In this document: in pieces, positions 1 through 64,000 of the stretch
Position numbering within the stretch: position 1 is the first letter of the stretch
How the letters are laid out: the number at the start of each line of letters is the position of its first letter
DNA from: Allobosea sp. OK403
GTDB taxonomy: Bacteria > Pseudomonadota > Alphaproteobacteria > Rhizobiales > Beijerinckiaceae
Assembly: GCF_900113835.1 (NCBI RefSeq)
Contig: NZ_FOQV01000002.1
Location: 806,001-870,000 of the forward strand
Direction: 5' to 3'
DNA length: 64,000 nt
Made by a program: the position numbers and the translations under genes
The notes under the pieces: generated by a model
What the model was told of the DNA's origin: nothing
The model's input: only the letters and a program-made list of their open reading frames with translations
Databases searched by the model: none

Positions 1-53
1 GTGAAGCGCCGCTATCCTTCTTTCCTCCAGGGGAGAGAAGGGCCCGCCCTACC

Positions 54-146
54 CGTCATGGTCGGGCGTGTCCCGACCATCCACGTCTTCCTTCGTCGAA
101 GGCAGTGTCCAAGACGTGGATGCTCGGCACAAGGCCGAGCATGACG
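54..146. repeat. Dispersed palindromic intergenic repeat
   Basis: The element begins CGTCATG and ends CATGACG. It holds nested inverted segments: GGTCGGGC/GTCCCGACC, CCACGTCTT/AAGACGTGG and GCTCGGC/GCCGAGC. It sits directly upstream of livH. It resembles the other CGTCA...TGACG elements of this window in ends and size but not in internal sequence. Bases 1-53 hold nothing I can identify. Confidence 0.7.
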
Positions 147-183
147 CGAGAGGCTCCGGCCGAAGTCACCCAACGAAAATCGA

Positions 184-1056
184 ATGTTCGCACCAGACAT
201 CATCCTCGCAGCCGTGCTGAACGGCCTGATGACCGGCTCGGTCTATGCGCTGATCGCGCTGGGCCTGACGCTGGTCTATGGCGTGCTGCACATCATCAAT
301 TTCGCCCATGGCGCGACGCTCACGGCGGCGATGTTTGCCGTCTATGTCGCGCACGCCGTCTTCAAGCTCGATCCCTATATCGCGCTCTTCATCGTCACGC
401 CGCTGTTCTTCGGGCTGGGCTACGGCGTGCAGCGCTTCGTCATCGGCCCGGCAAGCCATGGCGAAGACCGCAACATCCTGCTGGTGACGCTGGGCCTCTC
501 GATCCTGATCGAGAACGCCATGCTCGCGATCTTCCGCTCCGATACGCGCTCGATCGACGTGCCCTACGCCTTCTCCTCGATCGATCTCGGCTTCACCTTC
601 CTGGCGCTGCCACGCGTGCTCGCCTTCGGCGTAGCGTTGCTGGTCGCGCTGCTGCTTGGCCTGCTGCTCACCCGCACCGACACCGGCAAGGCGATCCGCG
701 CGGTTGCCCGCGAGAAGACCGGGGCAGCGCTGGCCGGCATCGACGTCGCCCATATCTACGCCGTCACCTTTGGCCTGGGCGCGGCCTGCGTGGCGATCGC
801 CGCCTGCCTCTTGATGCCGACCTTTTACGTAACGCCACGCGCCGGCAACGCCTTCGTGCTGGTCGCCTTCACCATCGTCGTGCTCGGCGGCATGGGCTCG
901 ATCCCCGGAGCGCTCCTGGGCGCCCTCTTCATCGGGGTCGTCGAGAGCCTGTGCGGTTTGTTCTTCGGCGAGAGTCTGGGCCAGATCGGCATCTTTCTGA
1001 TCTTCATCCTGGTGCTGCTGGTGCGGCCCACCGGCCTGTTTGGAGCGCGCGCATGA
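184..1056 (+). CDS. livH: Branched-chain amino acid-type ABC importer, permease LivH
   Basis: The product (290 aa) is an inner-membrane permease of the LivH family, one of two membrane subunits of a HAAT-type ABC importer. The N-terminal hallmark YALIALGLTLVYGV followed by INFAHG is at about residues 21-42, and the C-terminus ends in the usual VRPTGLFGARA. Several hydrophobic segments cover the whole length. Its stop overlaps the livM start by 4 bp (ATGA). No periplasmic binding protein gene is in the window next to it; it presumably lies upstream of base 1. The substrate cannot be read from the sequence. The downstream catabolic genes suggest an organic acid or amide rather than leucine. Confidence 0.93.
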   Translation: MFAPDIILAAVLNGLMTGSVYALIALGLTLVYGVLHIINFAHGATLTAAMFAVYVAHAVFKLDPYIALFIVTPLFFGLGYGVQRFVIGPASHGEDRNILLVTLGLSILIENAMLAIFRSDTRSIDVPYAFSSIDLGFTFLALPRVLAFGVALLVALLLGLLLTRTDTGKAIRAVAREKTGAALAGIDVAHIYAVTFGLGAACVAIAACLLMPTFYVTPRAGNAFVLVAFTIVVLGGMGSIPGALLGALFIGVVESLCGLFFGESLGQIGIFLIFILVLLVRPTGLFGARA

Positions 1057-2078
1057 GCACCTCGCGCGCCTTCGCCCCCGCACTCGTCCTGCTCCTGCTG
1101 GCGGCGCTGATCCCGGTCTTCGTCACCGCCAATACGGTGCTGAACTTCATCGTCTTCACGCTGATCATCGCACTGGCGGCCCAGGGCTGGAATCTGCTCG
1201 GCGGGCTCTGTGGCCAGTTCTCCTTCGGCCACGCCGCCTTCTTCGGCAGCGGCGCCTATGCGGCCGCACTGCTGCAGGCGCGCTATGGCGTCAATGCCTG
1301 GGCAGCCTTCACTGCGGCCATCGCATTCGCGGCGCTGGTCGGCTGGATCATCGGCTATCTCAGCTTTCGCTCAGGGCTGCGCGGCTCCTATTTCGCGCTG
1401 GTGACGCTCGCCTTCGCCGAGGTCTTCCGCATTCTCGCCAATGCCTCGGCCTTCACCGGCGGAGCGGCCGGCACGTTGATCAAGCTCGATATCCGGCCCG
1501 AGAACTTCCAGTTCGCCAGCCGCGCCGCCTTCGTCTGGATCGCTCTCGCGCTCGTCGGCTTCACCTTGCTACTGACGACGGCGATCACCCGCTCACGCCT
1601 CGGCGCCTGGTTCGCCGCCGTGCGCGAGAACGAGGATGCGGCGCGCGCACTCGGCGTCGACACGCTTGCGGTGAAGCTCAAGGCGATCACACTCTCGGCC
1701 GGCATCACCGGCGCGGCCGGCGCGCTTTATGTGCAATATTACCTCTATCTCGACGCCAACATCGCCTATGGCTCCTGGATCTCGATTGAGGCGCTGATCG
1801 CCCCGATCATCGGCGGCATCGGCACACCGCTTGGACCGATCGTCGGCGCGGTGACGCTGCATGGCCTGGGCGAACTGACGAAGCTCTTCGCCAGCGGCAT
1901 CCCCGGCATCGATCTCGTGATCTATGGCGCGCTGCTCGTCACCGCGATCGCCTTCGCGCCCGACGGCATGATGGGCCTGCTGAAGCGGTTGGGCCGCGGC
2001 CAGGTCACGCCCAGAACGACCACGCCCAAAACGACCGCCGCCAAGACGACCACGCCTAAGACGGAAGGAGCTGCCTGA
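1053..2078 (+). CDS. livM: Branched-chain amino acid-type ABC importer, permease LivM
   Basis: This is the second permease subunit (341 aa from the ATG at 1053). A much longer reading frame is open upstream in the same frame, but it runs antiparallel in meaning to livH and has no LivM similarity before MSTSRAFAP. Family features are GGLCGQFSFGHAAFFGSGAY near residue 50 and the cytoplasmic coupling loop AVRENEDAARALGVD. The C-terminus carries an unusual Thr/Pro/Lys tail of about 25 residues encoded by a 15-bp tandem repeat. The stop shares one base with the livG start (TGATG), which indicates translational coupling. Confidence 0.93.
   Translation: MSTSRAFAPALVLLLLAALIPVFVTANTVLNFIVFTLIIALAAQGWNLLGGLCGQFSFGHAAFFGSGAYAAALLQARYGVNAWAAFTAAIAFAALVGWIIGYLSFRSGLRGSYFALVTLAFAEVFRILANASAFTGGAAGTLIKLDIRPENFQFASRAAFVWIALALVGFTLLLTTAITRSRLGAWFAAVRENEDAARALGVDTLAVKLKAITLSAGITGAAGALYVQYYLYLDANIAYGSWISIEALIAPIIGGIGTPLGPIVGAVTLHGLGELTKLFASGIPGIDLVIYGALLVTAIAFAPDGMMGLLKRLGRGQVTPRTTTPKTTAAKTTTPKTEGAA
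2007..2066 (+). repeat. 15-bp tandem repeat, four copies, in livM 3' end
   Basis: There are four consecutive 15-bp units of the form acgcccaraacgacc, the last two diverged. They encode T-P-R/K-T-T type pentapeptides and so lengthen the LivM cytoplasmic tail in frame. Such a tract can change copy number by slippage without breaking the frame. Confidence 0.8.
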
Positions 2079-2825
2079 TGCTCGCCGTCGAAACCATCAC
2101 CAAGCGCTTCGGCGGGCTCGTCGCGGTCAATGCCGCAAGCCTCAAGGTCGCGGCCGGCTCGATTACCGGGCTGATCGGCCCCAACGGCGCCGGAAAGACC
2201 ACCTTGTTTGCCGTCATCGCCGGGTTCGAGAAGGCCAGCGAAGGCCGCATTCTCTTCGCCGGCCAGGACATCACGGCGCAGCCCGCCCATCTGCGGGCCC
2301 AGGCCGGCATCGCCCGCACCTTCCAGATCGTGCAGCCTTTTGCTGGCCTCAGCGTCGTCGAGAACATCGCGGTCGGCGCCTATCTGCGTCATTCGGGCCG
2401 GGCCGACGCACAGGCCCGAGCAGGCGAGGTCGCAAGCCTCGTCGGCCTCGGCGCCATGCTCGACCAGTCGGCCTCCTCGCTCACGGTCGCCGGCCGCAAG
2501 CGGCTCGAACTGGCCCGCGCCCTGGCGACGGAGCCCAGGCTTCTGCTGCTCGACGAGGTGCTGGCCGGGCTCAACCCGTCGGAAATCCGCGACATGATCC
2601 CGGTCATCCGCCAGATCCGCGACCAAGGCGTCACCATCCTGATGGTCGAGCATGTCATGCAGGCCGTGATGAGCCTGTGCGAGGACATCCATGTGCTGGC
2701 CCAGGGCCGCATCATCGCGCAGGGCACACCGAGCGAGATCGCCGGCAATCCTGCGGTGATCGAGGCCTATCTCGGCCAGGGCGCAGCAAAGCGGCTGCAG
2801 GGGGCGACGGGCATGGGAGAAAACC

Positions 2826-2833
<8 letters not shown>
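2078..2833 (+). CDS. livG: ABC importer ATP-binding protein LivG
   Basis: This is a cytoplasmic ATPase (251 aa) of the Liv-type importer. Walker A is GPNGAGKTT at residues 34-42 and Walker B is LLLLDEVLAGLNP. The ABC signature is the LivG-variant LTVAGRKRLELARAL instead of LSGGQ. The C-terminal extension AGNPAVIEAYLG is typical of LivG. It overlaps livF by 8 bp. All four genes, livHMGF, are overlapping and must be one transcript. Confidence 0.94.
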
Positions 2834-3527
<694 letters not shown>

Positions 3528-3534
3528 GGCCGTT

Positions 3535-4977
3535 ATGAACGCAAACGCCGCCGTCAGCGCCCAGCCCCGCGCCGAACCCGTGATGCAGCGCCCCGCCACG
3601 CCGGGTTGGCTCGACGAGCTCGCCGCCTTCTGCGCCGATCTGCGCTTCGAGCAACTGCCGTCCGAGGTCGTTTCGCGCACCGTTCAGGTCATCGCCGACT
3701 CGGTCGCCGCCATCGCCGCCGGTGCGCAGGAACCGGAGACGATCGCACTCTCCAACCGGCTCACCCCCCCCGACGACGTCTCGGGCGCGGCCGTCATCGG
3801 CAGCGGCCGCAAGGCAAGCCCAAGCCTCGCCGCTTTCCTCAACGGCACGGCCGGCACCATGCTGGAGCTCGACGAGGGCAACCAGTTCGCTCGCGGCCAT
3901 CCCGGCATCCATGTCGTGCCGGCCGTGCTCGCAGCAGCTGTCCAGGCCAAGGCGAGCGGCAAGGATGTGATCACCGCAATTGCGCTCGGTTACGAGATCG
4001 GCGCGCGCATCGGCATCGCCTCAAAACTGCGCATCACCATGCATCCGCATGGTACCTGGGGCACGGTCGGCGCCGCCGTCGCCATCGCCTGGCTGCACAA
4101 GCGCGATGCCGCCGCGATGATCGAGACGATCAACGTCGCCTCCTCGCTCGGCCTCACCACCAGCCGCCGGACGATGCTGGAGGGTGGCACGGTCCGCAAT
4201 ACGTTCGCGGGCTTCTCCAACCAGATCGGCCTGATGGTCGATGGCCTGGTCGCCTCGGGCTTCACCGGCGAAGCCGATGGGTTGGGCACCGTCTATGGCT
4301 CGGTCATCGCCGATCATTGGCAGCCTGACGTGATGGCCGAGGCGCTGGGGCAGCGCTGGGAGATCGCGCGCAATTATTTCAAGCGCCATGCCTGCTGTCG
4401 CTACAATCATGGCGCGCTCGATGCGCTCAGCCGGATCGTGGCCAGCGAGGGCGGCCGCATCGCCCCGGAGCAGATCGCCCGCATCGATGTCGGCACCTAT
4501 ATCTGGGCGGCGCAGCTCGCCGGCCAGGAGCCGCACAACATGCTGGCGGCGAAGTTCTCGCTGCCCTTCTCGATCGCGACCACGATCGTCCACGGTGCGG
4601 CGACCGTCGAGGCCTTCCGCGAACCGGCGCGGCTCGAACCCGTCACCTGCGACCTCGCTCGCCGCGTCTTCGTCCGCGAGGACGAGGCCGCGACCGCCAA
4701 GCTGCCGGCGCTGCGCCCGGCCAAGGTCACGATCACCCTGACCGATGGCCGTGTGCTGGAAGCGGAAGCGCTGACCAATCGCGGCGACACCGAGGATCCC
4801 TATAGCGAAGCCGAGATTCGCGAGAAATTCTTCGATCTCGCCGGACCGGTCTGGGGAGAGACTCATTCCGCCGCGATCCTCGCCCAAATCGATGCCCTGC
4901 CGCAGGCCCGAACACTCGACGCGCTGAACGCCCTGCTCGCAGCCGCGCCCGCTATCCCGAACGGACACCAATCATGA
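3535..4977 (+). CDS. MmgE/PrpD family protein (dehydratase/isomerase-like)
   Basis: The product (480 aa) belongs to the MmgE/PrpD family, which includes 2-methylcitrate dehydratase and cis-aconitate decarboxylase. Typical pieces are the helical N-terminal domain with ELDEGNQFARGHPG (the family motif with the substrate-binding Asp/His) near residue 110, then a middle segment with KRHACCRYNHGALDAL. The start is the ATG at 3535; the first 20 residues are Ala/Pro-rich and may not be essential. It overlaps the lyase gene downstream by 4 bp. Pairing with an isocitrate-lyase-family enzyme resembles the dehydratase-lyase logic of the methylcitrate cycle, but this is a separate cluster with no PrpC or AcnD. 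The exact substrate is unknown. Confidence 0.85.
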   Translation: MNANAAVSAQPRAEPVMQRPATPGWLDELAAFCADLRFEQLPSEVVSRTVQVIADSVAAIAAGAQEPETIALSNRLTPPDDVSGAAVIGSGRKASPSLAAFLNGTAGTMLELDEGNQFARGHPGIHVVPAVLAAAVQAKASGKDVITAIALGYEIGARIGIASKLRITMHPHGTWGTVGAAVAIAWLHKRDAAAMIETINVASSLGLTTSRRTMLEGGTVRNTFAGFSNQIGLMVDGLVASGFTGEADGLGTVYGSVIADHWQPDVMAEALGQRWEIARNYFKRHACCRYNHGALDALSRIVASEGGRIAPEQIARIDVGTYIWAAQLAGQEPHNMLAAKFSLPFSIATTIVHGAATVEAFREPARLEPVTCDLARRVFVREDEAATAKLPALRPAKVTITLTDGRVLEAEALTNRGDTEDPYSEAEIREKFFDLAGPVWGETHSAAILAQIDALPQARTLDALNALLAAAPAIPNGHQS

Positions 4978-5876
4978 CCCTCTCCCTGAAGGCGCGCTTC
5001 GCTCAGGCGGAGATCGTGCTGGCGCCTGGCGTCTACGACGCACTGACCGCCTCGTTGGCTGAGGCAGCCGGCTTCGAGGCGCTCTACGTCTCCGGCGCCT
5101 CGATCGCCTATACCCGCCTCGGCCGGCCCGATATCGGCCTGGTCTCGATGGCCGAGGTTGCCGACACCATCACCATGATCCGCGACCGCATCGCGACACC
5201 GCTGATCGTCGATGCCGATACCGGCTATGGCAATGCGCTCAACATGCAGCGCACCATGCGCCTGTTCGAGCGTGCCGGCGCCAATGCCCTGCAGATCGAG
5301 GACCAGAGCTTTCCCAAGCGCTGCGGCCATCTCGCCGACAAGGGCGTGATCCCGGCCGCCGAGATGGTCGGCAAGATCAAGGCCGCCGTCGATGCCCGCG
5401 CCTCGCAGGAAACACTGATCATCGCCCGCACCGATGCCATCGCGGTGGAGGGCTTCGAAGCCGCGCTCGAACGCGCTCATCTTTATGCGCAGGCCGGCGC
5501 GGATATGCTCTTCGTCGAAGCGCCGGGCTCCGCCGACGAACTGCGCCGCGTCACCGCCGAGCTGAAGGGCCTGGCGCCGCTGATGGCCAATATGGTCGAG
5601 GGCGGGCGCACGCCGATCAAATCGGCAAAGGAGTTGGAGGCGCTCGGTTTCTCGCTCGTCATCTTCCCCGGCGGCATCGTGCGGGCGCTCGCTCGCGCCG
5701 CCCAGGACTTCTACGGCACGCTGAAGCGCGACGGCTCGACCGACGCCTTCCGCAATCAGATGTTCGATTTCGACCAGCTCAACGCCGTGATCGGCACGCC
5801 GCAGATGATCGCGGCCGGCCGGAGCTATGAAGCCGAGCAGATCATCGCTGCGGCCGAAAAGAGCAAGCAGGCATGA
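4974..5876 (+). CDS. Isocitrate lyase/PEP mutase family C-C lyase
   Basis: The product (300 aa) is a TIM-barrel enzyme of the isocitrate lyase/PEP mutase superfamily. It has VDADTGYGN (metal-binding Asp residues), QIEDQ, and the loop PKRCGHL. The Cys of that KRCGH motif is the mark of the lyase branch (methylisocitrate lyase, dimethylmalate lyase) as opposed to PEP mutase or oxaloacetase-type members. It therefore probably cleaves a 2-substituted malate- or isocitrate-like acid to a keto acid such as pyruvate. It overlaps MmgE/PrpD and hyuB by 4 bp on each side. Confidence 0.85.
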   Translation: MTLSLKARFAQAEIVLAPGVYDALTASLAEAAGFEALYVSGASIAYTRLGRPDIGLVSMAEVADTITMIRDRIATPLIVDADTGYGNALNMQRTMRLFERAGANALQIEDQSFPKRCGHLADKGVIPAAEMVGKIKAAVDARASQETLIIARTDAIAVEGFEAALERAHLYAQAGADMLFVEAPGSADELRRVTAELKGLAPLMANMVEGGRTPIKSAKELEALGFSLVIFPGGIVRALARAAQDFYGTLKRDGSTDAFRNQMFDFDQLNAVIGTPQMIAAGRSYEAEQIIAAAEKSKQA

Positions 5877-7567
5877 CCATGACGCTCGATCCCGTCACGC
5901 TCGCCGTGCTGAAGGGCCGGCTGGAGCAGATCGCCAACGAGATGGACGCGACGCTCTACCGCTCCGCCTTCAACCCGATCATCGCCGAGGCGCATGACGC
6001 CTGCCACGGCCTCTACCACGCCACGACCGGCGCCACCCTGGTGCAAGGTACGTCCGGCCTGCCGATCTTCGTCGGCGCCATGGCCTTCGCGGTGAAGGCC
6101 GTGATCGACCGGGTCGAGGCTGGCGCCGCCAACGACCCCGGCGACACCTGGCTCTTCAACGACCCCTATGAGGGCGGCACGCATCTCAACGACATGCGCC
6201 TGGTGCGGCCGATCTTCCGCGACGGCAAACTGTTCTGCTGGCTGGCCTCCGTCGGCCACTGGCTCGATGTCGGCGGCAATGTGCCCGGCAATTTCAACGC
6301 GAAGGCGACGGAAAGCTTTCAGGAGGGCTTCCGCATTCCTCCGGTGAAGCTTGTGCGCAGGTACGAATTCCAGCACGACATCGTCGAGATCCTGAATGCC
6401 AATTCGCGCCTGCCGCAATCGAACTGGGGCGATCTCAACGGCCAGTTGAACGCGCTCGATCTCGGCGAGCAGCGCCTCGATGCGCTCCTGGCGGACTACG
6501 GTGTGCCGACAGTCGATGCCGCGCTCGACGCCTTCAGCGCCCGCGCCGAGGCGCTGATGCGCGCCGAGATCGCAGCCCTCCCGGACGGTCGCTACTCCTT
6601 CGACGATTTCCTCGACAATGACGGCATCACCGACACCCCGCTCAGAATCGCACTCGATCTGACGATCGCGGGCGATCTGATGACGCTCGATTTCTCGCGC
6701 TCGGCCCCGCCCTGCCAGGGGCCGCTCAACATCGCCTACTCCACGGCGGTCGCCTGCTGCTATGTCGCGCTGAAGCACATCTTCCCGCATGTCCCCGCCA
6801 ATGCCGGCGTGCTGAAGCCGATCAGCTTCATCATCCCCGACACGACGCTGCTCGGCGTCAAGGCGCCCAAGCCCGTCGGCGGCTACACCGAGACGATCCT
6901 GCGCGTCATCGACACCGTATTCGGCGTCTTCGCCCAGATCGCGCCCGAGCGCGCCAATGGCTCGCCCTATGCCACCATCAACGCGCTCTCGCTGGCGGGC
7001 CATCGCGACGACGGCTCGCGCTTCGTGATGTTCTCCTTCTTCGGCGGCGGGTTGGGCGGCAACCCCGAAGGCGACGGCCTCAACCACGGCAATAATCCGA
7101 TCTCGACCGCGACGATCCCGCCGGCCGAAATCCTCGAAGCCGCCTATCCCGTGATGTTCACGCAATGGGCGCTGCGGCCCGATTCCGGCGGAGCCGGCCG
7201 TCATCGCGGCGGCTGTGGCGCGATCTACGAGATCGAGGCGCTGGCGCAGTCGGGCGCCGATGTCTTCCTGCTCGGCGAGCGCGGCAAATTCCCGCCCTTC
7301 GGTGTCGCCGGGGGCGGCCCGGCGGCGATGAACCGCTTTGTCTATGACGGCCCGGACGGCCCGACATCGCCGCCGCTCGTCACCAAGATCACCGACATCC
7401 ACATCGCCAAAGGGCAGCGCGTCCGGCTCGAAAGCCCCGGCGGCGGCGGCTATGGCGAGCCAAGGGAGCGCGATGCGGCCGCGGTGCGGCGCGATGTGGC
7501 GAACGGCTATGTGAGTGCGGAGGCCGCGCAAGCGCAGTATGGCGTGGATTTGGAGGCCGGACGATGA
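5873..7567 (+). CDS. hyuB: Hydantoinase/oxoprolinase family protein, HyuB subunit
   Basis: The product (564 aa) is the B subunit of the ATP-dependent hydantoinase/5-oxoprolinase/acetone carboxylase family. The characteristic N-terminus DPVTLAVLKGRLEQIANEM is intact, and NDPYEGGTHLNDM (metal or substrate site) is near residue 100. It ends with the glycine-rich RLESPGGGGYGEPRER. Length is usual for the family. It is coupled to hyuA by a 4-bp overlap. Families of this type open cyclic imides or lactams such as N-methylhydantoin or oxoproline at the cost of ATP; the substrate here is not determined. Confidence 0.9.
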   Translation: MTMTLDPVTLAVLKGRLEQIANEMDATLYRSAFNPIIAEAHDACHGLYHATTGATLVQGTSGLPIFVGAMAFAVKAVIDRVEAGAANDPGDTWLFNDPYEGGTHLNDMRLVRPIFRDGKLFCWLASVGHWLDVGGNVPGNFNAKATESFQEGFRIPPVKLVRRYEFQHDIVEILNANSRLPQSNWGDLNGQLNALDLGEQRLDALLADYGVPTVDAALDAFSARAEALMRAEIAALPDGRYSFDDFLDNDGITDTPLRIALDLTIAGDLMTLDFSRSAPPCQGPLNIAYSTAVACCYVALKHIFPHVPANAGVLKPISFIIPDTTLLGVKAPKPVGGYTETILRVIDTVFGVFAQIAPERANGSPYATINALSLAGHRDDGSRFVMFSFFGGGLGGNPEGDGLNHGNNPISTATIPPAEILEAAYPVMFTQWALRPDSGGAGRHRGGCGAIYEIEALAQSGADVFLLGERGKFPPFGVAGGGPAAMNRFVYDGPDGPTSPPLVTKITDIHIAKGQRVRLESPGGGGYGEPRERDAAAVRRDVANGYVSAEAAQAQYGVDLEAGR

Positions 7568-9624
7568 TCTCCCCCTCCCCCAAAGCCGTCGTCGGCGTCG
7601 ATGTCGGCGGCACCTTCACCGATCTGTTCTGGTTCGATGAGGCGGAAAAGCGCTTCCGCGTCGCCAAAGTTCCGTCGCAGCGTGGCGACGAGGCCAAGGG
7701 CTTCATTGCAGGCCTGACCACCTTCGGCCCTGTCTCCGGCCTCGCCTCGATCGTCCACGGCACCACCGTCGGCACCAACGCCCTGCTTGAACGCAAGGGC
7801 GCCAAAGTCGGCGTCATCACCACGCCGGGCTTCCGCGACGCATTGGAGATGCGCCGCCGTGACCGCCGCCAGACCTGGGGGCTGTGGGGCGATTTCACGC
7901 CCGCCGCCAGCCGCGAGAACCGGCTGGAGGTGCCCGAGCGGACGCTTGCCGACGGCACGATCCGCAAGGCTGTCGATCTTGACGCCGTGCGCGAGGCCGC
8001 CAAGACACTCGCGCGCCAAGGCTGCGAGGCGCTGGCGATCATCTTCATCAACGCCTACGCCAACCCCGTCAATGAACGCGCCGCGCTGGAAGCGGCCCGC
8101 ACGGTCTGGCCGAACGAGCACCTCGCCTGCTCGAGCGCGATCCTGCCCGAGATCCGCGAATTCGAGCGCGCCTCGACGACCGCGCTCAATGCCACGCTCC
8201 AGCCTTTGGTCGGCTCCTATCTCGGCCGGCTGGAGGATGCGCTGGCGCAGGATGGTTTCACCGGCCGCTTCCACATCGTCCAGAGCAATGGCGGCGTGAT
8301 GTCGACGGCCACCGCCCGCAAGCTCCCCGTCCGCACCGCCCTGTCGGGCCCGGCAGCGGGCGTCATCGCCGCCGCGGCGATCGCCCGCGCCGCCGGCTTC
8401 CCCGATGTCATCACCGGCGATCTCGGCGGCACCTCCTTCGACGTCTCGCTGATCGCGGGCGGAGAAGCGGCACTCGCCGCCCAGAGCACGATCGATTTCG
8501 GCATGGTGATCCGCACGCCGATGATCGAGATCACCACAATCGGCGCCGGCGGCGGCTCGATCGCTCGCGTCGATGCCGGCGGCCTGCTCGAAGTGGGGCC
8601 GGAAAGTGCGGGCTCGCGCCCCGGCCCGGTCTGCTATGGTGGGGGCAATGACCGCCCGACCCTGACCGACGCCAATCTCGTGCTCGGCCGCATCGACGGC
8701 TCGAAACCGCTCGGCACCTTGCAGAGCCTGGATGTCGACGCCGCGCGTGAGGCGATCCGCCTCAAGATCGCCGAACCGCTCGGCCTCGACGTGATGACGG
8801 CGGCGGAAGCGATCGTGAAGATCGCCAATGCCCGCATGGCCGGCGCGATCCGGCTGGTCTCGATCGAGCGCGGCCATGATCCGGCAAAATTCCTGGCCAT
8901 GCCCTTCGGCGGCGGCGGCGCGCTCCATGCGGGTGCGCTGATCAAGGAGGTCGGCCTGCGCGGCGCGCTGGTGCCACGCTTCCCGGGCGTCACCTCGGCG
9001 CTCGGCTGCGTCATCGCCGATATCCGCCATGACGGCGTGCAGACGGTGAATCTGATGCTCGACGGGCTCGATGCGGCCGCCCTCGACGCCCGCATGGTCG
9101 AGGCGGGCGCAGAGGCCCATGCGATCGTCGCCGATGCCGGCTTGAGCGTCGAGCGCATCGATGTGCTCTACGAGCTCGACATGCATTATCTCGGGCAGAC
9201 CCACACGGTCGCGGTGCCCTTGCCGGTGACGCTCACAGAGGGGCGCACCGGCGTGACCGGCGCCATCATCCGGGAGGCCTTCGACAAGGCCTATGGCGCA
9301 GCTTTCAGCAGGCTGCTGCCGGGTATCCCCGTTCGCATCGTCACGCTGCGCACCGCTGCGATCGGCCGTCGTCCGGCCTTCGACCTGACGGCACTGGCGC
9401 CGGCCACTGGTGCAACATTGGAAGCAGCGCGGCGTGGCGCGCGCCAAGTCTATCTCGACGGCGAGTGGCGCGAGACGGCGATCTGGTCGCGGCTCGATCT
9501 GCCGGTCGGCGCCAGGATCGAGGGGCCGGCTATGCTGGAGCAATCCGATGCCACGATCCTGCTCGATCCCGGCCTGACGGCGGAGGTCGACGCGCTGGGC
9601 AACCTCGTGATCCTCAGGAGCTGA
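7564..9624 (+). CDS. hyuA: Hydantoinase/oxoprolinase family protein, HyuA subunit
   Basis: The product (686 aa) is the ATP-binding A subunit partner of HyuB, with an actin-like ATPase fold. The phosphate motifs are VGVDVGGTFTDLFWF at the N-terminus and TGDLGGTSFDVSLI in the middle, with GAGGGSIARVD following. The C-terminal domain ends in a cupin-like strand region (GPAMLEQSDATILLDPG). Residues expected for an active ATPase are visible. HyuA and HyuB together form the catalytic complex. A palindromic repeat follows in the 116-bp gap to the next gene, so the transcript may be processed or attenuated there. Confidence 0.9.
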   Translation: MISPSPKAVVGVDVGGTFTDLFWFDEAEKRFRVAKVPSQRGDEAKGFIAGLTTFGPVSGLASIVHGTTVGTNALLERKGAKVGVITTPGFRDALEMRRRDRRQTWGLWGDFTPAASRENRLEVPERTLADGTIRKAVDLDAVREAAKTLARQGCEALAIIFINAYANPVNERAALEAARTVWPNEHLACSSAILPEIREFERASTTALNATLQPLVGSYLGRLEDALAQDGFTGRFHIVQSNGGVMSTATARKLPVRTALSGPAAGVIAAAAIARAAGFPDVITGDLGGTSFDVSLIAGGEAALAAQSTIDFGMVIRTPMIEITTIGAGGGSIARVDAGGLLEVGPESAGSRPGPVCYGGGNDRPTLTDANLVLGRIDGSKPLGTLQSLDVDAAREAIRLKIAEPLGLDVMTAAEAIVKIANARMAGAIRLVSIERGHDPAKFLAMPFGGGGALHAGALIKEVGLRGALVPRFPGVTSALGCVIADIRHDGVQTVNLMLDGLDAAALDARMVEAGAEAHAIVADAGLSVERIDVLYELDMHYLGQTHTVAVPLPVTLTEGRTGVTGAIIREAFDKAYGAAFSRLLPGIPVRIVTLRTAAIGRRPAFDLTALAPATGATLEAARRGARQVYLDGEWRETAIWSRLDLPVGARIEGPAMLEQSDATILLDPGLTAEVDALGNLVILRS

Positions 9625-9638
9625 GCCATGACCCTTCA

Positions 9639-9727
9639 CGTCATTGCGAGGAGCGCAGCGACGAAGCAATCCAGAGGCGGCAGAGCCCTACGCCCTCTTG
9701 GATTGCTTCGCTTGGCTCGCAATGACG
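9639..9727. repeat. Palindromic repeat, GTCATTGCGAG / GAAGCAATCC family
   Basis: The imperfect inverted repeat runs from CGTCATTGCGAGG to GCTCGCAATGACG with the inner pair GAAGCAATCCA/TGGATTGCTTC. Other copies are at about 25558-25645 and 54477-54556. This family is widespread between genes in Hyphomicrobiales. It fills the whole hyuA to hydrolase gap. Confidence 0.9.
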
Positions 9728-9740
9728 AGGGGTCGGCGAC

Positions 9741-10343
9741 ATGACGCCTCTCGCCCACACCGCCTTGCTGATCGTAGATCTGCAGAACGACTTCATCCAT
9801 CCCGATGGCGCCTATGCGCGCGGCAAGGCCGCCTCGCCGCAGGCACAGGCGCTGCCGGTCAAGCTCAAGCCGCTGGCCGACCTCATCCGCACTAAGGGCG
9901 GGCTTGTCGCCGCCACCCAGTTCACCCTGGTGCCGGGGCGCGGCGGCGAGCCGCTGATCTCGCCGCATCTCCTCCAGATGCGGCCCTTCCTGCGCCGGGG
10001 CGATTTCCTGCCCGGCGGCTGGGGCCATCAGGTCGTCGACACCCTGCAACCCATCGATGTCGCGGTCGAGAAGATCGCCTATTCCGCCTTCTACCAGACC
10101 AGGCTGGAATGGCTGCTGCGCAAGCTCGCCATCGAGCACCTGATCGTTTGCGGCATCGTCACCAATGGCGGCGTCGCTTCCACCGTGCGCGACGCCCATG
10201 TCCGCGACATCGACGTGACCGTGCTGGAAGATGGCTGCGCCGCCCCGACCGAAGCGATGCATGCAGAGGCCATCGCCGCGCTCAAACCCGTTGCCAGTAT
10301 CGCTACGATCGCCGGCGTGATGGCGGAGGTCGCCGCGCCATGA
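9741..10343 (+). CDS. Isochorismatase-fold hydrolase with Cys-to-Gly change at the nucleophile
   Basis: The product (200 aa) has the isochorismatase-like Rossmann fold. The catalytic Asp is present in LLIVDLQNDF and the Lys in VEKIAYSAFY. The stretch that normally reads TNxCVxxT with the nucleophilic Cys here reads TNGGVAST, so the amidase nucleophile is missing. True isochorismatases (EntB, PhzD) also have Gly at this place and hydrolyse a vinyl ether through the Asp. The enzyme is therefore unlikely to be an ordinary cysteine amidohydrolase such as maleamate or N-carbamoyl amidase. It overlaps the following FAD enzyme by 4 bp. Confidence 0.82.
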   Translation: MTPLAHTALLIVDLQNDFIHPDGAYARGKAASPQAQALPVKLKPLADLIRTKGGLVAATQFTLVPGRGGEPLISPHLLQMRPFLRRGDFLPGGWGHQVVDTLQPIDVAVEKIAYSAFYQTRLEWLLRKLAIEHLIVCGIVTNGGVASTVRDAHVRDIDVTVLEDGCAAPTEAMHAEAIAALKPVASIATIAGVMAEVAAP

Positions 10344-11740
10344 ACGCTGTCCGCCCGGTCGACGGCATCGCCTTCGAGGCGGAGGCCGATGTCCTGATCA
10401 TCGGCGCAGGCGCGGCAGGGCTCGTCGCCGCGCTCGCCGCGAAGGAGGCCGGCGCCGAGGTCGTCATCGTCGAGCGCGACGTGGTGCCCTCGGGCTCCAC
10501 AGCGCTTTCGGCCGGGCTCATCCCCGCCGCGGGCACGCGCTTCCAGCGTGAGGCCGGCATCGAGGACAGCCCGGCCCTGTTCGCCCGCGACATCCTCGAA
10601 AAGGCCCATCACGAGCCCGATGCCGCGATGGTCGAGCATTTGGCCGAGCGCATCGGACCGGTGCTCGAATGGCTCGCCGAGCGGCACGGCCTGCCCTTCG
10701 ACGTCATCACCAACTTCTCCTATCCCGGCCATTCCGCCCGGCGCATGCACGGCCTGCCCAAGCGCACCGGCTCGGAGCTGATCGACCGTCTGCGCGAGGC
10801 CGTGGAGGCCCAGGAGATCCCGATCCTGACCGGGTTTCGCGCCACCACCCTGTTTCGGACCGAAGATGGCGCAATCGCCGGCATCGCCGGCAGGCGTCCC
10901 GATGGCGGCGAGGAGAGGATCGGCTGCAAGGCGCTCGTGCTCGCTTGTAACGGCTATGGCGGCAACCGCGCTCTGGTGGCGCGCCACATCCCGCACATGG
11001 CGGAAGCGCTCTGGTTCGGCCATTCCGGCAATGAGGGCGACGCCGTGCTCTGGGGCGAGCAGCTCGGCGCGGAGCTCGTCGATATGTCGGGCCATCAGGG
11101 CCATGGCTCGGTCGCCCAGCCGCATGGCATCCTGATCAGCTGGGCGACGATCATGGAGGGCGGCTTTCAGGTCAACGCCTTGGGCGAGCGCTTCTCCGAC
11201 GAGAGCCATGGCTATTCCGAACAGGCCGCCACCGTACTGCGCCAGCCCGCAGGCAAGGCCTGGACGATCTTCGATGCCCGCATCGCCGGCATCGCCCGCC
11301 AGTTCGAGGATTTCCAGAACGCCGAGGCGCAAGGCGCGATCGTCAGCGCGGCCTCGATCGAAGACCTCGCCATGAAGATCGGCCTGCCGGAAGCCGCGCT
11401 GGCGGCGACTGCAACCGAGGTCGCGGCGCTGAAGCGTGGCGAGGGGCAGGATCGCTTCGGCCGTGACTTCCCGAATGTGCCGCCGCTGGCAGCGCCATTC
11501 CATGCGGTTCGCGTCACCGGCGCCTTGTTCCACACCCAGGGCGGGTTGCGCGTCGATGACGCCGCCCGCGTCCTGGACAAGGACGGCCGGGCCTTCCCCA
11601 ATCTCCACGCCTGCGGCGGCGCGGCGGTCGGCGTCTCCGGCGCGCAGGCCTCGGGTTACCTTTCCGGCAACGGCCTGCTGACCGCCGTCGCGCTAGGCGA
11701 GATTGCCGGCAGGGCGGCGGCAGCCTCTTCATCAGTCTGA
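10340..11740 (+). CDS. FAD-dependent oxidoreductase, fumarate reductase/ketosteroid dehydrogenase type
   Basis: The product (466 aa from the ATG at 10340) is a FAD_binding_2 flavoprotein. The dinucleotide fold VLIIGAGAAGLVAALAAKEAG followed by VVIVERD is at residues 17-45. The C-terminal FAD contact is FPNLHACGGAAVGVSG followed by SGNGLLTA. This family oxidises or reduces alpha,beta C-C bonds of carboxylates (fumarate reductase, tricarballylate dehydrogenase, 3-ketosteroid dehydrogenase). In this operon a desaturation step before the MmgE/PrpD hydration would make sense; that is inference. An upstream in-frame extension overlaps the hydrolase gene and is not used. Confidence 0.85.
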   Translation: MNAVRPVDGIAFEAEADVLIIGAGAAGLVAALAAKEAGAEVVIVERDVVPSGSTALSAGLIPAAGTRFQREAGIEDSPALFARDILEKAHHEPDAAMVEHLAERIGPVLEWLAERHGLPFDVITNFSYPGHSARRMHGLPKRTGSELIDRLREAVEAQEIPILTGFRATTLFRTEDGAIAGIAGRRPDGGEERIGCKALVLACNGYGGNRALVARHIPHMAEALWFGHSGNEGDAVLWGEQLGAELVDMSGHQGHGSVAQPHGILISWATIMEGGFQVNALGERFSDESHGYSEQAATVLRQPAGKAWTIFDARIAGIARQFEDFQNAEAQGAIVSAASIEDLAMKIGLPEAALAATATEVAALKRGEGQDRFGRDFPNVPPLAAPFHAVRVTGALFHTQGGLRVDDAARVLDKDGRAFPNLHACGGAAVGVSGAQASGYLSGNGLLTAVALGEIAGRAAAASSSV

Positions 11741-11763
11741 ATATCGAACTCCGGAACCTCCAC

Positions 11764-11839
11764 CGTCATCCCGGGGCTCCGCGGAGTTTATCCTTGGGCC
11801 GATCGAAGATCGGACCCGAGGGCGATGCCCAGAATGACG
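11764..11839. repeat. Short palindromic repeat between convergent genes
   Basis: The element begins CGTCATCCCGGGG and ends AGAATGACG, with the inner inverted pair CCGATC/GATCGG. It is a diverged relative of the CGTCATCC element seen four more times in the window. It lies between the convergent FAD enzyme and amidase genes, where a hairpin could help end both transcripts, although no T-run follows. Confidence 0.7.
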
Positions 11840-11864
11840 GTGTATTTTCGCGGGGAAAACGGGA

Positions 11865-13247
11865 TTAGAGCGAAGGCCACGCCGGCATCGGCGCACGCAT
11901 CTCCTCCCACGCCTTCGCCATCCGCAGCACGCCGAGATCGTCGAAACGCCGTCCGGTGATCTGCAAGCCGATCGGCAAACCGCCCTTGGTCATCGCGGCA
12001 TGCACCGAGATCGAAGGCTGGTCGGACATATTGGCGGGGAGCGTGAAACAGATATGCTCGAAAGGGCGATCCGGGTCATGGATCGGCGAAGCGAGTTCGG
12101 CCGGATAGCTCGGCACCGGCGAAACCGGAGACAGCACGAAATCGAACGGCGCGCTCTGCTTCAGCGCCGCATCCTTGATCACCAGCATCTGGCTCATGCC
12201 GCGATAAACCCGTTCGCCCGAGAGCGCCTTTCCACGTTCCGCCCATTGGAAGATATAGGGCAGCACCTTAGCCTGCTTCTCCGGCGTCAGCGCACCGATA
12301 TCGGTCCAGGCGCGCTGGCTCCAGAAATCGTCGAGCCCGTCGAGCATGCTGCGCGTCATGAAGGCCGGAGCAGAGGTCACGATCGCGCCTGCCGCCGCAA
12401 AGGCCTTGCCCGCCGCCTCGATCGCGGCCTTCGTCTCCGGCTCGACTTCGATGCCGATGCCGGGGTCGAGCTGCAGGCCGATCCGCAGGCCCTTCAGATC
12501 GATGTCGAGCAACAGCCAGTCGATCTCCTGCGGTGGCAGGCTCATGCCGTCGCGCGCATCGGGCTTGGACAATTCCCGCATCATCAGCGCCGCGTCGGTC
12601 ACCGTGCGTGTCATCGGGCCAGCGACGCGGCCGTAATAGCTCGGATCGATCGGCACGCGCCCAAAGCTCGGCTTCAGGCCGACGAGCCCGCACCAGCCGG
12701 CCGGCAGCCTGATCGAGCCGCCGATATCCGTGCCGACATGCAAGGGGCCGTAACCGGCGGCCCCCGCTGCTCCTGCGCCAGCAGAGGAGCCGCCGGGGTT
12801 CATCGCCAGGTTCCAGGGATTGCGGGCGAGTTCGTGAAAGCTGGAGAGCCCGGAGGAGAGCATGCCGTAGTCGGGCATCGTCGTCTTGGCGAGCGTGATG
12901 AAGCCCGCCTCGTTCAGCCGGGCTGCGACCGGTGCGTCCTCCGTCGCTGGGACGAGGTCGCGCGCCGCCGTCCCGATCGGCATCGGCACGCCCTTGGTCG
13001 CGATGTTCTCCTTGATCGTGCCCGGCACGCCGTCGAGAGGCAGAGCCTCGCCCTTGAACCAACGCGCCTCGGAAGCCCTGGCGGCAGCAAGTGCGGCAGT
13101 CGGATCATAGGCATAGAGCGCCCGAAGTTTGGGCTCATAGGCGTCGATCCGGGCGATCACGGCCTCCGTCACTTCGACGGGAGAGAGCGTCTTGGCACGG
13201 TAGGCATCGAGCAGATCGGCCGCGCTCAGATCGGCGGGGTTGGTCAT
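11865..13247 (-). CDS. Amidase signature family amidase
   Basis: The product (460 aa) is an amidase-signature hydrolase with the complete Ser-cisSer-Lys triad. The Lys is in GTIKENIATKG near residue 80, the cis-Ser in NPGGSSAGAGAAG near residue 160, and the nucleophile in GTDIGGSIRLPA. It cleaves a linear amide or related C-N bond; the substrate is not known. It is convergent with the hyu operon and probably belongs to the same pathway, supplying the ordinary amidase step that the Cys-less hydrolase cannot. It is separated from the gntR-type regulator by repeats. Confidence 0.9.
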   Translation of the reverse strand: MTNPADLSAADLLDAYRAKTLSPVEVTEAVIARIDAYEPKLRALYAYDPTAALAAARASEARWFKGEALPLDGVPGTIKENIATKGVPMPIGTAARDLVPATEDAPVAARLNEAGFITLAKTTMPDYGMLSSGLSSFHELARNPWNLAMNPGGSSAGAGAAGAAGYGPLHVGTDIGGSIRLPAGWCGLVGLKPSFGRVPIDPSYYGRVAGPMTRTVTDAALMMRELSKPDARDGMSLPPQEIDWLLLDIDLKGLRIGLQLDPGIGIEVEPETKAAIEAAGKAFAAAGAIVTSAPAFMTRSMLDGLDDFWSQRAWTDIGALTPEKQAKVLPYIFQWAERGKALSGERVYRGMSQMLVIKDAALKQSAPFDFVLSPVSPVPSYPAELASPIHDPDRPFEHICFTLPANMSDQPSISVHAAMTKGGLPIGLQITGRRFDDLGVLRMAKAWEEMRAPMPAWPSL

Positions 13248-13300
13248 CGGGGTGTCCTCGTCCTGGATTCGGCTGCGACAGGCGACGCTAGAGCCGGATG

Positions 13301-13336
13301 ATTTCAGACGGAGTCACAAAGTGACCCCGTCTGAAA
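13301..13336. repeat. Hairpin with 17-bp arms
   Basis: ATTTCAGACGG-A-GTCAC pairs with GTGAC-C-CCGTCTGAAAT around an AAA loop, with one mismatch. It is part of the repeat block that fills the 13248-13465 gap between amidase and gntR-type regulator. Confidence 0.8.
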
Positions 13337-13363
13337 TCTGAATCCGTCTCTCATCTAAAAGCG

Positions 13364-13414
13364 AGAGCAGGATCAATGCGAAAAACCGGTTCCCACTTTT
13401 TCGCATCCTGCTCT
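13364..13414. repeat. Rhizobiales-type intergenic palindrome with ACCGGTT core
   Basis: The element runs from AGAGCAGGAT to ATCCTGCTCT with the centre AAAACCGGTTCCCACTTTTT. It belongs to the family carrying GTGGGAACCGGTT that is scattered over many Hyphomicrobiales genomes. Related copies here are at 17961-18064 and 42518-42578. Confidence 0.85.
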
Positions 13415-13465
13415 AGCGTCGCGCGTCATCCCCGCCTCTAGCAAGCTCCGCGCCGCGCAGGGCGG

Positions 13466-14209
13466 TCAGACGAAATAGTCGGGATGCGTCGTACGCAGAT
13501 GGACGAGGTCCGGCAGCAATGTGCCGAGATGCTTGCGCATGGCCGCCTGCGCTGCAGGGCCGTCCTTGCGCCGCACCGCATCGACGATCGAGAGGTGTTC
13601 GCGGATCACCATCTCCATCCGGCCCGGCACCGGCAGCGTCATGCGCCGGCAGCGGTCGATCTGGCTCTTGGCGGCATGCGCCAGCTTCCAGATGCCGGGG
13701 TAACCCGCGCAGATCGCAATCGTCTCATGGAAGGCCTCGTCGAACAGGTGGAAGCGCTCCTGGTCGCCCTCATCGAAAGCCTCATGCTGGCGCGCGATCA
13801 CCGCATCGAGCCGCGCCACGATCTCCGGAGTCGCGATGCCGGCGACGAGGTCGATGGTGGCGCATTCCAGCGCCTGCCGGATGAAGACGGCTTCCGGAAT
13901 CGCCTCGATCGGGATCCGCGCCACGAAGGTGCCGGCCTGTGGAAAGACCTCGACCAGCCCCTCCTCCTTCAGCTTGATCAGCGCCTCGCGCACCGGCGTG
14001 CGGCTGATGCCGAAACGGGCCGTCAGCTCCTTTTCGACGAGAGCCGCGCCCGGTGCGATCTGCATGGCGAGAATGGCGCGCCGCATCTCATCCTGCACCA
14101 GCGAGGCCGCCGTCGAGCGGCGGGAGGATGTCCCGGCGCCGCGCATCGGCCGGCGCTCGCGCCGCGTGGCATCGACCGCCGCCTCCCGCGCACTCGCTAT
14201 CTCCGACAT
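13466..14209 (-). CDS. GntR family transcriptional regulator, FadR/FCD type
   Basis: The product (247 aa from the ATG at 14209) has an N-terminal winged helix (ELTARFGISRTPVREALIKL) and a C-terminal FCD ligand-binding domain with the metal-binding pattern DEAFHETIA and REHLSIVDAV. GTG at 14227 and TTG at 14254 in the same frame are alternative starts. It is transcribed away from uxaC and is the obvious local regulator of the hexuronate genes, with a likely operator in the shared promoter region. The effector is probably a hexuronate or KDG-like intermediate (inference). Confidence 0.85.
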   Translation of the reverse strand: MSEIASAREAAVDATRRERRPMRGAGTSSRRSTAASLVQDEMRRAILAMQIAPGAALVEKELTARFGISRTPVREALIKLKEEGLVEVFPQAGTFVARIPIEAIPEAVFIRQALECATIDLVAGIATPEIVARLDAVIARQHEAFDEGDQERFHLFDEAFHETIAICAGYPGIWKLAHAAKSQIDRCRRMTLPVPGRMEMVIREHLSIVDAVRRKDGPAAQAAMRKHLGTLLPDLVHLRTTHPDYFV

Positions 14210-14303
14210 CGCCCTCGTCTCATCCACGCCCGGCGAAACTCCCTTTTTGCACAAAGCCGCTGCAATCTTGCCCTAGCACTCAATCGCGATAGCATGGCGT
14301 GGT

Positions 14304-14331
14304 TTGACACGCTAGTATATTAGTATATCTA
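14304..14331 (+). promoter_or_regulatory. Candidate uxaC promoter with overlapping GntR operator
   Basis: TTGACA at 14304-14309 is followed after 16 bp by TATCTA, a reasonable sigma-70 promoter 50 bp before the uxaC ATG. The spacer holds the near-palindrome CTAGTATATTAG (14312-14323, five of six pairs) and the direct repeat AGTATAT at 14314 and 14322. A repressor bound here would block RNA polymerase. Confidence 0.5.
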
Positions 14332-14381
14332 TCCGACGCTACTCGGCTTGTCCTGGCCGGTGCGTGCTGGAGTCTTGCTTG

Positions 14382-15785
14382 ATGTTGTTGCACGATGATC
14401 GCCTCTTTCCTGCCGATCCGGTAACGCGCGGCATCGCGCGGCGGCTCTATGCGGGCATTCGCGATCTGCCGATCATCTCGCCGCATGGCCACACTGATCC
14501 GCGCTGGTTCGCCGAGAACAAGGCCTTTCCCGATCCTGCGACTCTCTTCGTCAAGCCGGACCATTACATCTTCCGCATGCTCTATTCGCAAGGCGTCCGG
14601 CTGGAGCAGCTCGGCATCGCCCGCAAGGGCGGCAAGCCGGCCAAGAGCGATCCCCGCGCCATCTGGAAGCTCTTCGCTAGCCACTGGCATCTTTTCCGCG
14701 GCACACCGACGCGGCTGTGGTTCGAGCACGCCGTCTCCAGCATCTTCGGCGTCAACGAACGGCTAACCCCCGCCAATGCCGACGCGATCTACGACATCAT
14801 CGCCGGGAAGCTCGAACAGCCGGAATTCAGGCCGCGGGCCCTGTTCGAGCGCTTCAACATCGAGGCGATCTCGACCACCGAAGGCGCGCTCGACGATCTG
14901 AAATGGCATGACATGATCCGCGCCTCCGGCTGGGGCGGCAAGGTCGTCACTGCCTACAGGCCCGACAGCGTCGTCGATCCCGAATTCGAGGGCTTCGCCG
15001 AGAACCTCGCCAGTCTCGGCGAATTGACCGGCGAGGACGTCTTCGCCTGGACCGGCTATCTTGAGGCCCATCGCAAGCGCCGGGCCTATTTCAAGGAACG
15101 CGGCGCGACCTCCTCGGACCACGGCCATGCCACGGCGCGCACCGCCAACCTCTCGCAGGCCGAAGCCGAGAAGCTCTTCGCCAAGGTCGCCAAGGGCAAG
15201 GCCTCGGCCGAGGATGCCGACCTCTTCCGCGGCCAGATGCTGACCGAGATGGCCAAGATGAGCCTCGATGACGGGCTCGTCCTGCAGATCCACCCCGGTT
15301 CCTTCCGCAACCACAACGCCAGCCTGTTCGAGGCGTTCGGCCGCGACATGGGCGCCGACATTCCGCGCCAGACCGACTATGTCACGGCGTTGAAGCCGCT
15401 GCTCGACGCTGTCGGCAATGAGCCCAACCTCACCGTCATCGCCTTCACGCTCGACGAGACCAGCTATTCGCGCGAGCTCGCGCCGCTGGCCGGGCATTAC
15501 CCGGCGCTGAAGCTCGGACCTGGCTGGTGGTTCCTCGATGCGCCCGAGGCGATGCTGCGCTTCCGCGAGCTGACCACCGAGACCGCCGGCTTCTACAACA
15601 CCGTCGGCTTCAACGACGACACCCGCGCCTATCTCTCGATCCCGGCGCGCCACGACGTCGCCCGTCGCTGCGACTGCACCTATCTCGCCAAGCTCGTCGT
15701 CGAACACCGGCTCGACGAGGACGAGGCGGCCGAAGTCGCCCATGACCTCGCCTACCGCCTAGCCAAGGAGGCCTACAAGCTGTGA
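14382..15785 (+). CDS. uxaC: Uronate isomerase (glucuronate isomerase)
   Basis: The product (467 aa) interconverts D-glucuronate and D-fructuronate, and D-galacturonate and D-tagaturonate, in the cytoplasm. The family N-terminus HDDRLFPADPVTRGIARRLY and the metal-binding HGHTDPRWF are present; GDD-type features (TVGFNDDTRAYLSIPARHD) and RRxDC are at the C-terminus. The ATG at 14382 matches family N-termini; a GTG 18 bp upstream is in frame but less likely. It overlaps kduI by 4 bp (GTGA). No uxuA (mannonate dehydratase) is in the window, so the route must be completed elsewhere. Confidence 0.95.
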   Translation: MLLHDDRLFPADPVTRGIARRLYAGIRDLPIISPHGHTDPRWFAENKAFPDPATLFVKPDHYIFRMLYSQGVRLEQLGIARKGGKPAKSDPRAIWKLFASHWHLFRGTPTRLWFEHAVSSIFGVNERLTPANADAIYDIIAGKLEQPEFRPRALFERFNIEAISTTEGALDDLKWHDMIRASGWGGKVVTAYRPDSVVDPEFEGFAENLASLGELTGEDVFAWTGYLEAHRKRRAYFKERGATSSDHGHATARTANLSQAEAEKLFAKVAKGKASAEDADLFRGQMLTEMAKMSLDDGLVLQIHPGSFRNHNASLFEAFGRDMGADIPRQTDYVTALKPLLDAVGNEPNLTVIAFTLDETSYSRELAPLAGHYPALKLGPGWWFLDAPEAMLRFRELTTETAGFYNTVGFNDDTRAYLSIPARHDVARRCDCTYLAKLVVEHRLDEDEAAEVAHDLAYRLAKEAYKL

Positions 15786-16633
15786 CCTCCGCAACGAAGG
15801 AGCTCGACGAACGCCAGGCAGCCCATCCGCGCGACGTGAAGCGCTATGAGACGCAAGCCCTGCGCGACGACTTCCTGATCGAGCGCATCTTCGTGCCTGG
15901 CGAGGTCACGCTGACCTACAGCCATTACGACCGCATGATCGTCGGCGGCGCGACGCCTGCGGCAAAGCCGCTGACGCTCGAGCCCTTCGCGCCGACGGGC
16001 ACGCCCTTCTTCCTGGCGCGGCGCGAACTCGGCGTGATCAATCTCGGCGGCGCAGGCAGCGTCACCGTCGACGGCCAGCGCTTCGACATCCCCAATCTCG
16101 ACGCGCTCTATGTCGGGCTGGGCGCGAAGGAGGTCTCCTTCGCCAGCGCGGACGCCGCCAACCCGGCGAAATTCTATCTGACCAGCGCCCCGGCGCATCG
16201 CGAGGCGCCGCACCAGCTCATCCGGAAGAGCGACGCCAACACCATCCATCTCGGCTCGGTCGAGACATCGAACAAGCGCACCATCCGGCAATACATCATG
16301 CCCAACACCACCGGCACCAATCAGCTGGTGATGGGCATGACGGCGCTGGAGCCGGGCTCGGTCTGGAACTCCATGCCTTGCCACACTCACACGAGGCGCA
16401 TGGAGGCCTATCTCTACTTCAACCTCGACCCGGCCCACCGCGTCTTCCATTTCATGGGCGAGCCAACGCAAACCCGCCATCTCCTGGTCGCCAATGAACA
16501 GGCGGTGATCTCACCGAACTGGTCGATCCATTGCGGCTGCGGCACCTCGAACTACGCCTTCGTCTGGGCCATGGCCGGCGACAATGTCGAGTTCACCGAC
16601 ATGGACCCAGCACCGGTGGACACGCTGCGCTGA
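15782..16633 (+). CDS. kduI: 5-dehydro-4-deoxy-D-glucuronate isomerase
   Basis: The product (283 aa, GTG start) is a KduI bicupin that isomerises 5-keto-4-deoxyuronate, formed from unsaturated uronates released by pectate, alginate-like or glycosaminoglycan lyases. The metal site is visible in MPCHTHTRRMEAYLYF, and the family N-terminus RQAAHPRDVKRYETQALRDDFL is intact. It shares a base with kduD (TGATG). No polysaccharide lyase is nearby, so the unsaturated uronate must be imported or generated elsewhere. Confidence 0.95.
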   Translation: MTSATKELDERQAAHPRDVKRYETQALRDDFLIERIFVPGEVTLTYSHYDRMIVGGATPAAKPLTLEPFAPTGTPFFLARRELGVINLGGAGSVTVDGQRFDIPNLDALYVGLGAKEVSFASADAANPAKFYLTSAPAHREAPHQLIRKSDANTIHLGSVETSNKRTIRQYIMPNTTGTNQLVMGMTALEPGSVWNSMPCHTHTRRMEAYLYFNLDPAHRVFHFMGEPTQTRHLLVANEQAVISPNWSIHCGCGTSNYAFVWAMAGDNVEFTDMDPAPVDTLR

Positions 16634-17397
16634 TGACCCGCCGCTCGCCCTTCTCGCTCGAAGGCCGTACCGCGCTGGTCACAGGCGCCAATACCGGCAT
16701 CGGCCAGGGCATCGCGCTGGCGCTGGCTGAAGCCGGAGCGACGATCGTCGCGGCAGGACGCTCGGATATGAGCGAGACGCTGGGGCTGATCGAGGCGGCG
16801 GGTGGAAATGCCATACCGCTTCAGCTCGATCTGCAGCAGCCCGGCAGTGCGGCCGAGGCAATCGCAAGCGCAGTGACCACTGCCGGCCCGCTCGACATCC
16901 TGGTCAACAATGCCGGCATCATCCGCCGCTCGGACGCGCTCGATTTCAGCGAAGCCGACTGGGACGAGGTGATGAACCTCAATCTCAAGGCGGTGTTCTT
17001 CCTCAGCCAGGCCTTCGCTAGGGCAGCGCTTGCCGCCGGCCGCGGCGCCCGCATCGTCAACATCGCCTCGCTGCTCTCCTTCCAGGGCGGCATCCGAGTC
17101 GCTTCCTACACCGCGAGCAAGAGCGGGCTTGCCGGGCTGACCAGGTTGCTCGCCTGCGAATGGGCGGCCAAGGGCATCAACGTCAACGCGATCGCGCCCG
17201 GCTATATCGAAACCAACAACACCCAAGCCCTGCGCGCCGACCCGGAGCGCAGCACCGCGATCCTCGCCCGCATTCCCGCCGCGCGCTGGGGCCAGCGCTC
17301 GGACATCGGCGGTGCGGCGGTGTTCTTGGCGAGCGATGCGGCAGCCTACATGCATGGCGCGATCCTTCCCGTCGACGGAGGTTGGCTGGCGCGATGA
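16633..17397 (+). CDS. kduD: 2-deoxy-D-gluconate/2,5-diketo-3-deoxygluconate 3-dehydrogenase
   Basis: This is a classical short-chain dehydrogenase (254 aa) that reduces 2,5-diketo-3-deoxygluconate to KDG. The cofactor motif TGANTGIGQG is at residues 17-26, NNAG near 90, the catalytic Ser in ASLLSFQGG, YTASK for the Tyr and Lys, and the C-terminus GAILPVDGGWLAR is typical of KduD. The start is the ATG at 16633, not the longer frame inside kduI. It overlaps the small cupin gene by 4 bp. Confidence 0.93.
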   Translation: MTRRSPFSLEGRTALVTGANTGIGQGIALALAEAGATIVAAGRSDMSETLGLIEAAGGNAIPLQLDLQQPGSAAEAIASAVTTAGPLDILVNNAGIIRRSDALDFSEADWDEVMNLNLKAVFFLSQAFARAALAAGRGARIVNIASLLSFQGGIRVASYTASKSGLAGLTRLLACEWAAKGINVNAIAPGYIETNNTQALRADPERSTAILARIPAARWGQRSDIGGAAVFLASDAAAYMHGAILPVDGGWLAR

Positions 17398-17735
17398 CGA
17401 ACCGTCTCAACGCCTTCTTCCAGCACGAAGCCGCCCTGGCCTGGGAGCCGACCGAACCCGGCGTGAAGCGCAAGATCATGGCCTATGGCCCCGAGCTGAT
17501 GGTCGTGCGCGTCGCTTTTGACGCCGGCGCGGTCGGCAAGACGCATAGCCACCCGCATCGGCAAGCGTCCTATGTCGAGAGCGGCATCTTCGACGTCACC
17601 ATCGACGGCCGGACCGAGCGCCTGATCGCCGGCGACACTTTCTTCGTGCCTGCCGATCTCGTCCACGGCGTCGTCGCGGTCGAGGCCGGGCAGCTCGTCG
17701 ATTCCTTCACGCCGATGCGAGAGGAGTTTCTTTGA
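17394..17735 (+). CDS. Small cupin-domain protein
   Basis: The product (113 aa) is a single cupin barrel with the metal-binding pattern HSHPHRQASYVESG and the second motif DTFFVPADLVHGVVA. Such proteins sit in many uronate gene clusters, between kduD and the TRAP genes, and may act on a sugar-acid intermediate; the role is unproved. The reading frame is complete, but the sequence directly after its stop is already decayed dctM, so the genes once lying between have been deleted. Confidence 0.85.
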   Translation: MTNRLNAFFQHEAALAWEPTEPGVKRKIMAYGPELMVVRVAFDAGAVGKTHSHPHRQASYVESGIFDVTIDGRTERLIAGDTFFVPADLVHGVVAVEAGQLVDSFTPMREEFL

Positions 17736-18362
17736 TCTTCGCCTGACCGGCAGGGGCCAGCAGCTCTCATGGAACGGCTTCGTCGAGGCGACGCTGGGCG
17801 CCGTGCGCACCACCGCAATGGTGCTGCTCGTGATCGGCACCGCCGGTTCCTTCGGCTCGCTGATGGCCTTCCTGCAGGTGCAGCAGGCAACGATCGGCAC
17901 GATGAAGGCGGTGTCCGATAATCCCAGCGTCGTCCTGCTGATGATCAACCTCATCCTGCTAGAGCATTTTCGAGCGAAGTGGACACCGGTTCGCATGAAG
18001 AAAATGCGACAAAACAAGGAGCTGGAGCATTTCCACGATTCGGAGAAACGCGGAAATGCTCCAGTGCTCGGCACCTTCATGGACATGGCGCCGATGATCA
18101 TCATCTGCACGCCGATCTTCCTGCCCGTGGTCAAGGCCTCGACCCCGTTCATTTCGGCGTGATCCTGATCCTCAATGCCGGCATCGGCCTGAACACCCCG
18201 CCTGTCGGCTCGGTGCAGTTCGTCGCCTGCGCCATCGGGCACATCTCGATCGGGCAGTCGATGAAAACGATCTGGCCCTTCTACGGCGCAAGCATTGCCG
18301 TGCTGCTGCTGGTGACCTATGTCCCGGCCGTGTCCCTCTGGCTACCGGGTGTATTCCGTTGA
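17736..18362 (+). pseudogene. TRAP transporter large permease (dctM-like), decayed remnant
   Basis: The translation shows the second part of a DctM-type permease: GAVRTTAMVLLVIGTAG up to MINLILL, then LGTFMDMAPMIIICTPIF, then GLDPVHFGVILILNAG to the C-terminus. The N-terminal half is absent, a repeat element of about 104 bp interrupts it at 17961-18064, and near 18140 the frame shifts (VVKA continues only one frame over). No dctP or dctQ genes remain. The last codon overlaps the TTG start of uxuB as an intact operon would. Reading the parts as separate small genes would be wrong. Confidence 0.88.
17961..18064. repeat. Rhizobiales-type repeat element inserted in dctM
   Basis: The element begins AGAGCATTTTCGAGCGAAGT, holds the core GGACACCGGTTCG and ends GCGGAAATGCTCC. 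Its ends are inverted (GAGCATTT/AAATGCTC). Removal would rejoin MINLILL with LGTFMDMAP, the normal DctM sequence, so this is a real insertion. Confidence 0.85.
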
Positions 18363-19831
18363 CGAGACTGACGACCACAAGCCTCGCCGGCCTGTCCGCG
18401 AGTATTCGCCGCCCGGCCTATGACCGCTCGCAGCTCAAGCCGGGCATCGTCCATCTGGGTCTCGGCGCTTTCGCCCGCGCCCATCTCGCCGACTATACCG
18501 AAGATGCGCTTGAGCGGGATTTCGGTGCCTGGGGCATCATCGGAGCCAGCCTGCAGCGGCCCGATCAGCGCGACCGGCTGAAACCGCAGGACGGGCTCTA
18601 CACCTTCCTGAAGCGCGCGCCTGCCGGTCCGGAGCTGCGCGTCATCGGCTCCGTCCTCGGTGTGCTCGTCGCGCCCGAGAATCCTGCCACCCTTATCGCC
18701 CGCATGGCCTCGGCCGAGACCCGCATCGTCTCGCTGACGATCACCGAGAAGGGCTATTGCCACGATCCCGCGACTGGCCGGCTCCGGGAGGACCATCCCG
18801 ATATCCTGCACGATCTCGACCATCCCGATGCGCCGCGCTCGGCCATCGGCCTGATCACCGCGGCGCTTGCGATCCGCAAGAAAGAAGGCCTTGCTCCCTT
18901 CACCGCGATGAGCTGCGACAACCTCCCCCATAACGGCAAGGTGCTGCGCGGCCTCATCCGCGACTTCGCCGCCTTGCGCGACGACACGCTCGCCCAATGG
19001 ATCGAGGCCCACAGTGCCTTCCCCTCGACCATGGTCGACCGCATCGTGCCTGCGACGACCGAGGCCGACATAGCCGAGGTCGAGAGCCTGCTCGGGCTGC
19101 ACGACGCCGCCCCCGTCATCGGCGAGCCCTTCCGGCAATGGGCGATCGAAGATGCCTTCGCCATGGGTCGCCCGGCCTGGGGCGAGGTCGGCGCGCAGCT
19201 CGTCCTAGAGGTCGCGCCCTTCGAGTTCATGAAGCTGCGCATGCTCAACGGCGCGCATTCGAGCCTGGCCTATCTCGGCTATCTCGCCGGGCATGAGACG
19301 GTGGCGCAAGCCAGCAGCGATGCAGTCCTCGCCCGCTTCCTGCAGGGCCTCTGGAGCGAGGTCATCCCGACCGTGCCCGCGCCGCAAGGCGTCATGCTCG
19401 CCGATTACGCCTCGGCCCTGCTCGCCCGCTTCCAGAATCCGGCGATCCGCCACCGCACCTGGCAGATCGCCATGGACGGCTCGCAGAAGCTGCCGCAACG
19501 CCTGCTCGGCACGATCCGCGACCGGCTGAAGGCCGGCGCCCCGATCGACCATCTCGCGCTGGGCGTCGCAGCCTGGATGCGTTACGTCACCGGCAGCGAC
19601 GAAAAGGGCGGCGCAATCGACGTGCGCGACCCGTTGGCGGCAGAGTTCGCCAAGCGCGCCGCTTCGGCCGGCCGCGACGCGAAGGCTCTGAGCGGGGCGC
19701 TGCTCGGAATCGAGAGCATCTTCGGCACGGAGCTGCCACGCGAAGCCGCCTTCACCCAAGCGGTAGAGGCTCAGCTCGCGAAACTGTTCGAGCATGGCGC
19801 CAGAGCGACGGCCGCCGCGCTGGCGTCCTAA
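18359..19831 (+). CDS. uxuB: Mannitol dehydrogenase family protein, probable fructuronate reductase
   Basis: The product (490 aa) is a polyol-specific long-chain dehydrogenase. KPGIVHLGLGAFARAHLA is the N-terminal NAD-binding motif, and KLRMLNGAHSSLAYLGYLAG is the central family motif with the catalytic Lys/Asn/His pattern. In a uxaC-kduID context it most likely reduces D-fructuronate to D-mannonate; mannitol or tagaturonate are alternatives. The TTG start at 18359 overlaps the dctM remnant stop; no ATG or GTG occurs before the conserved region. Confidence 0.88.
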   Translation: MTRLTTTSLAGLSASIRRPAYDRSQLKPGIVHLGLGAFARAHLADYTEDALERDFGAWGIIGASLQRPDQRDRLKPQDGLYTFLKRAPAGPELRVIGSVLGVLVAPENPATLIARMASAETRIVSLTITEKGYCHDPATGRLREDHPDILHDLDHPDAPRSAIGLITAALAIRKKEGLAPFTAMSCDNLPHNGKVLRGLIRDFAALRDDTLAQWIEAHSAFPSTMVDRIVPATTEADIAEVESLLGLHDAAPVIGEPFRQWAIEDAFAMGRPAWGEVGAQLVLEVAPFEFMKLRMLNGAHSSLAYLGYLAGHETVAQASSDAVLARFLQGLWSEVIPTVPAPQGVMLADYASALLARFQNPAIRHRTWQIAMDGSQKLPQRLLGTIRDRLKAGAPIDHLALGVAAWMRYVTGSDEKGGAIDVRDPLAAEFAKRAASAGRDAKALSGALLGIESIFGTELPREAAFTQAVEAQLAKLFEHGARATAAALAS

Positions 19832-19852
19832 CAGGTTCACACAGAACCACAG

Positions 19853-19960
19853 CGTCATCCTGGACAAGCCGCGTAAGCGGCGCAGCCCCGGGATCCATCG
19901 GAGGGCTCTGGAACTCTACGATGGATCCCGGGCCGAAGCTTCGCTTCGCCCAGGATGACG
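19853..19960. repeat. Palindromic repeat, CGTCATCC/GGATCCAT family
   Basis: The inverted repeat runs from CGTCATCCTGGAC to GCCCAGGATGACG with the inner pair CCGGGATCCATCG/CGATGGATCCCGG. It has the same orientation as the copies at 29474 and 30837, and the opposite one to the copy at 37403. It forms most of the uxuB to solute-binding-protein gap. Confidence 0.9.
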
Positions 19961-20034
19961 TCGCATATGAGTGCGAACATCCGCTGCTCCGAAAGAGACT
20001 TGCTCGCGCCGCCAAGCTCGCGCCAGATGCACCG

Positions 20035-20868
20035 ATGATGCGCCTGTTCGCCATCCTCGCTCTTGCCGTCTCGAACCTGGTCGCAAGCCAGGCGGCGGCG
20101 CAATCGCGCGTCGTCGTCCCGAATTTCTGGGATCAGCGCATCAGGCTCGACCGGCCCGAGCCCGGCCCGCCCCGCATCGTCCGCTTCCTCACCGATGATG
20201 ATTACCCGCCGCTGCATTTTTCCGCGGCCGACGGCCCGCTGACCGGCTTCTCGGTCGAGCTTGCGCGCGCCGCCTGCGAAAAGCTCGGCTGGACCTGCAC
20301 GGTGCAGGCGCGCCGCTTCGACACCCTGCTCGATTCACTGACTGAGGGACGCGGCGACGTGCTGGCGGCGGCGCTCAACCTCACCCCGCAATTGCGTAGC
20401 CGCTTCGCCGCCAGCCATCTCTATTTCCGCAGCACCGCCCGCCTGGTCACTACGCGCGGCAACGCCCAGATCGATCTCGATCCGCGCACGCTTCAGGGCA
20501 AGCGCATCGCAGTCGTCGGCGGCACTGCGCATCAGGCCTTCCTCGAGCGGCTCCTGCCCTTCGTGCAACGCCGCGAAACCGGCACGCTTGCGGGCGCGAT
20601 CGCAGCGCTGCGCAGCGGAGAGGCCGAATTCGTCTTCGCCGACGGCGTCGCGCTCTCGCTCCTGCTGGCCTCGACCGGTGGCAGCGAACTCGCCTTCACC
20701 GGCGGCCCCTTCCTTGAGAGCCGCTATTTCGGCGAGGGCGTCGGCTTCCTCACGCGCAAGGACGACCTCGCCCTGAAGCGCGGCCTCGACTACGCGCTGC
20801 AATCGCTCTGGGACGACGGGACTTATGCAAGACTCTATCTCCGTTTCTTCCCGGTGAGCCCGTTTTGA
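20035..20868 (+). CDS. Periplasmic solute-binding protein, family 3 type
   Basis: The product (277 aa) has a signal peptide (MMRLFAILALAVSNLVASQAAA, cleavage near AAA-QS) and a bilobed SBP_bac_3 domain (FLTDDDYPPLHFSA, ending in LKRGLDYALQSLWDDGTYARLYLRFF). It looks like a polar amino-acid type receptor. No permease or ATPase gene is next to it, so it either serves a distant ABC importer or is a sensor. The reading frame is open upstream through the repeat, but the signal peptide fixes the start at 20035 or 20038. Confidence 0.85.
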   Translation: MMRLFAILALAVSNLVASQAAAQSRVVVPNFWDQRIRLDRPEPGPPRIVRFLTDDDYPPLHFSAADGPLTGFSVELARAACEKLGWTCTVQARRFDTLLDSLTEGRGDVLAAALNLTPQLRSRFAASHLYFRSTARLVTTRGNAQIDLDPRTLQGKRIAVVGGTAHQAFLERLLPFVQRRETGTLAGAIAALRSGEAEFVFADGVALSLLLASTGGSELAFTGGPFLESRYFGEGVGFLTRKDDLALKRGLDYALQSLWDDGTYARLYLRFFPVSPF

Positions 20869-20874
20869 AAGGCT

Positions 20875-21804
20875 CTACCCCAAACTCCCCGCGAACCGCT
20901 GCGCCAGCCGCTCGCGCCTGAACGCCTCGGTGACGAAATCGACGAAGGCGCGGGTCTTCGCCGGCAGCAGCGTGCGGCTGGCGTAATAGAGCGAAATCGA
21001 ACCGGCATCGGCATACCAGTACGGTAAGAGCCGGATCAGCGCGCCGCTCTCCAGGGCCGCCAATACATCCGGCACCGCGACCAATGTGACCCCGAGCCCG
21101 AACTGCGCCGCGCGACACATCGCAGTGGGATCGTTCAGCACGATCGTCTCCGGCTGCGCGATCGCCATCTCGGCCCCGGTTGCATTGCGCATCGTCCAGT
21201 GCCGCGGGCGGCCCGTGCGAGCCGAGCGCATCACGATCCCGTCCAGCCCGGCGAGATCGGACGGGTCCGTGGGCCAGGCTCGCCCGGCGAGATAGGCCGG
21301 CGACGCCACCGCGATGATATGGGCCGGAGCCAGAGCCCGCGCGACCACGCCGGGTGACAATGCGAACGCAGCGCCGATCGCCGCGTCAAATCCTTCCGCG
21401 ATCAGATCGACCGGTCGGTTCTCGAAACGCCAGTCCAGCCGGATGCGGGGATAACGCGCCAGGAAAGCCGGCAGCAGCGGCAGGATATGGTCGACCCCGA
21501 AAGTTGGACTGAGGCTGACCTTGAGCACACCTGCCGGCTCCCCGCCTTCCTGCACCACGCCGGAGATCGCCGCCTGGAGCGCATCGAGATTGTCGCCGAT
21601 CCCCAGCAGGAAGCTTTCGCCGGCCTCGGTCAACGTCAGCTTGCGCGTCGAGCGCTGGAACAGCCTGACGCCGAGATTGCGCTCCAGCATCGCGACATTG
21701 CGGCTCACCGCAGCCGGCGTCAGCGACAATCGCCGCGCAGCCTCCGAGAAACTCAGTGTCTCCGCGCTGCGGACGAAGGATTCGAGATTGGCGAGCGTCT
21801 CCAT
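20875..21804 (-). CDS. LysR family transcriptional regulator
   Basis: The product (309 aa) has a winged-helix N-terminus (FSEAARRLSLTPAAVSRNVA) and a LysR substrate-binding domain. The start at 21804 (METLANLESFV) is chosen because the 36 residues upstream in frame have no family similarity and overlap the operator. It is transcribed divergently from a small NAD(P)-binding oxidoreductase, and a perfect inverted repeat lies between the two genes. Confidence 0.9.
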   Translation of the reverse strand: METLANLESFVRSAETLSFSEAARRLSLTPAAVSRNVAMLERNLGVRLFQRSTRKLTLTEAGESFLLGIGDNLDALQAAISGVVQEGGEPAGVLKVSLSPTFGVDHILPLLPAFLARYPRIRLDWRFENRPVDLIAEGFDAAIGAAFALSPGVVARALAPAHIIAVASPAYLAGRAWPTDPSDLAGLDGIVMRSARTGRPRHWTMRNATGAEMAIAQPETIVLNDPTAMCRAAQFGLGVTLVAVPDVLAALESGALIRLLPYWYADAGSISLYYASRTLLPAKTRAFVDFVTEAFRRERLAQRFAGSLG

Positions 21805-21810
21805 GCGGCA

Positions 21811-21833
21811 ATTTTCAACATATGCTTGAAAAT
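21811..21833. promoter_or_regulatory. Perfect 8-bp inverted repeat, likely LysR operator
   Basis: ATTTTCAA and TTGAAAAT flank a 7-bp centre (CATATGC), just outside the lysR start codon and 79 bp before the divergent gene. Position and AT-rich symmetric form fit an autoregulatory LysR box. Confidence 0.65.
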
Positions 21834-21911
21834 AATTCCAGCTATTCCCGGCTAATCCGGGACAATGAAACGGGCGATATCCGTTCCACCAACAGAACGG
21901 AGCTTTTCCCA

Positions 21912-22514
21912 ATGACCACCATCGGCATCATCGGCGCAGGCCATATCGGCCAGGCCTTCGCCAAGACCCTCGCCCGGAACGGCCTCAACGCCACCATCGC
22001 CAATAGCCGCGGCCCAGCCTCTCTCGCAGAGCTCATCGCGGAACTCGGTCCCAACATCAAAGCCGGCACACGCGAGGAAGCGGCGAAGGCCGATATCGTC
22101 CTCATCGCGGTCAACTGGTCGAAGCTGCCTGGCGCGCTCGCCGGCCTGCCGGACTGGAATGGCCGCATCGTGATCGACGCCAACAACCCGATCGAGGCAC
22201 CGTTGTTCAAGCCGGCTGAGCTGAACGGTCGCCTCTCCAGCGAGATCGTCGCCGATCTCGTCCCGGGCGCGCGGCTGGTCAAAGCCTTCAACCATCTCAT
22301 AGCGAAACAGCTGGAAGCAGATCCCAAGGCCGAGGGCGGCCGGCGCGTGCTGTTCTATTCCGGCGACGACGCCAAGGCCAAGGCAGAGGTCGCCGCCCTG
22401 ATCGACAGCCTCGGCTTCTTCGGCATCGATCTCGGCCCGCTCGCGCTCGGCGCGCACCTCGCCCAGTTCCCCGGCGGCCCGCTGCCGATCCACAATCTGG
22501 TCAAATTCGACTGA
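21912..22514 (+). CDS. NADPH-dependent F420 reductase-like NAD(P)-binding protein
   Basis: The product (200 aa) has a Rossmann fold with GIIGAGHIGQAFAKTLARNG at the N-terminus, VIDANNPIE in the middle, and LVKAFNHL. It belongs to the short NADP oxidoreductase/F420-reductase-like family, which in proteobacteria works on NAD(P) with unknown partners. It is divergent from lysR and probably its target. The last 14 bp overlap the 3' end of the convergent M20 gene. Confidence 0.85.
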   Translation: MTTIGIIGAGHIGQAFAKTLARNGLNATIANSRGPASLAELIAELGPNIKAGTREEAAKADIVLIAVNWSKLPGALAGLPDWNGRIVIDANNPIEAPLFKPAELNGRLSSEIVADLVPGARLVKAFNHLIAKQLEADPKAEGGRRVLFYSGDDAKAKAEVAALIDSLGFFGIDLGPLALGAHLAQFPGGPLPIHNLVKFD

Positions 22515-23676
22515 CCGGCGTGTTGGAGAGTTCGCCCTCCAGCGACTGCTTCGCGACCGCAGCGAGCCATCCTGCCGTCGCCGGCAGGATGGCGTCGTTG
22601 AAATTGTAGCGGTCATTGTGCAATTCGCCGCCATCCTTGGCGGGGCCGTTGCCGACCCAGACATAGGCGCCGGGCCGGTGCTGCAGGAAATAGGTGAAGT
22701 CCTCGCCCGTCGTGCTGGCCGGCATGTCGCGCCTGACGGTCAGGCCAGCAGCCCTGCCGGCAGTGGCTGCGATCTCCTCCTCCAGCGGCGTGTTGATGGT
22801 GGCAAGTCCGCCGGTGATGAAGGCGGCCTCCGCCGTCATCTCATAGGTCGCGGCAATGTTCGCGGAGATGTCGCGCAGGCGCTGCACGACCCGGTCGCGC
22901 ACCGCCGGCTTGAAGGTGCGGTAGGTGCCTTCGATCCAGACGCTGGTCGGGATCTGGTTCGACGCCAGGCCGCCATGCACCTGCCCGATCGAGACCACGG
23001 CCGAATCCATCGGATCGACATTGCGCGCCACGATCGTCTGCAGCGCCACGATGAGATGCCCCATGGCGGTGACGGGATCGCGCGTCAGATCGGGCTTTGC
23101 GGCATGGCCGGCGACCCCGTGCAATGTGATCTTGAAGCGCCCGGGCTCGGCCATCACCGGGCCGCGATGCACGGCGACCGTGCCCGCCTCCAGCCCTGGC
23201 CAATTGTGCAGGCCAAAGACGCGCTCCATCGGAAAGCGTTCGAAGACGCCGTCGGCGATCATTGCGCGCGCGCCCTGGCCGTTCTCCTCCGAGGGCTGGA
23301 ACAGGAACTGCACCGTGCCGCTCCAGTTTTCGTCCTTCGCCAGCAGGGCGGCCGCGCCGAGCAATGAGACGGTGTGGCCGTCATGGCCGCAGGCATGCAT
23401 GACATTCGCAGTGCCGGATTTGTAAGGCAGGTCATTCGCCTCGTTGATCGGCAGCGCATCCATATCGGCGCGCAGGCCGACCGAGCGGTCGGAGGTCCCG
23501 CGCTTGAGCGTCGCGACCACGCCATTGCCGCCGACGCCGGCAGTGAACGGCACGCCAAGCTCTGCCAGCTTCGCCTGCACGAAGGCGCTGGTCGCACTTT
23601 CCTGAAGCGAAAGCTCCGGATGGGCATGCAGATGGCGCCGCCATGCGGTCAGTTTGTCGAGGAGATCACGATCCAA
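22501..23676 (-). CDS. M20 family metallo-amidohydrolase (hippurate hydrolase type)
   Basis: The product (391 aa) is an M20D amidohydrolase acting on N-acyl amino acids or amino acid conjugates. RRHLHAHPELSLQE is the usual N-terminus, MHACGHDGHTVSLLGAA provides metal ligands near residue 100, and FLFQPSEENGQGARAMIADG carries the catalytic Glu pair. No signal peptide is visible, so it is cytoplasmic. The upstream 167-bp gap to lysS serves as a divergent promoter region; no clear operator was seen. Confidence 0.9.
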   Translation of the reverse strand: MDRDLLDKLTAWRRHLHAHPELSLQESATSAFVQAKLAELGVPFTAGVGGNGVVATLKRGTSDRSVGLRADMDALPINEANDLPYKSGTANVMHACGHDGHTVSLLGAAALLAKDENWSGTVQFLFQPSEENGQGARAMIADGVFERFPMERVFGLHNWPGLEAGTVAVHRGPVMAEPGRFKITLHGVAGHAAKPDLTRDPVTAMGHLIVALQTIVARNVDPMDSAVVSIGQVHGGLASNQIPTSVWIEGTYRTFKPAVRDRVVQRLRDISANIAATYEMTAEAAFITGGLATINTPLEEEIAATAGRAAGLTVRRDMPASTTGEDFTYFLQHRPGAYVWVGNGPAKDGGELHNDRYNFNDAILPATAGWLAAVAKQSLEGELSNTPVSRI

Positions 23677-23843
23677 GGCGGTGTCCTTTCAGGCGAAGCA
23701 GATATTAGCCTATACCCGCTCAGGGCATCGACAAGCCGCCGCAGCGGATGCCCCGTCCCAGCGACATGCATTGACGCCCCCCTTGGCGATCTGCCAAAGC
23801 CCGAGGCTCATTTTTCCAATTCCTGGAGAGGACCGCCCTGATC

Positions 23844-25553
23844 ATGCCCGCCTTCGACCCCGCCCTTGTTGACGCCGCCCAGCGTTCGGCCGCCTGGCCG
23901 TTCGAGGAAGCACGCAAGCTCGTCGCGCGGATCGAGAAATCGGGCAAGAAAGAGGTGCTGTTCGAGACCGGCTACGGACCGTCGGGCCTGCCGCATATCG
24001 GCACTTTCGGCGAGGTCGCGCGCACCTCGATGGTGCGCCATGCCTTCCGCGTGCTGACGGGCGATGCCGTTCCCACGCGCCTGATCGCCTTCTCCGACGA
24101 CATGGACGGGCTTCGCAAGGTGCCCGACAACATGCCCAACAAGGAGCTGCTCGCCGCCAATCTGGGCAAGCCGCTGACCGAGGTGCCCGACCCCTTCGGC
24201 ACGCATGACTCGTTCGGGCGCCACAACAATGCCCGCCTGCGCGCCTTTCTCGACCAGTTCGGCTTCGATTACGAGTTCAAGTCATCGACCGATGCCTACA
24301 GGGCCGGCGAGTTCGACGCGACGCTGCTGAAGATCCTCGCCCGCTACGACGCGGTGATGAAGATCATGCTGGCGACATTGCGCGAGGAGCGCGCCGCGAC
24401 CTACTCGCCCTTCCTGCCTATCCACCCCAGGACCCGCGTGGTCATGCAGGTGCCGATCGACGAGGTCGACGTCGCGGCCGGTACCATCGCCTGGGCCGAT
24501 CCGGTCACGAGCGAGCGCTTCGTCACGCCCGTCACCGGCGGCCATGTCAAGCTGCAGTGGAAGCCGGATTGGGCGATGCGCTGGACGGCGCTCGGCATCG
24601 ATTACGAGATGGCCGGCAAGGATTTGATCGATTCGGTCAAGGTCTCCTCGGCGATCACGCGCGCGCTCGATGCAACCCCGCCCGAGGGCTTCAACTACGA
24701 ACTCTTCCTCGACGAGCAGGGCCAGAAGATCTCGAAGTCGAAGGGCAACGGCCTGACCATCGACGAGTGGCTGACCTATGCCAGCCCCGAGAGCCTGTCG
24801 CTGTTCATGTATTCGCGTCCGCGCGAGGCCAAGAAGCTGCATTTCGACGTCATTCCGCGCGCGGTCGACGAATATCTGCAGTTCCTCAATGGCTATGAGC
24901 GCCAGGACTGGAAGAACCGCCTCGGCAACCCGGCCTGGCACATCCACAATGGCGAGCCGCCCCAGCCGGAAATCATCGCCACCGGGGAAGGCGAGAACGC
25001 AACCAGGACGCAGATCACCTTCGGCCTGCTGATGAACCTCGTCGCGGTGGCGAATTCCGAGGACAAGAGCGTGCTCTGGGGCTTCCTGCAGCGTTATTCG
25101 CCAGCGATCTCGCCTGCCACCCATCCGCGCCTCGACGCGCTGGTCGGCTACGCGATCGCCTATTTCCGCGATTTCGTGAAGCCGGCGAAGACCTACCGCG
25201 CCGCCGACGAGACCGAACGCGCGGCTTTCCTCGCGCTGGACGCCGCACTCGCAGCCCTGCCACCGGGCGCCACCGCCGAAATGGTCCAGGACACGGCGCT
25301 CGATGTCGCCCGCGCGGTTCCGCGCTACCAGAACCTCACCGCCAAGGGCGCGACGCCCGAGCGGCCCGGCGTCAGCGGCGACTGGTGGAAGGCGATCTAC
25401 CAGGTGCTGTTCGGCGAGGATCAGGGCCCACGCTTCGGCTCTTTTGTGGCGATCTACGGCATCCCCGAGACCCGCGCGCTGATCGCCAAAGCGCTTGCCG
25501 GCGAATTGGTGAGCGAACATGCGGCCTTCGTCGAGGCGCGCAAGGCGGGGTGA
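23844..25553 (+). CDS. lysS: Lysyl-tRNA synthetase, class I
   Basis: The product (569 aa) is the archaeal-type class I LysRS that charges tRNA-Lys. The HIGH-type motif is [13 protein letters not shown], and the KMSKS-type motif is [10 protein letters not shown]. The long C-terminal helical domain is complete. Class I LysRS is normal in many alphaproteobacteria, so this is not evidence of recent transfer. It stands alone, with a repeat copy right after its stop. Confidence 0.95.
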
Positions 25554-25557
25554 CCTT

Positions 25558-25645
25558 CGTCATTGCGAGCGTGAGCCGAAGCAATCCAGCAGGGCTCGCG
25601 CAGTCCCCACCGGATTGCTTCGTCGCTGTCGCTCCTCGCAAGGGT
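25558..25645. repeat. Palindromic repeat, GTCATTGCGAG / GAAGCAATCC family, degenerate
   Basis: The left end CGTCATTGCGAGC and inner pair GAAGCAATCC/GGATTGCTTC are intact, but the right end reads CTCCTCGCAAGGG instead of CGCAATGACG. It is a decayed copy of the elements at 9639 and 54477. Confidence 0.85.
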
Positions 25646-25672
25646 GAAAACAGTGCAGCGGGAGCAAACTGA

Positions 25673-26356
25673 ATGACCGATGCCGCCGAAGCCGTCGAGC
25701 GCGCCATCGCCTCCCGCCGCGCCGTCCGCGCCTTCCTGCCCGATCCTGTCGAGCCCGCGCTCATCCGCCGCATCCTGGCGGTCGCGGCGCAGGCGCCGAG
25801 CGGCACCAATATGCAGCCCTGGAAGGTCCGTGTGATCGGCCCCGACAGCCGCGCCCGGCTGGAAGCCGGCCTGCTCGCAGCGCTGGATTCGCCGGACCTG
25901 CCGGCAGCAGAAGAGTATCGCTACTATCCCGAGAGCTTCCGCGAGCCCTATCTCTCGCGTCGCCGCAAGGTCGGCTGGGATCTCTACGGCCTGCTCGGCG
26001 TCAAGAAGGGCGATGTCGCGGGCATGAGGCGTCAGACCGCGGCAAACTTACGTTTCTTCGACGCGCCGGTCGCGCTGATGGTCACGATAGACCGCGATCT
26101 CGAAATCGGCTCATGGCTCGATCTCGGCATGTTCGTCCAGAACATCCTGATCGCGGCACAGGGGCATGGGCTGAACTCCTGCCCGCAGGCGATCTTCGCC
26201 CGCTTCCACCCGGTGGTGCGGCGCGAGCTCGCCATCCCCGAGAACGAGGTGGTGGTCTGCGGTATCGCCATCGGCAAGGCCGATCCCGACGCTCCCGCCA
26301 ATGCTCTCGTGCCGGAGCGCGAACCGGTCGAGGCGTTCACGACCTGGCTCGCTTAG
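25673..26356 (+). CDS. Nitroreductase family protein
   Basis: The product (227 aa) is an FMN-dependent NAD(P)H nitroreductase-like enzyme. IASRRAVRAFLPDPV is the FMN phosphate motif near the N-terminus, followed by AQAPSGTNMQPWKVRVIG and, in the C-terminal half, GLNSCPQAIFARFHPVVR. It probably reduces a nitro, quinone or enone compound; the specific substrate is unknown. It stands alone and is convergent with the DUF808 gene. Confidence 0.88.
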   Translation: MTDAAEAVERAIASRRAVRAFLPDPVEPALIRRILAVAAQAPSGTNMQPWKVRVIGPDSRARLEAGLLAALDSPDLPAAEEYRYYPESFREPYLSRRRKVGWDLYGLLGVKKGDVAGMRRQTAANLRFFDAPVALMVTIDRDLEIGSWLDLGMFVQNILIAAQGHGLNSCPQAIFARFHPVVRRELAIPENEVVVCGIAIGKADPDAPANALVPEREPVEAFTTWLA

Positions 26357-26367
26357 AGAATGCGTTA

Positions 26368-26396
26368 TCAGATCAGGTCGATCCGACCTGATCTGA
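26368..26396. terminator. Perfect 13-bp hairpin between convergent genes
   Basis: TCAGATCAGGTCG and CGACCTGATCTGA flank a 3-nt loop (ATC). It lies 12 bp after the nitroreductase stop and 6 bp before the DUF808 stop. There is no T-tract, so it may act as a bidirectional terminator or 3'-end stabiliser rather than a classical intrinsic terminator. Confidence 0.6.
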
Positions 26397-26402
26397 GCAG
26401 AC

Positions 26403-27398
26403 TCACGCGCCGGGCTGGCTATCGAGCGAAGCCTTCGGCGCGCTCTTCCTGATGCTCTTCAGGAACGGCGCGACGCCAAAATGCATGGCGAGGACCGCGA
26501 CCGCGCCGATCAGCAATCCCAACACCGCCGAGAGCCCCGCCGTCACCAGCCATTCGACCGCAGCCGCGAGCATAGCCACGACGCGGCCACCTGCCGTCGC
26601 GAGATCGTGGATGACGTGTTCGAGCCCGGCCAACCCATAGCCGGCAAAGCCGTGAATGATGATGCCGCCGCCGACCCAGAGCATGGCGATCGTGCCGATT
26701 GCGCCGAGAAGGTTGAGGAAATACGGCATGCCGACCACGAGGCTCCGACCCAACAGGCGCACGGGCGCAAAGCGCCGCTTCGCCAGCGCCACGCCGGCAT
26801 CGTCCGCCTTCACGATCAGCGCGACAATGCCATAGACGAAAGCGGTCATGCCGAGACCGACGACGGCCATCACCACCGCCTGCGTCCAGAATGACGAGCC
26901 GGAGACGCTGGCGAGCGTGATCGCCATGATCTCGGCGGAGAGGATGAGATCGGTCTTGATCGCGCCGCTGATCTTCTCGTTCTCGAGCGCCTTGGGGTCG
27001 AGCGGTTCAGCCTCAGCCGCCGTTTCGCCATGCCCGGCATGCGGCAGGAAGCGCTCGATCAGCTTTTCCGCGCCCTCATAACAGAGATAGACGCCACCGA
27101 TCATCAGCAGCGGCGTGATCGCCCAGGGCGCAACCAGCGTCAGCATCAGTGCCGCAGGCAGCAGGATCAGGAGCTTGTTCTTGAGCGAACCGAGCGCGAT
27201 CCGCCAGATGATCGGCAATTCGCGATCGGCCGCGAAGCCGACCGCATAGCGCGGCGTCACCGCCGTATCGTCGATGACAATGCCGGCGGCCTTGGCTCCG
27301 GCCTTCGTCGCCTGCGCTGCGGCGTCGTCGAGCGAAGCAGCAGCGACATGGGCAAGGCCCGCGATGTCGTCCAGCAGGGCGAACAGACCTGAACTCAC
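26403..27398 (-). CDS. DUF808 family inner-membrane protein (YedI-like)
   Basis: The product (331 aa) has the family N-terminus SSGLFALLDDIAGLAHVAAASLDDAAAQATKAG and several membrane helices (LLILLPAALMLTLVAPW; AVVMAVVGLGMTAFVYGIVALI; and a long C-terminal hydrophobic pair). The GTG at 27398 is preceded at 5 nt by GGGAGG, and family members begin right here; a longer frame up to 27440 lacks support. Function unknown in all bacteria. Confidence 0.85.
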   Translation of the reverse strand: MSSGLFALLDDIAGLAHVAAASLDDAAAQATKAGAKAAGIVIDDTAVTPRYAVGFAADRELPIIWRIALGSLKNKLLILLPAALMLTLVAPWAITPLLMIGGVYLCYEGAEKLIERFLPHAGHGETAAEAEPLDPKALENEKISGAIKTDLILSAEIMAITLASVSGSSFWTQAVVMAVVGLGMTAFVYGIVALIVKADDAGVALAKRRFAPVRLLGRSLVVGMPYFLNLLGAIGTIAMLWVGGGIIIHGFAGYGLAGLEHVIHDLATAGGRVVAMLAAAVEWLVTAGLSAVLGLLIGAVAVLAMHFGVAPFLKSIRKSAPKASLDSQPGA

Positions 27399-27481
27399 GG
27401 AGGCCTCCCATGCCGGTTCTGCCGCAATGCAGCGAAACAAGCATGAATGGCCCTGATATGACAGCGCCGGAGCAGGGAGCG

Positions 27482-28270
27482 CTAGGAGAAAGCCACCACG
27501 ACCCGCCCAAGCACGCCGAAATCAGCGTCGAGCCTGTCTCCGGGTGAAATCGCGATTGGCACGAGGCAGGTCCCCGTCGTCACCACCTCGCCTGCTTTCA
27601 GCACCACGCCAAGGGCGGAGAGTTCGTTGACCAGCCAGGTCAGCGCGATGCGTGGATCGCCCAGCACATTGGCGCCAAGCCCTTCATGATCCGGCCGGCC
27701 TGGCATCCGCGCGACCGGCCGGAACGCCGCGAGATCAAGCCCGCGCCAGGCCGCTCCCGTGCTCTTGCCAAGCACGAACTCATGGGCGCAGCCATTATCG
27801 GCAACGAGCTGGACGCCTCCAGCCGCGGCGAAATCCACGAAGCGCGAATCCGGCAACTCGATCGCGGGGTGAAGGCTCTCGACTGCCGCCAAAACCTCGT
27901 CCTGCGAATAGACCGTCTCGCGCGGCGTCAGATCGCGACCCATCCGGAAAGCGAATTCGAGTTCAGCCACGCGCATGGCGTTGCCGCTGAGTGAAGTCGT
28001 CGCGCCATCCGCCAGTACGCGCTCGGCAAGAATCCGTCCGGCGAGCGGTCCCGAGACGCCGATATGCGCCTGCCCCGCCTTGCTGGTGGCGGCGATCTTC
28101 CAGCCGAACAGCGGCGACGCGCTGCTCTGTTCGAGCAGCGCCTGCATGCCATAGGCTTCGCGCAGATCCGCCGGGCGCAGAACCTCCGGCATCGCCGCGC
28201 ATTTCGTTCCCCCGCGCCAATGCGTGAGCAGGAAAGCCGTCGCCGCCGGCAGCTTGTCGTCCGGACTCAT
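27482..28270 (-). CDS. 2-keto-4-pentenoate hydratase/FAH-fold protein
   Basis: The product (262 aa) belongs to the hydratase/decarboxylase branch of the fumarylacetoacetate hydrolase fold (MhpD/XylJ type): GWKIAATSKAGQAHIGVSGPLAG, then ELEFAFRMGRDL with the metal-binding Glu pair, and VTTGTCLVPIAISPGD at the end. It overlaps pimD by 4 bp and so is the last gene of the pim-like operon. Enzymes of this type hydrate 2-hydroxy-dienoates from meta-cleavage, which would link aromatic ring degradation to the operon; this is inference. Confidence 0.87.
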   Translation of the reverse strand: MSPDDKLPAATAFLLTHWRGGTKCAAMPEVLRPADLREAYGMQALLEQSSASPLFGWKIAATSKAGQAHIGVSGPLAGRILAERVLADGATTSLSGNAMRVAELEFAFRMGRDLTPRETVYSQDEVLAAVESLHPAIELPDSRFVDFAAAGGVQLVADNGCAHEFVLGKSTGAAWRGLDLAAFRPVARMPGRPDHEGLGANVLGDPRIALTWLVNELSALGVVLKAGEVVTTGTCLVPIAISPGDRLDADFGVLGRVVVAFS

Positions 28271-29430
28271 GCCGCCAGCCCGCCCGCCGCCAACCCTCCC
28301 GCGGCGTCAACCCGGCGCAGATGATGCGCGGTATCGCCGAACAGGCTCTCGATCATGGTCAGGCGCTTGAAGTAATGCGCGCCGAGATACTCCATCGTCA
28401 TGCCGATGCCGCCATGGAGCTGCACCGCCTCCTGGCCGACGATGCGGCAGGAACGGTTGATCTGCACCTTGACCGCCGAGAGCGCCGCGCCACGCTCGGC
28501 GGTGTCGTCGTGCTCCACCATCATCGCCGCATAGGCCGCCATCGAGCGCGCCTGCTCCAGCGCGATCAGCATGTCGACGGCGCGGTGCTGCAGCACCTGG
28601 AAATTGCCGATCGGAGCGCCGAATTGCTGGCGCGTCTTGAGATATTCCACCGTCAACCCATGCAGAGCTTCCATGATGCCGACAGCCTCGGCCGCAAGCG
28701 CAGCGATGGCGAATTCGCAGACGCGCTCCAGGATCGGCAGGCCCTGATCCAGCGGGCCGATCAATTCGGCCGCTCCGACCAGAACGCCCGATAGCGCGAC
28801 CTCGGCCGCGCGCCCGCCATCCTGCGTCGCATAGCCATGGTTCTTCACGCCGGGCGCATCGGCCGCGACGAGGAACAGGCTGATGCCCTCGCGGTCGCGC
28901 CGGTTGCCCGATGTCCGGGCACTGACGACGAGATGCTGGGCGCTGTCGCCATTGATGACGACGCTCTTGGCGCCTTCCAGCACGAAGCCATCGCCTGCTT
29001 TGCGCGCCGTGGTGGCAACGTCGTTGAGGTCGTAGCGCGACTGCTTCTCGGTGAAGGCCAGCGCCAGCCTCGAGCTGCCCTCGACGATACCGGGAATGAC
29101 GCGCTGCTTGAGCTCATCCGATCCGCCGAGCCTGACCGCCCCGCCACCGAGCACCACGGTCGCAAGATAAGGCTCCAGCGCCAGCCCCTTGCCCAGCGCC
29201 TCCATCACCACCAGCGTCTCGACCGGCCCGCCGCCGAAGCCGCCTTCCTCCTCCGTGAAGGGAATGCCGAGCAGTCCCATCTCGGCGAATTGCGCCCAGC
29301 TCTTCTCGCTGAAGCCAAGCGGGCCGGCGCCTTGCGTCTTGCGCTGTTCGAGCGAGCCATAGGTCGCAGCCACAAGCCGCTCGACACCGTCCTTGAGCTG
29401 CGTCTGTTCGGAAGAAAGGTCGAAATCCAT
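28267..29430 (-). CDS. pimD: Acyl-CoA dehydrogenase, PimD-like small subunit
   Basis: The product (387 aa) is an FAD acyl-CoA dehydrogenase: N-terminal MDFDLSSEQTQLKDGVERLV, the middle domain ALAFTEKQSRYDLNDVATTA, and a C-terminus with VGQEAVQLHGGIGMTMEYLGAHYFKRL. The upstream neighbour is a second, 399-aa dehydrogenase, the arrangement of pimeloyl-CoA dehydrogenase PimCD in Rhodopseudomonas palustris, where the two subunits act together on dicarboxylyl-CoA. Assignment rests on order and domain content. Confidence 0.82.
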   Translation of the reverse strand: MDFDLSSEQTQLKDGVERLVAATYGSLEQRKTQGAGPLGFSEKSWAQFAEMGLLGIPFTEEEGGFGGGPVETLVVMEALGKGLALEPYLATVVLGGGAVRLGGSDELKQRVIPGIVEGSSRLALAFTEKQSRYDLNDVATTARKAGDGFVLEGAKSVVINGDSAQHLVVSARTSGNRRDREGISLFLVAADAPGVKNHGYATQDGGRAAEVALSGVLVGAAELIGPLDQGLPILERVCEFAIAALAAEAVGIMEALHGLTVEYLKTRQQFGAPIGNFQVLQHRAVDMLIALEQARSMAAYAAMMVEHDDTAERGAALSAVKVQINRSCRIVGQEAVQLHGGIGMTMEYLGAHYFKRLTMIESLFGDTAHHLRRVDAAGGLAAGGLAA

Positions 29431-29473
29431 GATACGTCTCTTCAGGTTCGCGATGCAGCCATTCCACCCGCCG

Positions 29474-29570
29474 CGTCATCCCGGACAAGCCGCGTAAGCG
29501 GCGCCGATCCGGGATCCATCGAAGGGCGCAAGCGCTCTAGGATGGATCCCGGATCAAGCCCGGGATGACG
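29474..29570. repeat. Palindromic repeat, CGTCATCC/GGATCCAT family
   Basis: The ends are CGTCATCCCGGAC and CGGGATGACG with inner GGGATCCATC/GATGGATCCC. It sits between the pimC and pimD genes, in the same orientation as the copy at 30837-30943, so pimC is bracketed by direct copies. Confidence 0.9.
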
Positions 29571-29600
29571 ATGGAGCGTGGGGACAGGTCGAGATCAATC

Positions 29601-30800
29601 TCACAGCCCGAGCACCGCCTTGGCGATGATATTCTTCTGGATCTCGTTCGAGCCGCCATAGATCGAGACCTTGCGGTTGTTGAAGTAGCTCGCCGCCGCC
29701 GCATCGGCCCAGTCATAGTCGAACGGCCAGTCATTGGTCAGGTCGCCCGAGCGCACCGGAGCAGCCAGCGCGAAGGGCCCGGCCACCTCGAGCAAGAGCT
29801 CCGTCGTCGCCTGCTGCAGCTGCGAGCCCTTGATCTTCAGGATCGAGGAGGCGGGATCAGGCTTGTTGGGATCGCGCTTGCCTTGCGCCGCGACGACCCG
29901 CATCTGCGTGATCTCCAGCGCCTTCAATTCGATCTCGACCTCGGCCACCCGCTCGCGGAAATCGCGGTCCTCCCAGAGCGTGCCCTCGCCCGCCGGCATC
30001 TCCCTGGCCAATCGCTTGATCCGCGCCAGCCGCTCCTTGGAGAGGCCGATGCGGGCGATGCCGGTGCGCTCATTGGCAAGCAGGAACTTGGCGTAGTCCC
30101 AGCCCTTGTTCTCCTCACCGACCAGGTTCTCGACCGGCACCTTCACATTGTCGAAGAAGACCTCGTTGACCTCGTGGCGCCCCTCGAGCGTGATGATCGG
30201 GCGCACCGTGATGCCCGGCGTCTTCATGTCGATCAGGATGAAGGAGATGCCGGCCTGCTTCTTGGCGGCAGGGTCGGTGCGCACCAGGCAGAAGATCCAG
30301 TCGGCATATTGGCCAAGCGTCGTCCAGGTCTTCTGGCCGTTGACGATATAGTGGTCGCCTTCGCGCACCGCCTTGGTCTTGAGCGAGGCGAGGTCGGAAC
30401 CAGCGCCGGGCTCGGAGAAGCCCTGGCACCACCACTCGTCGAGATTGGCGATCTTGGCGAGATGCTTTTCCTTCTGCGCCTGATTGCCGAAAGCGGCGAT
30501 CACTGGGCCGACCATGTAGCAGTTGAACTGCAGCGGCAGCGGCACGGCAGCCAGCAGCATCTCCTCGGTGAAGATATAGCGCTGGATCGGCGTCCAGTCC
30601 TGCCCGCCCCACTCCCTGGGCCAATGCGGTACGGCCCAGCCCTTGGCGTTCAGCACGCGCTGCGAGGTGATGTAATCCTCGCGCGTCATGCCGCGGCCCT
30701 CCGAGACCTTCTTGCGGATCTCGGCCGGGACTTCGGTGCGGAAGAACTGCCGCACCTCGTCGCGGAACGCAATCTCTTCAGGCGTGAAGCGAAGGTCCAT
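29601..30800 (-). CDS. pimC: Acyl-CoA dehydrogenase, PimC-like large subunit
   Basis: The product (399 aa) is an acyl-CoA dehydrogenase. It has DEWWCQGFSEPGAGSDLASL for FAD/substrate binding, VNGQKTWTTLGQYADWIF, and the C-terminus SIYGGSNEIQKNIIAKAVLG. It matches the large subunit of pimeloyl-CoA dehydrogenase in length and in its place before PimD. It is flanked on both sides by direct copies of one palindromic repeat inside the presumed operon. Confidence 0.84.
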   Translation of the reverse strand: MDLRFTPEEIAFRDEVRQFFRTEVPAEIRKKVSEGRGMTREDYITSQRVLNAKGWAVPHWPREWGGQDWTPIQRYIFTEEMLLAAVPLPLQFNCYMVGPVIAAFGNQAQKEKHLAKIANLDEWWCQGFSEPGAGSDLASLKTKAVREGDHYIVNGQKTWTTLGQYADWIFCLVRTDPAAKKQAGISFILIDMKTPGITVRPIITLEGRHEVNEVFFDNVKVPVENLVGEENKGWDYAKFLLANERTGIARIGLSKERLARIKRLAREMPAGEGTLWEDRDFRERVAEVEIELKALEITQMRVVAAQGKRDPNKPDPASSILKIKGSQLQQATTELLLEVAGPFALAAPVRSGDLTNDWPFDYDWADAAAASYFNNRKVSIYGGSNEIQKNIIAKAVLGL

Positions 30801-30836
30801 CTCAATTTCCTCTTATCGTTTCGCTCAGAAACACCC

Positions 30837-30943
30837 CGTCATCCTGGACAAGCGGCGAAGCCGCGCAGCTCCGGGATCCATCATAGGACTCGACGGAGCC
30901 CCATAATGGATCCCGGGACGAGCTTCGCTCGCCCAGGATGACG
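30837..30943. repeat. Palindromic repeat, CGTCATCC/GGATCCAT family
   Basis: The ends are CGTCATCCTGGAC and GCCCAGGATGACG, inner CCGGGATCCAT/ATGGATCCCGG. It lies between the thiolase and pimC genes. Confidence 0.9.
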
Positions 30944-30965
30944 GCGTGGTTCCAGCGCAAACTCA

Positions 30966-32153
30966 TCAGCCCTGATTGATTTCAAACAGGCCGGCGCAGC
31001 CCATGCCGCCTGCGACGCACATGGTGACGACCGCGTAGCGCGCCTTGCGGCGGCGGCCCTCCAGCAGGGCATGGCCGACAAGGCGCGCCCCGCTCATGCC
31101 GAAGGGATGGCCGATCGCAATCGCACCGCCATTGACGTTGACCTTCTCGGGATCGATGCCGAGCACATCGCGGCAATAGAGCGACTGCGAGGCGAAGGCC
31201 TCGTTCAGCTCCCAGAGATCGATGTCGGCGACGGTCAAACCGTTGCGCTCCAGCAGGCGCGGCACCGCGAAGACCGGGCCGATGCCCATCTCGTCGGGCT
31301 CGCAGCCGGCCGAGGCGAAGCCGCGGAAAGTGCCGAGCGGCGACAATCCACGCCGCGCCGCTTCCTTGGCCGACATCACCACGCTGGCCGAGGCGCCGTC
31401 CGAAAGCTGGCTCGCATTGCCGGCGGTGACGAACTGGTCCTCGCCACGCACCGGCTTGAGCTTCAGCAGGCCTTCCAGCGTCGTATCGGGCCGGTTGCCT
31501 TCGTCCTTCGACAGCGTCACCGCTTCCTGACGCACCTCGCCGCTCGCCTTGTCGGTCACCGCCATCACTGCGCTCATCGGCACGATCTCGTCGTCGAAGA
31601 GCTGGCGCTGCTGGGCCGAGGCCGTGCGGCGCTGGCTCTCCAGCGAGAATTCGTCCTGGGCTTGCCGCGAGATGCCGTAGCGCTGCGCGACATTGTCGGC
31701 GGTCTCGATCATCGAGGTGTAGATCGTCGGCTTGTTGGCCATCAGCCAGTCGTTCTGGGTCAACTCGCGCCGGACCACCGGCTGCACGAGGCTGATCGAC
31801 TCGACGCCGCCGCCGACCGCGACCGGCACGCCATCCAGGATCACGCGCCGCGCCGCATGGGCGATCGCCTCCAGACCCGAGGCGCAGAAGCGGCTGACGG
31901 TGACGCCGGCCGATTGCACCGGAATGCCCGCGACAAGCGCGGCATGGCGCGCGACATTGCCGCCGGTCGCAGCCTCCGGATAACCGCAGCCCAGCACCAC
32001 CTCCTCGATCGCCTCGGGCTCGACCTTGGCGCGGGCGAGCGCGTGACGGATCGCATGGGCGGCCATATCGGCGCCGCGGAGCTGGTTGAAGGCGCCGCGA
32101 TGGGCTTTGCCGATCGGCGTGCGGGCAGTGGAGACGATGACGGCTTCGGTCAT
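30966..32153 (-). CDS. pimB: Acetyl-CoA acyltransferase (thiolase), PimB-like
   Basis: The product (395 aa) is a thiolase carrying out the last, chain-shortening step of beta-oxidation. The nucleophilic Cys is in [15 protein letters not shown] near residue 90, the catalytic His in [14 protein letters not shown] and the second Cys in [13 protein letters not shown]. It is 15 bp downstream of the ligase gene. In R. palustris the thiolase also follows the ligase in the pim operon. Confidence 0.88.
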
Positions 32154-32168
32154 GGGCTGAGCTTTGTC

Positions 32169-33866
32169 CTATGCAGCGGAATCGGTAGCGGCCGAGGCCG
32201 CCTGTTTCTGTTTTTCCTCGGCCACCAGCACCTTGGCCAGCAGCTTTCCGGCAGCGCTGCGCGGCAGGCTCTCGCGGAATTCGAGCGCACGCGGCATTTC
32301 GTGCCGGCCGAGCCGGTCTTTCAGGAAGACGGAGAGCTCTTCCAGCGAAAACGGCGCATGGCCGGTCTTGAGCTTGACGAAGGCCTTGGCAGCCTGGCCG
32401 CGATAGGCGTCGTCGACGCCGATCACGACGACCTCCTGCACCGCCGGGTGCTCGTAAATCGCGCTCTCGATCGCGACGGGATAGACGTTATAGCCGCTTG
32501 AAATGATCATGTTCTTGCGGCGGTCGACGATCTCGAACAGCCCGTCCTCATCCATCCGGCCGAGATCGCCGGTCAGGAACCAGCCCTCATGGAAGGCCTC
32601 CTGCGTCGCGGCCTCGTCGTCGAGATAGCCCTTGAAGACATTAGGGCCCTTGATCGCGATCTCGCCGATCTCGCCGGGCGGAAACTCGTCGCGCTCGGGC
32701 TCGAGCGAAACGATCTTCATGGTGATGCCTGGCAGGGGCACGCCGATCAGCCCCGGCCGCGGTTTGGCGTCGCCCGGCACGCGCGAGCCGGCCGGCGCGG
32801 TCTCGGTCATGCCCCAGCCATTATTGAGCCGGACGCCGAGAATGCCTTCAAGCTTCGTCTGCACCTCGAAGGGCAGCGGCGCTCCGCCGGAGACGCAGGA
32901 GCGCAGCGAGGAGAAGTCGACAGCCTCGACGCCTTCACGGTTCAAGAGAGCAAACCACATCGTCGGCACGCCGGAGAACAGCGTCGCACGCTTGACCGAA
33001 ATATCGGCGATCAGCGTCTCCACATCGAAACGCTGGCGCAGCAGGATCTCGTTGCCGTCGCGGATATGGCGCAGCAACAGCGTCGTCAGCGCATAGATAT
33101 GGAACAGCGGCAACACGCAGATCGTCTTTTGCGCGCCGGGCTCCAGCGGCTCGCCATCGGTCCAGAGCCGATAGATGTTCACCGCGGAGACGAGATTGCC
33201 ATGGCTCAGCATCGCCGCCTTGGGCAGGCCGGTGGTGCCGCCGGTGAATTGCAGCAGCATGACGTCGTCAGGCGAGACGACAGGCCATGACGCCGGTGGA
33301 GCTGCGTCCATGAGATCGTCGAGCCGGGCGACGCTCGCCTGGTTCGGGATCGCCAGTGGCGCGGCCTCGCCGGCCCCCCAGCGGCCATCCTCGCCGACGA
33401 GCAGGCGCGGAACGGCGCCTGCCTCCAGCAGCTTCAGCGCATTCGGCAGGAAGCCTGGCAGATTGGTCGTGATCAACCGGCCCGGTTTCGTCGCCTTGAG
33501 CTTGTGCTCCAGCTCGCGCGGCGCATCCAGCGCCGAGAGATGCACCACGCTCGCCCCGCAGCGCGCGACGGCGAAGAAGGCGATCGGGTGCCAGAGCGTG
33601 TTGGGCAGGAGCAGCGCGACGCGGTCGCCAGGCTTGACGCCATCGGCGATCAGCCCGGCCGCCAGCTGCGCCACCATCGCGTCCAATTCGGCATAGCGCG
33701 TCCGGCGCTCGCGGAATTCGATCGCGGGCGCATCCGGGCGCGCCGCCACGGCAGCCGCCAGCAGATCCGGCACGATGCCGGTCTCGACGCGCGCCTCCCA
33801 GTCGCAGGCTTTGGGGAAGCGCTGCTGCCAGACCGGCCGCGTGCCGGATTTCCCGGCCGCGCTCAT
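32169..33866 (-). CDS. pimA: AMP-forming acyl-CoA ligase, PimA-like
   Basis: The product (565 aa) is an adenylate-forming CoA ligase. The P-loop is LLQFTGGTTGLPKAAM near residue 205, then NNGWGMTETAPAGS, TGDLGRMDEDGLFEIVDRRK and the C-terminal Lys motif SLPRSAAGKLLAKVL. It activates a fatty or dicarboxylic acid to its CoA thioester. It overlaps the bifunctional enzyme gene upstream by 4 bp. Dicarboxylate preference is inferred from the pim-like order only. Confidence 0.86.
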   Translation of the reverse strand: MSAAGKSGTRPVWQQRFPKACDWEARVETGIVPDLLAAAVAARPDAPAIEFRERRTRYAELDAMVAQLAAGLIADGVKPGDRVALLLPNTLWHPIAFFAVARCGASVVHLSALDAPRELEHKLKATKPGRLITTNLPGFLPNALKLLEAGAVPRLLVGEDGRWGAGEAAPLAIPNQASVARLDDLMDAAPPASWPVVSPDDVMLLQFTGGTTGLPKAAMLSHGNLVSAVNIYRLWTDGEPLEPGAQKTICVLPLFHIYALTTLLLRHIRDGNEILLRQRFDVETLIADISVKRATLFSGVPTMWFALLNREGVEAVDFSSLRSCVSGGAPLPFEVQTKLEGILGVRLNNGWGMTETAPAGSRVPGDAKPRPGLIGVPLPGITMKIVSLEPERDEFPPGEIGEIAIKGPNVFKGYLDDEAATQEAFHEGWFLTGDLGRMDEDGLFEIVDRRKNMIISSGYNVYPVAIESAIYEHPAVQEVVVIGVDDAYRGQAAKAFVKLKTGHAPFSLEELSVFLKDRLGRHEMPRALEFRESLPRSAAGKLLAKVLVAEEKQKQAASAATDSAA

Positions 33867-35944
33867 GCGGCTTGCGCCTTCAGCTCCGAGAACCCCTTGC
33901 CCTCAGTGGCGAGCTTGCGCAGCAGCGGCGACGGTTCGAGCGTCGCGTCGCCGCTCTCGGCCGCTTGCGCCTCGAGCCGCTTGACGATCACGTCGAGCCC
34001 GACCGTATCGGCCCAATGCATCGGCCCACCGCGCCAGGCCGGCCAGTTATAACCGTTGAGCCAGATGATATCGATGTCGCCCGGCCGCGCCGCGACGCCC
34101 TCTTCGAGGATGCGCGCGCCCTCATTGACCATCGGGTCCATCAAGCGCGCCACGATCTCGTCGGCCGTGAAGGACCGCCGCGTCACGCCCTTCTCAGCCG
34201 AGATGCTCGCGATCAGAGCCTCGACCTCTGGGTCGCGCTGGCCCGCGCGCGCGCCGGCCGGATAGAGGTAATAGCCCTTGCCGGTCTTCTGGCCGAACCG
34301 ACCGGCCTCGCAGAGCGCGTCGGCGACCGCAGCCTTCTTCCCCAGCGATTTGCGCGTGCGCCAGCCGATATCGTTGCCGGCGAGGTCCGACATCGCGAAC
34401 GGCCCCATCTTGAAGCCGAAAGCAGTCACGGCCGCATCGACCTCATGGGGCAAGGCTCCGGCGATCAGCAAACGCTCGGCCGCCCGCGTGCGCTGCGCCA
34501 GCATGCGGTTGCCCACGAAACCGAAGCAATTGCCGACCACGACCGGCACCTTGCCGAGCGTGCGCCCGAGCGCAACCGCAGTCGCGACGACATCATCGGC
34601 CACGCCGGCGGGCCGCACCACCTCCAGGAGCTTCATGACATTGGCCGGGCTAAAGAAATGCATCCCGATCACATCCTGGGGCCGCTTGGTCGCAGCCGCG
34701 ATCGTCGGAATGTCGAGATAGGAGGTGTTGCTGGCGAGGATCGCGCCGGGTTTGGCGATGCCGTCGAGCGCGCCGAAAATCTGCTTCTTGACGCCCATCT
34801 CCTCGAAGGCCGCCTCGATCACGATGTCCGCATCCGCGGCTGCAGCAAGCCCAACGGCGGGCGTGATCAGCGCCATGCGCTCGTCGCGCCTCTCCGGCGT
34901 CAGCGAGCCGCGCGCCACCGACATCTCGTAGATCGCCGCGACCCGGTTCATGCCGTTGTCGATCTGCCCCTGCTCGGTCTCGATCAGGGTCACGGGAATG
35001 CCGGCATTGGCGAAGCACATGGCGATGCCGCCCCCCATCGTGCCGGCGCCGATCACCGCCGCTTTCGCGATCGGGCGCGGCTTCACGCTCGCCTCGATGC
35101 CTGGCACCTTGGCAGCCTCGCGCTCGGCGAAGAAGGCATAGCGCAGCGCCTTGGAGCGCTCATCGGCGACGAGCGTGCGAAACAGGGCCCGCTCGGCCCC
35201 CATGCCCTCCGCGAAGGGCAACGTGAACACGCCGCGCACGGCCTCGATCAGCGCCATCGCATTGGGCATGTCGCCGGATTTCTTGGTCGCCTCGGCTGCG
35301 AGCGCCTCAAAAGCCTCACGATCGGCCGCTGTCAACGCCTCCATGCGGTCGGCCGTCTGGGGCGGCGCACCCTTGCTCGCGAGATCCCGAGCCAAAGCTG
35401 CCGCCGCCTCGACGACATCGCCGAGCGCGACCATGTCGACGAGCCCGTATGCAGCCGCCTTGTCGGCCGAGATCGGCTCGCCGCTCAGCATCATCGGAAA
35501 CGCCTTCGCCGCACCGATCAGGCGCGGCAGGCGCTGCGTGCCGCCCGCACCCGGGATGATGCCGAGCTTGATCTCGGGCAGGCCGAGCCTGGCCGCAGGC
35601 GAAGCCACGCGGGCGTGGCAGGCCAGCGCGACCTCCAGGCCGCCGCCCAGCGCCACGCCCTGGATCGCCGCGACCACCGGCTTGGCGCAGGTCTCGATCG
35701 CCTCGAGCACATCGGGCAGGATCGGCGCCGCCGGCGGCTTGCCGAACTCGCTGATATCGGCGCCGGCGATGAAGGCCTTGCCGGCGGCCGCGATCACGAT
35801 CGCGTCCACTGCGGGATCGGAGCCGGCTTTCGCGACGGCCTCGGCGAGCCCGGCGCGAACGCCTGCGCTCAGCGCGTTGACCGGTGGATTGGCGATCGTC
35901 GCGACCGCGACCCTGCCACGAAGGGCAAGCTGGACCAACTCCAT
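33863..35944 (-). CDS. pimF: Enoyl-CoA hydratase/3-hydroxyacyl-CoA dehydrogenase fusion, PimF-like
   Basis: The product (693 aa) joins an N-terminal crotonase domain to a C-terminal 3-hydroxyacyl-CoA dehydrogenase. Crotonase features are AFIAGADISEF, GVALGGGLEVALACHARVA with one catalytic Glu, and LPEIKLGIIPGAGGTQRLP with the second. The dehydrogenase begins near residue 300 with AAVIGAGTMGGGIAMCFANA, has DVIGMHFFSPANVMKLLEVV, and the two C-terminal helical domains. A ribosome site AGAGGA precedes the ATG. It is the first gene of the minus-strand operon and starts 28 bp from a perfect palindrome. Confidence 0.9.
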   Translation of the reverse strand: MELVQLALRGRVAVATIANPPVNALSAGVRAGLAEAVAKAGSDPAVDAIVIAAAGKAFIAGADISEFGKPPAAPILPDVLEAIETCAKPVVAAIQGVALGGGLEVALACHARVASPAARLGLPEIKLGIIPGAGGTQRLPRLIGAAKAFPMMLSGEPISADKAAAYGLVDMVALGDVVEAAAALARDLASKGAPPQTADRMEALTAADREAFEALAAEATKKSGDMPNAMALIEAVRGVFTLPFAEGMGAERALFRTLVADERSKALRYAFFAEREAAKVPGIEASVKPRPIAKAAVIGAGTMGGGIAMCFANAGIPVTLIETEQGQIDNGMNRVAAIYEMSVARGSLTPERRDERMALITPAVGLAAAADADIVIEAAFEEMGVKKQIFGALDGIAKPGAILASNTSYLDIPTIAAATKRPQDVIGMHFFSPANVMKLLEVVRPAGVADDVVATAVALGRTLGKVPVVVGNCFGFVGNRMLAQRTRAAERLLIAGALPHEVDAAVTAFGFKMGPFAMSDLAGNDIGWRTRKSLGKKAAVADALCEAGRFGQKTGKGYYLYPAGARAGQRDPEVEALIASISAEKGVTRRSFTADEIVARLMDPMVNEGARILEEGVAARPGDIDIIWLNGYNWPAWRGGPMHWADTVGLDVIVKRLEAQAAESGDATLEPSPLLRKLATEGKGFSELKAQAA

Positions 35945-35971
35945 GAGCGTTTTCCTCTAGTCGAAATTTAT

Positions 35972-35988
35972 GTTCTGCACTGCAGAAC
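35972..35988. promoter_or_regulatory. Perfect 17-bp palindrome, candidate IclR-type operator
   Basis: GTTCTGCA-C-TGCAGAAC, 8-bp arms with one central base, lies 28 bp before the pimF start. ATTTATG occurs as a direct repeat 33 bp apart on either side (35966 and 35999), about three helical turns. A local IclR gene (42586) is the nearest candidate to bind it. Confidence 0.6.
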
Positions 35989-36089
35989 GACAGTCTGCAT
36001 TTATGGTCACTAGGAAGTGGCTCGCCAGCGCTTTGTCAAGATGCAGACCCGGGACTTAACGCAGCCGAGCCAGTGTCGCACCTCACATC

Positions 36090-36106
36090 ATGCTGCAATG
36101 CGGAAT
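36090..36106. promoter_or_regulatory. Second, imperfect copy of the divergent operator
   Basis: ATGCTGCAATGCGGAAT matches the palindrome at 35972-35988 in 12 of 16 arm positions. It lies 104 bp before the livK start on the plus strand. The 35945-36209 gap holds these two sites and no gene. Confidence 0.4.
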
Positions 36107-36209
36107 TGATGTCCGCCGCTTGACCGCTCCCAAAACCCCGTGCCATGCCATTGGCAACGCCACATCATGCCGCGAAACGGCCCGGTGAAGAAGCACTTCG
36201 GAGGAATTC

Positions 36210-37376
36210 ATGATCCGCAGGAATTGTCTTGCAACGGCCTGCCTCGCCGCGACCATCAGCTTTGCCGCCAGCGCCCGCGCCGAGGACATCACGATCGGCG
36301 CGCATATGCCGCTGACCGGTTCGCTCGCCCGTTCCGGCCAGGCCTTCAACGAGGGCATGCAGGTCGCGCTCAAGGTCTTCAACGAGAGCCAGAGCAAGCA
36401 CAGGATCAAGGTCACGGTCATCGATGACGAGAGCCAGCCGGCCAAGGCCGTCACCGCCGTCGAGAAGCTCTCCTCCGACGGTGCGGCCGCGATCATCGGC
36501 GGCTACGGCTCCAACATCGTCGGCCCGGCCTCCGACACCTCCAACCGCCTCGGCAAGGTCTACATCACCGGCGGCGCGGTCTCCGACGAGCTGGTCCAGC
36601 GCGGCAACAAGAACTTCTTCCGGATCAACAACAATGCCGGCTACCAGCGCGGCGTCGAGGGCTTGATCGAGGAGGTGAAGCCCAACGGCGTCTCGATCAT
36701 CGCCTCGACCAAGGAAGCGCCGATGCTGCTGGCGAAAGGGCTCGAGGAGAGCCTCGCCAAGAAGGGCTACAAGGTCACGCTGCATCCGTTCGACCCCGCG
36801 ATCACCGACTTCAAACCGATCATCAACAAGGTGAAGCTGCAGGACAAGTCCGAGATCATCTTCATGTCGGCCTATGAGAACGACTATGTCGGCATCATCC
36901 GTGCCGCCAAGGTTCTCAAGCCCCCGGTGAAGGCCATCGTCGGCGCCTGGTCGCTGGCGACACCGAAGATGTATTCCGATTTCCCCGACCTGATGCAGAA
37001 TGTCATCGGCACCACCTTCCTGCCCTTCCCCGTCGAGGTGAAGGATGAGGAGGGCCGGAAATTCGCCGCCGTCTACAAGGAGATGTTCGGCAAGGAGATC
37101 GAGTACGCCTCGACGCTCGCCTTCGTCGAGACGATGGTGCTGAGCGAGGCGCTTGCCCGCGCCGCCGATGCCGGCACGCTGAAGAGCGCGGGCCTGCTCG
37201 CCGAGATGAAGACAACCAACCGCCCCTCGCCGCTCGGCCGCATCACCTTCAACGAAGTCGGCGACAACCCGAATTTCGCGCTCAGCATGGGCCAGCACCG
37301 CGACGGCAAGATCCCGCTGGTCTCACCGGCCGAATTCGCCACCGGCAAGCTCGCCTACCCCGCCGTGCCGTGGTGA
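36210..37376 (+). CDS. livK: Liv-type ABC importer, periplasmic binding protein
   Basis: The product (388 aa) has a Sec signal peptide (MIRRNCLATACLAATISFAASARAE, cleavage after ARA) and a type I periplasmic fold: ITIGAHMPLTGSLARSGQAF, VIDDESQPAKAVTAVEKL, and GGYGSNIVGPASDTSNR. GGAGGA precedes the ATG at a good distance. It heads the plus-strand operon, divergent from pimF. The ligand may be a dicarboxylate or an aromatic acid rather than an amino acid; this is inferred from the neighbours. Confidence 0.9.
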   Translation: MIRRNCLATACLAATISFAASARAEDITIGAHMPLTGSLARSGQAFNEGMQVALKVFNESQSKHRIKVTVIDDESQPAKAVTAVEKLSSDGAAAIIGGYGSNIVGPASDTSNRLGKVYITGGAVSDELVQRGNKNFFRINNNAGYQRGVEGLIEEVKPNGVSIIASTKEAPMLLAKGLEESLAKKGYKVTLHPFDPAITDFKPIINKVKLQDKSEIIFMSAYENDYVGIIRAAKVLKPPVKAIVGAWSLATPKMYSDFPDLMQNVIGTTFLPFPVEVKDEEGRKFAAVYKEMFGKEIEYASTLAFVETMVLSEALARAADAGTLKSAGLLAEMKTTNRPSPLGRITFNEVGDNPNFALSMGQHRDGKIPLVSPAEFATGKLAYPAVPW

Positions 37377-37402
37377 TCGCATACGTCCAGTAACGCCCGC
37401 GC

Positions 37403-37497
37403 CGTCATCCCGGGCGCAGCGAAGCGCAGACCCGGGATCCATGCCTGAACCGTTCCGGCATGGATCCCGGGTCTCCCTTCGGTCGCCCGGGATGACG
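37403..37497. repeat. Palindromic repeat, CGTCATCC/GGATCCAT family, inverted orientation
   Basis: The ends are CGTCATCCCGGGC and CGCCCGGGATGACG, inner CCCGGGATCCATGCC/GGCATGGATCCCGGG. It occupies the gap between binding protein and permease genes, where a stable 3' hairpin could keep the binding-protein mRNA more abundant than the rest. Confidence 0.9.
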
Positions 37498-37531
37498 GCG
37501 GAATGAACGAACCAGGCTCTCCTCCCCGCTC

Positions 37532-38404
37532 ATGCTCGAACTCCTCCAGCAATCCCTCTTCTCCGGCCTGCTCGTCGGCTCGGTCTATGCGCTGGTCGCG
37601 CTCGGCATCGCGCTGACCTTCGGCGCGATGAAGATCATCAACCTCGCCCATGGCGAACTCGTGCTGCTTGCCGCCTACATGGCCTATGTCATCGAGAGCC
37701 GGACCGGTTGGAACCCTTACGCCGCGATCCCGCTCGCCTTCGCCGTGACCGGCATCGTCAGCGTCGTGATCTATCTGCTGATCGAGCGCATCCGCGAACA
37801 CCGCGAATTGAATTCGCTGATCCTGACCTTCGCGATCGGCATCATTCTGACCAATGCCATCCTCCTGGTCTTCGCCAGCGATGTGCGCTCGACGGGATCG
37901 CCCTTCCTGCAGGACGCCGTCTCCTTCGGCTCGGTCTACGCCATGAAGGGCGAGATCACCGCCTTCATCATCAGCCTTGCCGTGATGGCGGGCCTCTGGT
38001 GGTGGCTGAAGCACAGCTGGTATGGCCGCGCCGTGCGCGCCGTCTCCTCCAACCGCGACGCCGCCAAGCTGATGGGCATCGATCCGCGCCGCGTCGAGCT
38101 CGCGGCCTTCATCGTCGCGGGCATCCTCGCCAGCGTGGCGGGCGTGGCGCTCTATACGATGAGCGTCGTGCAGCCGGCGCTCGGACCCGGGCTCACCATC
38201 AAGGCCTTCATCGTCACCGTGCTGGCAGGCGTCGGTTCGATTCCCGGGGTGTTCTGCGCGGCGCTGCTGCTGGGCGTCACCGAGGCGATGACCGTGACAT
38301 TGGCAAGCTCAGCGCTGCAAGAGCTCGTCGGTATGGTGCTCTTCCTGCTCGTGCTCTTCTTCATGCCGAACGGCCTGTTCGGCGCACGCACTAGGCGCGG
38401 TTGA
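37532..38404 (+). CDS. livH: Liv-type ABC importer, permease LivH
   Basis: The product (290 aa) shows the LivH N-terminus GLLVGSVYALVALGIALTFG followed by IINLAHGELVLLAAYM and the coupling loop RAVSSNRDAAKLMGIDPRRVEL, and ends FFMPNGLFGARTRRG. It is a paralogue of the permease at 184-1056, with the same length but many differences. It is followed directly by livM. Confidence 0.93.
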   Translation: MLELLQQSLFSGLLVGSVYALVALGIALTFGAMKIINLAHGELVLLAAYMAYVIESRTGWNPYAAIPLAFAVTGIVSVVIYLLIERIREHRELNSLILTFAIGIILTNAILLVFASDVRSTGSPFLQDAVSFGSVYAMKGEITAFIISLAVMAGLWWWLKHSWYGRAVRAVSSNRDAAKLMGIDPRRVELAAFIVAGILASVAGVALYTMSVVQPALGPGLTIKAFIVTVLAGVGSIPGVFCAALLLGVTEAMTVTLASSALQELVGMVLFLLVLFFMPNGLFGARTRRG

Positions 38405-38412
38405 GGAGCCCG

Positions 38413-39369
38413 ATGATGCGCAGCCTTCCCGCTCTCCTGATCCTCGCCGTCGCGATCGCCGTGCCCATCGCCTTCGGCGGCAATTCCTACGTCATGGGGC
38501 TGATGGTCTCCGCCCTCATCGTCGCCGGCGTCGCACTCGCCTGGGCTCTGCTCGGCAATCTCGGCGGCATGGTCTCCTTCGGCCACGCCGCCTTCTTCGG
38601 CGTCGGCGCCTATACCTCGGCGATCCTCTCGGCGAAGTTCGGCCTGCCCGTACCGCTCGCGCTGCTGGCAGGTGCCTGCGGGGCCGCGCTCTGCTCGGTC
38701 GCGATGCTGCCGGCGCTCAGGCTGTCGGGCCCCTATTTCGCGCTCGCCATCCTGGCCTACGCCCATATCTTCAAGATCCTGGCAACGGAAGCGACCTCGA
38801 TCACCGGCGGCTCGGCCGGTTTCCAGCGCTTCCCGCCCTTGCCGACGATCATGGGGCTCGACCTGTCGAGCCGCATCGGCAGCTACTGCCTGCTCGTGGT
38901 CCTGGTGGCGCTTTGCGCTGCGATCTATCTCGCGGTGAAGCGCAGCCATGTCGGCACGGCCTTGCGCGCCATGGCCGAGAGCGAGGATGCGACGCGCGTC
39001 GTCGGCGTCAACGCAACTTTGCTGAAAGCCTGGATGCTGCTGCTCTCGGCCTTCATCACCGGGCTGTTCGGCGCGATGAACGCTCATATCATCAACTTCC
39101 TCGAGCCGGATTACGCCTTCTCGGCGAGCTGGAGCATCCTGCCGATCATCGCCGCGATCTTCGGCGGCTACCGCACCATCCTGGGGCCGGTCGCAGGCGC
39201 AGCGCTGATCTATCTGTTCGACCAGATCATCGCCAAGGAACTGCTGCCGGTCGGCCACGAGATCCTGCTCGGCGTCCTGCTCGCCGGCATGATCCTGATC
39301 GCGCCCAACGGGCTCTTCGGGATGTTCCAGCGCAAAACGACCAAGGGAGCCGCCCATGCTGCGGCTTGA
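38413..39369 (+). CDS. livM: Liv-type ABC importer, permease LivM
   Basis: The product (318 aa) has NLGGMVSFGHAAFFGVGAYT and AMAESEDATRVVGVNATLLK, both LivM hallmarks. A TTG at 38401 is in frame, but GAGGAG at 38403-38408 points to the ATG at 38413 or 38416. It overlaps livG by 14 bp. Confidence 0.92.
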   Translation: MMRSLPALLILAVAIAVPIAFGGNSYVMGLMVSALIVAGVALAWALLGNLGGMVSFGHAAFFGVGAYTSAILSAKFGLPVPLALLAGACGAALCSVAMLPALRLSGPYFALAILAYAHIFKILATEATSITGGSAGFQRFPPLPTIMGLDLSSRIGSYCLLVVLVALCAAIYLAVKRSHVGTALRAMAESEDATRVVGVNATLLKAWMLLLSAFITGLFGAMNAHIINFLEPDYAFSASWSILPIIAAIFGGYRTILGPVAGAALIYLFDQIIAKELLPVGHEILLGVLLAGMILIAPNGLFGMFQRKTTKGAAHAAA

Positions 39370-40069
39370 GGACGTCACTGTCCGCTTCGGCGGGTTGACC
39401 GCATTGAAGGATGTCTCCTTCGCCATGGGCGCCGGCGAGATCCTCGGCCTCGTCGGCCCCAATGGCGCCGGCAAGACCACATTGTTCAACACCATATCCG
39501 GGCTGGTCCGGCCGAAGACCGGGCGCATCCTGTTCGCAGAACGCGAGATCAGCCGGCTGCCGCTGCATGCCCGCGCCCGGCTCGGCCTCGGGCGTACCTT
39601 CCAGATCCCGCAGCCGATGCATCACCTGACCGTGCGCGAGAACCTCACGGTCGCGCAGGTCTTTGGCGCCGGCAAAGCCGACACCGCTCGCGTCGACGAG
39701 ATCCTAGAGGTGATGGAGCTTGGTCAGCATGCCGAGCGCAATGCCGCAACCGAGCTCGCGCTGCAGGAATTGAAGCGGCTCGAAATCGCCAAGGCGCTCG
39801 CCACCGACCCGAAACTTCTGCTGCTCGACGAGGTTCTGGCGGGGCTGGAGAGCAAGGCCAAGCGCCGCTTCGTCGACAAGCTGCGCGAACTGCATGAGCG
39901 CTACAAGCTCGCCATCGTCATCGTCGAACACGACATCGAGACGATCTCGACGCTGTGCTCACGCGCCGTCGTGCTGAATTTCGGCCAGATGATCGCCGAC
40001 GGCACGCCAGCCGAGGTCTTCCGCAACCCCGCCGTGGTCGAGAGCTATACGGGAGCCGCCGATGCTTGA
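39356..40069 (+). CDS. livG: Liv-type ABC importer, ATP-binding protein LivG
   Basis: The product (237 aa) has Walker A GPNGAGKTT, LGRTFQIPQPMHHLTVRENL (Q-loop region), the reduced signature LALQELKRLEIAKAL, and Walker B LLLLDEVLAGL. The signature lacks the normal SGGQ, as also in some other LivG proteins. It overlaps livF by 8 bp. Confidence 0.93.
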   Translation: MLRLEDVTVRFGGLTALKDVSFAMGAGEILGLVGPNGAGKTTLFNTISGLVRPKTGRILFAEREISRLPLHARARLGLGRTFQIPQPMHHLTVRENLTVAQVFGAGKADTARVDEILEVMELGQHAERNAATELALQELKRLEIAKALATDPKLLLLDEVLAGLESKAKRRFVDKLRELHERYKLAIVIVEHDIETISTLCSRAVVLNFGQMIADGTPAEVFRNPAVVESYTGAADA

Positions 40070-40778
40070 GGTCAGGCAATTGCGCGCCGGCTACGGCGCC
40101 ATCAACGTGCTCTGGGACGTCTCGCTCGGCTTTCCCCAGGGCGAGCTGACAGCGATCGTCGGCCCCAACGGCGCCGGCAAGACGACGCTGTTTCGCGCCC
40201 TGATGGGCCTGATCCCGCATCAGGGCGAGATCAGGCTCGACGGGCGCGCGCTCAAGGCCAAGACCTGGGATCTGCTGGAGGCCGGCCTCGTCATGGTTCC
40301 CGAGGGCCGCATGGTCTTCAAGGATATGAGCGTCGAGGAAAACCTGTCGCTGGGCGCCTATCCGCGCCGTTGCCGCAATGCCCGCGCCCGCAATCTCGAA
40401 CGCGTCTACGATCTCTTCCCACGCCTCAGGGAGCGCCACCGCCAGCTCGCCGGCTCGCTCTCGGGCGGCGAGGCGCAGATGGTGGCGATGGGGCGCGGCA
40501 TGATGAGCGAGCCGCGCATCCTGCTGATCGACGAGCCATCGCTCGGCCTCGCTCCCGTCATCGTCAAGGAGGTCTTCTCGATCATCCGCCGGCTCAAGAG
40601 CGAAGGCGTCACCATCGCGCTGATCGAGCAGAACACGCATATCGCGCTCTCGGTCGCCGACCATGTCCATTTGATGCGCTCGGGCAAGCTGCTCATGAGC
40701 CAGAAGGCGGACAAGGTCGATCTGGAACGCCTGCACGATCTTTACCTCGCCCGCGAAACCGGCGCGGCGAGCTTCTGA
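40062..40778 (+). CDS. livF: Liv-type ABC importer, ATP-binding protein LivF
   Basis: The product (238 aa) has Walker A GPNGAGKTT, MVPEGRMVFKDMSVEENL, the signature SLSGGEAQMVAMGRGM and Walker B ILLIDEPSLGLAP. It completes the five-gene importer 36210-40778. The nitronate monooxygenase gene starts 11 bp later. Confidence 0.93.
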   Translation: MLEVRQLRAGYGAINVLWDVSLGFPQGELTAIVGPNGAGKTTLFRALMGLIPHQGEIRLDGRALKAKTWDLLEAGLVMVPEGRMVFKDMSVEENLSLGAYPRRCRNARARNLERVYDLFPRLRERHRQLAGSLSGGEAQMVAMGRGMMSEPRILLIDEPSLGLAPVIVKEVFSIIRRLKSEGVTIALIEQNTHIALSVADHVHLMRSGKLLMSQKADKVDLERLHDLYLARETGAASF

Positions 40779-40789
40779 CGGAGACCAGA

Positions 40790-41746
40790 ATGGCCCTGCC
40801 TGCCTCACTCGCCGACACGCTCAGCCTCCCGGTCATCGGCTCGCCGATGTTCATCGTCTCGGGACCGGAGCTCGTCATCGCGCAATGCCTGAACGGCGTC
40901 GTCGGCTCCTTTCCAGCGCTGAACGCCCGCCCGGCCGAGCAGCTCGACCTCTGGATCACCCGTATCAAGACGGAACTCGCCGCCGCCAAGGCCGCCGACC
41001 CGGCGCGAAAGATCGCCCCCTTCGCGGTCAACCAGATCGTCCACGCCTCGAACGACCGGCTGATGCATGACATGGAGGTCTGCGTCCGCCACGAAGTCCC
41101 GATCATCATCACATCGCTGCGCGCGCCCAACGAGGTCGTCGAAGCCGCCCATTCCTATGGCGGGCTCGTCTTCCACGACGTCACCACCATCCGCCATGCC
41201 CAGAAGGCGCTCGAAGCCGGCGTCGACGGCTTGATCCTGGTCTGCGCCGGCGCGGGCGGCCACGCCGGCACCTTGAGCCCCTTCGCGCTGGTCGGCGAGG
41301 TCCGGCGGTTTTTCGACGGGCCGATCATTCTTTCCGGTGCGATCGCGACCGGGCAGGCGATTCTCGCCACCCAGGCGATGGGCGCCGATCTTGCCTATAT
41401 CGGCACCCGCTTCATCGCTACCGAGGAGGGCAATGCGGCGCAAGGCTACAAGGAGATGATCGTCGAGGCGGCTGCCGCCGACATCGTCTACACGCCCTTC
41501 TTCACCGGCGTGCCCGGCAACTACCTCAAGCCCTCGATCGCGGCCCAGGGGCTCGACCCCGACGATCTGCCTCATGCCGACAAGAGCAAGATGAGCTTCG
41601 GCTCGGGGACCGCAAAAGCCTGGCGCGACATCTGGGGCTCGGGCCAGGGCGTCGGGCTGATCGACGACGCGCCCTCCGCCGCCACCGTGATCGAACGCCT
41701 CAAGACCGAATATGAGCAGGCGAAAGCCGCTCTCTGCAGCCGCTGA
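40790..41746 (+). CDS. Nitronate monooxygenase (2-nitropropane dioxygenase family)
   Basis: The product (318 aa from the ATG at 40790) is an FMN TIM-barrel enzyme. It has [40 protein letters not shown] for phosphate binding, and [18 protein letters not shown]. Family members oxidise alkyl nitronates to carbonyl compounds and nitrite, but many so annotated act on other substrates. Its place between an importer and an enoyl-CoA hydratase suggests a role in the same catabolic route. The upstream in-frame extension inside livF is not used. Confidence 0.88.
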
Positions 41747-41760
41747 TCGAGGATGAGACC

Positions 41761-42519
41761 ATGACCGAAACCATCCTGAGCCAAACCGTCTTGAGTCAAA
41801 CCGTCTTGCCCGGCATCGTCCAGGTCACGATGAACCGGCCCGAGCGCAAGAACGCGCTCGACCGCGCCAGCTATCAAGGGCTGATCGACGCGATCGGGGC
41901 GGCAGAAGCCGATCCGCAGATCCGCGCGATCGTGCTGACGGGGGCCGGCGGCTGCTTCACCAGCGGCAACGACATCAAGGATTTCGCCGCGGTCAGCGAC
42001 AGCGGCCCGCGCGTCGCCATGGATTTCCTCAATGCGATCTCGACCGCTAAGAAGCCGATCGTCGCCGCGGTCGAGGGTTTTGCCGTCGGCATAGGGACTA
42101 CCATGCTGCTGCATTGCGACCTCGCCTATGCGGCCAAGGGCGCGAGCTTCCGCCTGCCCTTCGTCGCGCTGGGCCTGAGCCCCGAAGGCGCATCGAGCTA
42201 TCTCCTGCCCTTGATCGCCGGCAGCAAGCGTGCGGCCGAACTGCTGATGCTGGGCGAGGCCTTCGGGCCTGAAGCCGCCGCTGAGTCTGGCCTCGTCAAT
42301 GCCGTGACCGCGGAGGGCGGCGCGCTTGCCATGGCGCTGGAGAAGGCCAGGGCGCTCGCCGCACTGCCGCCGGAATCGGTCGCGCTGACGAAATCGCTGT
42401 TGAAGCGCGGCAACGCGGCCCATGTCGCCGAGACGATCGCCACCGAAGGCCGGCTCTTCGGCGAGCGGCTGCTCTCGGCCGAGGCCAAGGCCGCCTTCGC
42501 CGCCTTCCTGAAGCGGTAG
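41761..42519 (+). CDS. Enoyl-CoA hydratase/isomerase family protein
   Basis: The product (252 aa) is a crotonase: [25 protein letters not shown] for the oxyanion hole, and [21 protein letters not shown]. The residue where classical hydratases carry the first catalytic Glu is Thr ([11 protein letters not shown]), as in isomerase-type or other crotonases, so simple hydratase activity is uncertain. The N-terminus has a 15-bp tandem duplication giving [10 protein letters not shown]. Confidence 0.85.
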
Positions 42520-42578
42520 AGCGTTTTCGAGCGAAGTGGGCACCGGTTCGCGTGAATAAAACGCGTTAAAACAAAAGG
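42518..42578. repeat. Rhizobiales-type repeat element with ACCGGTT core
   Basis: AGAGCGTTTTCGAGCGAAGT, then GGGCACCGGTTCGCGTGAATAA and AAACGCGTT. The first two bases of the element are the last two of the hydratase stop codon TAG. It matches the left half of the element in the dctM remnant and separates the hydratase from iclR. Confidence 0.85.
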
Positions 42579-42585
42579 CTAGCCG

Positions 42586-43416
42586 ATGGAGGCCATCCTG
42601 CAAGCAAGCTCTCACTCCGACGCAGACGCGCACACCGACGATCTCGCCAGTCCCAGGGAGGACCGCCATTTCGTCACGGCGCTGGCGCGCGGCCTCGAGG
42701 TGCTGGCCTGCTTCAGGCGCGGCGAGGCGGCGCTCGCCAATTCCGAGATCGCCGCGCGCTGCGGCCTTGCCCGCTCGACCGTCTCGCGCCTGACCCATAC
42801 GCTGACCACCCTCGGCTATCTCCACCATGTCCCGGAATCCGGCAGCTACCGGCTCGGCACGGCGCTGATCGCGCTCGGAGCCAATGCGCTTGCCGGGCTC
42901 GATGTCCGTCGCCTGGCGCGGGTCGGCATGCGCGATCTCGCGAGCTTCGCCAACGCCACGGTGGGTCTCGGCGTCCGTGAGCGGCTCAGCATGCGCTATA
43001 TCGAATGCTGCCGCGGCGAGGCCGCGATCGCGCTCAACATGGATACCGGCTCCAGGCTCTCACTCGCGCGCAGTGCCATGGGCCGCGCCTATCTCGCCGT
43101 CTGCAGCCAAGCCGAGCGGCGCGCGATCATGGAGGATATCCATTCGGTCGACGATGCAGCCTGGCCGCGCCTGCGCGAGGGCATCGACCGGGCGCTGGAG
43201 GATTATGCGACCTTCGGCTGCGCCCGCTCCTTCGGCGAATGGCAGCCGACGGTGAGTGCCATCGCGGTCGCCTTCCAGCCCGGTGGCGGCCTGCCGCCGA
43301 TGTCGATCAATTGCGGCGCGCCTAGCGTGATCCTCGACCGGGATTTCCTGATGGACGAGGTCCGGCCGCGGCTGATCGCACTGGCCGCAAGCCTGGAAGG
43401 AGTGATGGGTTCGTGA
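42586..43416 (+). CDS. IclR family transcriptional regulator
   Basis: The product (276 aa) has a winged-helix N-terminal domain (ALANSEIAARCGLARSTVSRLTHTL) and an IclR effector domain (LGVRERLSMRYIECCRGEAAIALN; SLARSAMGRAYLA). PcaR/PobR-type relatives regulate aromatic acid and dicarboxylate catabolism. It is 66 bp after the hydratase and overlaps the GNAT gene by 4 bp. It is the best candidate to bind the GTTCTGCA palindrome between the two operons. Confidence 0.9.
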   Translation: MEAILQASSHSDADAHTDDLASPREDRHFVTALARGLEVLACFRRGEAALANSEIAARCGLARSTVSRLTHTLTTLGYLHHVPESGSYRLGTALIALGANALAGLDVRRLARVGMRDLASFANATVGLGVRERLSMRYIECCRGEAAIALNMDTGSRLSLARSAMGRAYLAVCSQAERRAIMEDIHSVDDAAWPRLREGIDRALEDYATFGCARSFGEWQPTVSAIAVAFQPGGGLPPMSINCGAPSVILDRDFLMDEVRPRLIALAASLEGVMGS

Positions 43417-43937
43417 GGCCGGTTGTGACTGTCCGCCCTATCGCCGCCACCGACGCACCGCGTTTCCGAGAGGTGCTCGACGAAGTTGCTCGTGAGCGGC
43501 GCTACCTGGCCTTCGAAGAGGCTCCACCGATCGAGCGCATCGTCGTCTATGTCGAAGCTAATATTGCGACTGGAAACACACATCTTGTCGGGCTCGTCGA
43601 CGATATGATCGTCGGTTGGTGCGACATCGTCCGCGACATCAGTAGACCTACCCGGCACCACTGCGGCACGCTCGGCATCGGCATCCTCGCGCAATATCGC
43701 GGTTTGGGGCTTGGTCGCTTGCTGATGCAACAGGCGATGGCAGGCGCTGCCGCATCCGGGCTCAAGCGCATAGAGTTGACTGTTCGCAGCTCCAACCAGC
43801 GCGCCATAGCCCTCTATGCGCAACTGGGCTTCGCGCATGAAGGGCGCCAGCGAAACGCGATCATGGCCGAAGACGGTTACGAGGACCGCGATCTGATGGC
43901 TTATCTCGTACCTGAGCAGCCCAAGCAAGCAGCGTGA
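43413..43937 (+). CDS. GNAT family N-acetyltransferase
   Basis: The product (174 aa, GTG start) is a GNAT acetyltransferase: GTLGIGILAQYRGLGLGRLL is the acetyl-CoA binding motif A, and NQRAIALYAQLGFAHEGR is motif B. The substrate is unknown; the profile resembles ribosomal-protein or antibiotic acetyltransferases. The GC content of parts of the gene (43560-43660) looks lower than its neighbours, which may mean separate origin. It starts in the IclR stop and ends 1 bp before the CoA-transferase gene. Confidence 0.88.
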   Translation: MRPVVTVRPIAATDAPRFREVLDEVARERRYLAFEEAPPIERIVVYVEANIATGNTHLVGLVDDMIVGWCDIVRDISRPTRHHCGTLGIGILAQYRGLGLGRLLMQQAMAGAAASGLKRIELTVRSSNQRAIALYAQLGFAHEGRQRNAIMAEDGYEDRDLMAYLVPEQPKQAA

Positions 43938-43938
43938 C

Positions 43939-45144
43939 ATGCCGATGACCACACTCGACCTCCCCCTTTCCGGCATCCGTGTGCTCGATCTCTCGCGCAT
44001 CCTCGCCGGCCCGTGGTGCGGCCAGGTCCTGGCCGATCTCGGCGCCGAGGTGATCAAGGTCGAGCACCCCCTGCGCGGCGACGACACGCGTGACTGGGGT
44101 TTTCGGCTGGGCGAACGCAACACCTGCTATTTCAACAGCGTCAACCGCAACAAGCGCTCGATCGGCGTCGATGTCGGCAAGCCCGAGGGGCTGGCGATCG
44201 TGCGCGACCTCGCCGCCAGGAGCGATGTGCTGATCCAGAACTTCAAGACCGGCGGCGCCGACAAGCTCGGCCTTGGCTACGAGGCGCTGAGTGCGCTCAA
44301 CCCCGGCCTGATCTACTGCTCGATCGCCGGCTACGGCTCGGATGGGCCGGAAGCCTCGCGCCCCGGCTATGACCTCGTCATCCAGGGCGAATCCGGATTG
44401 ATGGGCATGAACGGCAATGACGATCAGCCGCCGCTGAAGTTCGGCGTCGCCATCGTCGACCTCTTCACCGGGCAATACTCGGCCCAGGCCGTGCTCGCCG
44501 CGCTGATCCAGCGCGGACGCACCGGCAAGGGCCGGCATATCGAGATGGCACTGTTCGATTGCGGCCTCTCGGTCACCTCCTATTACGGTCTGGAAGCACT
44601 GGCGCTGGGCGAGAATCCGCCGCGCTACGGCAACGCCCATCCCTCGATCGTGCCCTATGGCGTCTTCGACGCCGCCGACGGACCACTCGTCATCACTGTC
44701 GGCAACAACGCCCAGTATGAGCGCTTCTGCCGGATCGTGATCGAGCGGCCGGACCTGGCGGAGGATGCGCGCTTCGCCACCAACCTGCTGCGCACCCAGA
44801 ACCGCCCGGAGCTGCTGCCGATGATCGAGGCGGAGCTGAAGGCAAGGCCGCGCGCGCTGCTGCTGCAGCGGCTCGCTGCGGGCGGCATTCCTTGCGGCGA
44901 GGTGCTGGGCCTGAACCAGGCGCTGCGCTCGGAGCGCGCAACGCAGGCCGGCATGGTCAGCGACGACGCCGGCAATGCCGACACGCCCGCCGTGCTCGCC
45001 CCACCCTACCGCCTCGACGGCGAGCGCGCGCCCCTGCGCCACCGCCCGCCAGGGTTGGGCCAGGATACCGACGCGGTGCTGGCCGATCTCGGCCTGAGCG
45101 CGGAGCGGATCGCCACGCTCAAGGGCACCGGCGTGATCGGGTAA
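43939..45144 (+). CDS. CaiB/BaiF family CoA transferase (class III)
   Basis: The product (401 aa) has the family N-terminus GIRVLDLSRILAGPWCGQVL followed by LADLGAEVIKVEHP, YFNSVNRNKRSIGVDV, the catalytic Asp in EMALFDCGLSV (LFD), and the C-terminal LDGERAPLRHRPPGLGQDTD. It transfers CoA between carboxylic acids, probably activating the imported substrate at the cost of another thioester (inference). It is the last gene of the plus-strand operon and converges on the protease-like gene. Confidence 0.92.
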   Translation: MPMTTLDLPLSGIRVLDLSRILAGPWCGQVLADLGAEVIKVEHPLRGDDTRDWGFRLGERNTCYFNSVNRNKRSIGVDVGKPEGLAIVRDLAARSDVLIQNFKTGGADKLGLGYEALSALNPGLIYCSIAGYGSDGPEASRPGYDLVIQGESGLMGMNGNDDQPPLKFGVAIVDLFTGQYSAQAVLAALIQRGRTGKGRHIEMALFDCGLSVTSYYGLEALALGENPPRYGNAHPSIVPYGVFDAADGPLVITVGNNAQYERFCRIVIERPDLAEDARFATNLLRTQNRPELLPMIEAELKARPRALLLQRLAAGGIPCGEVLGLNQALRSERATQAGMVSDDAGNADTPAVLAPPYRLDGERAPLRHRPPGLGQDTDAVLADLGLSAERIATLKGTGVIG

Positions 45145-45168
45145 TTCGACGCCTCTGGATCCGGCGCA

Positions 45169-46608
45169 TCAAAGGCCGCACACCACCGGCAACACCGATT
45201 TGCCGACCTTCTCGACGATCCTGCCGGTGCTGAGCTCGCCGCCGGCAACTGCTGCGGGAAGTGAGAGCCCCGCCTTCGTAATCACGGCCTGCAAGGCCGC
45301 CGCGCCCGCCACCGCATAAGCCCGTTGCGGCGCGACCCCGGCGATCAGGATCTTGTCAGAGGGATTGGCCGTGACCAGCCCTGCCAGGCGGCCCTGCCGG
45401 TCGAAGACCGGGCTGCCGGCCTGGCCTGGCTGGAGCGGCGCGAACACGGCCGCATTCGCCCCGATCCGGACGGCTTGTCCCGGCAAGGCGAGGGCGGCGC
45501 GCTTGCCGGCATCATCGCCGAACGCCACCAGGACGAGGTTTTCGCGCTCGCCCAGCGCCTCGGAGCGGGACCCGAGCGCGGTCAGCGCCGGCCCGCCATC
45601 GACATCGAGCAAGGCGAGCCCGCTGGCATCATCCTTGGCGCGCAGCCGTGCCGGGCGCCCGCCGACCCTGAGCGAGCGGCAACCGTCGATCGCCGAGGCC
45701 GCCGTGGCCACGACCTTGTCCGACACCACGAGCCCGACGCCATAGCGCTCGGTCGGGGGCGCGACCGGACGAACAGCGGGAGGCGGCGAGCCTGCGACGC
45801 TTGCAATCGCACTCGCCGGGCTCGCCGGCGCGGGCCCCGTCGGGAAGGGCTCGAAGCTCGCAGCGATGGCGATCACCAGCTTGTCGACGCTGGCTGACAT
45901 CGTTTTGTCATAGCCGATCGAGAAGCCGCGCAGGCCTTGCGGCCCGGACGCCAAGCGGCGGTAGAACTTACCCGTGGCGGTCTCGCCGGTGATGACGAAG
46001 AAATCCGGGCGCAACAACTTGTAGGTGATCTTGCGGCCGGGGTTGTTGGGATTGACCAGGGTCGCCTTCTCGAAGACCGAGTCCAGCGTCTCTCCCGGCG
46101 GGCTCGTGGTCGCATCGAGCGTGATCTTGCCGTCGGCGCTCTGCCAGCGACTGCCGCCGGTCGGCGTCGCCTCGCGCTTGGACAGCACCTTTTCAGGAAT
46201 GCCGATCCGCATGCCGGTGCGCTCGTCATCGATCAGGCGAAACCCCGCCGCTTCGCGCGCGCCGCGGGCCGCTTGCGCAAGCGTCGCGCGCTCGGCCGGC
46301 GAGAGCACGCCATTGGGCTCGCCGCGCCCGGCCTTCAGCGCATTGATGGCGCGGAAGGTCAGCGGGCCATAGGAGCCGCTCGCCGCAGCGTTGAACAGGC
46401 CGGCCCAGATCAGATCGGTCTGAATCGCCTTGCGCTCGGCCTCGGGCAGCGCGTCGAAGCTCGCCTGCGCCGCGGCAAGCTGGGGATTGGGCGCCGGCGC
46501 GGGAGCCTGCGCCTGCGCCAGCGCCGGCAGGAACGCAAAAGCAGGAGCGGCCAGAGCCAGCCGCAACCCCACGGCCCGCCCGAAACGGGTTCTGATCGCA
46601 CTCGCCAT
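45169..46608 (-). CDS. Secreted trypsin-fold pseudo-protease with peptidoglycan-binding-like N-terminus
   Basis: The product (479 aa from the ATG at 46608, with GGAGG 6 bp upstream; an in-frame TTG at 46629 is less likely) has a signal peptide ending ALAQA. A helical domain near residues 40-100 (AIQTDLIWAGLFNAAASGSYGPLTFRAIN) resembles PG-binding folds. The C-terminal part follows the HtrA/trypsin pattern, but all three catalytic places differ: TNAHVV is TAASAI, DLALL is GLALL, and GNSGGP is GQAGSP. It should have no protease activity. It is transcribed away from the alpha-2-macroglobulin gene across 246 bp. Confidence 0.82.
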   Translation of the reverse strand: MASAIRTRFGRAVGLRLALAAPAFAFLPALAQAQAPAPAPNPQLAAAQASFDALPEAERKAIQTDLIWAGLFNAAASGSYGPLTFRAINALKAGRGEPNGVLSPAERATLAQAARGAREAAGFRLIDDERTGMRIGIPEKVLSKREATPTGGSRWQSADGKITLDATTSPPGETLDSVFEKATLVNPNNPGRKITYKLLRPDFFVITGETATGKFYRRLASGPQGLRGFSIGYDKTMSASVDKLVIAIAASFEPFPTGPAPASPASAIASVAGSPPPAVRPVAPPTERYGVGLVVSDKVVATAASAIDGCRSLRVGGRPARLRAKDDASGLALLDVDGGPALTALGSRSEALGERENLVLVAFGDDAGKRAALALPGQAVRIGANAAVFAPLQPGQAGSPVFDRQGRLAGLVTANPSDKILIAGVAPQRAYAVAGAAALQAVITKAGLSLPAAVAGGELSTGRIVEKVGKSVLPVVCGL

Positions 46609-46854
46609 CGCATGCCTCCGCCCCTGCAAGAGGCCGCATTGAGCGTCAGATCGCGCGCGCCCGCAACTGCGATGACGGAGCGAGACAAGATCAAGCGCAA
46701 GATCTCGTGCGAGCTCGCCTCATCGGGCAACGCGCACCTTTCGCATTGCGTCGGCAAGCGCCGGTGCTAGCTTGCCGGCGGGCTCAGGCTGTCATCGGGC
46801 GGACGCGGATCGCGCCGAGATTGACGCGCAAGCTCGACCGAAGAGGACACGACC

Positions 46855-49800
46855 ATGACCCTGCTCGCCCGTCTCGCGTTGCTTTTCGGTCTGGCGCTCG
46901 CCGCGCAGCCCGCTTTGGCCCAGAAGGCCTATGTTCGCAACGACCTCGCCGCCGACGGACAGCGGCTGGAGGAGCGCCTGAAGCGAGAGGTCTCGGTCAG
47001 CGGCAGGCAGGCGACTGAGGCCCTGCGAATCGGCGCCTCCGCACTCGCCCGCGGCGATGCCCGCGCCGCCTTGCCCCAGGCCAATGCCGCCGTCGTCGCC
47101 GAGCCCAACAACGCCGCCGCATGGCGCTTGATGGCGAATGCGGCCAACGCGATCGAGCCGCGCGACTATCGCGAGCGCTGGGAGTTGCGCGAACGCGCGA
47201 TCTCGGCCGCCTATCTCGCCTATCAGCGCGCCAGTTCGCGCCCCGAGGAAGCCGCATCGCTCGGCGTGCTCGCCCGCACCTTCGAGAAGAACGAGCTCTG
47301 GCGGCCGGCACTGACGACCTATCGGCTGAGCCTCGACCTCGCCGACAATGCCGGCTTGCGCACCGCCTATGAATCCCTGCGCGACAAGCGCGGCTTCCGC
47401 ATCCTCTCCAACAAGGTCGATGCCGACGCCGCCTCGCCTCGTGCCTGTTTCGAGTTCTCCGAGCCGCTGGCACGCGGCCGCGTCGATTTCGCGCCTTATG
47501 TCGCGGTTTCCGGCGGAAAGGGTGATTTCGCTGTTTCGGCCGAGGAGCGCCAGATCTGCGTCGACGGACTGCGTCATGGCGAACGCTATGCTTTCGTCAT
47601 CCGCCAGGGCGTGCCCTCGGCGATCCCCGACGAGAAGCTGCAGAAATCGGCCGATTACGAGGTCTATGTCCGCGACCGCGCGCCCTCGGTGCGCTTCACC
47701 GGCAAGAACTATGTCCTGCCGCGCACTGGCCAGCAGGGCATCCCCGTCGTCTCCGTCAATGCCAACCGGCTCGACCTCGAGGTCATGCGGATCGGCGATC
47801 GCAACCTGATCAATTCGGTCCATTCCGACGATTTCCTCGGCCAGCTCGGCTCCTACGCCTCAAAGCAGATCGCCAGCGACAAGGGCCAGAGCGTCTGGAC
47901 CGGTTCGATGGAGGTGAAGTCCGAACTGAACAAGGACGTGATCACGGCCTTCCCGGTGATCGAGGCGGTGGGCCGCCTGCAGCCCGGCGTCTATGTGATG
48001 TTCGCCAAGCCCGCCGGCGGCAACGCGACAGCGCCGCAGACCGATTCCGACAGCGACTATGACGACGGCACGACGCGCGCGACGCAATGGTTCGTCGTCT
48101 CCGATCTCGGCCTGACCTCCTTCTCCGGGCCCGACGGCGTCCATGTGCTGGTGCGCTCGCTCGCCGACGCCTCGCCCGTCGCCAATGCCGAACTCAGGCT
48201 GCTCGCCCGCAATAACGAGGTGCTGGGCACGGTGCGTTCCGATGCCAATGGCTATGCCCGCTTCGATGCCGGGCTGGGCAAGGGCCAGGGCGGCAATGCG
48301 CCGGGCCTCGTCACGGCGCTGCTGGGCGAGGATTACGGCTTCCTCGATCTGAAGCAGACGGCGTTCGATCTCTCCGATCGCGGCGTCAAGGGCCGCGTCG
48401 CGCCTTCAGGCCTCGACGCCTACCTCTACACCGAGCGCGGCGTCTACCGCTCCGGCGAGACGGTCTATCTGACCAGCCTCCTGCGCGACGCCAAGGGCGC
48501 AGCCGTCACCGGCTTGCCATTGACCATCGTGGTCAAGCGACCGGACGGCGTCGAATATCGCCGCCGCCAGGTCGAGGACCAGGGCGCCGGCGGCCGGGCC
48601 CATTCGATCCCGCTGCTGTCGGGCGCACAGACCGGCACCTGGCGCGTCCAGGCCTATGCCGACCCAAAAGGCCCCGCGATCGGCGAGGCCTCCTTCCTGG
48701 TCGAGGACTATGTCCCCGAGCGCCTGGAACTGACGCTCACACCCAAGGCCCCGGTGCTGCAGGCGGGTGAGCCGGCCGAGATCGACGTCAATGCGCGCTA
48801 TCTCTATGGCGCGCCGGGCTCCGAGCTCGACGTCAACGGCTCGATGACCATCCGCGCCGCCGCCCAAAGCGCGATCCCCGGCTTTACCGGCTATCAGGTC
48901 GGCCTCACCGACGAGGAATTCCAGCCGGTCCAGACCGATTTCGAGGAAAGCACCACGACCGACGCCTCGGGCAAGGTCACCGTCTCGAACCCCGTCGCCC
49001 AGCCCGAGACCAACCGCCCGCTCGAGGCCGAATTCACCATCCGCGTCGGCGAGCCCGGCGGGCGCGCCATCGCCCGCTCGGTGACGCTGCCGATCGTGCC
49101 CAAGGGCGCCGCGATCGGCATCAAGGCGCTGTTCAAGGATGGCGAACTCGGCAACGGTCAGACCGCCGGCTTCGAGGTCATCATGGCCAATGGCGACGGC
49201 CGTCGCCTGGCCAGGCCCGGCGTGAAATGGACCTTGTCCAAGGTCACCCGCAACTATCAATGGTTCTTCCAGGACGGGCGCTGGAATTTTGAGGGCGTGA
49301 AGCAGACCCGCCGCGTTGCCGATGGCGAGGTCGCGGTCAGCGCCGATGCCGCCGCCTCGATCTCGGCCCCGGTGCAATGGGGCAATTATCGCCTCGACGT
49401 CGCCGCGGACGGCCCCGACTCCACCGAAAGCTCGCTTTCCTTCACCGTCGGCTATGAGGCCGACAAGACCGCCGATACGCCCGATGTCCTCGACGTCGCG
49501 CTCGACAAGAACGCCTATGCCAATGGCGAGACCATGCAGGTGCGCCTGGCGCCGCGCTTCGCCGGCAAGGCGACGCTCGCCGTGATCAGCGACCGCGTCA
49601 ACGAGATCCGCACCATCGATGTCGCCGCCAATGGCTCGACGGCTTCCATCCCCGTCAAGGCCGAATGGGGCGCGAGCGCCTATCTCGTCGTGCTCGCTCA
49701 CCGCCCGATGGACACCGCCGCCCAGCGTCTGCCCGGCCGCGCCATCGGCCTGTCCTGGTTCGCCATCGGCAAGGAGAACCGCACGCTCGCCATCGATCTC

Positions 49801-52107
49801 GGCGCGCCCAATCTGGTGCGCCCGCTGACGACGCTGTCGCTGCCGGTCAAGGTCACCGGCGCGAGAGCGGGCGAGGATGCCTTCGTCACGGTCGCGGCCG
49901 TTGATATCGGCATCCTCAACCTCACCCGCTTCGAATCGCCCGATCCGAGCAAGTTCTTCTTCGGTCAGCGCCAGATCGGCCATGAACTGCGCGATCTCTA
50001 TGGCTATCTGATCGACGGCATGCAGGGCGTGCGCGGCGCGATCCGCACCGGCGGCGACGGCGCACCAGCGCTTGGCGGCGAAAAGCCGACGCAGGAGCCG
50101 CTCGCTCGCTACTCCGGCGTGGTCAAGGTCGGTGCGGACGGCATGGCCAAGGTCGATTTCGACCTGCCGGCCTTCAACGGCTCGGTTCGCGTCATGGCGG
50201 TCGCCTGGTCGGCCGGACGCACCGGGCAGGCCAGCGCCGACGTGATCATCCGCGACCAGGTCGTCGCGCAGGCGACGCTGCCGCGCTTCCTCGCCATCGG
50301 CGACCAGTCGCGCTTCCATCTCGCGATCAACAATGTCGAGGGACCCGCCGGCCCCTATGTCGTCGATCTCGATGTGAGGGGCCCCGTGCTGGTTGCCGCC
50401 GACGCGACGCGCAGGACGCTCCAGCTCGCGGTCGGCGCCAAGAGCGAGCTCACCATCCCGGTCACGGCGGCGGGTCTTGGCCGCGCCGAATTCGATGTCC
50501 GCATCACCGGGCCCGGAGGCATCGGGACGGTGCAGAACCTCGCCGTGCGCGTGCAGCCCTCGGCCAATACGATCGCGCGGCGCATCGTCCGGCCGATCCC
50601 CGGCAATGGCGGTTCAATCACGGTCTCATCCGACCTGATGGCCGATCTCGTGCCGAATTCCGGGCAGGTCTCCGTCTCGGTCTCGCCGCTCGCCTCGCTC
50701 GATGTGCCGGCGCTGCTGAAGGCGCTCGACCGCTACCCCTATGGCTGCACCGAGCAGACCGTGAGCCGCGCCTTGCCGCTGCTCTCGGTCAACAAGCTCG
50801 CCACGCTGGAGAACCTGGCGCTCGACGCCAATGCCGATGAGCGGGTCAATGGCGCGATCGAGCGCGTGCTCGCCCGCCAGGGCGCCAACGGCTCCTTCGG
50901 GCTCTGGGGCGTCGGCGGCGAGGATCTCTGGCTCGACGCCTTCGTCGCGGATTTCCTGACACGGGCGCGCGAGCGCCAGTTCCAGGTGCCGCAGATCGCC
51001 TTCAACCTCGCTCTCGACCGCCTGCGCAACCAGGTCGTCAACACCAGCGAGATCAACAAGGAGGAGGCCGCCGGCATCGCCTATGCGCTTTATGTGCTTG
51101 CCCGCAACGGCCGGCCGGTGATGGGCGATCTGCGCTATCTCGCCGACAACAAGCTCGCCGATTTCGCGACGCCATTGGCGCGCGGGCAGATCGGCGCCGC
51201 GCTCTCGGCGCTGGGCGATCGCGGCCGTGGCCGCGCCGCCTTCACCAGTGCGCTCGCCCTGCTGCAGGACGCGCGCGATGACGGCCTCTCGCGGCCCGAT
51301 TACGGCACGCGCCTGCGTGACGGGGCGGGCGTGCTCGCCCTGATCGCCGAAGCCAATGGCGAGCGCGCCGACATCACCCGCGCGGCCGCGATCGTCGACA
51401 CGGCGCGCGGTAGCGCGCGCTACAACTCGACGCAGGAGCAGATGTGGATGGTCGTCGCCGCCCAGGCGCTGGCCAAGGACGCCGAGGGCATGACGCTCAC
51501 GGTCGATGGCGCCGAGCGCAAGGGGCCGCTCTACCGCACCATCTCCGCCGAAGCGCTGGAGGCCAAGCCGTTGACCGTCGCCAATCCAGGCGCCGCCTCG
51601 GCACAGGCCGTGATCACCGTCTCGGGTATTCCAACCGGCGCGGAGCCGGCGCTGAACCAGGGCTTCGGCCTGGAGCGGGTGATCTACACGATGAAGGGCG
51701 AGAAGGCCGATCCGGCGCGATTGCGCCAGAACGAGCGCTATGTCGTGGCGCTGAACGTCACCGAACCCGCCTCGCGCTATGGCCGGGTGCTGCTGGTCGA
51801 TCCCGTGCCGGCCGGGCTCGAGATCGAGAACGCCAACCTGACCGAGGGCGCCTCCGTCGCCGGGCTCGACTGGCTGAAGCAGGAGGTGACGCCGGTCCAC
51901 ACGGAAGCCCGCGACGACCGCTATGTCGCAGCCTTCGATCGCGATGGCAGCTCGAGCCAGAAGCTCGCCTTCACCATCGCCTATATCGTCCGGGCCGTCT
52001 CGCCCGGCCGCTATGTCGCGCCGGCGGGTGTGATCGAGGACATGTACAGGCCGGATCGTTTCGGGCGGACCGCGTTCGGAACGGTGGATATTTCGTCGGC
52101 GCGATAG
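46855..52107 (+). CDS. yfhM: Bacterial alpha-2-macroglobulin with thioester motif
   Basis: The product (1750 aa) is a periplasmic protease trap of the YfhM class. The signal peptide LALAAQPALAQK has no lipobox Cys, so unlike E. coli ECAM it is probably soluble rather than a lipoprotein. MG-like beta domains follow (YLYTERGVYRSGETVYLTSL; VRVMAVAWSAGRTGQASADV). The thioester motif YGCTEQT with Cys about residue 1298 is intact, followed by the alpha/alpha toroid TED. It precedes pbpC by only 10 bp, the usual pairing thought to protect the cell wall when PBP1C repairs it. Confidence 0.94.
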   Translation: MTLLARLALLFGLALAAQPALAQKAYVRNDLAADGQRLEERLKREVSVSGRQATEALRIGASALARGDARAALPQANAAVVAEPNNAAAWRLMANAANAIEPRDYRERWELRERAISAAYLAYQRASSRPEEAASLGVLARTFEKNELWRPALTTYRLSLDLADNAGLRTAYESLRDKRGFRILSNKVDADAASPRACFEFSEPLARGRVDFAPYVAVSGGKGDFAVSAEERQICVDGLRHGERYAFVIRQGVPSAIPDEKLQKSADYEVYVRDRAPSVRFTGKNYVLPRTGQQGIPVVSVNANRLDLEVMRIGDRNLINSVHSDDFLGQLGSYASKQIASDKGQSVWTGSMEVKSELNKDVITAFPVIEAVGRLQPGVYVMFAKPAGGNATAPQTDSDSDYDDGTTRATQWFVVSDLGLTSFSGPDGVHVLVRSLADASPVANAELRLLARNNEVLGTVRSDANGYARFDAGLGKGQGGNAPGLVTALLGEDYGFLDLKQTAFDLSDRGVKGRVAPSGLDAYLYTERGVYRSGETVYLTSLLRDAKGAAVTGLPLTIVVKRPDGVEYRRRQVEDQGAGGRAHSIPLLSGAQTGTWRVQAYADPKGPAIGEASFLVEDYVPERLELTLTPKAPVLQAGEPAEIDVNARYLYGAPGSELDVNGSMTIRAAAQSAIPGFTGYQVGLTDEEFQPVQTDFEESTTTDASGKVTVSNPVAQPETNRPLEAEFTIRVGEPGGRAIARSVTLPIVPKGAAIGIKALFKDGELGNGQTAGFEVIMANGDGRRLARPGVKWTLSKVTRNYQWFFQDGRWNFEGVKQTRRVADGEVAVSADAAASISAPVQWGNYRLDVAADGPDSTESSLSFTVGYEADKTADTPDVLDVALDKNAYANGETMQVRLAPRFAGKATLAVISDRVNEIRTIDVAANGSTASIPVKAEWGASAYLVVLAHRPMDTAAQRLPGRAIGLSWFAIGKENRTLAIDLGAPNLVRPLTTLSLPVKVTGARAGEDAFVTVAAVDIGILNLTRFESPDPSKFFFGQRQIGHELRDLYGYLIDGMQGVRGAIRTGGDGAPALGGEKPTQEPLARYSGVVKVGADGMAKVDFDLPAFNGSVRVMAVAWSAGRTGQASADVIIRDQVVAQATLPRFLAIGDQSRFHLAINNVEGPAGPYVVDLDVRGPVLVAADATRRTLQLAVGAKSELTIPVTAAGLGRAEFDVRITGPGGIGTVQNLAVRVQPSANTIARRIVRPIPGNGGSITVSSDLMADLVPNSGQVSVSVSPLASLDVPALLKALDRYPYGCTEQTVSRALPLLSVNKLATLENLALDANADERVNGAIERVLARQGANGSFGLWGVGGEDLWLDAFVADFLTRARERQFQVPQIAFNLALDRLRNQVVNTSEINKEEAAGIAYALYVLARNGRPVMGDLRYLADNKLADFATPLARGQIGAALSALGDRGRGRAAFTSALALLQDARDDGLSRPDYGTRLRDGAGVLALIAEANGERADITRAAAIVDTARGSARYNSTQEQMWMVVAAQALAKDAEGMTLTVDGAERKGPLYRTISAEALEAKPLTVANPGAASAQAVITVSGIPTGAEPALNQGFGLERVIYTMKGEKADPARLRQNERYVVALNVTEPASRYGRVLLVDPVPAGLEIENANLTEGASVAGLDWLKQEVTPVHTEARDDRYVAAFDRDGSSSQKLAFTIAYIVRAVSPGRYVAPAGVIEDMYRPDRFGRTAFGTVDISSAR

Positions 52108-52117
52108 AGGCTTCGCC

Positions 52118-54457
52118 GTGAAGGCACAGGACGACGAGACGAGCGCGACAGACCCCCCTCTCCCACCCATCTCGGGCTTGCCCGAGATGGGCAGAGATGA
52201 GTGCCAAAGTCGGGAACACCCGACTTTGGTGCGGGAGAGGGTTGGGGTGAGGGGGCGCCGTGCCCTTCATCATTGGCGTCTCTCGCTTCACACGCTTATC
52301 GGAAAGGTCGCGAGCCCCCTCATCCGGCTCGGCTTCGCCGAGCCACCTTCTCCCGCAAGGGGAGAAGGGATAGACACCCGCCGCTTCGGCAAACTGAAGT
52401 TCGCCGCAGCCGCTCTTGGCCTTGTCGTAACAGGCGCCACCGCCGCCCTCCTCGCCTACGCCGCCTCCCTGCCCCCGCTCGACCTCGCCGCCGCCTCGGA
52501 TCGTTCGACCGTCGTGCTCGACCGCGAAGGCAAACTGCTGCGGCCCTTCCTCACCGATGACGGGCGCTGGAAGCTCCCCGTCACCGCTGAGGATGTCGAT
52601 CCGCGCTATCTCGCCATGCTCAAGGCCTATGAGGACAAGCGCTTCGACAATCATTGGGGCATCGACCCGCTCGGGCTTGCCCGTGCCGCCGGCCAGATGC
52701 TGCTGAGCGGGCGTGTGATCTCGGGCGGCTCGACCTTGACCATGCAGGTCGCGCGCCTGCTCGAGCCGCGCGAGGAGCGCTCGCTCTCTGCCAAATTGCG
52801 CCAGCTCATCCGCGCGATCGAGCTCGAGCGTCGCTTCGATAAGCGCAGCATTCTCGACCTTTACCTGACGCTCGCCCCCTTCGGCGGCAATCTCGAAGGC
52901 GTGCGTGCTGCCAGCTTCGCCTATTTCGGCAAGGAGCCGAAGCGCCTCTCGACGGCGGAAGCCGCGCTGCTCGTCGCTCTGCCGCAATCGCCCGAGACAC
53001 GCCGGCCCGACCGTCTCAACGAGGCTGCCCGCAAGGCCCGCGAACGGGTCTTGGCGCGTGTCGAGGCGGCGGGGCTGGCGACGGCGTCGGAGGTCGCAGC
53101 TGCCCGGGCTGAGGCGATCCCGACGACGCGCAAACCGTTCCCCAACCTCGCGCCCCATGTCGCCGAGCAGGTCGTGGCGGAAACGCCCGACGCCCACGCC
53201 CACAGGCTCACCATCGACGGCCGCCTCCAGGCCAATCTTGAAAACCTCGCCCGGGAGCGCAGCGCGGGGCTCGCGCCCCAGATCTCGATCGCCATCCTCG
53301 TTGCCGACAATGAGACCGGCGAGATCCGCGCCTCGGTCGGCGGCGTCGATTATTTCGCCGCCGAGCGCGCCGGCTCGCTCGACCTGACGCGGGCGTTGCG
53401 CTCGCCCGGCTCGGCGCTGAAGCCCTTCATCTATGCGCTCGCCTTTGACAACGGCATCGCCCATCCCGAGACGATGCTGGAGGACCGGCCGGCGCGCTAC
53501 GGCATCTATGTGCCGGAGAATTTCGATCTGAGCTTCCAGGGCATGGTCTCGGCTCGCAAGGCATTGCAGCTCTCGCTCAACGTCCCCGCCGTCGAGCTTT
53601 TATCCGCGCTCGGGCCGCAGCGCTTCCTGTCGCGATTGCGTGACGCCGGCGCGGCCATAGCCATGCCGAAGGAGGGCGGCGCGCCGGGCTTGGCCGTCGG
53701 TCTGGGTGGCCTGGGGATCACGCTGCAGGATCTGACCCGGCTTTATGTCGGGCTCGCGCGCGGCGGCGAGATGACGCCGCTGCGGCTTAAGACCGAAAGC
53801 CAGGCGAGCGAACCCTCGCCCCGTCTCGTCGACCCCGTCGCCGCCTGGTATGTCACCGACACGCTGCTCGGCGCCCCCGCGCCGCAGAACGCCCTGCCCG
53901 GGCGCATCGCCTACAAGACCGGCACGTCCTATGGCTATCGCGACGCCTGGGCGGTCGGCTTCGACCGCAAGCACACCATCGGCGTCTGGGTCGGACGGGC
54001 CGACAATGGCGCGGTGCCGGGGCTGGTCGGGCGCGTGGTCGCGGCGCCGATCCTGTTCGACGCCTTCGCTCGGGCCGGCATCGACCCTCGCCCCTTCCCG
54101 CAGCCGCCCAATGCCATCATCGCGACCGCGGCGCATCTGCCGCCGCCCCTGCGCCATCTGCGCCAGGACGTGCCCAAGACGATCGCCGCGATGACCACCG
54201 CGTCACTGAAGCTCGCCTTCCCGCCGGAAGGCGCACGGATCGATCTCGCAGCCTCCGCGCTCGACGGCCGCAGCCAGCTCAACCTCAAGGTCGCGGGCGG
54301 CGCACCGCCCTATACCTGGCTCGTCGACGGCACTCCCGTGCTGGAGCCGACCCGCCGCCGTGAAGCCGCCTGGCAACCGCCCGGAAAAGGCTTCGTCCGG
54401 ATCTCGGTGATCGACGGGACCGGCGCGAGCGAGAGTGTTTCGGTGCGGTTGCAGTAA
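52118..54457 (+). CDS. pbpC: Penicillin-binding protein 1C, with repeat-derived N-terminus
   Basis: The product (779 aa from the GTG at 52118) is a bifunctional murein synthase. After one membrane helix (LKFAAAALGLVVTGATAALLAYA, about residue 95-117) comes the GT51 domain (KAYEDKRFDNHWGIDPLGL with the catalytic Glu), then the transpeptidase with SALK (nucleophile Ser), SLN and KTGTSYGYRDAW, and the PBP1C C-terminal beta domain. Residues about 12-85 are encoded by palindromic repeat DNA and have no family similarity. No start codon exists between that region and the membrane helix. Confidence 0.9.
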   Translation: MKAQDDETSATDPPLPPISGLPEMGRDECQSREHPTLVRERVGVRGRRALHHWRLSLHTLIGKVASPLIRLGFAEPPSPARGEGIDTRRFGKLKFAAAALGLVVTGATAALLAYAASLPPLDLAAASDRSTVVLDREGKLLRPFLTDDGRWKLPVTAEDVDPRYLAMLKAYEDKRFDNHWGIDPLGLARAAGQMLLSGRVISGGSTLTMQVARLLEPREERSLSAKLRQLIRAIELERRFDKRSILDLYLTLAPFGGNLEGVRAASFAYFGKEPKRLSTAEAALLVALPQSPETRRPDRLNEAARKARERVLARVEAAGLATASEVAAARAEAIPTTRKPFPNLAPHVAEQVVAETPDAHAHRLTIDGRLQANLENLARERSAGLAPQISIAILVADNETGEIRASVGGVDYFAAERAGSLDLTRALRSPGSALKPFIYALAFDNGIAHPETMLEDRPARYGIYVPENFDLSFQGMVSARKALQLSLNVPAVELLSALGPQRFLSRLRDAGAAIAMPKEGGAPGLAVGLGGLGITLQDLTRLYVGLARGGEMTPLRLKTESQASEPSPRLVDPVAAWYVTDTLLGAPAPQNALPGRIAYKTGTSYGYRDAWAVGFDRKHTIGVWVGRADNGAVPGLVGRVVAAPILFDAFARAGIDPRPFPQPPNAIIATAAHLPPPLRHLRQDVPKTIAAMTTASLKLAFPPEGARIDLAASALDGRSQLNLKVAGGAPPYTWLVDGTPVLEPTRRREAAWQPPGKGFVRISVIDGTGASESVSVRLQ
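52153..52372. repeat. Composite palindromic element inside the pbpC reading frame
   Basis: It includes two 26-bp hairpins, CCCATCTCGGGC/GCCCGAGATGGG (52166-52191) and CCAAAGTCGGG/CCCGACTTTGG (52204-52229), framed by CCCTCTCCC and GGGAGAGGG. Beyond lie GGGTGAGGGGGC/GCCCCCTCATCC and CCTTCTCCC/GGGGAGAAGG. Similar CTCTCCC/GGGAGAGGG arms occur between phnD and phnE. The element is read through in frame at the start of pbpC. Confidence 0.85.
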
Positions 54458-54476
54458 GCGCAGTACTACCGCTTTT

Positions 54477-54556
54477 CGTCATTGCGAGCGCAGCGAAGCA
54501 ATCCAGAAGGTCGCGCTCGACGCCCCTTGGATTGCTTCGCTGCGCTCGCAATGACG
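54477..54556. repeat. Palindromic repeat, GTCATTGCGAG / GAAGCAATCC family
   Basis: It is a near-perfect inverted repeat from CGTCATTGCGAGCGCAGCGA to TCGCTGCGCTCGCAATGACG with inner GAAGCAATCCA/TTGGATTGCTTC. It lies between the convergent pbpC and RND pump genes. Confidence 0.92.
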
Positions 54557-54568
54557 GGGAAGCGCCGG

Positions 54569-57500
54569 CTACTCTGCCGGCGCCGGATGCGGCTCGTGCA
54601 CGGCGTGCCCGTGCACCGAGCGCTTCGCCCGCGCCAGATAGGTATAGGCGACCGGCACCACATAGAGCGTCAAGAGCGTGCCGAAACTCATGCCGCCGAC
54701 GATGACCCAGCCGATCTGCGAGCGGCTTTCCGCGCCCGCGCCATGCGCCAGGGCGAGCGGCAGCGCGCCGAGCACCATCGCGCCCGTCGTCATCAGAATC
54801 GGCCGCAGGCGCAGCTCCGCCGCCTCGACCAGAGCATCGACCATCTCCTTGCCCTCTTCACGCAACTGGTTGGTGAATTCGAGGATCAGGATGCCGTGCT
54901 TGGTGATGAGGCCAACCAGCGTGATCAGGCCGATCTGGCTGTAGACGTTCATCGTGCCGCCGGTGAAGTACAAGGCCGCAAGCGCCCCCGTCAGCGAGAG
55001 CGGCACCGAGACCATGATCACGACCGGATCAATGAAGCTCTCGAACTGCGCCGCCAGCACCAGATAGATGAAGCCCAGCGCCAGCAGGAAGACGATCGCG
55101 ATCGACGAACCCGCCTGCTTGAACTCGCGGCTCTGGCCGGAATAGTCGATCTGCACCGTCTTGGGCAGCACCTTGGCCGAGGCCTGCTCCAGCACGCTGA
55201 GCGCATCGCCCAGCGAATAGCCCGGCCCTGGCACCGCCGTGATGGTGGCGGAGCGAAGCTGGTTGAAGCGGATCAGCTCTTTGGGGGCGACATTCTCCTC
55301 GATCGAGACCAGGCTCGACAACTGCACCGTCACGCCGTTGCGGCCCATCAGATAGATCGACTGCATCGCCTGGGGCGTGTTGCGGTCCTGGCCCGCGACC
55401 TGGACGACGACGTCGTATTGCTCGCCATTCATATTGAAGCGCGTCACCTGCCGGCCACCCAGCAGCGTCTCCATGGTGCGCCCGATCACATCGACGCCGA
55501 CCCCGAGATCGGCGGCGCGCTGACGGTCGACCGAGACCCTGAGCTGGGGCTTGTCGAGGATCAGATTGGATTCGATGTTGGTCAGCACTGGCGAGCCCGC
55601 AACCTCCGCCAGAACCTGGTCGACATAGCCCTTGATCTGCTCGTAAGGCTCCGACGAGCGCAGCACGAACTCGACTGGCTTGCTGTTGGCGCCGCCCTGG
55701 CCGAGCGAGGGCGGGTTCGTCGCGAAGAGCCGGATACCGGGGATCTGCGAGAGCCCCTTGTTGATCTCGGTGACGATGTCCTGCTGCTTGCGCGTGCGCT
55801 CCTCCCAGGGCTTCAGCCGGGCAAAGGCGATGGCGCGCGTCACATCGGGAAAGCCGACGATGACGAGGTAGTTCTGCACCTCCGGCAGCTTGGAGAAGAA
55901 CTCCTCGACGCGGCGCGCATAGTCGGCGGTGAAGGTCAGCGTCGCGCCTTCGGGCGCCACGCCGATCGCGGTGATCGTGCCACGATCCTCGACCGGCGCG
56001 AGCTCCGAACGCAGATGCGTGAAGAAGTAGTAGCTGCCGCCGGCCACGCACAGCGCCAGCAGGACTATGACCGGGCGGATCGCGAGAGCCGCCCGCAGCG
56101 AGCGGCGATAGCCGCGCGACATCGCCTCGAAGGCGGCTTCGAGCAGGTTGTAGAGCCGCCCATGCGAGCTTTCATGCTTGAGCAGCTTGGCGCACATCAT
56201 CGGCGTCAGCGTCAGCGCGACGAAACCCGAGACCAGCACCGCGCCGGCAAGCGTCAGGGCAAACTCGACGAAGAGCTTGCCAGTGCGCCCGGTCGAGAAC
56301 GCCATCGGCGCATAGACCGCGACCAGCGTCAGCGTCATCGCGATGACGGCGAAGGCGATCTCGTTGATGCCACGCACCGCCGCCTTGTTGGCTTCCATGC
56401 CGTCCTCGATATGACGGTGGACGTTCTCCAGCACAACGATGGCGTCGTCGACGACGAGGCCGATGGCAAGCACCATCGACAGCAGCGTCAGCGTGTTCAC
56501 GGTGAAGCCGAAGGCATACATCAGCGCAAAGGAGCCGATCAGCGAAACTGGAATCGTGACCAGCGGGATCAGCGTCGCGCGTGCCGAGCGCAGGAACAGA
56601 AAGATAATCAGCACGACGAGCAGAACCGCCTCGCCGACCGTCCGATAGACGGCCTCGATCGAGCGATCGATAAAGATCGAGGTGTCGTAGGAGGTCTCGA
56701 TCCCCATGCCATCAGGCAGATCGTCGATGATCTCGGGCAACGCGGCGCGGATGCCGGCCGAGACATCGAGCGGGTTCGCCGTCGCCTGCTTGACGATGCC
56801 GATCGTGACCGAGGGCTTGCCGGAGAACCAGGCGGCGTTACGCTCGGCCAGCGCGCCGAGCTCGACCTTGGCGACGTCGCGCAGCTTGACCGGGAAGCCG
56901 TTGGCGTCCTTGACGACGATCTGCTCGAACTGCTCGGGGGTCGTCAGGCTGGTCTGCGAGAGCACCGTGAATTCGCGATGGTTGCTCTCGATGCGGCCCG
57001 ACGGGATCTCGACATTCTGCGCCCGCAGCGCCGCCTCGATCTCCTGCACGGTGATGGTGTAGGCCGCCATCCGGGCGCGATCGAGCCAGATCCGCATGGC
57101 GTAGCGGCGCTCGCCCTGGATGCGGACCTCGGCGACGCCGGTGATGTTCTGGACGCGGTCGGTGATGAAGCGGTCGGCGAAATCGGTCAGTTCGAGCGGG
57201 TTGTGGCGCGAGCTGATCAGGGAGAGATACATGATCGGCTGGGCGTCGGCCTCGACCTTGGCGATGATCGGCTCGTCGATCTCGGTGGGCATGCGGCCGC
57301 GCACGCGGCTGACGCGGTCGCGCACGTCGGAGGCGGCGACATCGGGATCGACATCCGGGCGGAAGCGCACCGAGATGTTGCTGCTCTCCTGCCGGCTGGT
57401 CGAAGAGATGATCTCGATGCCCTCGATGCCGGCAATCGAGTTCTCCAGGATCTGCGTGACCTGCGTCTCGATGATCTCGGCCGAGGCGCCGGTATAGGTC

Positions 57501-57646
57501 GTACGCACAGAGACGATCGGCTCGTCGATATTGGGATATTCGCGAACGGTCAGGCGCGTATAGGAGACGACGCCGATCAGGATGACGAGCAGGCTCAGGA
57601 CCGTCGAGAGGACGGGCCGGCGGACGAAGAGCTCGAACAGGCTCAT
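54569..57646 (-). CDS. RND family multidrug efflux permease (AcrB type)
   Basis: The product (1025 aa) is a 12-helix inner-membrane RND pump of the HAE1 class. The N-terminus is MSLFELFVRRPVLSTVLSLL, the proton relay has Asp-Asp in AIGLVVDDAIVVLENVHRH, and the C-terminus has EFTNQLREEGKEMVDALVEA. It overlaps the membrane-fusion gene by 4 bp. No outer-membrane factor gene is nearby, so a shared TolC-like channel must be used. A 1126-codon open frame on the other strand is an artefact of the GC bias. Confidence 0.94.
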   Translation of the reverse strand: MSLFELFVRRPVLSTVLSLLVILIGVVSYTRLTVREYPNIDEPIVSVRTTYTGASAEIIETQVTQILENSIAGIEGIEIISSTSRQESSNISVRFRPDVDPDVAASDVRDRVSRVRGRMPTEIDEPIIAKVEADAQPIMYLSLISSRHNPLELTDFADRFITDRVQNITGVAEVRIQGERRYAMRIWLDRARMAAYTITVQEIEAALRAQNVEIPSGRIESNHREFTVLSQTSLTTPEQFEQIVVKDANGFPVKLRDVAKVELGALAERNAAWFSGKPSVTIGIVKQATANPLDVSAGIRAALPEIIDDLPDGMGIETSYDTSIFIDRSIEAVYRTVGEAVLLVVLIIFLFLRSARATLIPLVTIPVSLIGSFALMYAFGFTVNTLTLLSMVLAIGLVVDDAIVVLENVHRHIEDGMEANKAAVRGINEIAFAVIAMTLTLVAVYAPMAFSTGRTGKLFVEFALTLAGAVLVSGFVALTLTPMMCAKLLKHESSHGRLYNLLEAAFEAMSRGYRRSLRAALAIRPVIVLLALCVAGGSYYFFTHLRSELAPVEDRGTITAIGVAPEGATLTFTADYARRVEEFFSKLPEVQNYLVIVGFPDVTRAIAFARLKPWEERTRKQQDIVTEINKGLSQIPGIRLFATNPPSLGQGGANSKPVEFVLRSSEPYEQIKGYVDQVLAEVAGSPVLTNIESNLILDKPQLRVSVDRQRAADLGVGVDVIGRTMETLLGGRQVTRFNMNGEQYDVVVQVAGQDRNTPQAMQSIYLMGRNGVTVQLSSLVSIEENVAPKELIRFNQLRSATITAVPGPGYSLGDALSVLEQASAKVLPKTVQIDYSGQSREFKQAGSSIAIVFLLALGFIYLVLAAQFESFIDPVVIMVSVPLSLTGALAALYFTGGTMNVYSQIGLITLVGLITKHGILILEFTNQLREEGKEMVDALVEAAELRLRPILMTTGAMVLGALPLALAHGAGAESRSQIGWVIVGGMSFGTLLTLYVVPVAYTYLARAKRSVHGHAVHEPHPAPAE

Positions 57647-58758
57647 CGCAGCGCGCTCGCCGGGGCGGGTTCGGCGGCGCTGGTCTGCAAGGCCGGCTGG
57701 GCGTTCTTGATCGCCACCGTCGCGCCGTCACGCAGGCGCATCTGCCCGGCGCTGACGAGCTGCATCTGCGGGGTCAGCCCCTTCACGATCTCGACCTTAC
57801 CCGGCAGCCTCTTGCCGAGCTCGACCGGGACGCGCTTGGCCTTGCCGTTCTCGACGATGTAGACGATCTTGCCGACGCCATCGGGCACCACCGCGGTCTC
57901 GGGGATGATCAGGGCGTTCTCGCGCTGGTCGATGACGATGACGATGCGGGCAAAGAGGCCCGGCTTCAGCGAAAGGTCGGCATTGGGGATCGTGGCGCGC
58001 AGCCGGATGGCGCGGCCATTGACGTCGACAACCGGATCGATCGCGAAAATCTTGCCGGCAAAATCCCGGCCCGGCACGGCGTCGAGCTTCACCTGAATGG
58101 TCTGTCCGACCTTGACCCGGGCGAGGAAGATCTCGGGCACGCGGAAATCGACCTTGATCGGGTCGATATTGGTCAGGGTGATCAATTGCTTGCCGACCGA
58201 GACATAGTCGCCGACGCTGACCGAGCGCAGGCCGACGACGCCATGGAACGGTGCGGTCAGGGTCGACTGCGCCAGCTTGGCCTGGGAGAGCTGGACGCGG
58301 GCCTCGTTGGAAGCGAGCTGGGCGGTCGCCTGTTCGAGCGCGACCTGCGTGCCGGCACCGCGCTGGACCAGTGACTGATTGCGCTGGAAGGTATCGCGCG
58401 CCAGGCTCAGATCCGCCTGCAACTGCTTGAGTTCGGCGTCGAGGATGGCCGTATCGAGCTTGACCAGCTCCTGGCCCTTCTGGACGCGCTCGCCTTCCTT
58501 GAAGCCGAGCGCAATGACGCGGCCGGCGATCTCGGGGGCGATCACCACCGATTCGTCGGCGGCGAGCGTGCCCAGGGCCTCGACCTCCTCATTGACGGTC
58601 GCGACCTCGATCTTGCCGATCTCGACCGGCACGCCGGCCGGCGGCGGAGCAGCCGCACGGGCCTGCGCCGGCTGCAGGCTGGCCTGATAGCGCTGGTAGC
58701 CATAATAGCCGCCACCCGCCAGACCGGCGATCAGGATGAGTAGGACAAACCGCTTCAT
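57643..58758 (-). CDS. RND efflux membrane-fusion protein
   Basis: The product (371 aa) is the periplasmic adaptor, anchored by an N-terminal helix (MKRFVLLILIAGLAGGGYYG). The lipoyl halves are EVEALGTLAADESVVIAPEI and STLTAPFHGVVGLRSVSVGD with the coiled-coil between, and there is a beta-barrel with VDFRVPEIFLARVKVG. It is the first gene of the pump operon and starts 34 bp from the TetR palindrome. Confidence 0.93.
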   Translation of the reverse strand: MKRFVLLILIAGLAGGGYYGYQRYQASLQPAQARAAAPPPAGVPVEIGKIEVATVNEEVEALGTLAADESVVIAPEIAGRVIALGFKEGERVQKGQELVKLDTAILDAELKQLQADLSLARDTFQRNQSLVQRGAGTQVALEQATAQLASNEARVQLSQAKLAQSTLTAPFHGVVGLRSVSVGDYVSVGKQLITLTNIDPIKVDFRVPEIFLARVKVGQTIQVKLDAVPGRDFAGKIFAIDPVVDVNGRAIRLRATIPNADLSLKPGLFARIVIVIDQRENALIIPETAVVPDGVGKIVYIVENGKAKRVPVELGKRLPGKVEIVKGLTPQMQLVSAGQMRLRDGATVAIKNAQPALQTSAAEPAPASALR

Positions 58759-58792
58759 GGCACTGGACGCTCCGGGATCGCGGTACTAACCT

Positions 58793-58811
58793 AGACTGGA
58801 CGGTCCAGTCT
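58793..58811. promoter_or_regulatory. Perfect 19-bp palindrome, likely TetR operator
   Basis: AGACTGGAC-G-GTCCAGTCT has 9-bp arms and one central base, placed in the 66-bp gap between the pump operon (minus) and tetR (plus). It is only 13 bp from the tetR start and would block both promoters. Confidence 0.75.
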
Positions 58812-58824
58812 GATAAGGGCCTTT

Positions 58825-59517
58825 ATGGGCGGAAGCATGTCTGAGGCCAACTCTCTCCGGGCCACGCCGACGGATGCGCAGGACTACGTGCGCATGCCTG
58901 CCGAGCTGTCGCGCCCCGACAAGCACAGCGCCATCACCAAGGCCGCAACCGAGATGTTCCTGGCCGAAGGCTTCGAGCGCGCCAGCCTCGACCAGATCGC
59001 CCATCGTGCCGGCGTCTCCAAGCAGACCATCTACAGCCACTTCACCGACAAGCGGGCGCTGTTCCGCGCGATCTGCGCCGAACTCACTGAAAAGCTGACG
59101 ATTCCGCTGCGCAAACCGCGCAAGGCCGGCGCCGATCTGGCGAGCATCCTGACCCGCCTCGGCGAGGATGCGCTGGCGACGATGCTGCACCCCGCGGCGC
59201 TGGATCTGCACCGGCTGGTGCTGAGCGCAGCCGCCCGCTTTCCAGACCTCGGACGAACCGCCTATGAGGCCGGCGTCGAGCGCATGATCGGCGACCTTGC
59301 GGCCCTGCTGACGCAGCGATCACAACTGCGTGACGGGCTGGCGCTGCCCATCTCCAATGCGCAGGCCAGGCGCATGGCCGAGCAGTTCATCGGCATGTTG
59401 CGCGGCTTCCACCAGCTTCGCGGACTGCTCGGCATGCCCGCCATCCCCGCCAGCGAGCGCAAGGCCTATGTCCGCTCCTGCGTCGAGATGCTCCTGCGCG
59501 GCGTCGCACCGGCCTGA
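58825..59517 (+). CDS. TetR family transcriptional regulator
   Basis: The product (230 aa) has the TetR helix-turn-helix ASLDQIAHRAGVSKQTIYSHF near residues 52-72 and a C-terminal domain of the AcrR-like type (RMAEQFIGMLRGFHQLRGLLG). The start is at 58825; an internal ATG at 58837 (MSEAN) is possible. It is divergent from the RND pump and most likely represses it. Confidence 0.92.
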   Translation: MGGSMSEANSLRATPTDAQDYVRMPAELSRPDKHSAITKAATEMFLAEGFERASLDQIAHRAGVSKQTIYSHFTDKRALFRAICAELTEKLTIPLRKPRKAGADLASILTRLGEDALATMLHPAALDLHRLVLSAAARFPDLGRTAYEAGVERMIGDLAALLTQRSQLRDGLALPISNAQARRMAEQFIGMLRGFHQLRGLLGMPAIPASERKAYVRSCVEMLLRGVAPA

Positions 59518-59592
59518 GCGAAACCCGCTTTTCAAGGCGGTTGCGCGGGCTGCGGTTTCCACCTCTGATCGGCCTTCACCGGAGGAGCCGAG

Positions 59593-60063
59593 ATGTCGCA
59601 GCAACGCCCGCCCTTGCCACCTTTCACGGCCGAGACCGCCGCCCAGAAGGCCCGCATGGCCGAGGACGCCTGGAACTCGCTCGACCCGCAGCGCGTCTCC
59701 CTTGCCTATACTCAGGACAGCCGCTGGCGAAACCGGGCCGAGTTCTTCTCGGGCCGCGAGGCGATCGTCGCCTTCCTCGAGCGCAAATGGGCCAAGGAGA
59801 TCGAGTACCGCCTGATCAAGGAGGTCTGGGCTTTCCACAACGACCGCATCGCCGTGCGCTTCGCCTATGAGCACCATGACGATGCCGGAAACTGGTTCCG
59901 TTCGCATGGCAATGAGCAATGGGAGTTCGATGCGAACGGCCTGATGCGCCGGCGCGAGGCCAGCATCAACGACGTGCCGATCGAGGAGAGCGACCGCAAG
60001 TTCCTCTGGGAGGGGCGGATCAGGCCGACGGATCATCCAGGGCTGACAGGGTTGGGATTGTAA
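59593..60063 (+). CDS. NTF2-like protein of the DUF1348 family
   Basis: The product (156 aa) is a small NTF2-like (SnoaL-type) alpha+beta barrel protein. It has [60 protein letters not shown] and [10 protein letters not shown], the typical DUF1348 segments, at usual length. GGAGGAG precedes the ATG. Function unknown; such proteins are often stress-related or lone open frames. Confidence 0.88.
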
Positions 60064-60081
60064 GACCTCTTCGCCTTTCTC

Positions 60082-60108
60082 CTAAGCGTTGTTGTTAGTT
60101 TCGCTTAG
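60082..60108. promoter_or_regulatory. Inverted repeat upstream of the toxin-antitoxin genes
   Basis: CTAAGCG (60082-60088) and CGCTTAG (60102-60108) flank 13 bp of AT-richer sequence, 16 to 31 bp before the possible parD starts. It is a likely autoregulatory site for the antitoxin. Confidence 0.55.
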
Positions 60109-60138
60109 TACTATCGTTGCTGAATGAAACATCAGGCC

Positions 60139-60405
60139 ATGCGAACTTTGACCATTTCGCTGTCACGACAGCAGGTCGAGCGCGTTCAGGGCGCGGTCGA
60201 ATCCGGGGACTACGCGTCCAACAGCGAGGTCATTCGGGAAGCCTTGCGGCTCTGGGAGCGGCAGGAAGAGCTGCGCTCGCTCGACATCGCCAGATTGAAG
60301 CAGGCCTATGAGGAAGGCCTGGCCAGCGGGCCAGGCCGTAAGCTCGATGTCGAAGCCTTGCTCACGGGCTTCAAGGCCAAGGCGGCCGGACGTAGCCGAG
60401 GCTGA
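60139..60405 (+). CDS. parD: ParD-family antitoxin
   Basis: The product (88 aa from the ATG at 60139; an ATG at 60124 adds 5 residues) is a ribbon-helix-helix antitoxin: MRTLTISLSRQQVERVQGAV, then SGDYASNSEVIREALRLWERQE, the ParD/CC2985 signature. The charged C-terminal part (LKQAYEEGLASGPGRKLD) binds the toxin. It overlaps the toxin frame by about 59 bp if the ATG at 60347 is used. Confidence 0.9.
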   Translation: MRTLTISLSRQQVERVQGAVESGDYASNSEVIREALRLWERQEELRSLDIARLKQAYEEGLASGPGRKLDVEALLTGFKAKAAGRSRG

Positions 60406-60679
60406 GTACTCCCCTCGCGCAGAGCAAGACCTGGAAGACATCTGGTTCGCGATCGCGGCGGACAACGTGACCGCAGCCGACGGTGTTATCCGCCGCATCG
60501 TTGCGAAGATTGCGCTGGCCGCCGAGCAACCCGGTATCGGCGCGCCGCGGCCGGAACTCAGTCAGACCTCACGCATCCTGATCGAAGGACGCTATGTCGC
60601 GATCTACGAGCCTCAAGCAAACGGTGTGCTGGTGCTCGCCGTCATCCACGGCATGCGGGAACCCGGCACCTGGCTCTGA
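60347..60679 (+). CDS. parE: ParE/RelE-family toxin
   Basis: The product (110 aa from the ATG at 60347) is a ParE-type toxin: EYSPRAEQDLEDIWFAIAAD, then GAPRPELSQTSRILIEGRYVAIYEP and VLVLAVIHGMREPGTWL. The true N-terminus is unclear: relatives begin at the residue matching VAEAEYSP, where the codon here is GTA, not a start. ATG 60347 would add about 17 residues that overlap parD. The gene pair lies between a DUF1348 gene and the phn operon. Confidence 0.8.
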   Translation: MSKPCSRASRPRRPDVAEAEYSPRAEQDLEDIWFAIAADNVTAADGVIRRIVAKIALAAEQPGIGAPRPELSQTSRILIEGRYVAIYEPQANGVLVLAVIHGMREPGTWL

Positions 60680-60707
60680 AACGGAGCTCTGTGCATAGCC
60701 CCTGCTC

Positions 60708-60725
60708 CTGTCACCGCCCTGTCAT
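60708..60725 (+). promoter_or_regulatory. Pho box (PhoB-binding site) upstream of phnC
   Basis: CTGTCAC-CGCC-CTGTCAT: two 7-bp direct repeats in an 11-bp period, matching the PhoB consensus. Ten bp later a weak -10 hexamer TAGCTG (60736-60741) could follow, as in Pho promoters. The site is 100 bp before phnC. Confidence 0.82.
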
Positions 60726-60755
60726 CTGCGCTGGCTAGCTGATCATCCCGTTCGA

Positions 60756-60803
60756 AAGCGCGACCCCGGACGGCCCTCGGCCGCTCCGGGCGATGTCGCG
60801 CTT
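60756..60803 (+). promoter_or_regulatory. Strong hairpin in the phnC 5' leader
   Basis: The outer arms AAGCGCGAC and GTCGCGCTT enclose CCCGGA/TCCGGG and an inner CGGCC/GGCCG stem with a small loop. It ends 21 bp before the phnC ATG, near enough to affect ribosome access. Confidence 0.55.
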
Positions 60804-60824
60804 GGCCGACGAACGGAATTCGGC

Positions 60825-61643
60825 ATGCTTCGGATCGAAGGCCTGACCAAACGCTTCGGCGACAAGAACGCCGTCGACAACGTCACGCTGTCCATCCCAA
60901 AGGGCGAGATGGTCGGCGTTATCGGGCGCTCCGGCGCCGGCAAGTCGACGCTGCTGCGCATGCTCAACCGCCTCGCCGACGCGACCAGCGGCAGTATCGT
61001 CTGCGAGGAGCGGAATATAACTGCGCTCAAGGGCGCGAGCCTTCGCGCCTGGCGCCGCGACACGGCGATGATCTTCCAGCAGTTCAATCTCGTCGGCCGT
61101 CTCGACGTGCTGACCAATGTCCTGCTTGGCCGGCTGAACCATCGCTCCGCCGCCCTGACCCTGATCAAGAGCTTCTCGCAGGATGACAAGATCCGCGCCA
61201 TTGCTGCGCTCGAGCGGCTTGATATGGGCCATCTGCTTGCCCAGCGCGCCGAGACCCTGTCGGGCGGACAGCAGCAGCGCGTCGCCATCGCGCGTGCCCT
61301 TGTCCAGGAGCCCAAGGTCATCCTCGCCGACGAGCCGATCGCCTCGCTCGATCCGCGCAACACCCAAGTCGTGATGGATGCGCTGTTCCGCATCAATCGC
61401 GAAGACGGCATCACCGTCATCTGCAATCTGCACCATCTCGACATCGCCTCGAAATATTGTGACCGCCTGATCGGCATGGCGGCCGGCAAGGTCGTCTTCG
61501 ACGGCCCGCCCCACGCCCTGACCACCGAGATCGCGGCCGAGCTCTACGGCATCGAAGCCAAGGATGCCGGCGCCGAAGCGCTCGATGCGCTCGAAGCCAT
61601 CGCGGCTTCCGAGGCCCAGCGCGCCAAGCAGAACGTCGCCTGA
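60825..61643 (+). CDS. phnC: Phosphonate/phosphate ABC importer ATP-binding protein
   Basis: The product (272 aa) has Walker [18 protein letters not shown], signature [15 protein letters not shown], Walker [14 protein letters not shown] and switch His in [11 protein letters not shown], the PhnC pattern. The C-terminal 25 residues are Ala/Glu-rich ([18 protein letters not shown]). It is the first gene behind the Pho box, and phnD begins 67 bp later with GGAG. Confidence 0.93.
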
Positions 61644-61710
61644 CCGGGCCAACCCGGTCGGGAACGCCCGCCCAGAAAACGCAACGAAACGACAGCAACA
61701 GGAGCTCACC

Positions 61711-62628
61711 ATGCTGACCCGTCGTCATACGCTCACCCTCGCGACCGCGGCCTTCGCCGCCTCGCTCGCGGCGCCTGCCTTCGCCCAGGATTGGAAGGCG
61801 AAATATCCCGAGATCATCTTCGCCATCATCCCGGCCGAGAACGCGTCCGGCGTCGTCGAGCGCTACACCCCCTTCGTCAACTATCTCGCCAAGGAGCTCG
61901 GCACCAAGGTCACGCTGCGCATCGCCAGCGACTATGCCGCCCTGATCGAGGGCCAGCGCGCCGGCAACATCCATATCGGCATGTACGGCCCCTCCTCCTT
62001 CGCCCGCGCCCTGATGACCGGCGCCAAGATCGACGCCTTCGCGATCGAGACCAATCTCGACGGCACCAAGGGCTACTACTCGGTCTTCTACGTGAAGAAG
62101 GATTCGCCCTATCAGAAGATCGAGGATCTGAAGGGCAAGAATCTCGGCCTGGTCGACCCGAACTCGACCTCGGGCAACAACGTGCCGCGCTTTGCGCTCG
62201 ACGGCATGAAGATCGAGCCTGAGACCTATTTCTCCAAGGTCGTCTATACCGGCAGCCATGAGAACGCCGTGATCGCGCTCGGCCAGGGCACTGTCGACGT
62301 CGCCGCCAACTGGTGGAACGACGAGCAGGAATCCAACCTCCTGCGCATGGCCCGCAAGAACATGGTCAAGGCTGAGGATTTCCGAATCATCTATAAGTCC
62401 GCGCAGATCGTGAACTCGCCGATGGCCTATCTCTCGGACCTGCCTGAGCCGCTCAAGGCCTCGATCCGCGACGCGGTGCTGAACCTCGCCACCAAGGACA
62501 AGGTCGCTTTCGACAAGATCTATGAGGGCAAGCAGGGCCCGCTCGTCGCGGTCGACAACAAGGCCTACGACCCGATCATCGAGCTGAACAAGTTCGTCGA
62601 CGCGCTCCGCAAGAAGAAGTCCTCGTAA
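61711..62628 (+). CDS. phnD: Phosphonate/phosphate periplasmic binding protein
   Basis: The product (305 aa from the ATG at 61711; the upstream frame extension is not used) has a signal peptide (MLTRRHTLTLATAAFAASLA then APAFAQD). The PhnD fold shows FAIIPAENASGVVERYTPFV, HIGMYGPSSFARAL and VDPNSTSGNNVPRF, which form the phosphonate/phosphate pocket. The twin Arg in LTRRHT could allow Tat export, though Sec seems likely. A long inverted element separates it from phnE. Confidence 0.93.
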   Translation: MLTRRHTLTLATAAFAASLAAPAFAQDWKAKYPEIIFAIIPAENASGVVERYTPFVNYLAKELGTKVTLRIASDYAALIEGQRAGNIHIGMYGPSSFARALMTGAKIDAFAIETNLDGTKGYYSVFYVKKDSPYQKIEDLKGKNLGLVDPNSTSGNNVPRFALDGMKIEPETYFSKVVYTGSHENAVIALGQGTVDVAANWWNDEQESNLLRMARKNMVKAEDFRIIYKSAQIVNSPMAYLSDLPEPLKASIRDAVLNLATKDKVAFDKIYEGKQGPLVAVDNKAYDPIIELNKFVDALRKKKSS

Positions 62629-62637
62629 GCTTTGGCT

Positions 62638-62826
62638 TTGCCGGAAAAGGCGCGGGGAACCCTCTCCCGGAGGGAGAGGGCAGGGTGAGGGGTCGGCCGC
62701 TTGACGCCTTGGCCATAACCTCACCGCAGCCCGCTGCCATGTCGGCGCTCCACTACTCCAACGGCCGACACCTCACCCCTGCCCCTCTCCTTACAGGAGA
62801 GGGGTTCCCCGCGCCCAACCCGGCAA
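62638..62826. repeat. Long inverted-repeat element between phnD and phnE
   Basis: The left arm (62651-62700) and right arm (62760-62813) are about 50 nt each and nearly complementary (CGCGGGGAAC ... GTTCCCCGCG; inner CTCTCCC and GGGTGAGGGGTCGGCCG pair with CGGCCGACACCTCACCCC). The similarity extends outwards to TTGCCGG/CCGGCAA. About 60 bp lie between. It has MITE-like form with no coding capacity, and fills the phnD-phnE gap. Confidence 0.85.
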
Positions 62827-62842
62827 CGGATTCGCAATTTCC

Positions 62843-63724
62843 ATGACCCTCGCGATCGACCGCAACGACCCTGCGATCAGCGGCCATGCCGAGAGCTATC
62901 GCCGCGCCATGTCGGCGAAGCGCCGGCAGACGCTGATCGGCGCTGTGATCTTCCTCGTCTGCGTCTGGCTCGCCGCCATCGGCTCGGAGGTCGACCCCGG
63001 CAAATTCATCGAGAACGCCTGGCGCTTCCCGAAATACATCCTTGAGACTATGCCGACCTTGCACTTCGCGACGCTCGGTGCCGACATGGCCGAATGGTTC
63101 TGGGGCATCAAGGGCTGGCTCAAGCTGCTCTGGCAGACCATTCTGATCGCCTATACCGGCACGATCCTGGGTGCGCTCGGCGGCTTCCTGCTCTGCTTCG
63201 TCGCCGCCGCCAATCTCGGCAAATCGCGTGTCCTGCGCTTCGCCACGCGGCGTTTCCTTGAATTCTCCCGCACCGTCCCCGAGATCGTCTTCGCGCTGAT
63301 CTTCGTCATCGCCTTCGGCCTGGGACCGTTGCCCGGCATGCTCGCCATCGCGATCCACACCATGGGCGCCATGGGCAAGCTCTTCTCCGAAGTGGTCGAG
63401 AACATCGACATGAAGCCGGTCGACGGCATGACCGCGACAGGCGCCGGCTGGTGGCAGATCATCCGCTTTGCCGTGGTGCCGCAAGTCCTCTCCAATTTCG
63501 CCAGCTATTCGCTGCTGCGCTTCGAGATCAATGTCCGCGGCGCCTCGATCATGGGCTTCGTCGGCGCCGGTGGCATCGGTCAGGACCTGATCGAGGCGAT
63601 CCGGAAATTCTATTTCACCGACATCAGCGCGATCCTGCTCATGATCATCGCCACCGTGATGCTGATCGACTACGGCACCGAGCGCCTGCGCCACGCCCTT
63701 CTCAGCCTGGAGCATGGCCGATGA
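62843..63724 (+). CDS. phnE: Phosphonate/phosphate ABC importer permease
   Basis: The product (293 aa) is an inner-membrane permease: LWQTILIAYTGTILGALGGF, FLEFSRTVPEIVFALIFVIAF, and the EAA loop DGMTATGAGWWQIIRFAVVP. The C-terminus is GAGGIGQDLIEAIRKFYFTD, typical of PhnE. It overlaps the second permease by 4 bp. Two adjacent permease genes are common in such operons. Confidence 0.93.
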   Translation: MTLAIDRNDPAISGHAESYRRAMSAKRRQTLIGAVIFLVCVWLAAIGSEVDPGKFIENAWRFPKYILETMPTLHFATLGADMAEWFWGIKGWLKLLWQTILIAYTGTILGALGGFLLCFVAAANLGKSRVLRFATRRFLEFSRTVPEIVFALIFVIAFGLGPLPGMLAIAIHTMGAMGKLFSEVVENIDMKPVDGMTATGAGWWQIIRFAVVPQVLSNFASYSLLRFEINVRGASIMGFVGAGGIGQDLIEAIRKFYFTDISAILLMIIATVMLIDYGTERLRHALLSLEHGR

Positions 63725-64000
63725 CGCTTGCCCTCCCCGCCGACGACCGCACCGCGCTCATCGCCCGCCACAAGGCCGCGATCGACGGTTCGCTCAAGAC
63801 CAGGATCGTCACGATCGCGATCGTCGCCGGGCTGCTAGGCCTGTTCCTCTACGGATTGACGACACTCGAGGTCTCGCTCTGGAAGATCCTGCATGGTCTC
63901 GGCAATCTCGGCACCTTCGTCGCCTTGATGCTGCCGCCCGATCCCGGCTCGTTCGGGCGGGCGCTGCTCTTCGTCAAGGCCTTGTTCGAAACCATCGCGA
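63721..64000 (+). CDS. phnE: Second phosphonate ABC permease, 5' part only
   Basis: Only 93 codons lie in the window: MTLALPADDRTALIARHKAA, a membrane segment TIAIVAGLLGLFLYGLTTLE, and a periplasmic portion to LLFVKALFETIA at the edge. The start overlaps the phnE stop (ATGA). The similarity of plan to the preceding gene and the Phn context identify it as the second PhnE-type subunit; the rest is beyond base 64000. Confidence 0.85.
   Translation, partial: MTLALPADDRTALIARHKAAIDGSLKTRIVTIAIVAGLLGLFLYGLTTLEVSLWKILHGLGNLGTFVALMLPPDPGSFGRALLFVKALFETIA

Follow-up and report, generated by a model that had tools for sequence, protein, structure and literature searches.

A trypsin-fold pseudo-protease encoded head-to-head with a type I alpha-2-macroglobulin and PBP1C: a possible adaptor of the pair

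Introduction

What could a protease-shaped protein lacking its catalytic residues do beside a protease trap? The question is raised by a locus in a 64,000-nucleotide stretch of Allobosea sp. OK403 (the window), in which the gene for such a protein diverges from genes for an alpha-2-macroglobulin (A2M) and a penicillin-binding protein 1C (PBP1C). A joint role of type I A2M and PBP1C in defence and repair is put forward as a hypothesis in the available text of PMC5764988. No description of the A2M-PBP1C-pseudo-protease trio was found in the literature searched.

Results

Organization of the locus

The features of the locus are listed in Table 1. It fits the type I A2M-PBP1C definition of a CXEQ thioester A2M followed by PBP1C: the A2M (46855-52107) combines MG domains of bacterial type with a GCTEQ motif, and the PBP1C matches TIGR02073 with 714 bits against a cut-off of 494. 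The true start of PBP1C is probably downstream of a repeat near 52170-52420. Scans of the 246-bp intergenic region found 0 promoters and 0 terminators, Rfam gave 0 matches over positions 42000-58000, and PADLOC and PHROGs gave 0 matches.

Table 1. Positions of the features of the pseudo-protease-A2M-PBP1C locus in the window
Feature	Position	Strand	Basis or remark
Pseudo-protease gene, 479 aa	45169..46608	-	ATG at 46608; ORF open; head-to-head with A2M gene
Signal-peptide-like N-terminus, ~residues 1-33	46510..46608	-	By-eye reading of sequence
Peptidoglycan-binding-like helical module, residues 45-105, contains Trp68	46294..46476	-	Sub-cut-off PG_binding_1
Middle domain, residues 122-256, predicted PsbP/DcrB-like fold	45841..46245	-	AlphaFold2 and Foldseek
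Low-complexity Ala/Pro linker, residues 257-285	45754..45840	-	Alignment and low pLDDT
Trypsin-like domain without catalytic residues, residues 286-479	45172..45753	-	Pfam, model, Foldseek, alignment
Catalytic His place, Ser305	45694..45696	-	Alignment
Catalytic Asp place, Gly330	45619..45621	-	Alignment
Catalytic Ser place, Ala397	45418..45420	-	Alignment
Cys310, possible disulfide partner of Cys477 (putative disulfide)	45679..45681	-	Residue counts
Cys477	45178..45180	-	Residue counts
Intergenic region, 246 bp, separating two divergent start codons	46609..46854	.	
Type I bacterial A2M, thioester-bearing, no lipobox by motif	46855..52107	+	
GCTEQ thioester motif of A2M	50743..50757	+	
PBP1C	52118..54457	+	TIGR02073

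The trypsin-like domain and its lost triad

Pfam Trypsin_2 matches residues 290-411 of the pseudo-protease above its cut-off (E 4e-7, 31.3 bits against 27.6), and the His-Asp-Ser triad test fails, with S305, G330 and A397 in the three places, as the original prediction had held. The HtrA layout that it proposed is a loose fit. The protease domains of HtrA1 and DegS are the top Foldseek matches of the model (E ~1e-6, TM by target ~0.5-0.6, for a query model of moderate confidence), MarP and MamO (5hma_A) rank lower, and MarP 3lt3_A is also a weak sequence-profile match (E 0.0039). No PDZ domain was found with Pfam at E up to 0.5. Intact-triad relatives persist in related genomes.

Residues were read in 80 distinct linked (A2M-adjoining) homologues, of which 72 belong to the window's family or fall near it and eight belong to a second family; 23 of the 72 are named records without a family look-up. 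The reading covers part of the 123 carriers described below, with 17 duplicates removed and L001 (the window's own gene), L047 (partial) and L110 (unaligned) left out of the counts. Two or more triad residues were present in 0 of 80 linked homologues versus 24 of 24 paralogues located elsewhere, more than chance would give, and 23 of these paralogues keep all three. Single leftovers occur among the 72 (Ser in eight, Asp in two), and no linked homologue (0/80) has a His at its place or up to four residues away. No intact-triad homologue was thus seen in the same place (0/80), and recent triad loss in this strain is ruled out, since neither the 72 nor the eight include a protein with two triad residues. 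In the tree, a single large pseudo clade holds the linked proteins of the two families, and the catalytic loss is old.

Two cysteines are kept: Cys310 in 80/80 linked homologues, 24/24 paralogues and 6/7 unlinked family copies, and Cys477 in 80/80, 24/24 and 7/7, respectively. Near the former active site, Gly395 is kept in 80% and Gly398 in 93% of 46 linked rows. The residues around that site differ among lineages, and its surface is not conserved.

Linkage to A2M across genomes

Among 298 genomes of the family, 123 were scored as carriers of the pseudo-protease, and all 123 have an A2M match, in plain genome counts that ignore kinship among species. To count as a carrier, a genome needed a row above 100 bits; of the 152 matching genomes, 29 did not reach this value (paralogues and some fragments, e.g., G180, G219, and G295). 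An A2M match was present in 220 genomes, with its place listed for 150. Where both places are listed (118 genomes), the two genes lie within 3.2 kb in 109, head-to-head in all 109, with a median gap between the matches of 299 bp in adjacent cases. Carriers G131, G054, G167, G152, and G138 have an A2M match in the genome table whose place is not listed; by locus reading, G131 (L066) and G152 (L095) are adjacent to A2M and G054 (L093) is not. The second family has the head-to-head arrangement in 8 of 10 fetched loci, and in its genomes G366 and G401 the pseudo-protease is on the PBP1C side, with PBP1C in the fetched stretch and A2M not. As a control, the 6.5 kb on the far side of the pseudo-protease was compared in 650 cross-genus pairs, drawn from 37 loci that were picked for being linked; 17 pairs had at least one homologous ORF in common there. 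The three-part locus that the original prediction described is therefore real and conserved (109/118 placed genomes adjacent).

On the question that it raised, whether triad-less homologues always neighbour yfhM-pbpC, the neighbourhood is not universal. Of the 118 placed genomes, at least five have the pseudo-protease gene displaced from A2M, and it is also displaced in G054 and L040; four of the nine non-adjacent cases, on different contigs of draft genomes, may be assembly breaks. Pseudo forms in f36 and f50 were near A2M in 0 of 14 genomes by coordinates, five of the 14 being read. Ten proteins encoded beside displaced or unlinked copies (L196, L199, L144, and L080) have unrelated functions. 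The linkage is not reciprocal: many A2Ms of the same family have no pseudo-protease neighbour, so the protein is dispensable for A2M in general. In the ORF lists of 29 loci, 24 lacking the gene and five having a displaced copy, no shared substitute divergent ORF was evident by eye. A class-level search at E up to 1e-10 matched 11 of 289 genomes, three from the window's family over the full length and the other eight in part.

The A2M and PBP1C partners

Linked A2Ms keep the thioester motif in 57 of 57 loci, and a PBP1C ORF is present in 55 of the 57, with the SxxK motif in 54 of 55. Of six matches in a lipobox motif scan of the A2Ms, five come from rows that have the pseudo-protease gene (L032, L039, L042, L086, and L095) and all five fall outside the printed N-terminus; the sixth, from a row lacking the gene (L137), is a candidate in the signal region by motif scan only. 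A2Ms without the gene have no convincing lipobox either, so the gene does not simply stand in for a lost anchor, and the idea of a replacement for a lost A2M lipobox is unsupported. Comparison of the first 1000 A2M residues in 45 rows with the gene and 27 without showed no clear partner-specific patch; frequencies differed by more than 0.6 at three positions.

N-terminal and middle domains and selection

PG_binding_1 matches residues 57-91 of the window protein with 14.9 bits, under the cut-off of 23, and at E up to 0.5 it is matched by all 25 aligned members, the window's included (best 1.4e-6). Trp68 in this module is present in 80 of 80 linked homologues versus 5 of 24 paralogues. An AlphaFold2 model of residues 42-258 (pTM 0.72, pLDDT 71.5) gave a middle domain that resembles cyanobacterial PsbP (2xb3; Foldseek E 1.8e-5, TM by target 0.63) and, after PsbP, EagT6/SciW, DcrB, and Tsi3. 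By prediction only, this domain therefore has a Mog1p/PsbP-like fold; a sequence-profile search of the PDB with it returned no match of weight.

Mean identities of the N-terminal, middle, and trypsin domains are 0.49, 0.43, and 0.30 in 38 linked rows and 0.35, 0.31, and 0.48 in 23 active paralogues. Conservation is inverted in these alignments, the linked proteins holding the N-terminal and middle domains and the active paralogues the trypsin domain. Of the roles offered in the original prediction, a wall-binding adaptor fits best because the N-terminal and middle domains are the conserved parts, with the reservation that PG_binding_1 is below cut-off in the window protein. Between the window gene and L031, dN/dS was 0.09 overall and 0.08 for the trypsin domain with YN00, and 0.14 and 0.15, respectively, with NG86, which shows the pseudo-protease to be under purifying selection in the one pair measured.

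Discussion

The pseudo-protease is dead in every linked homologue read and lies head-to-head with A2M in two families. Tentatively, and at somewhat less than even chance, we take it to be a non-catalytic periplasmic adaptor of the type I A2M-PBP1C pair; the linkage and the catalytic loss are observed, and partner binding is inferred. The protein would be exported to the periplasm, where its N-terminal helical module would hold peptidoglycan and its PsbP/DcrB-like middle domain and dead trypsin fold, the latter perhaps braced by a disulfide, would form protein contacts. Jointly, the domains may keep the soluble A2M, which has no lipobox by motif, close to PBP1C at the wall, or may stabilise it, and the trap would thereby sit where wall damage and incoming proteases occur. 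A more specific version, about which we are more doubtful, makes the protein a third dedicated part of the system formed by thioester A2M and PBP1C. In this version a periplasmic protease would have been recruited and its catalytic half would then have drifted, and the resulting pseudo-protease, kept over a long time, would tether the trap to peptidoglycan and so link the trapping of proteases with repair of the wall.

Known systems offer partial parallels. According to the available text of PMC5764988, MagB localises and stabilises MagD, the type II A2M of Pseudomonas aeruginosa, and the Mag complex is similar in having an accessory envelope protein encoded with A2M. By analogy, the pseudo-protease may be to a thioester A2M what MagB is to the thioester-less MagD. 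MagD, however, has no thioester and is encoded in a six-gene operon, whereas the window A2M has the motif and a divergent pseudo-protease as neighbour. MamO of Magnetospirillum, described in the accessible part of PMC4794232 as a repurposed trypsin-like pseudo-protease whose active site is degenerate and whose role is non-catalytic, shares the trypsin fold and the degeneration; unlike MamO, which helps to form magnetosomes and has a di-histidine motif for metal binding, the protein here occurs in an A2M-PBP1C setting and has wall-binding-like and PsbP-like domains. The order of thioester A2M, then PBP1C, is that of the YfhM-PbpC operon. The E. coli A2M is described as inner-membrane anchored in the portion of PMC4498604 available, whereas the window A2M shows no lipobox and a third, divergent gene is added. 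The predicted fold resembles the protease domains of MarP and HtrA-DegS, from which the protein differs in its missing catalytic residues, the lack of a detected PDZ, and another N-terminal half.

Other explanations were weighed against the adaptor. The protein might act on the wall side only, binding peptidoglycan and regulating PBP1C while A2M is merely the operon neighbour of the real partner; the PBP1C ORF in nearly all linked loci (55/57), the second-family genomes G366 and G401, and an N-terminal module that looks wall-binding speak for this, but the 109 adjacent family cases all abut A2M divergently, not PBP1C, and we consider it unlikely. Common descent only, an inherited place with perhaps a shared promoter region and no functional tie to A2M, would agree with the single clade of both families and the survival of displaced copies. 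We regard it as quite unlikely, given that the genes beyond are scrambled (17/650 pairs share any, in loci chosen as linked) and that 0 of 123 carriers are without an A2M match, kinship ignored.

The retained trypsin fold, its two cysteines, and Gly395 and Gly398 would suit a substrate mimic, in which the dead domain clasps the A2M bait region uncut and so prevents the cell's own proteases from triggering the trap. The trypsin domain, however, is the fastest-changing part, and its active-site surroundings vary by lineage, unlike a conserved docking groove, which makes such a mimic distinctly improbable. A bait, also among the original proposals, or a decoy, a protease mimic that occupies or tests A2M or soaks up incoming protease inhibitors, is suggested by a protease-shaped protein adjoining a protease trap. 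It fits poorly and is very improbable because A2M fires once its bait region has been cleaved (available text of PMC5764988), and a protein lacking His, Asp, and Ser should be unable to make that cut; the surface at the active site is likewise not conserved. An enzyme that remains active through a rearranged site is equally improbable, as is a decaying gene. Occasional Ser (8/72) or Asp (2/72) residues in linked homologues in or near the family and in-frame stops in a few relatives (G235 and G115) could be read that way, but none of the 80 has a His in its place or up to four residues from it, and the invariant cysteines and low dN/dS in one pair (0.09 by YN00, 0.14 by NG86) argue against decay.

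A conserved third gene gives a handle on why type I macroglobulins of bacteria accompany PBP1C. The pseudo-protease is also a well-sampled example of how an envelope protease can become a non-catalytic part.

Results

Locus structure

The pseudo-protease, a trypsin-like protein without catalytic residues, is encoded divergently from a bacterial alpha-2-macroglobulin (A2M) gene, and the A2M gene is followed by that for penicillin-binding protein 1C (PBP1C, identified by TIGR02073). In Pfam, Trypsin_2 matches residues 290-411 (E 4e-7), and PG_binding_1 scores below threshold over residues 57-91. All 25 aligned relatives, including the protein in the window, match PG_binding_1 (E up to 0.5, best 1.4e-6). 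It is the single match in its own genome, and 13 of the 25 relatives found in named records are called Bosea. Its family, f1, is presumably GTDB Beijerinckiaceae. A block of ~14 bp in the divergent region, common to many of 20 aligned Bosea-type loci among those listed, is a possible common operator or promoter. The repeat before PBP1C lies within the called PBP1C frame; the gene therefore probably begins later than the GTG called at 52118.

Features of the pseudo-protease locus
Feature	Position	Strand	Description
Pseudo-protease gene	45169-46608	-	479 residues
Divergent region	46609-46854		246 bp
A2M gene	46855-52107		1750 residues, GCTEQ motif
Repeat	52170-52420		Inverted repeats; intergenic between A2M and PBP1C; 57 matches in the genome, counting itself

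Loss of the catalytic triad

Alignment located the His, Asp, and Ser places at S305, G330, and A397, bearing out the triad loss originally noticed. Among 72 distinct homologues linked to an A2M, meaning that both genes lie on one stretch, His was retained in none, Asp in two, and Ser in eight. The 72 take in the window and leave out its own copy, a partial row, and the unlinked rows. Intact triads at this position were sought as a refutation, and none of the 72, nor any of eight linked loci in a second family (f28; no triad residue in any), had even two triad residues together. Seven unlinked copies in the window's family kept only Ser, in two cases. Elsewhere, 24 paralogues were examined, some from this family and some from others; 23 keep the full triad. 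The exception, L112, lacks only His (replaced by Gln), and its nearest tree neighbour, L109, is intact; this loss is independent and looks recent. Relatives L196, L197, and L199-L201 (families f50 and f36), with triad patterns AGG, GDG, LDS, LGS, and LDS and no A2M nearby, are apparently a separate set of half-dead proteases. The pseudo-protease frame is broken or stop-bearing in L155 (G235) and in G115, through either draft error or genuine loss.

Constraint and predicted structure

Mean pairwise identity across residues 45-105, 122-256, and 286-479 was 0.49, 0.43, and 0.30 in 38 diverse linked rows versus 0.35, 0.31, and 0.48 in 23 active paralogues. W68 is present in 80/80 linked rows versus 5/24 paralogues, and C310 and C477 are present in all rows of both sets. 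For one pair, the window and L031, dN/dS was 0.09 overall, 0.03 in the middle, and 0.08 in the trypsin domain by YN00 (0.14, 0.07, and 0.15 by NG86). The trypsin domain is retained as a fold, with its enzyme role gone. The full-length model is of moderate confidence (pLDDT 62.6, pTM 0.46; trypsin domain best) and resembles HtrA1, DegS, MarP, and MamO. The N-terminal half predicted alone (pTM 0.72) best matches PsbP proteins, followed by EagT6/SciW, DcrB, and Tsi3. Mog1p/PsbP-like domains frequently function in protein contacts. Eag proteins are described as chaperones (PMC12881460).

Linkage to A2M

A search of 298 family genomes gave pseudo-protease matches in 152, of which 123 exceeded 100 bits (carriers). 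All 123 carriers have an A2M match; across the full set of 298, a cut-off of E up to 0.001, which admits weak matches, gives 220 genomes with A2M. A2M matches in genera g17, g42, and part of g40 are weak only (E about 1e-17 to 1e-32), perhaps reflecting a different A2M type. Both genes were placed in 118 carriers; in 109 they lie within 3.2 kb, always head-to-head, and a median of 299 bp separates the two matches. The other nine comprise five displaced copies, with no pseudo-protease found upstream of A2M (L143, L145-L148), and four with the genes on different draft contigs. Further copies away from A2M occur at L093 (G054) and L040; in the L040 genome, A2M lies beyond the 17-kb stretch. A constant A2M neighbourhood, the check originally suggested, holds in these 109 and fails for the displaced copies.

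All upstream stretches were inspected in 32 genomes with a placed A2M and no counted pseudo-protease. Two hold contig-edge copies (L117 and L151), six run out no more than about 1.5 kb before A2M begins (L123, L130, L141, L149, L150, and L152), and 24 showed no pseudo-protease. In an order-level sample, 229 of 297 genomes have A2M (E up to 1e-60). In f28, 11 of 12 genomes with A2M have a pseudo-protease match (exception G480), and eight loci read as head-to-head. All carriers have A2M and many A2Ms lack the neighbour; the rule is therefore one-way: carriers possess A2M, and A2M can do without the pseudo-protease.

To control for inherited gene order, the 6.5 kb beyond the pseudo-protease was compared in 650 cross-genus pairs from 37 loci, and 17 pairs had any homologous ORF in common; these loci were picked because they are linked, so the control establishes no more than a preserved trio amid scrambled surroundings. 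In a tree of 88 rows (triad columns removed; quick method, SH-aLRT support, no bootstrap), linked proteins of both families and displaced copies form one clade (59 rows, SH-aLRT 99), which five unlinked f36/f50 pseudo forms extend to 64 rows (SH-aLRT 97). Two changes suffice for the active and pseudo states, L112 being one. Because those unlinked forms group with the linked clade, the pseudo state may predate the A2M link.

Discussion

Conservation, catalytic loss, and linkage are demonstrated here; the mechanism we infer is that the pseudo-protease would act as an adaptor beside a lipobox-free thioester A2M. This role is suggested because a wall-binding-like module and a PsbP-like domain, both strongly constrained, adjoin such an A2M. 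MagB, which localises and stabilises the type II A2M MagD in the Pseudomonas aeruginosa Mag complex, is a precedent (PMC5764988). Two comparisons count against an adaptor: A2Ms without the neighbour show no visible difference in their first 1000 residues from those with it, and a motif scan found no convincing lipobox in them either. The bait role also put forward originally fits poorly, since A2M is triggered by cleavage of its bait (PMC5764988) and a dead protease would be a poor one. The position of the pseudo-protease beyond PBP1C in two f28 genomes (G366 and G401) also counts against the adaptor reading and keeps PBP1C in play as a partner.

No paper on the trio was found in the literature searched, whose coverage mostly excludes subscription papers. 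The pseudo-protease is real, old, and conserved, within a known operon context, and its role is directly testable by experiment.
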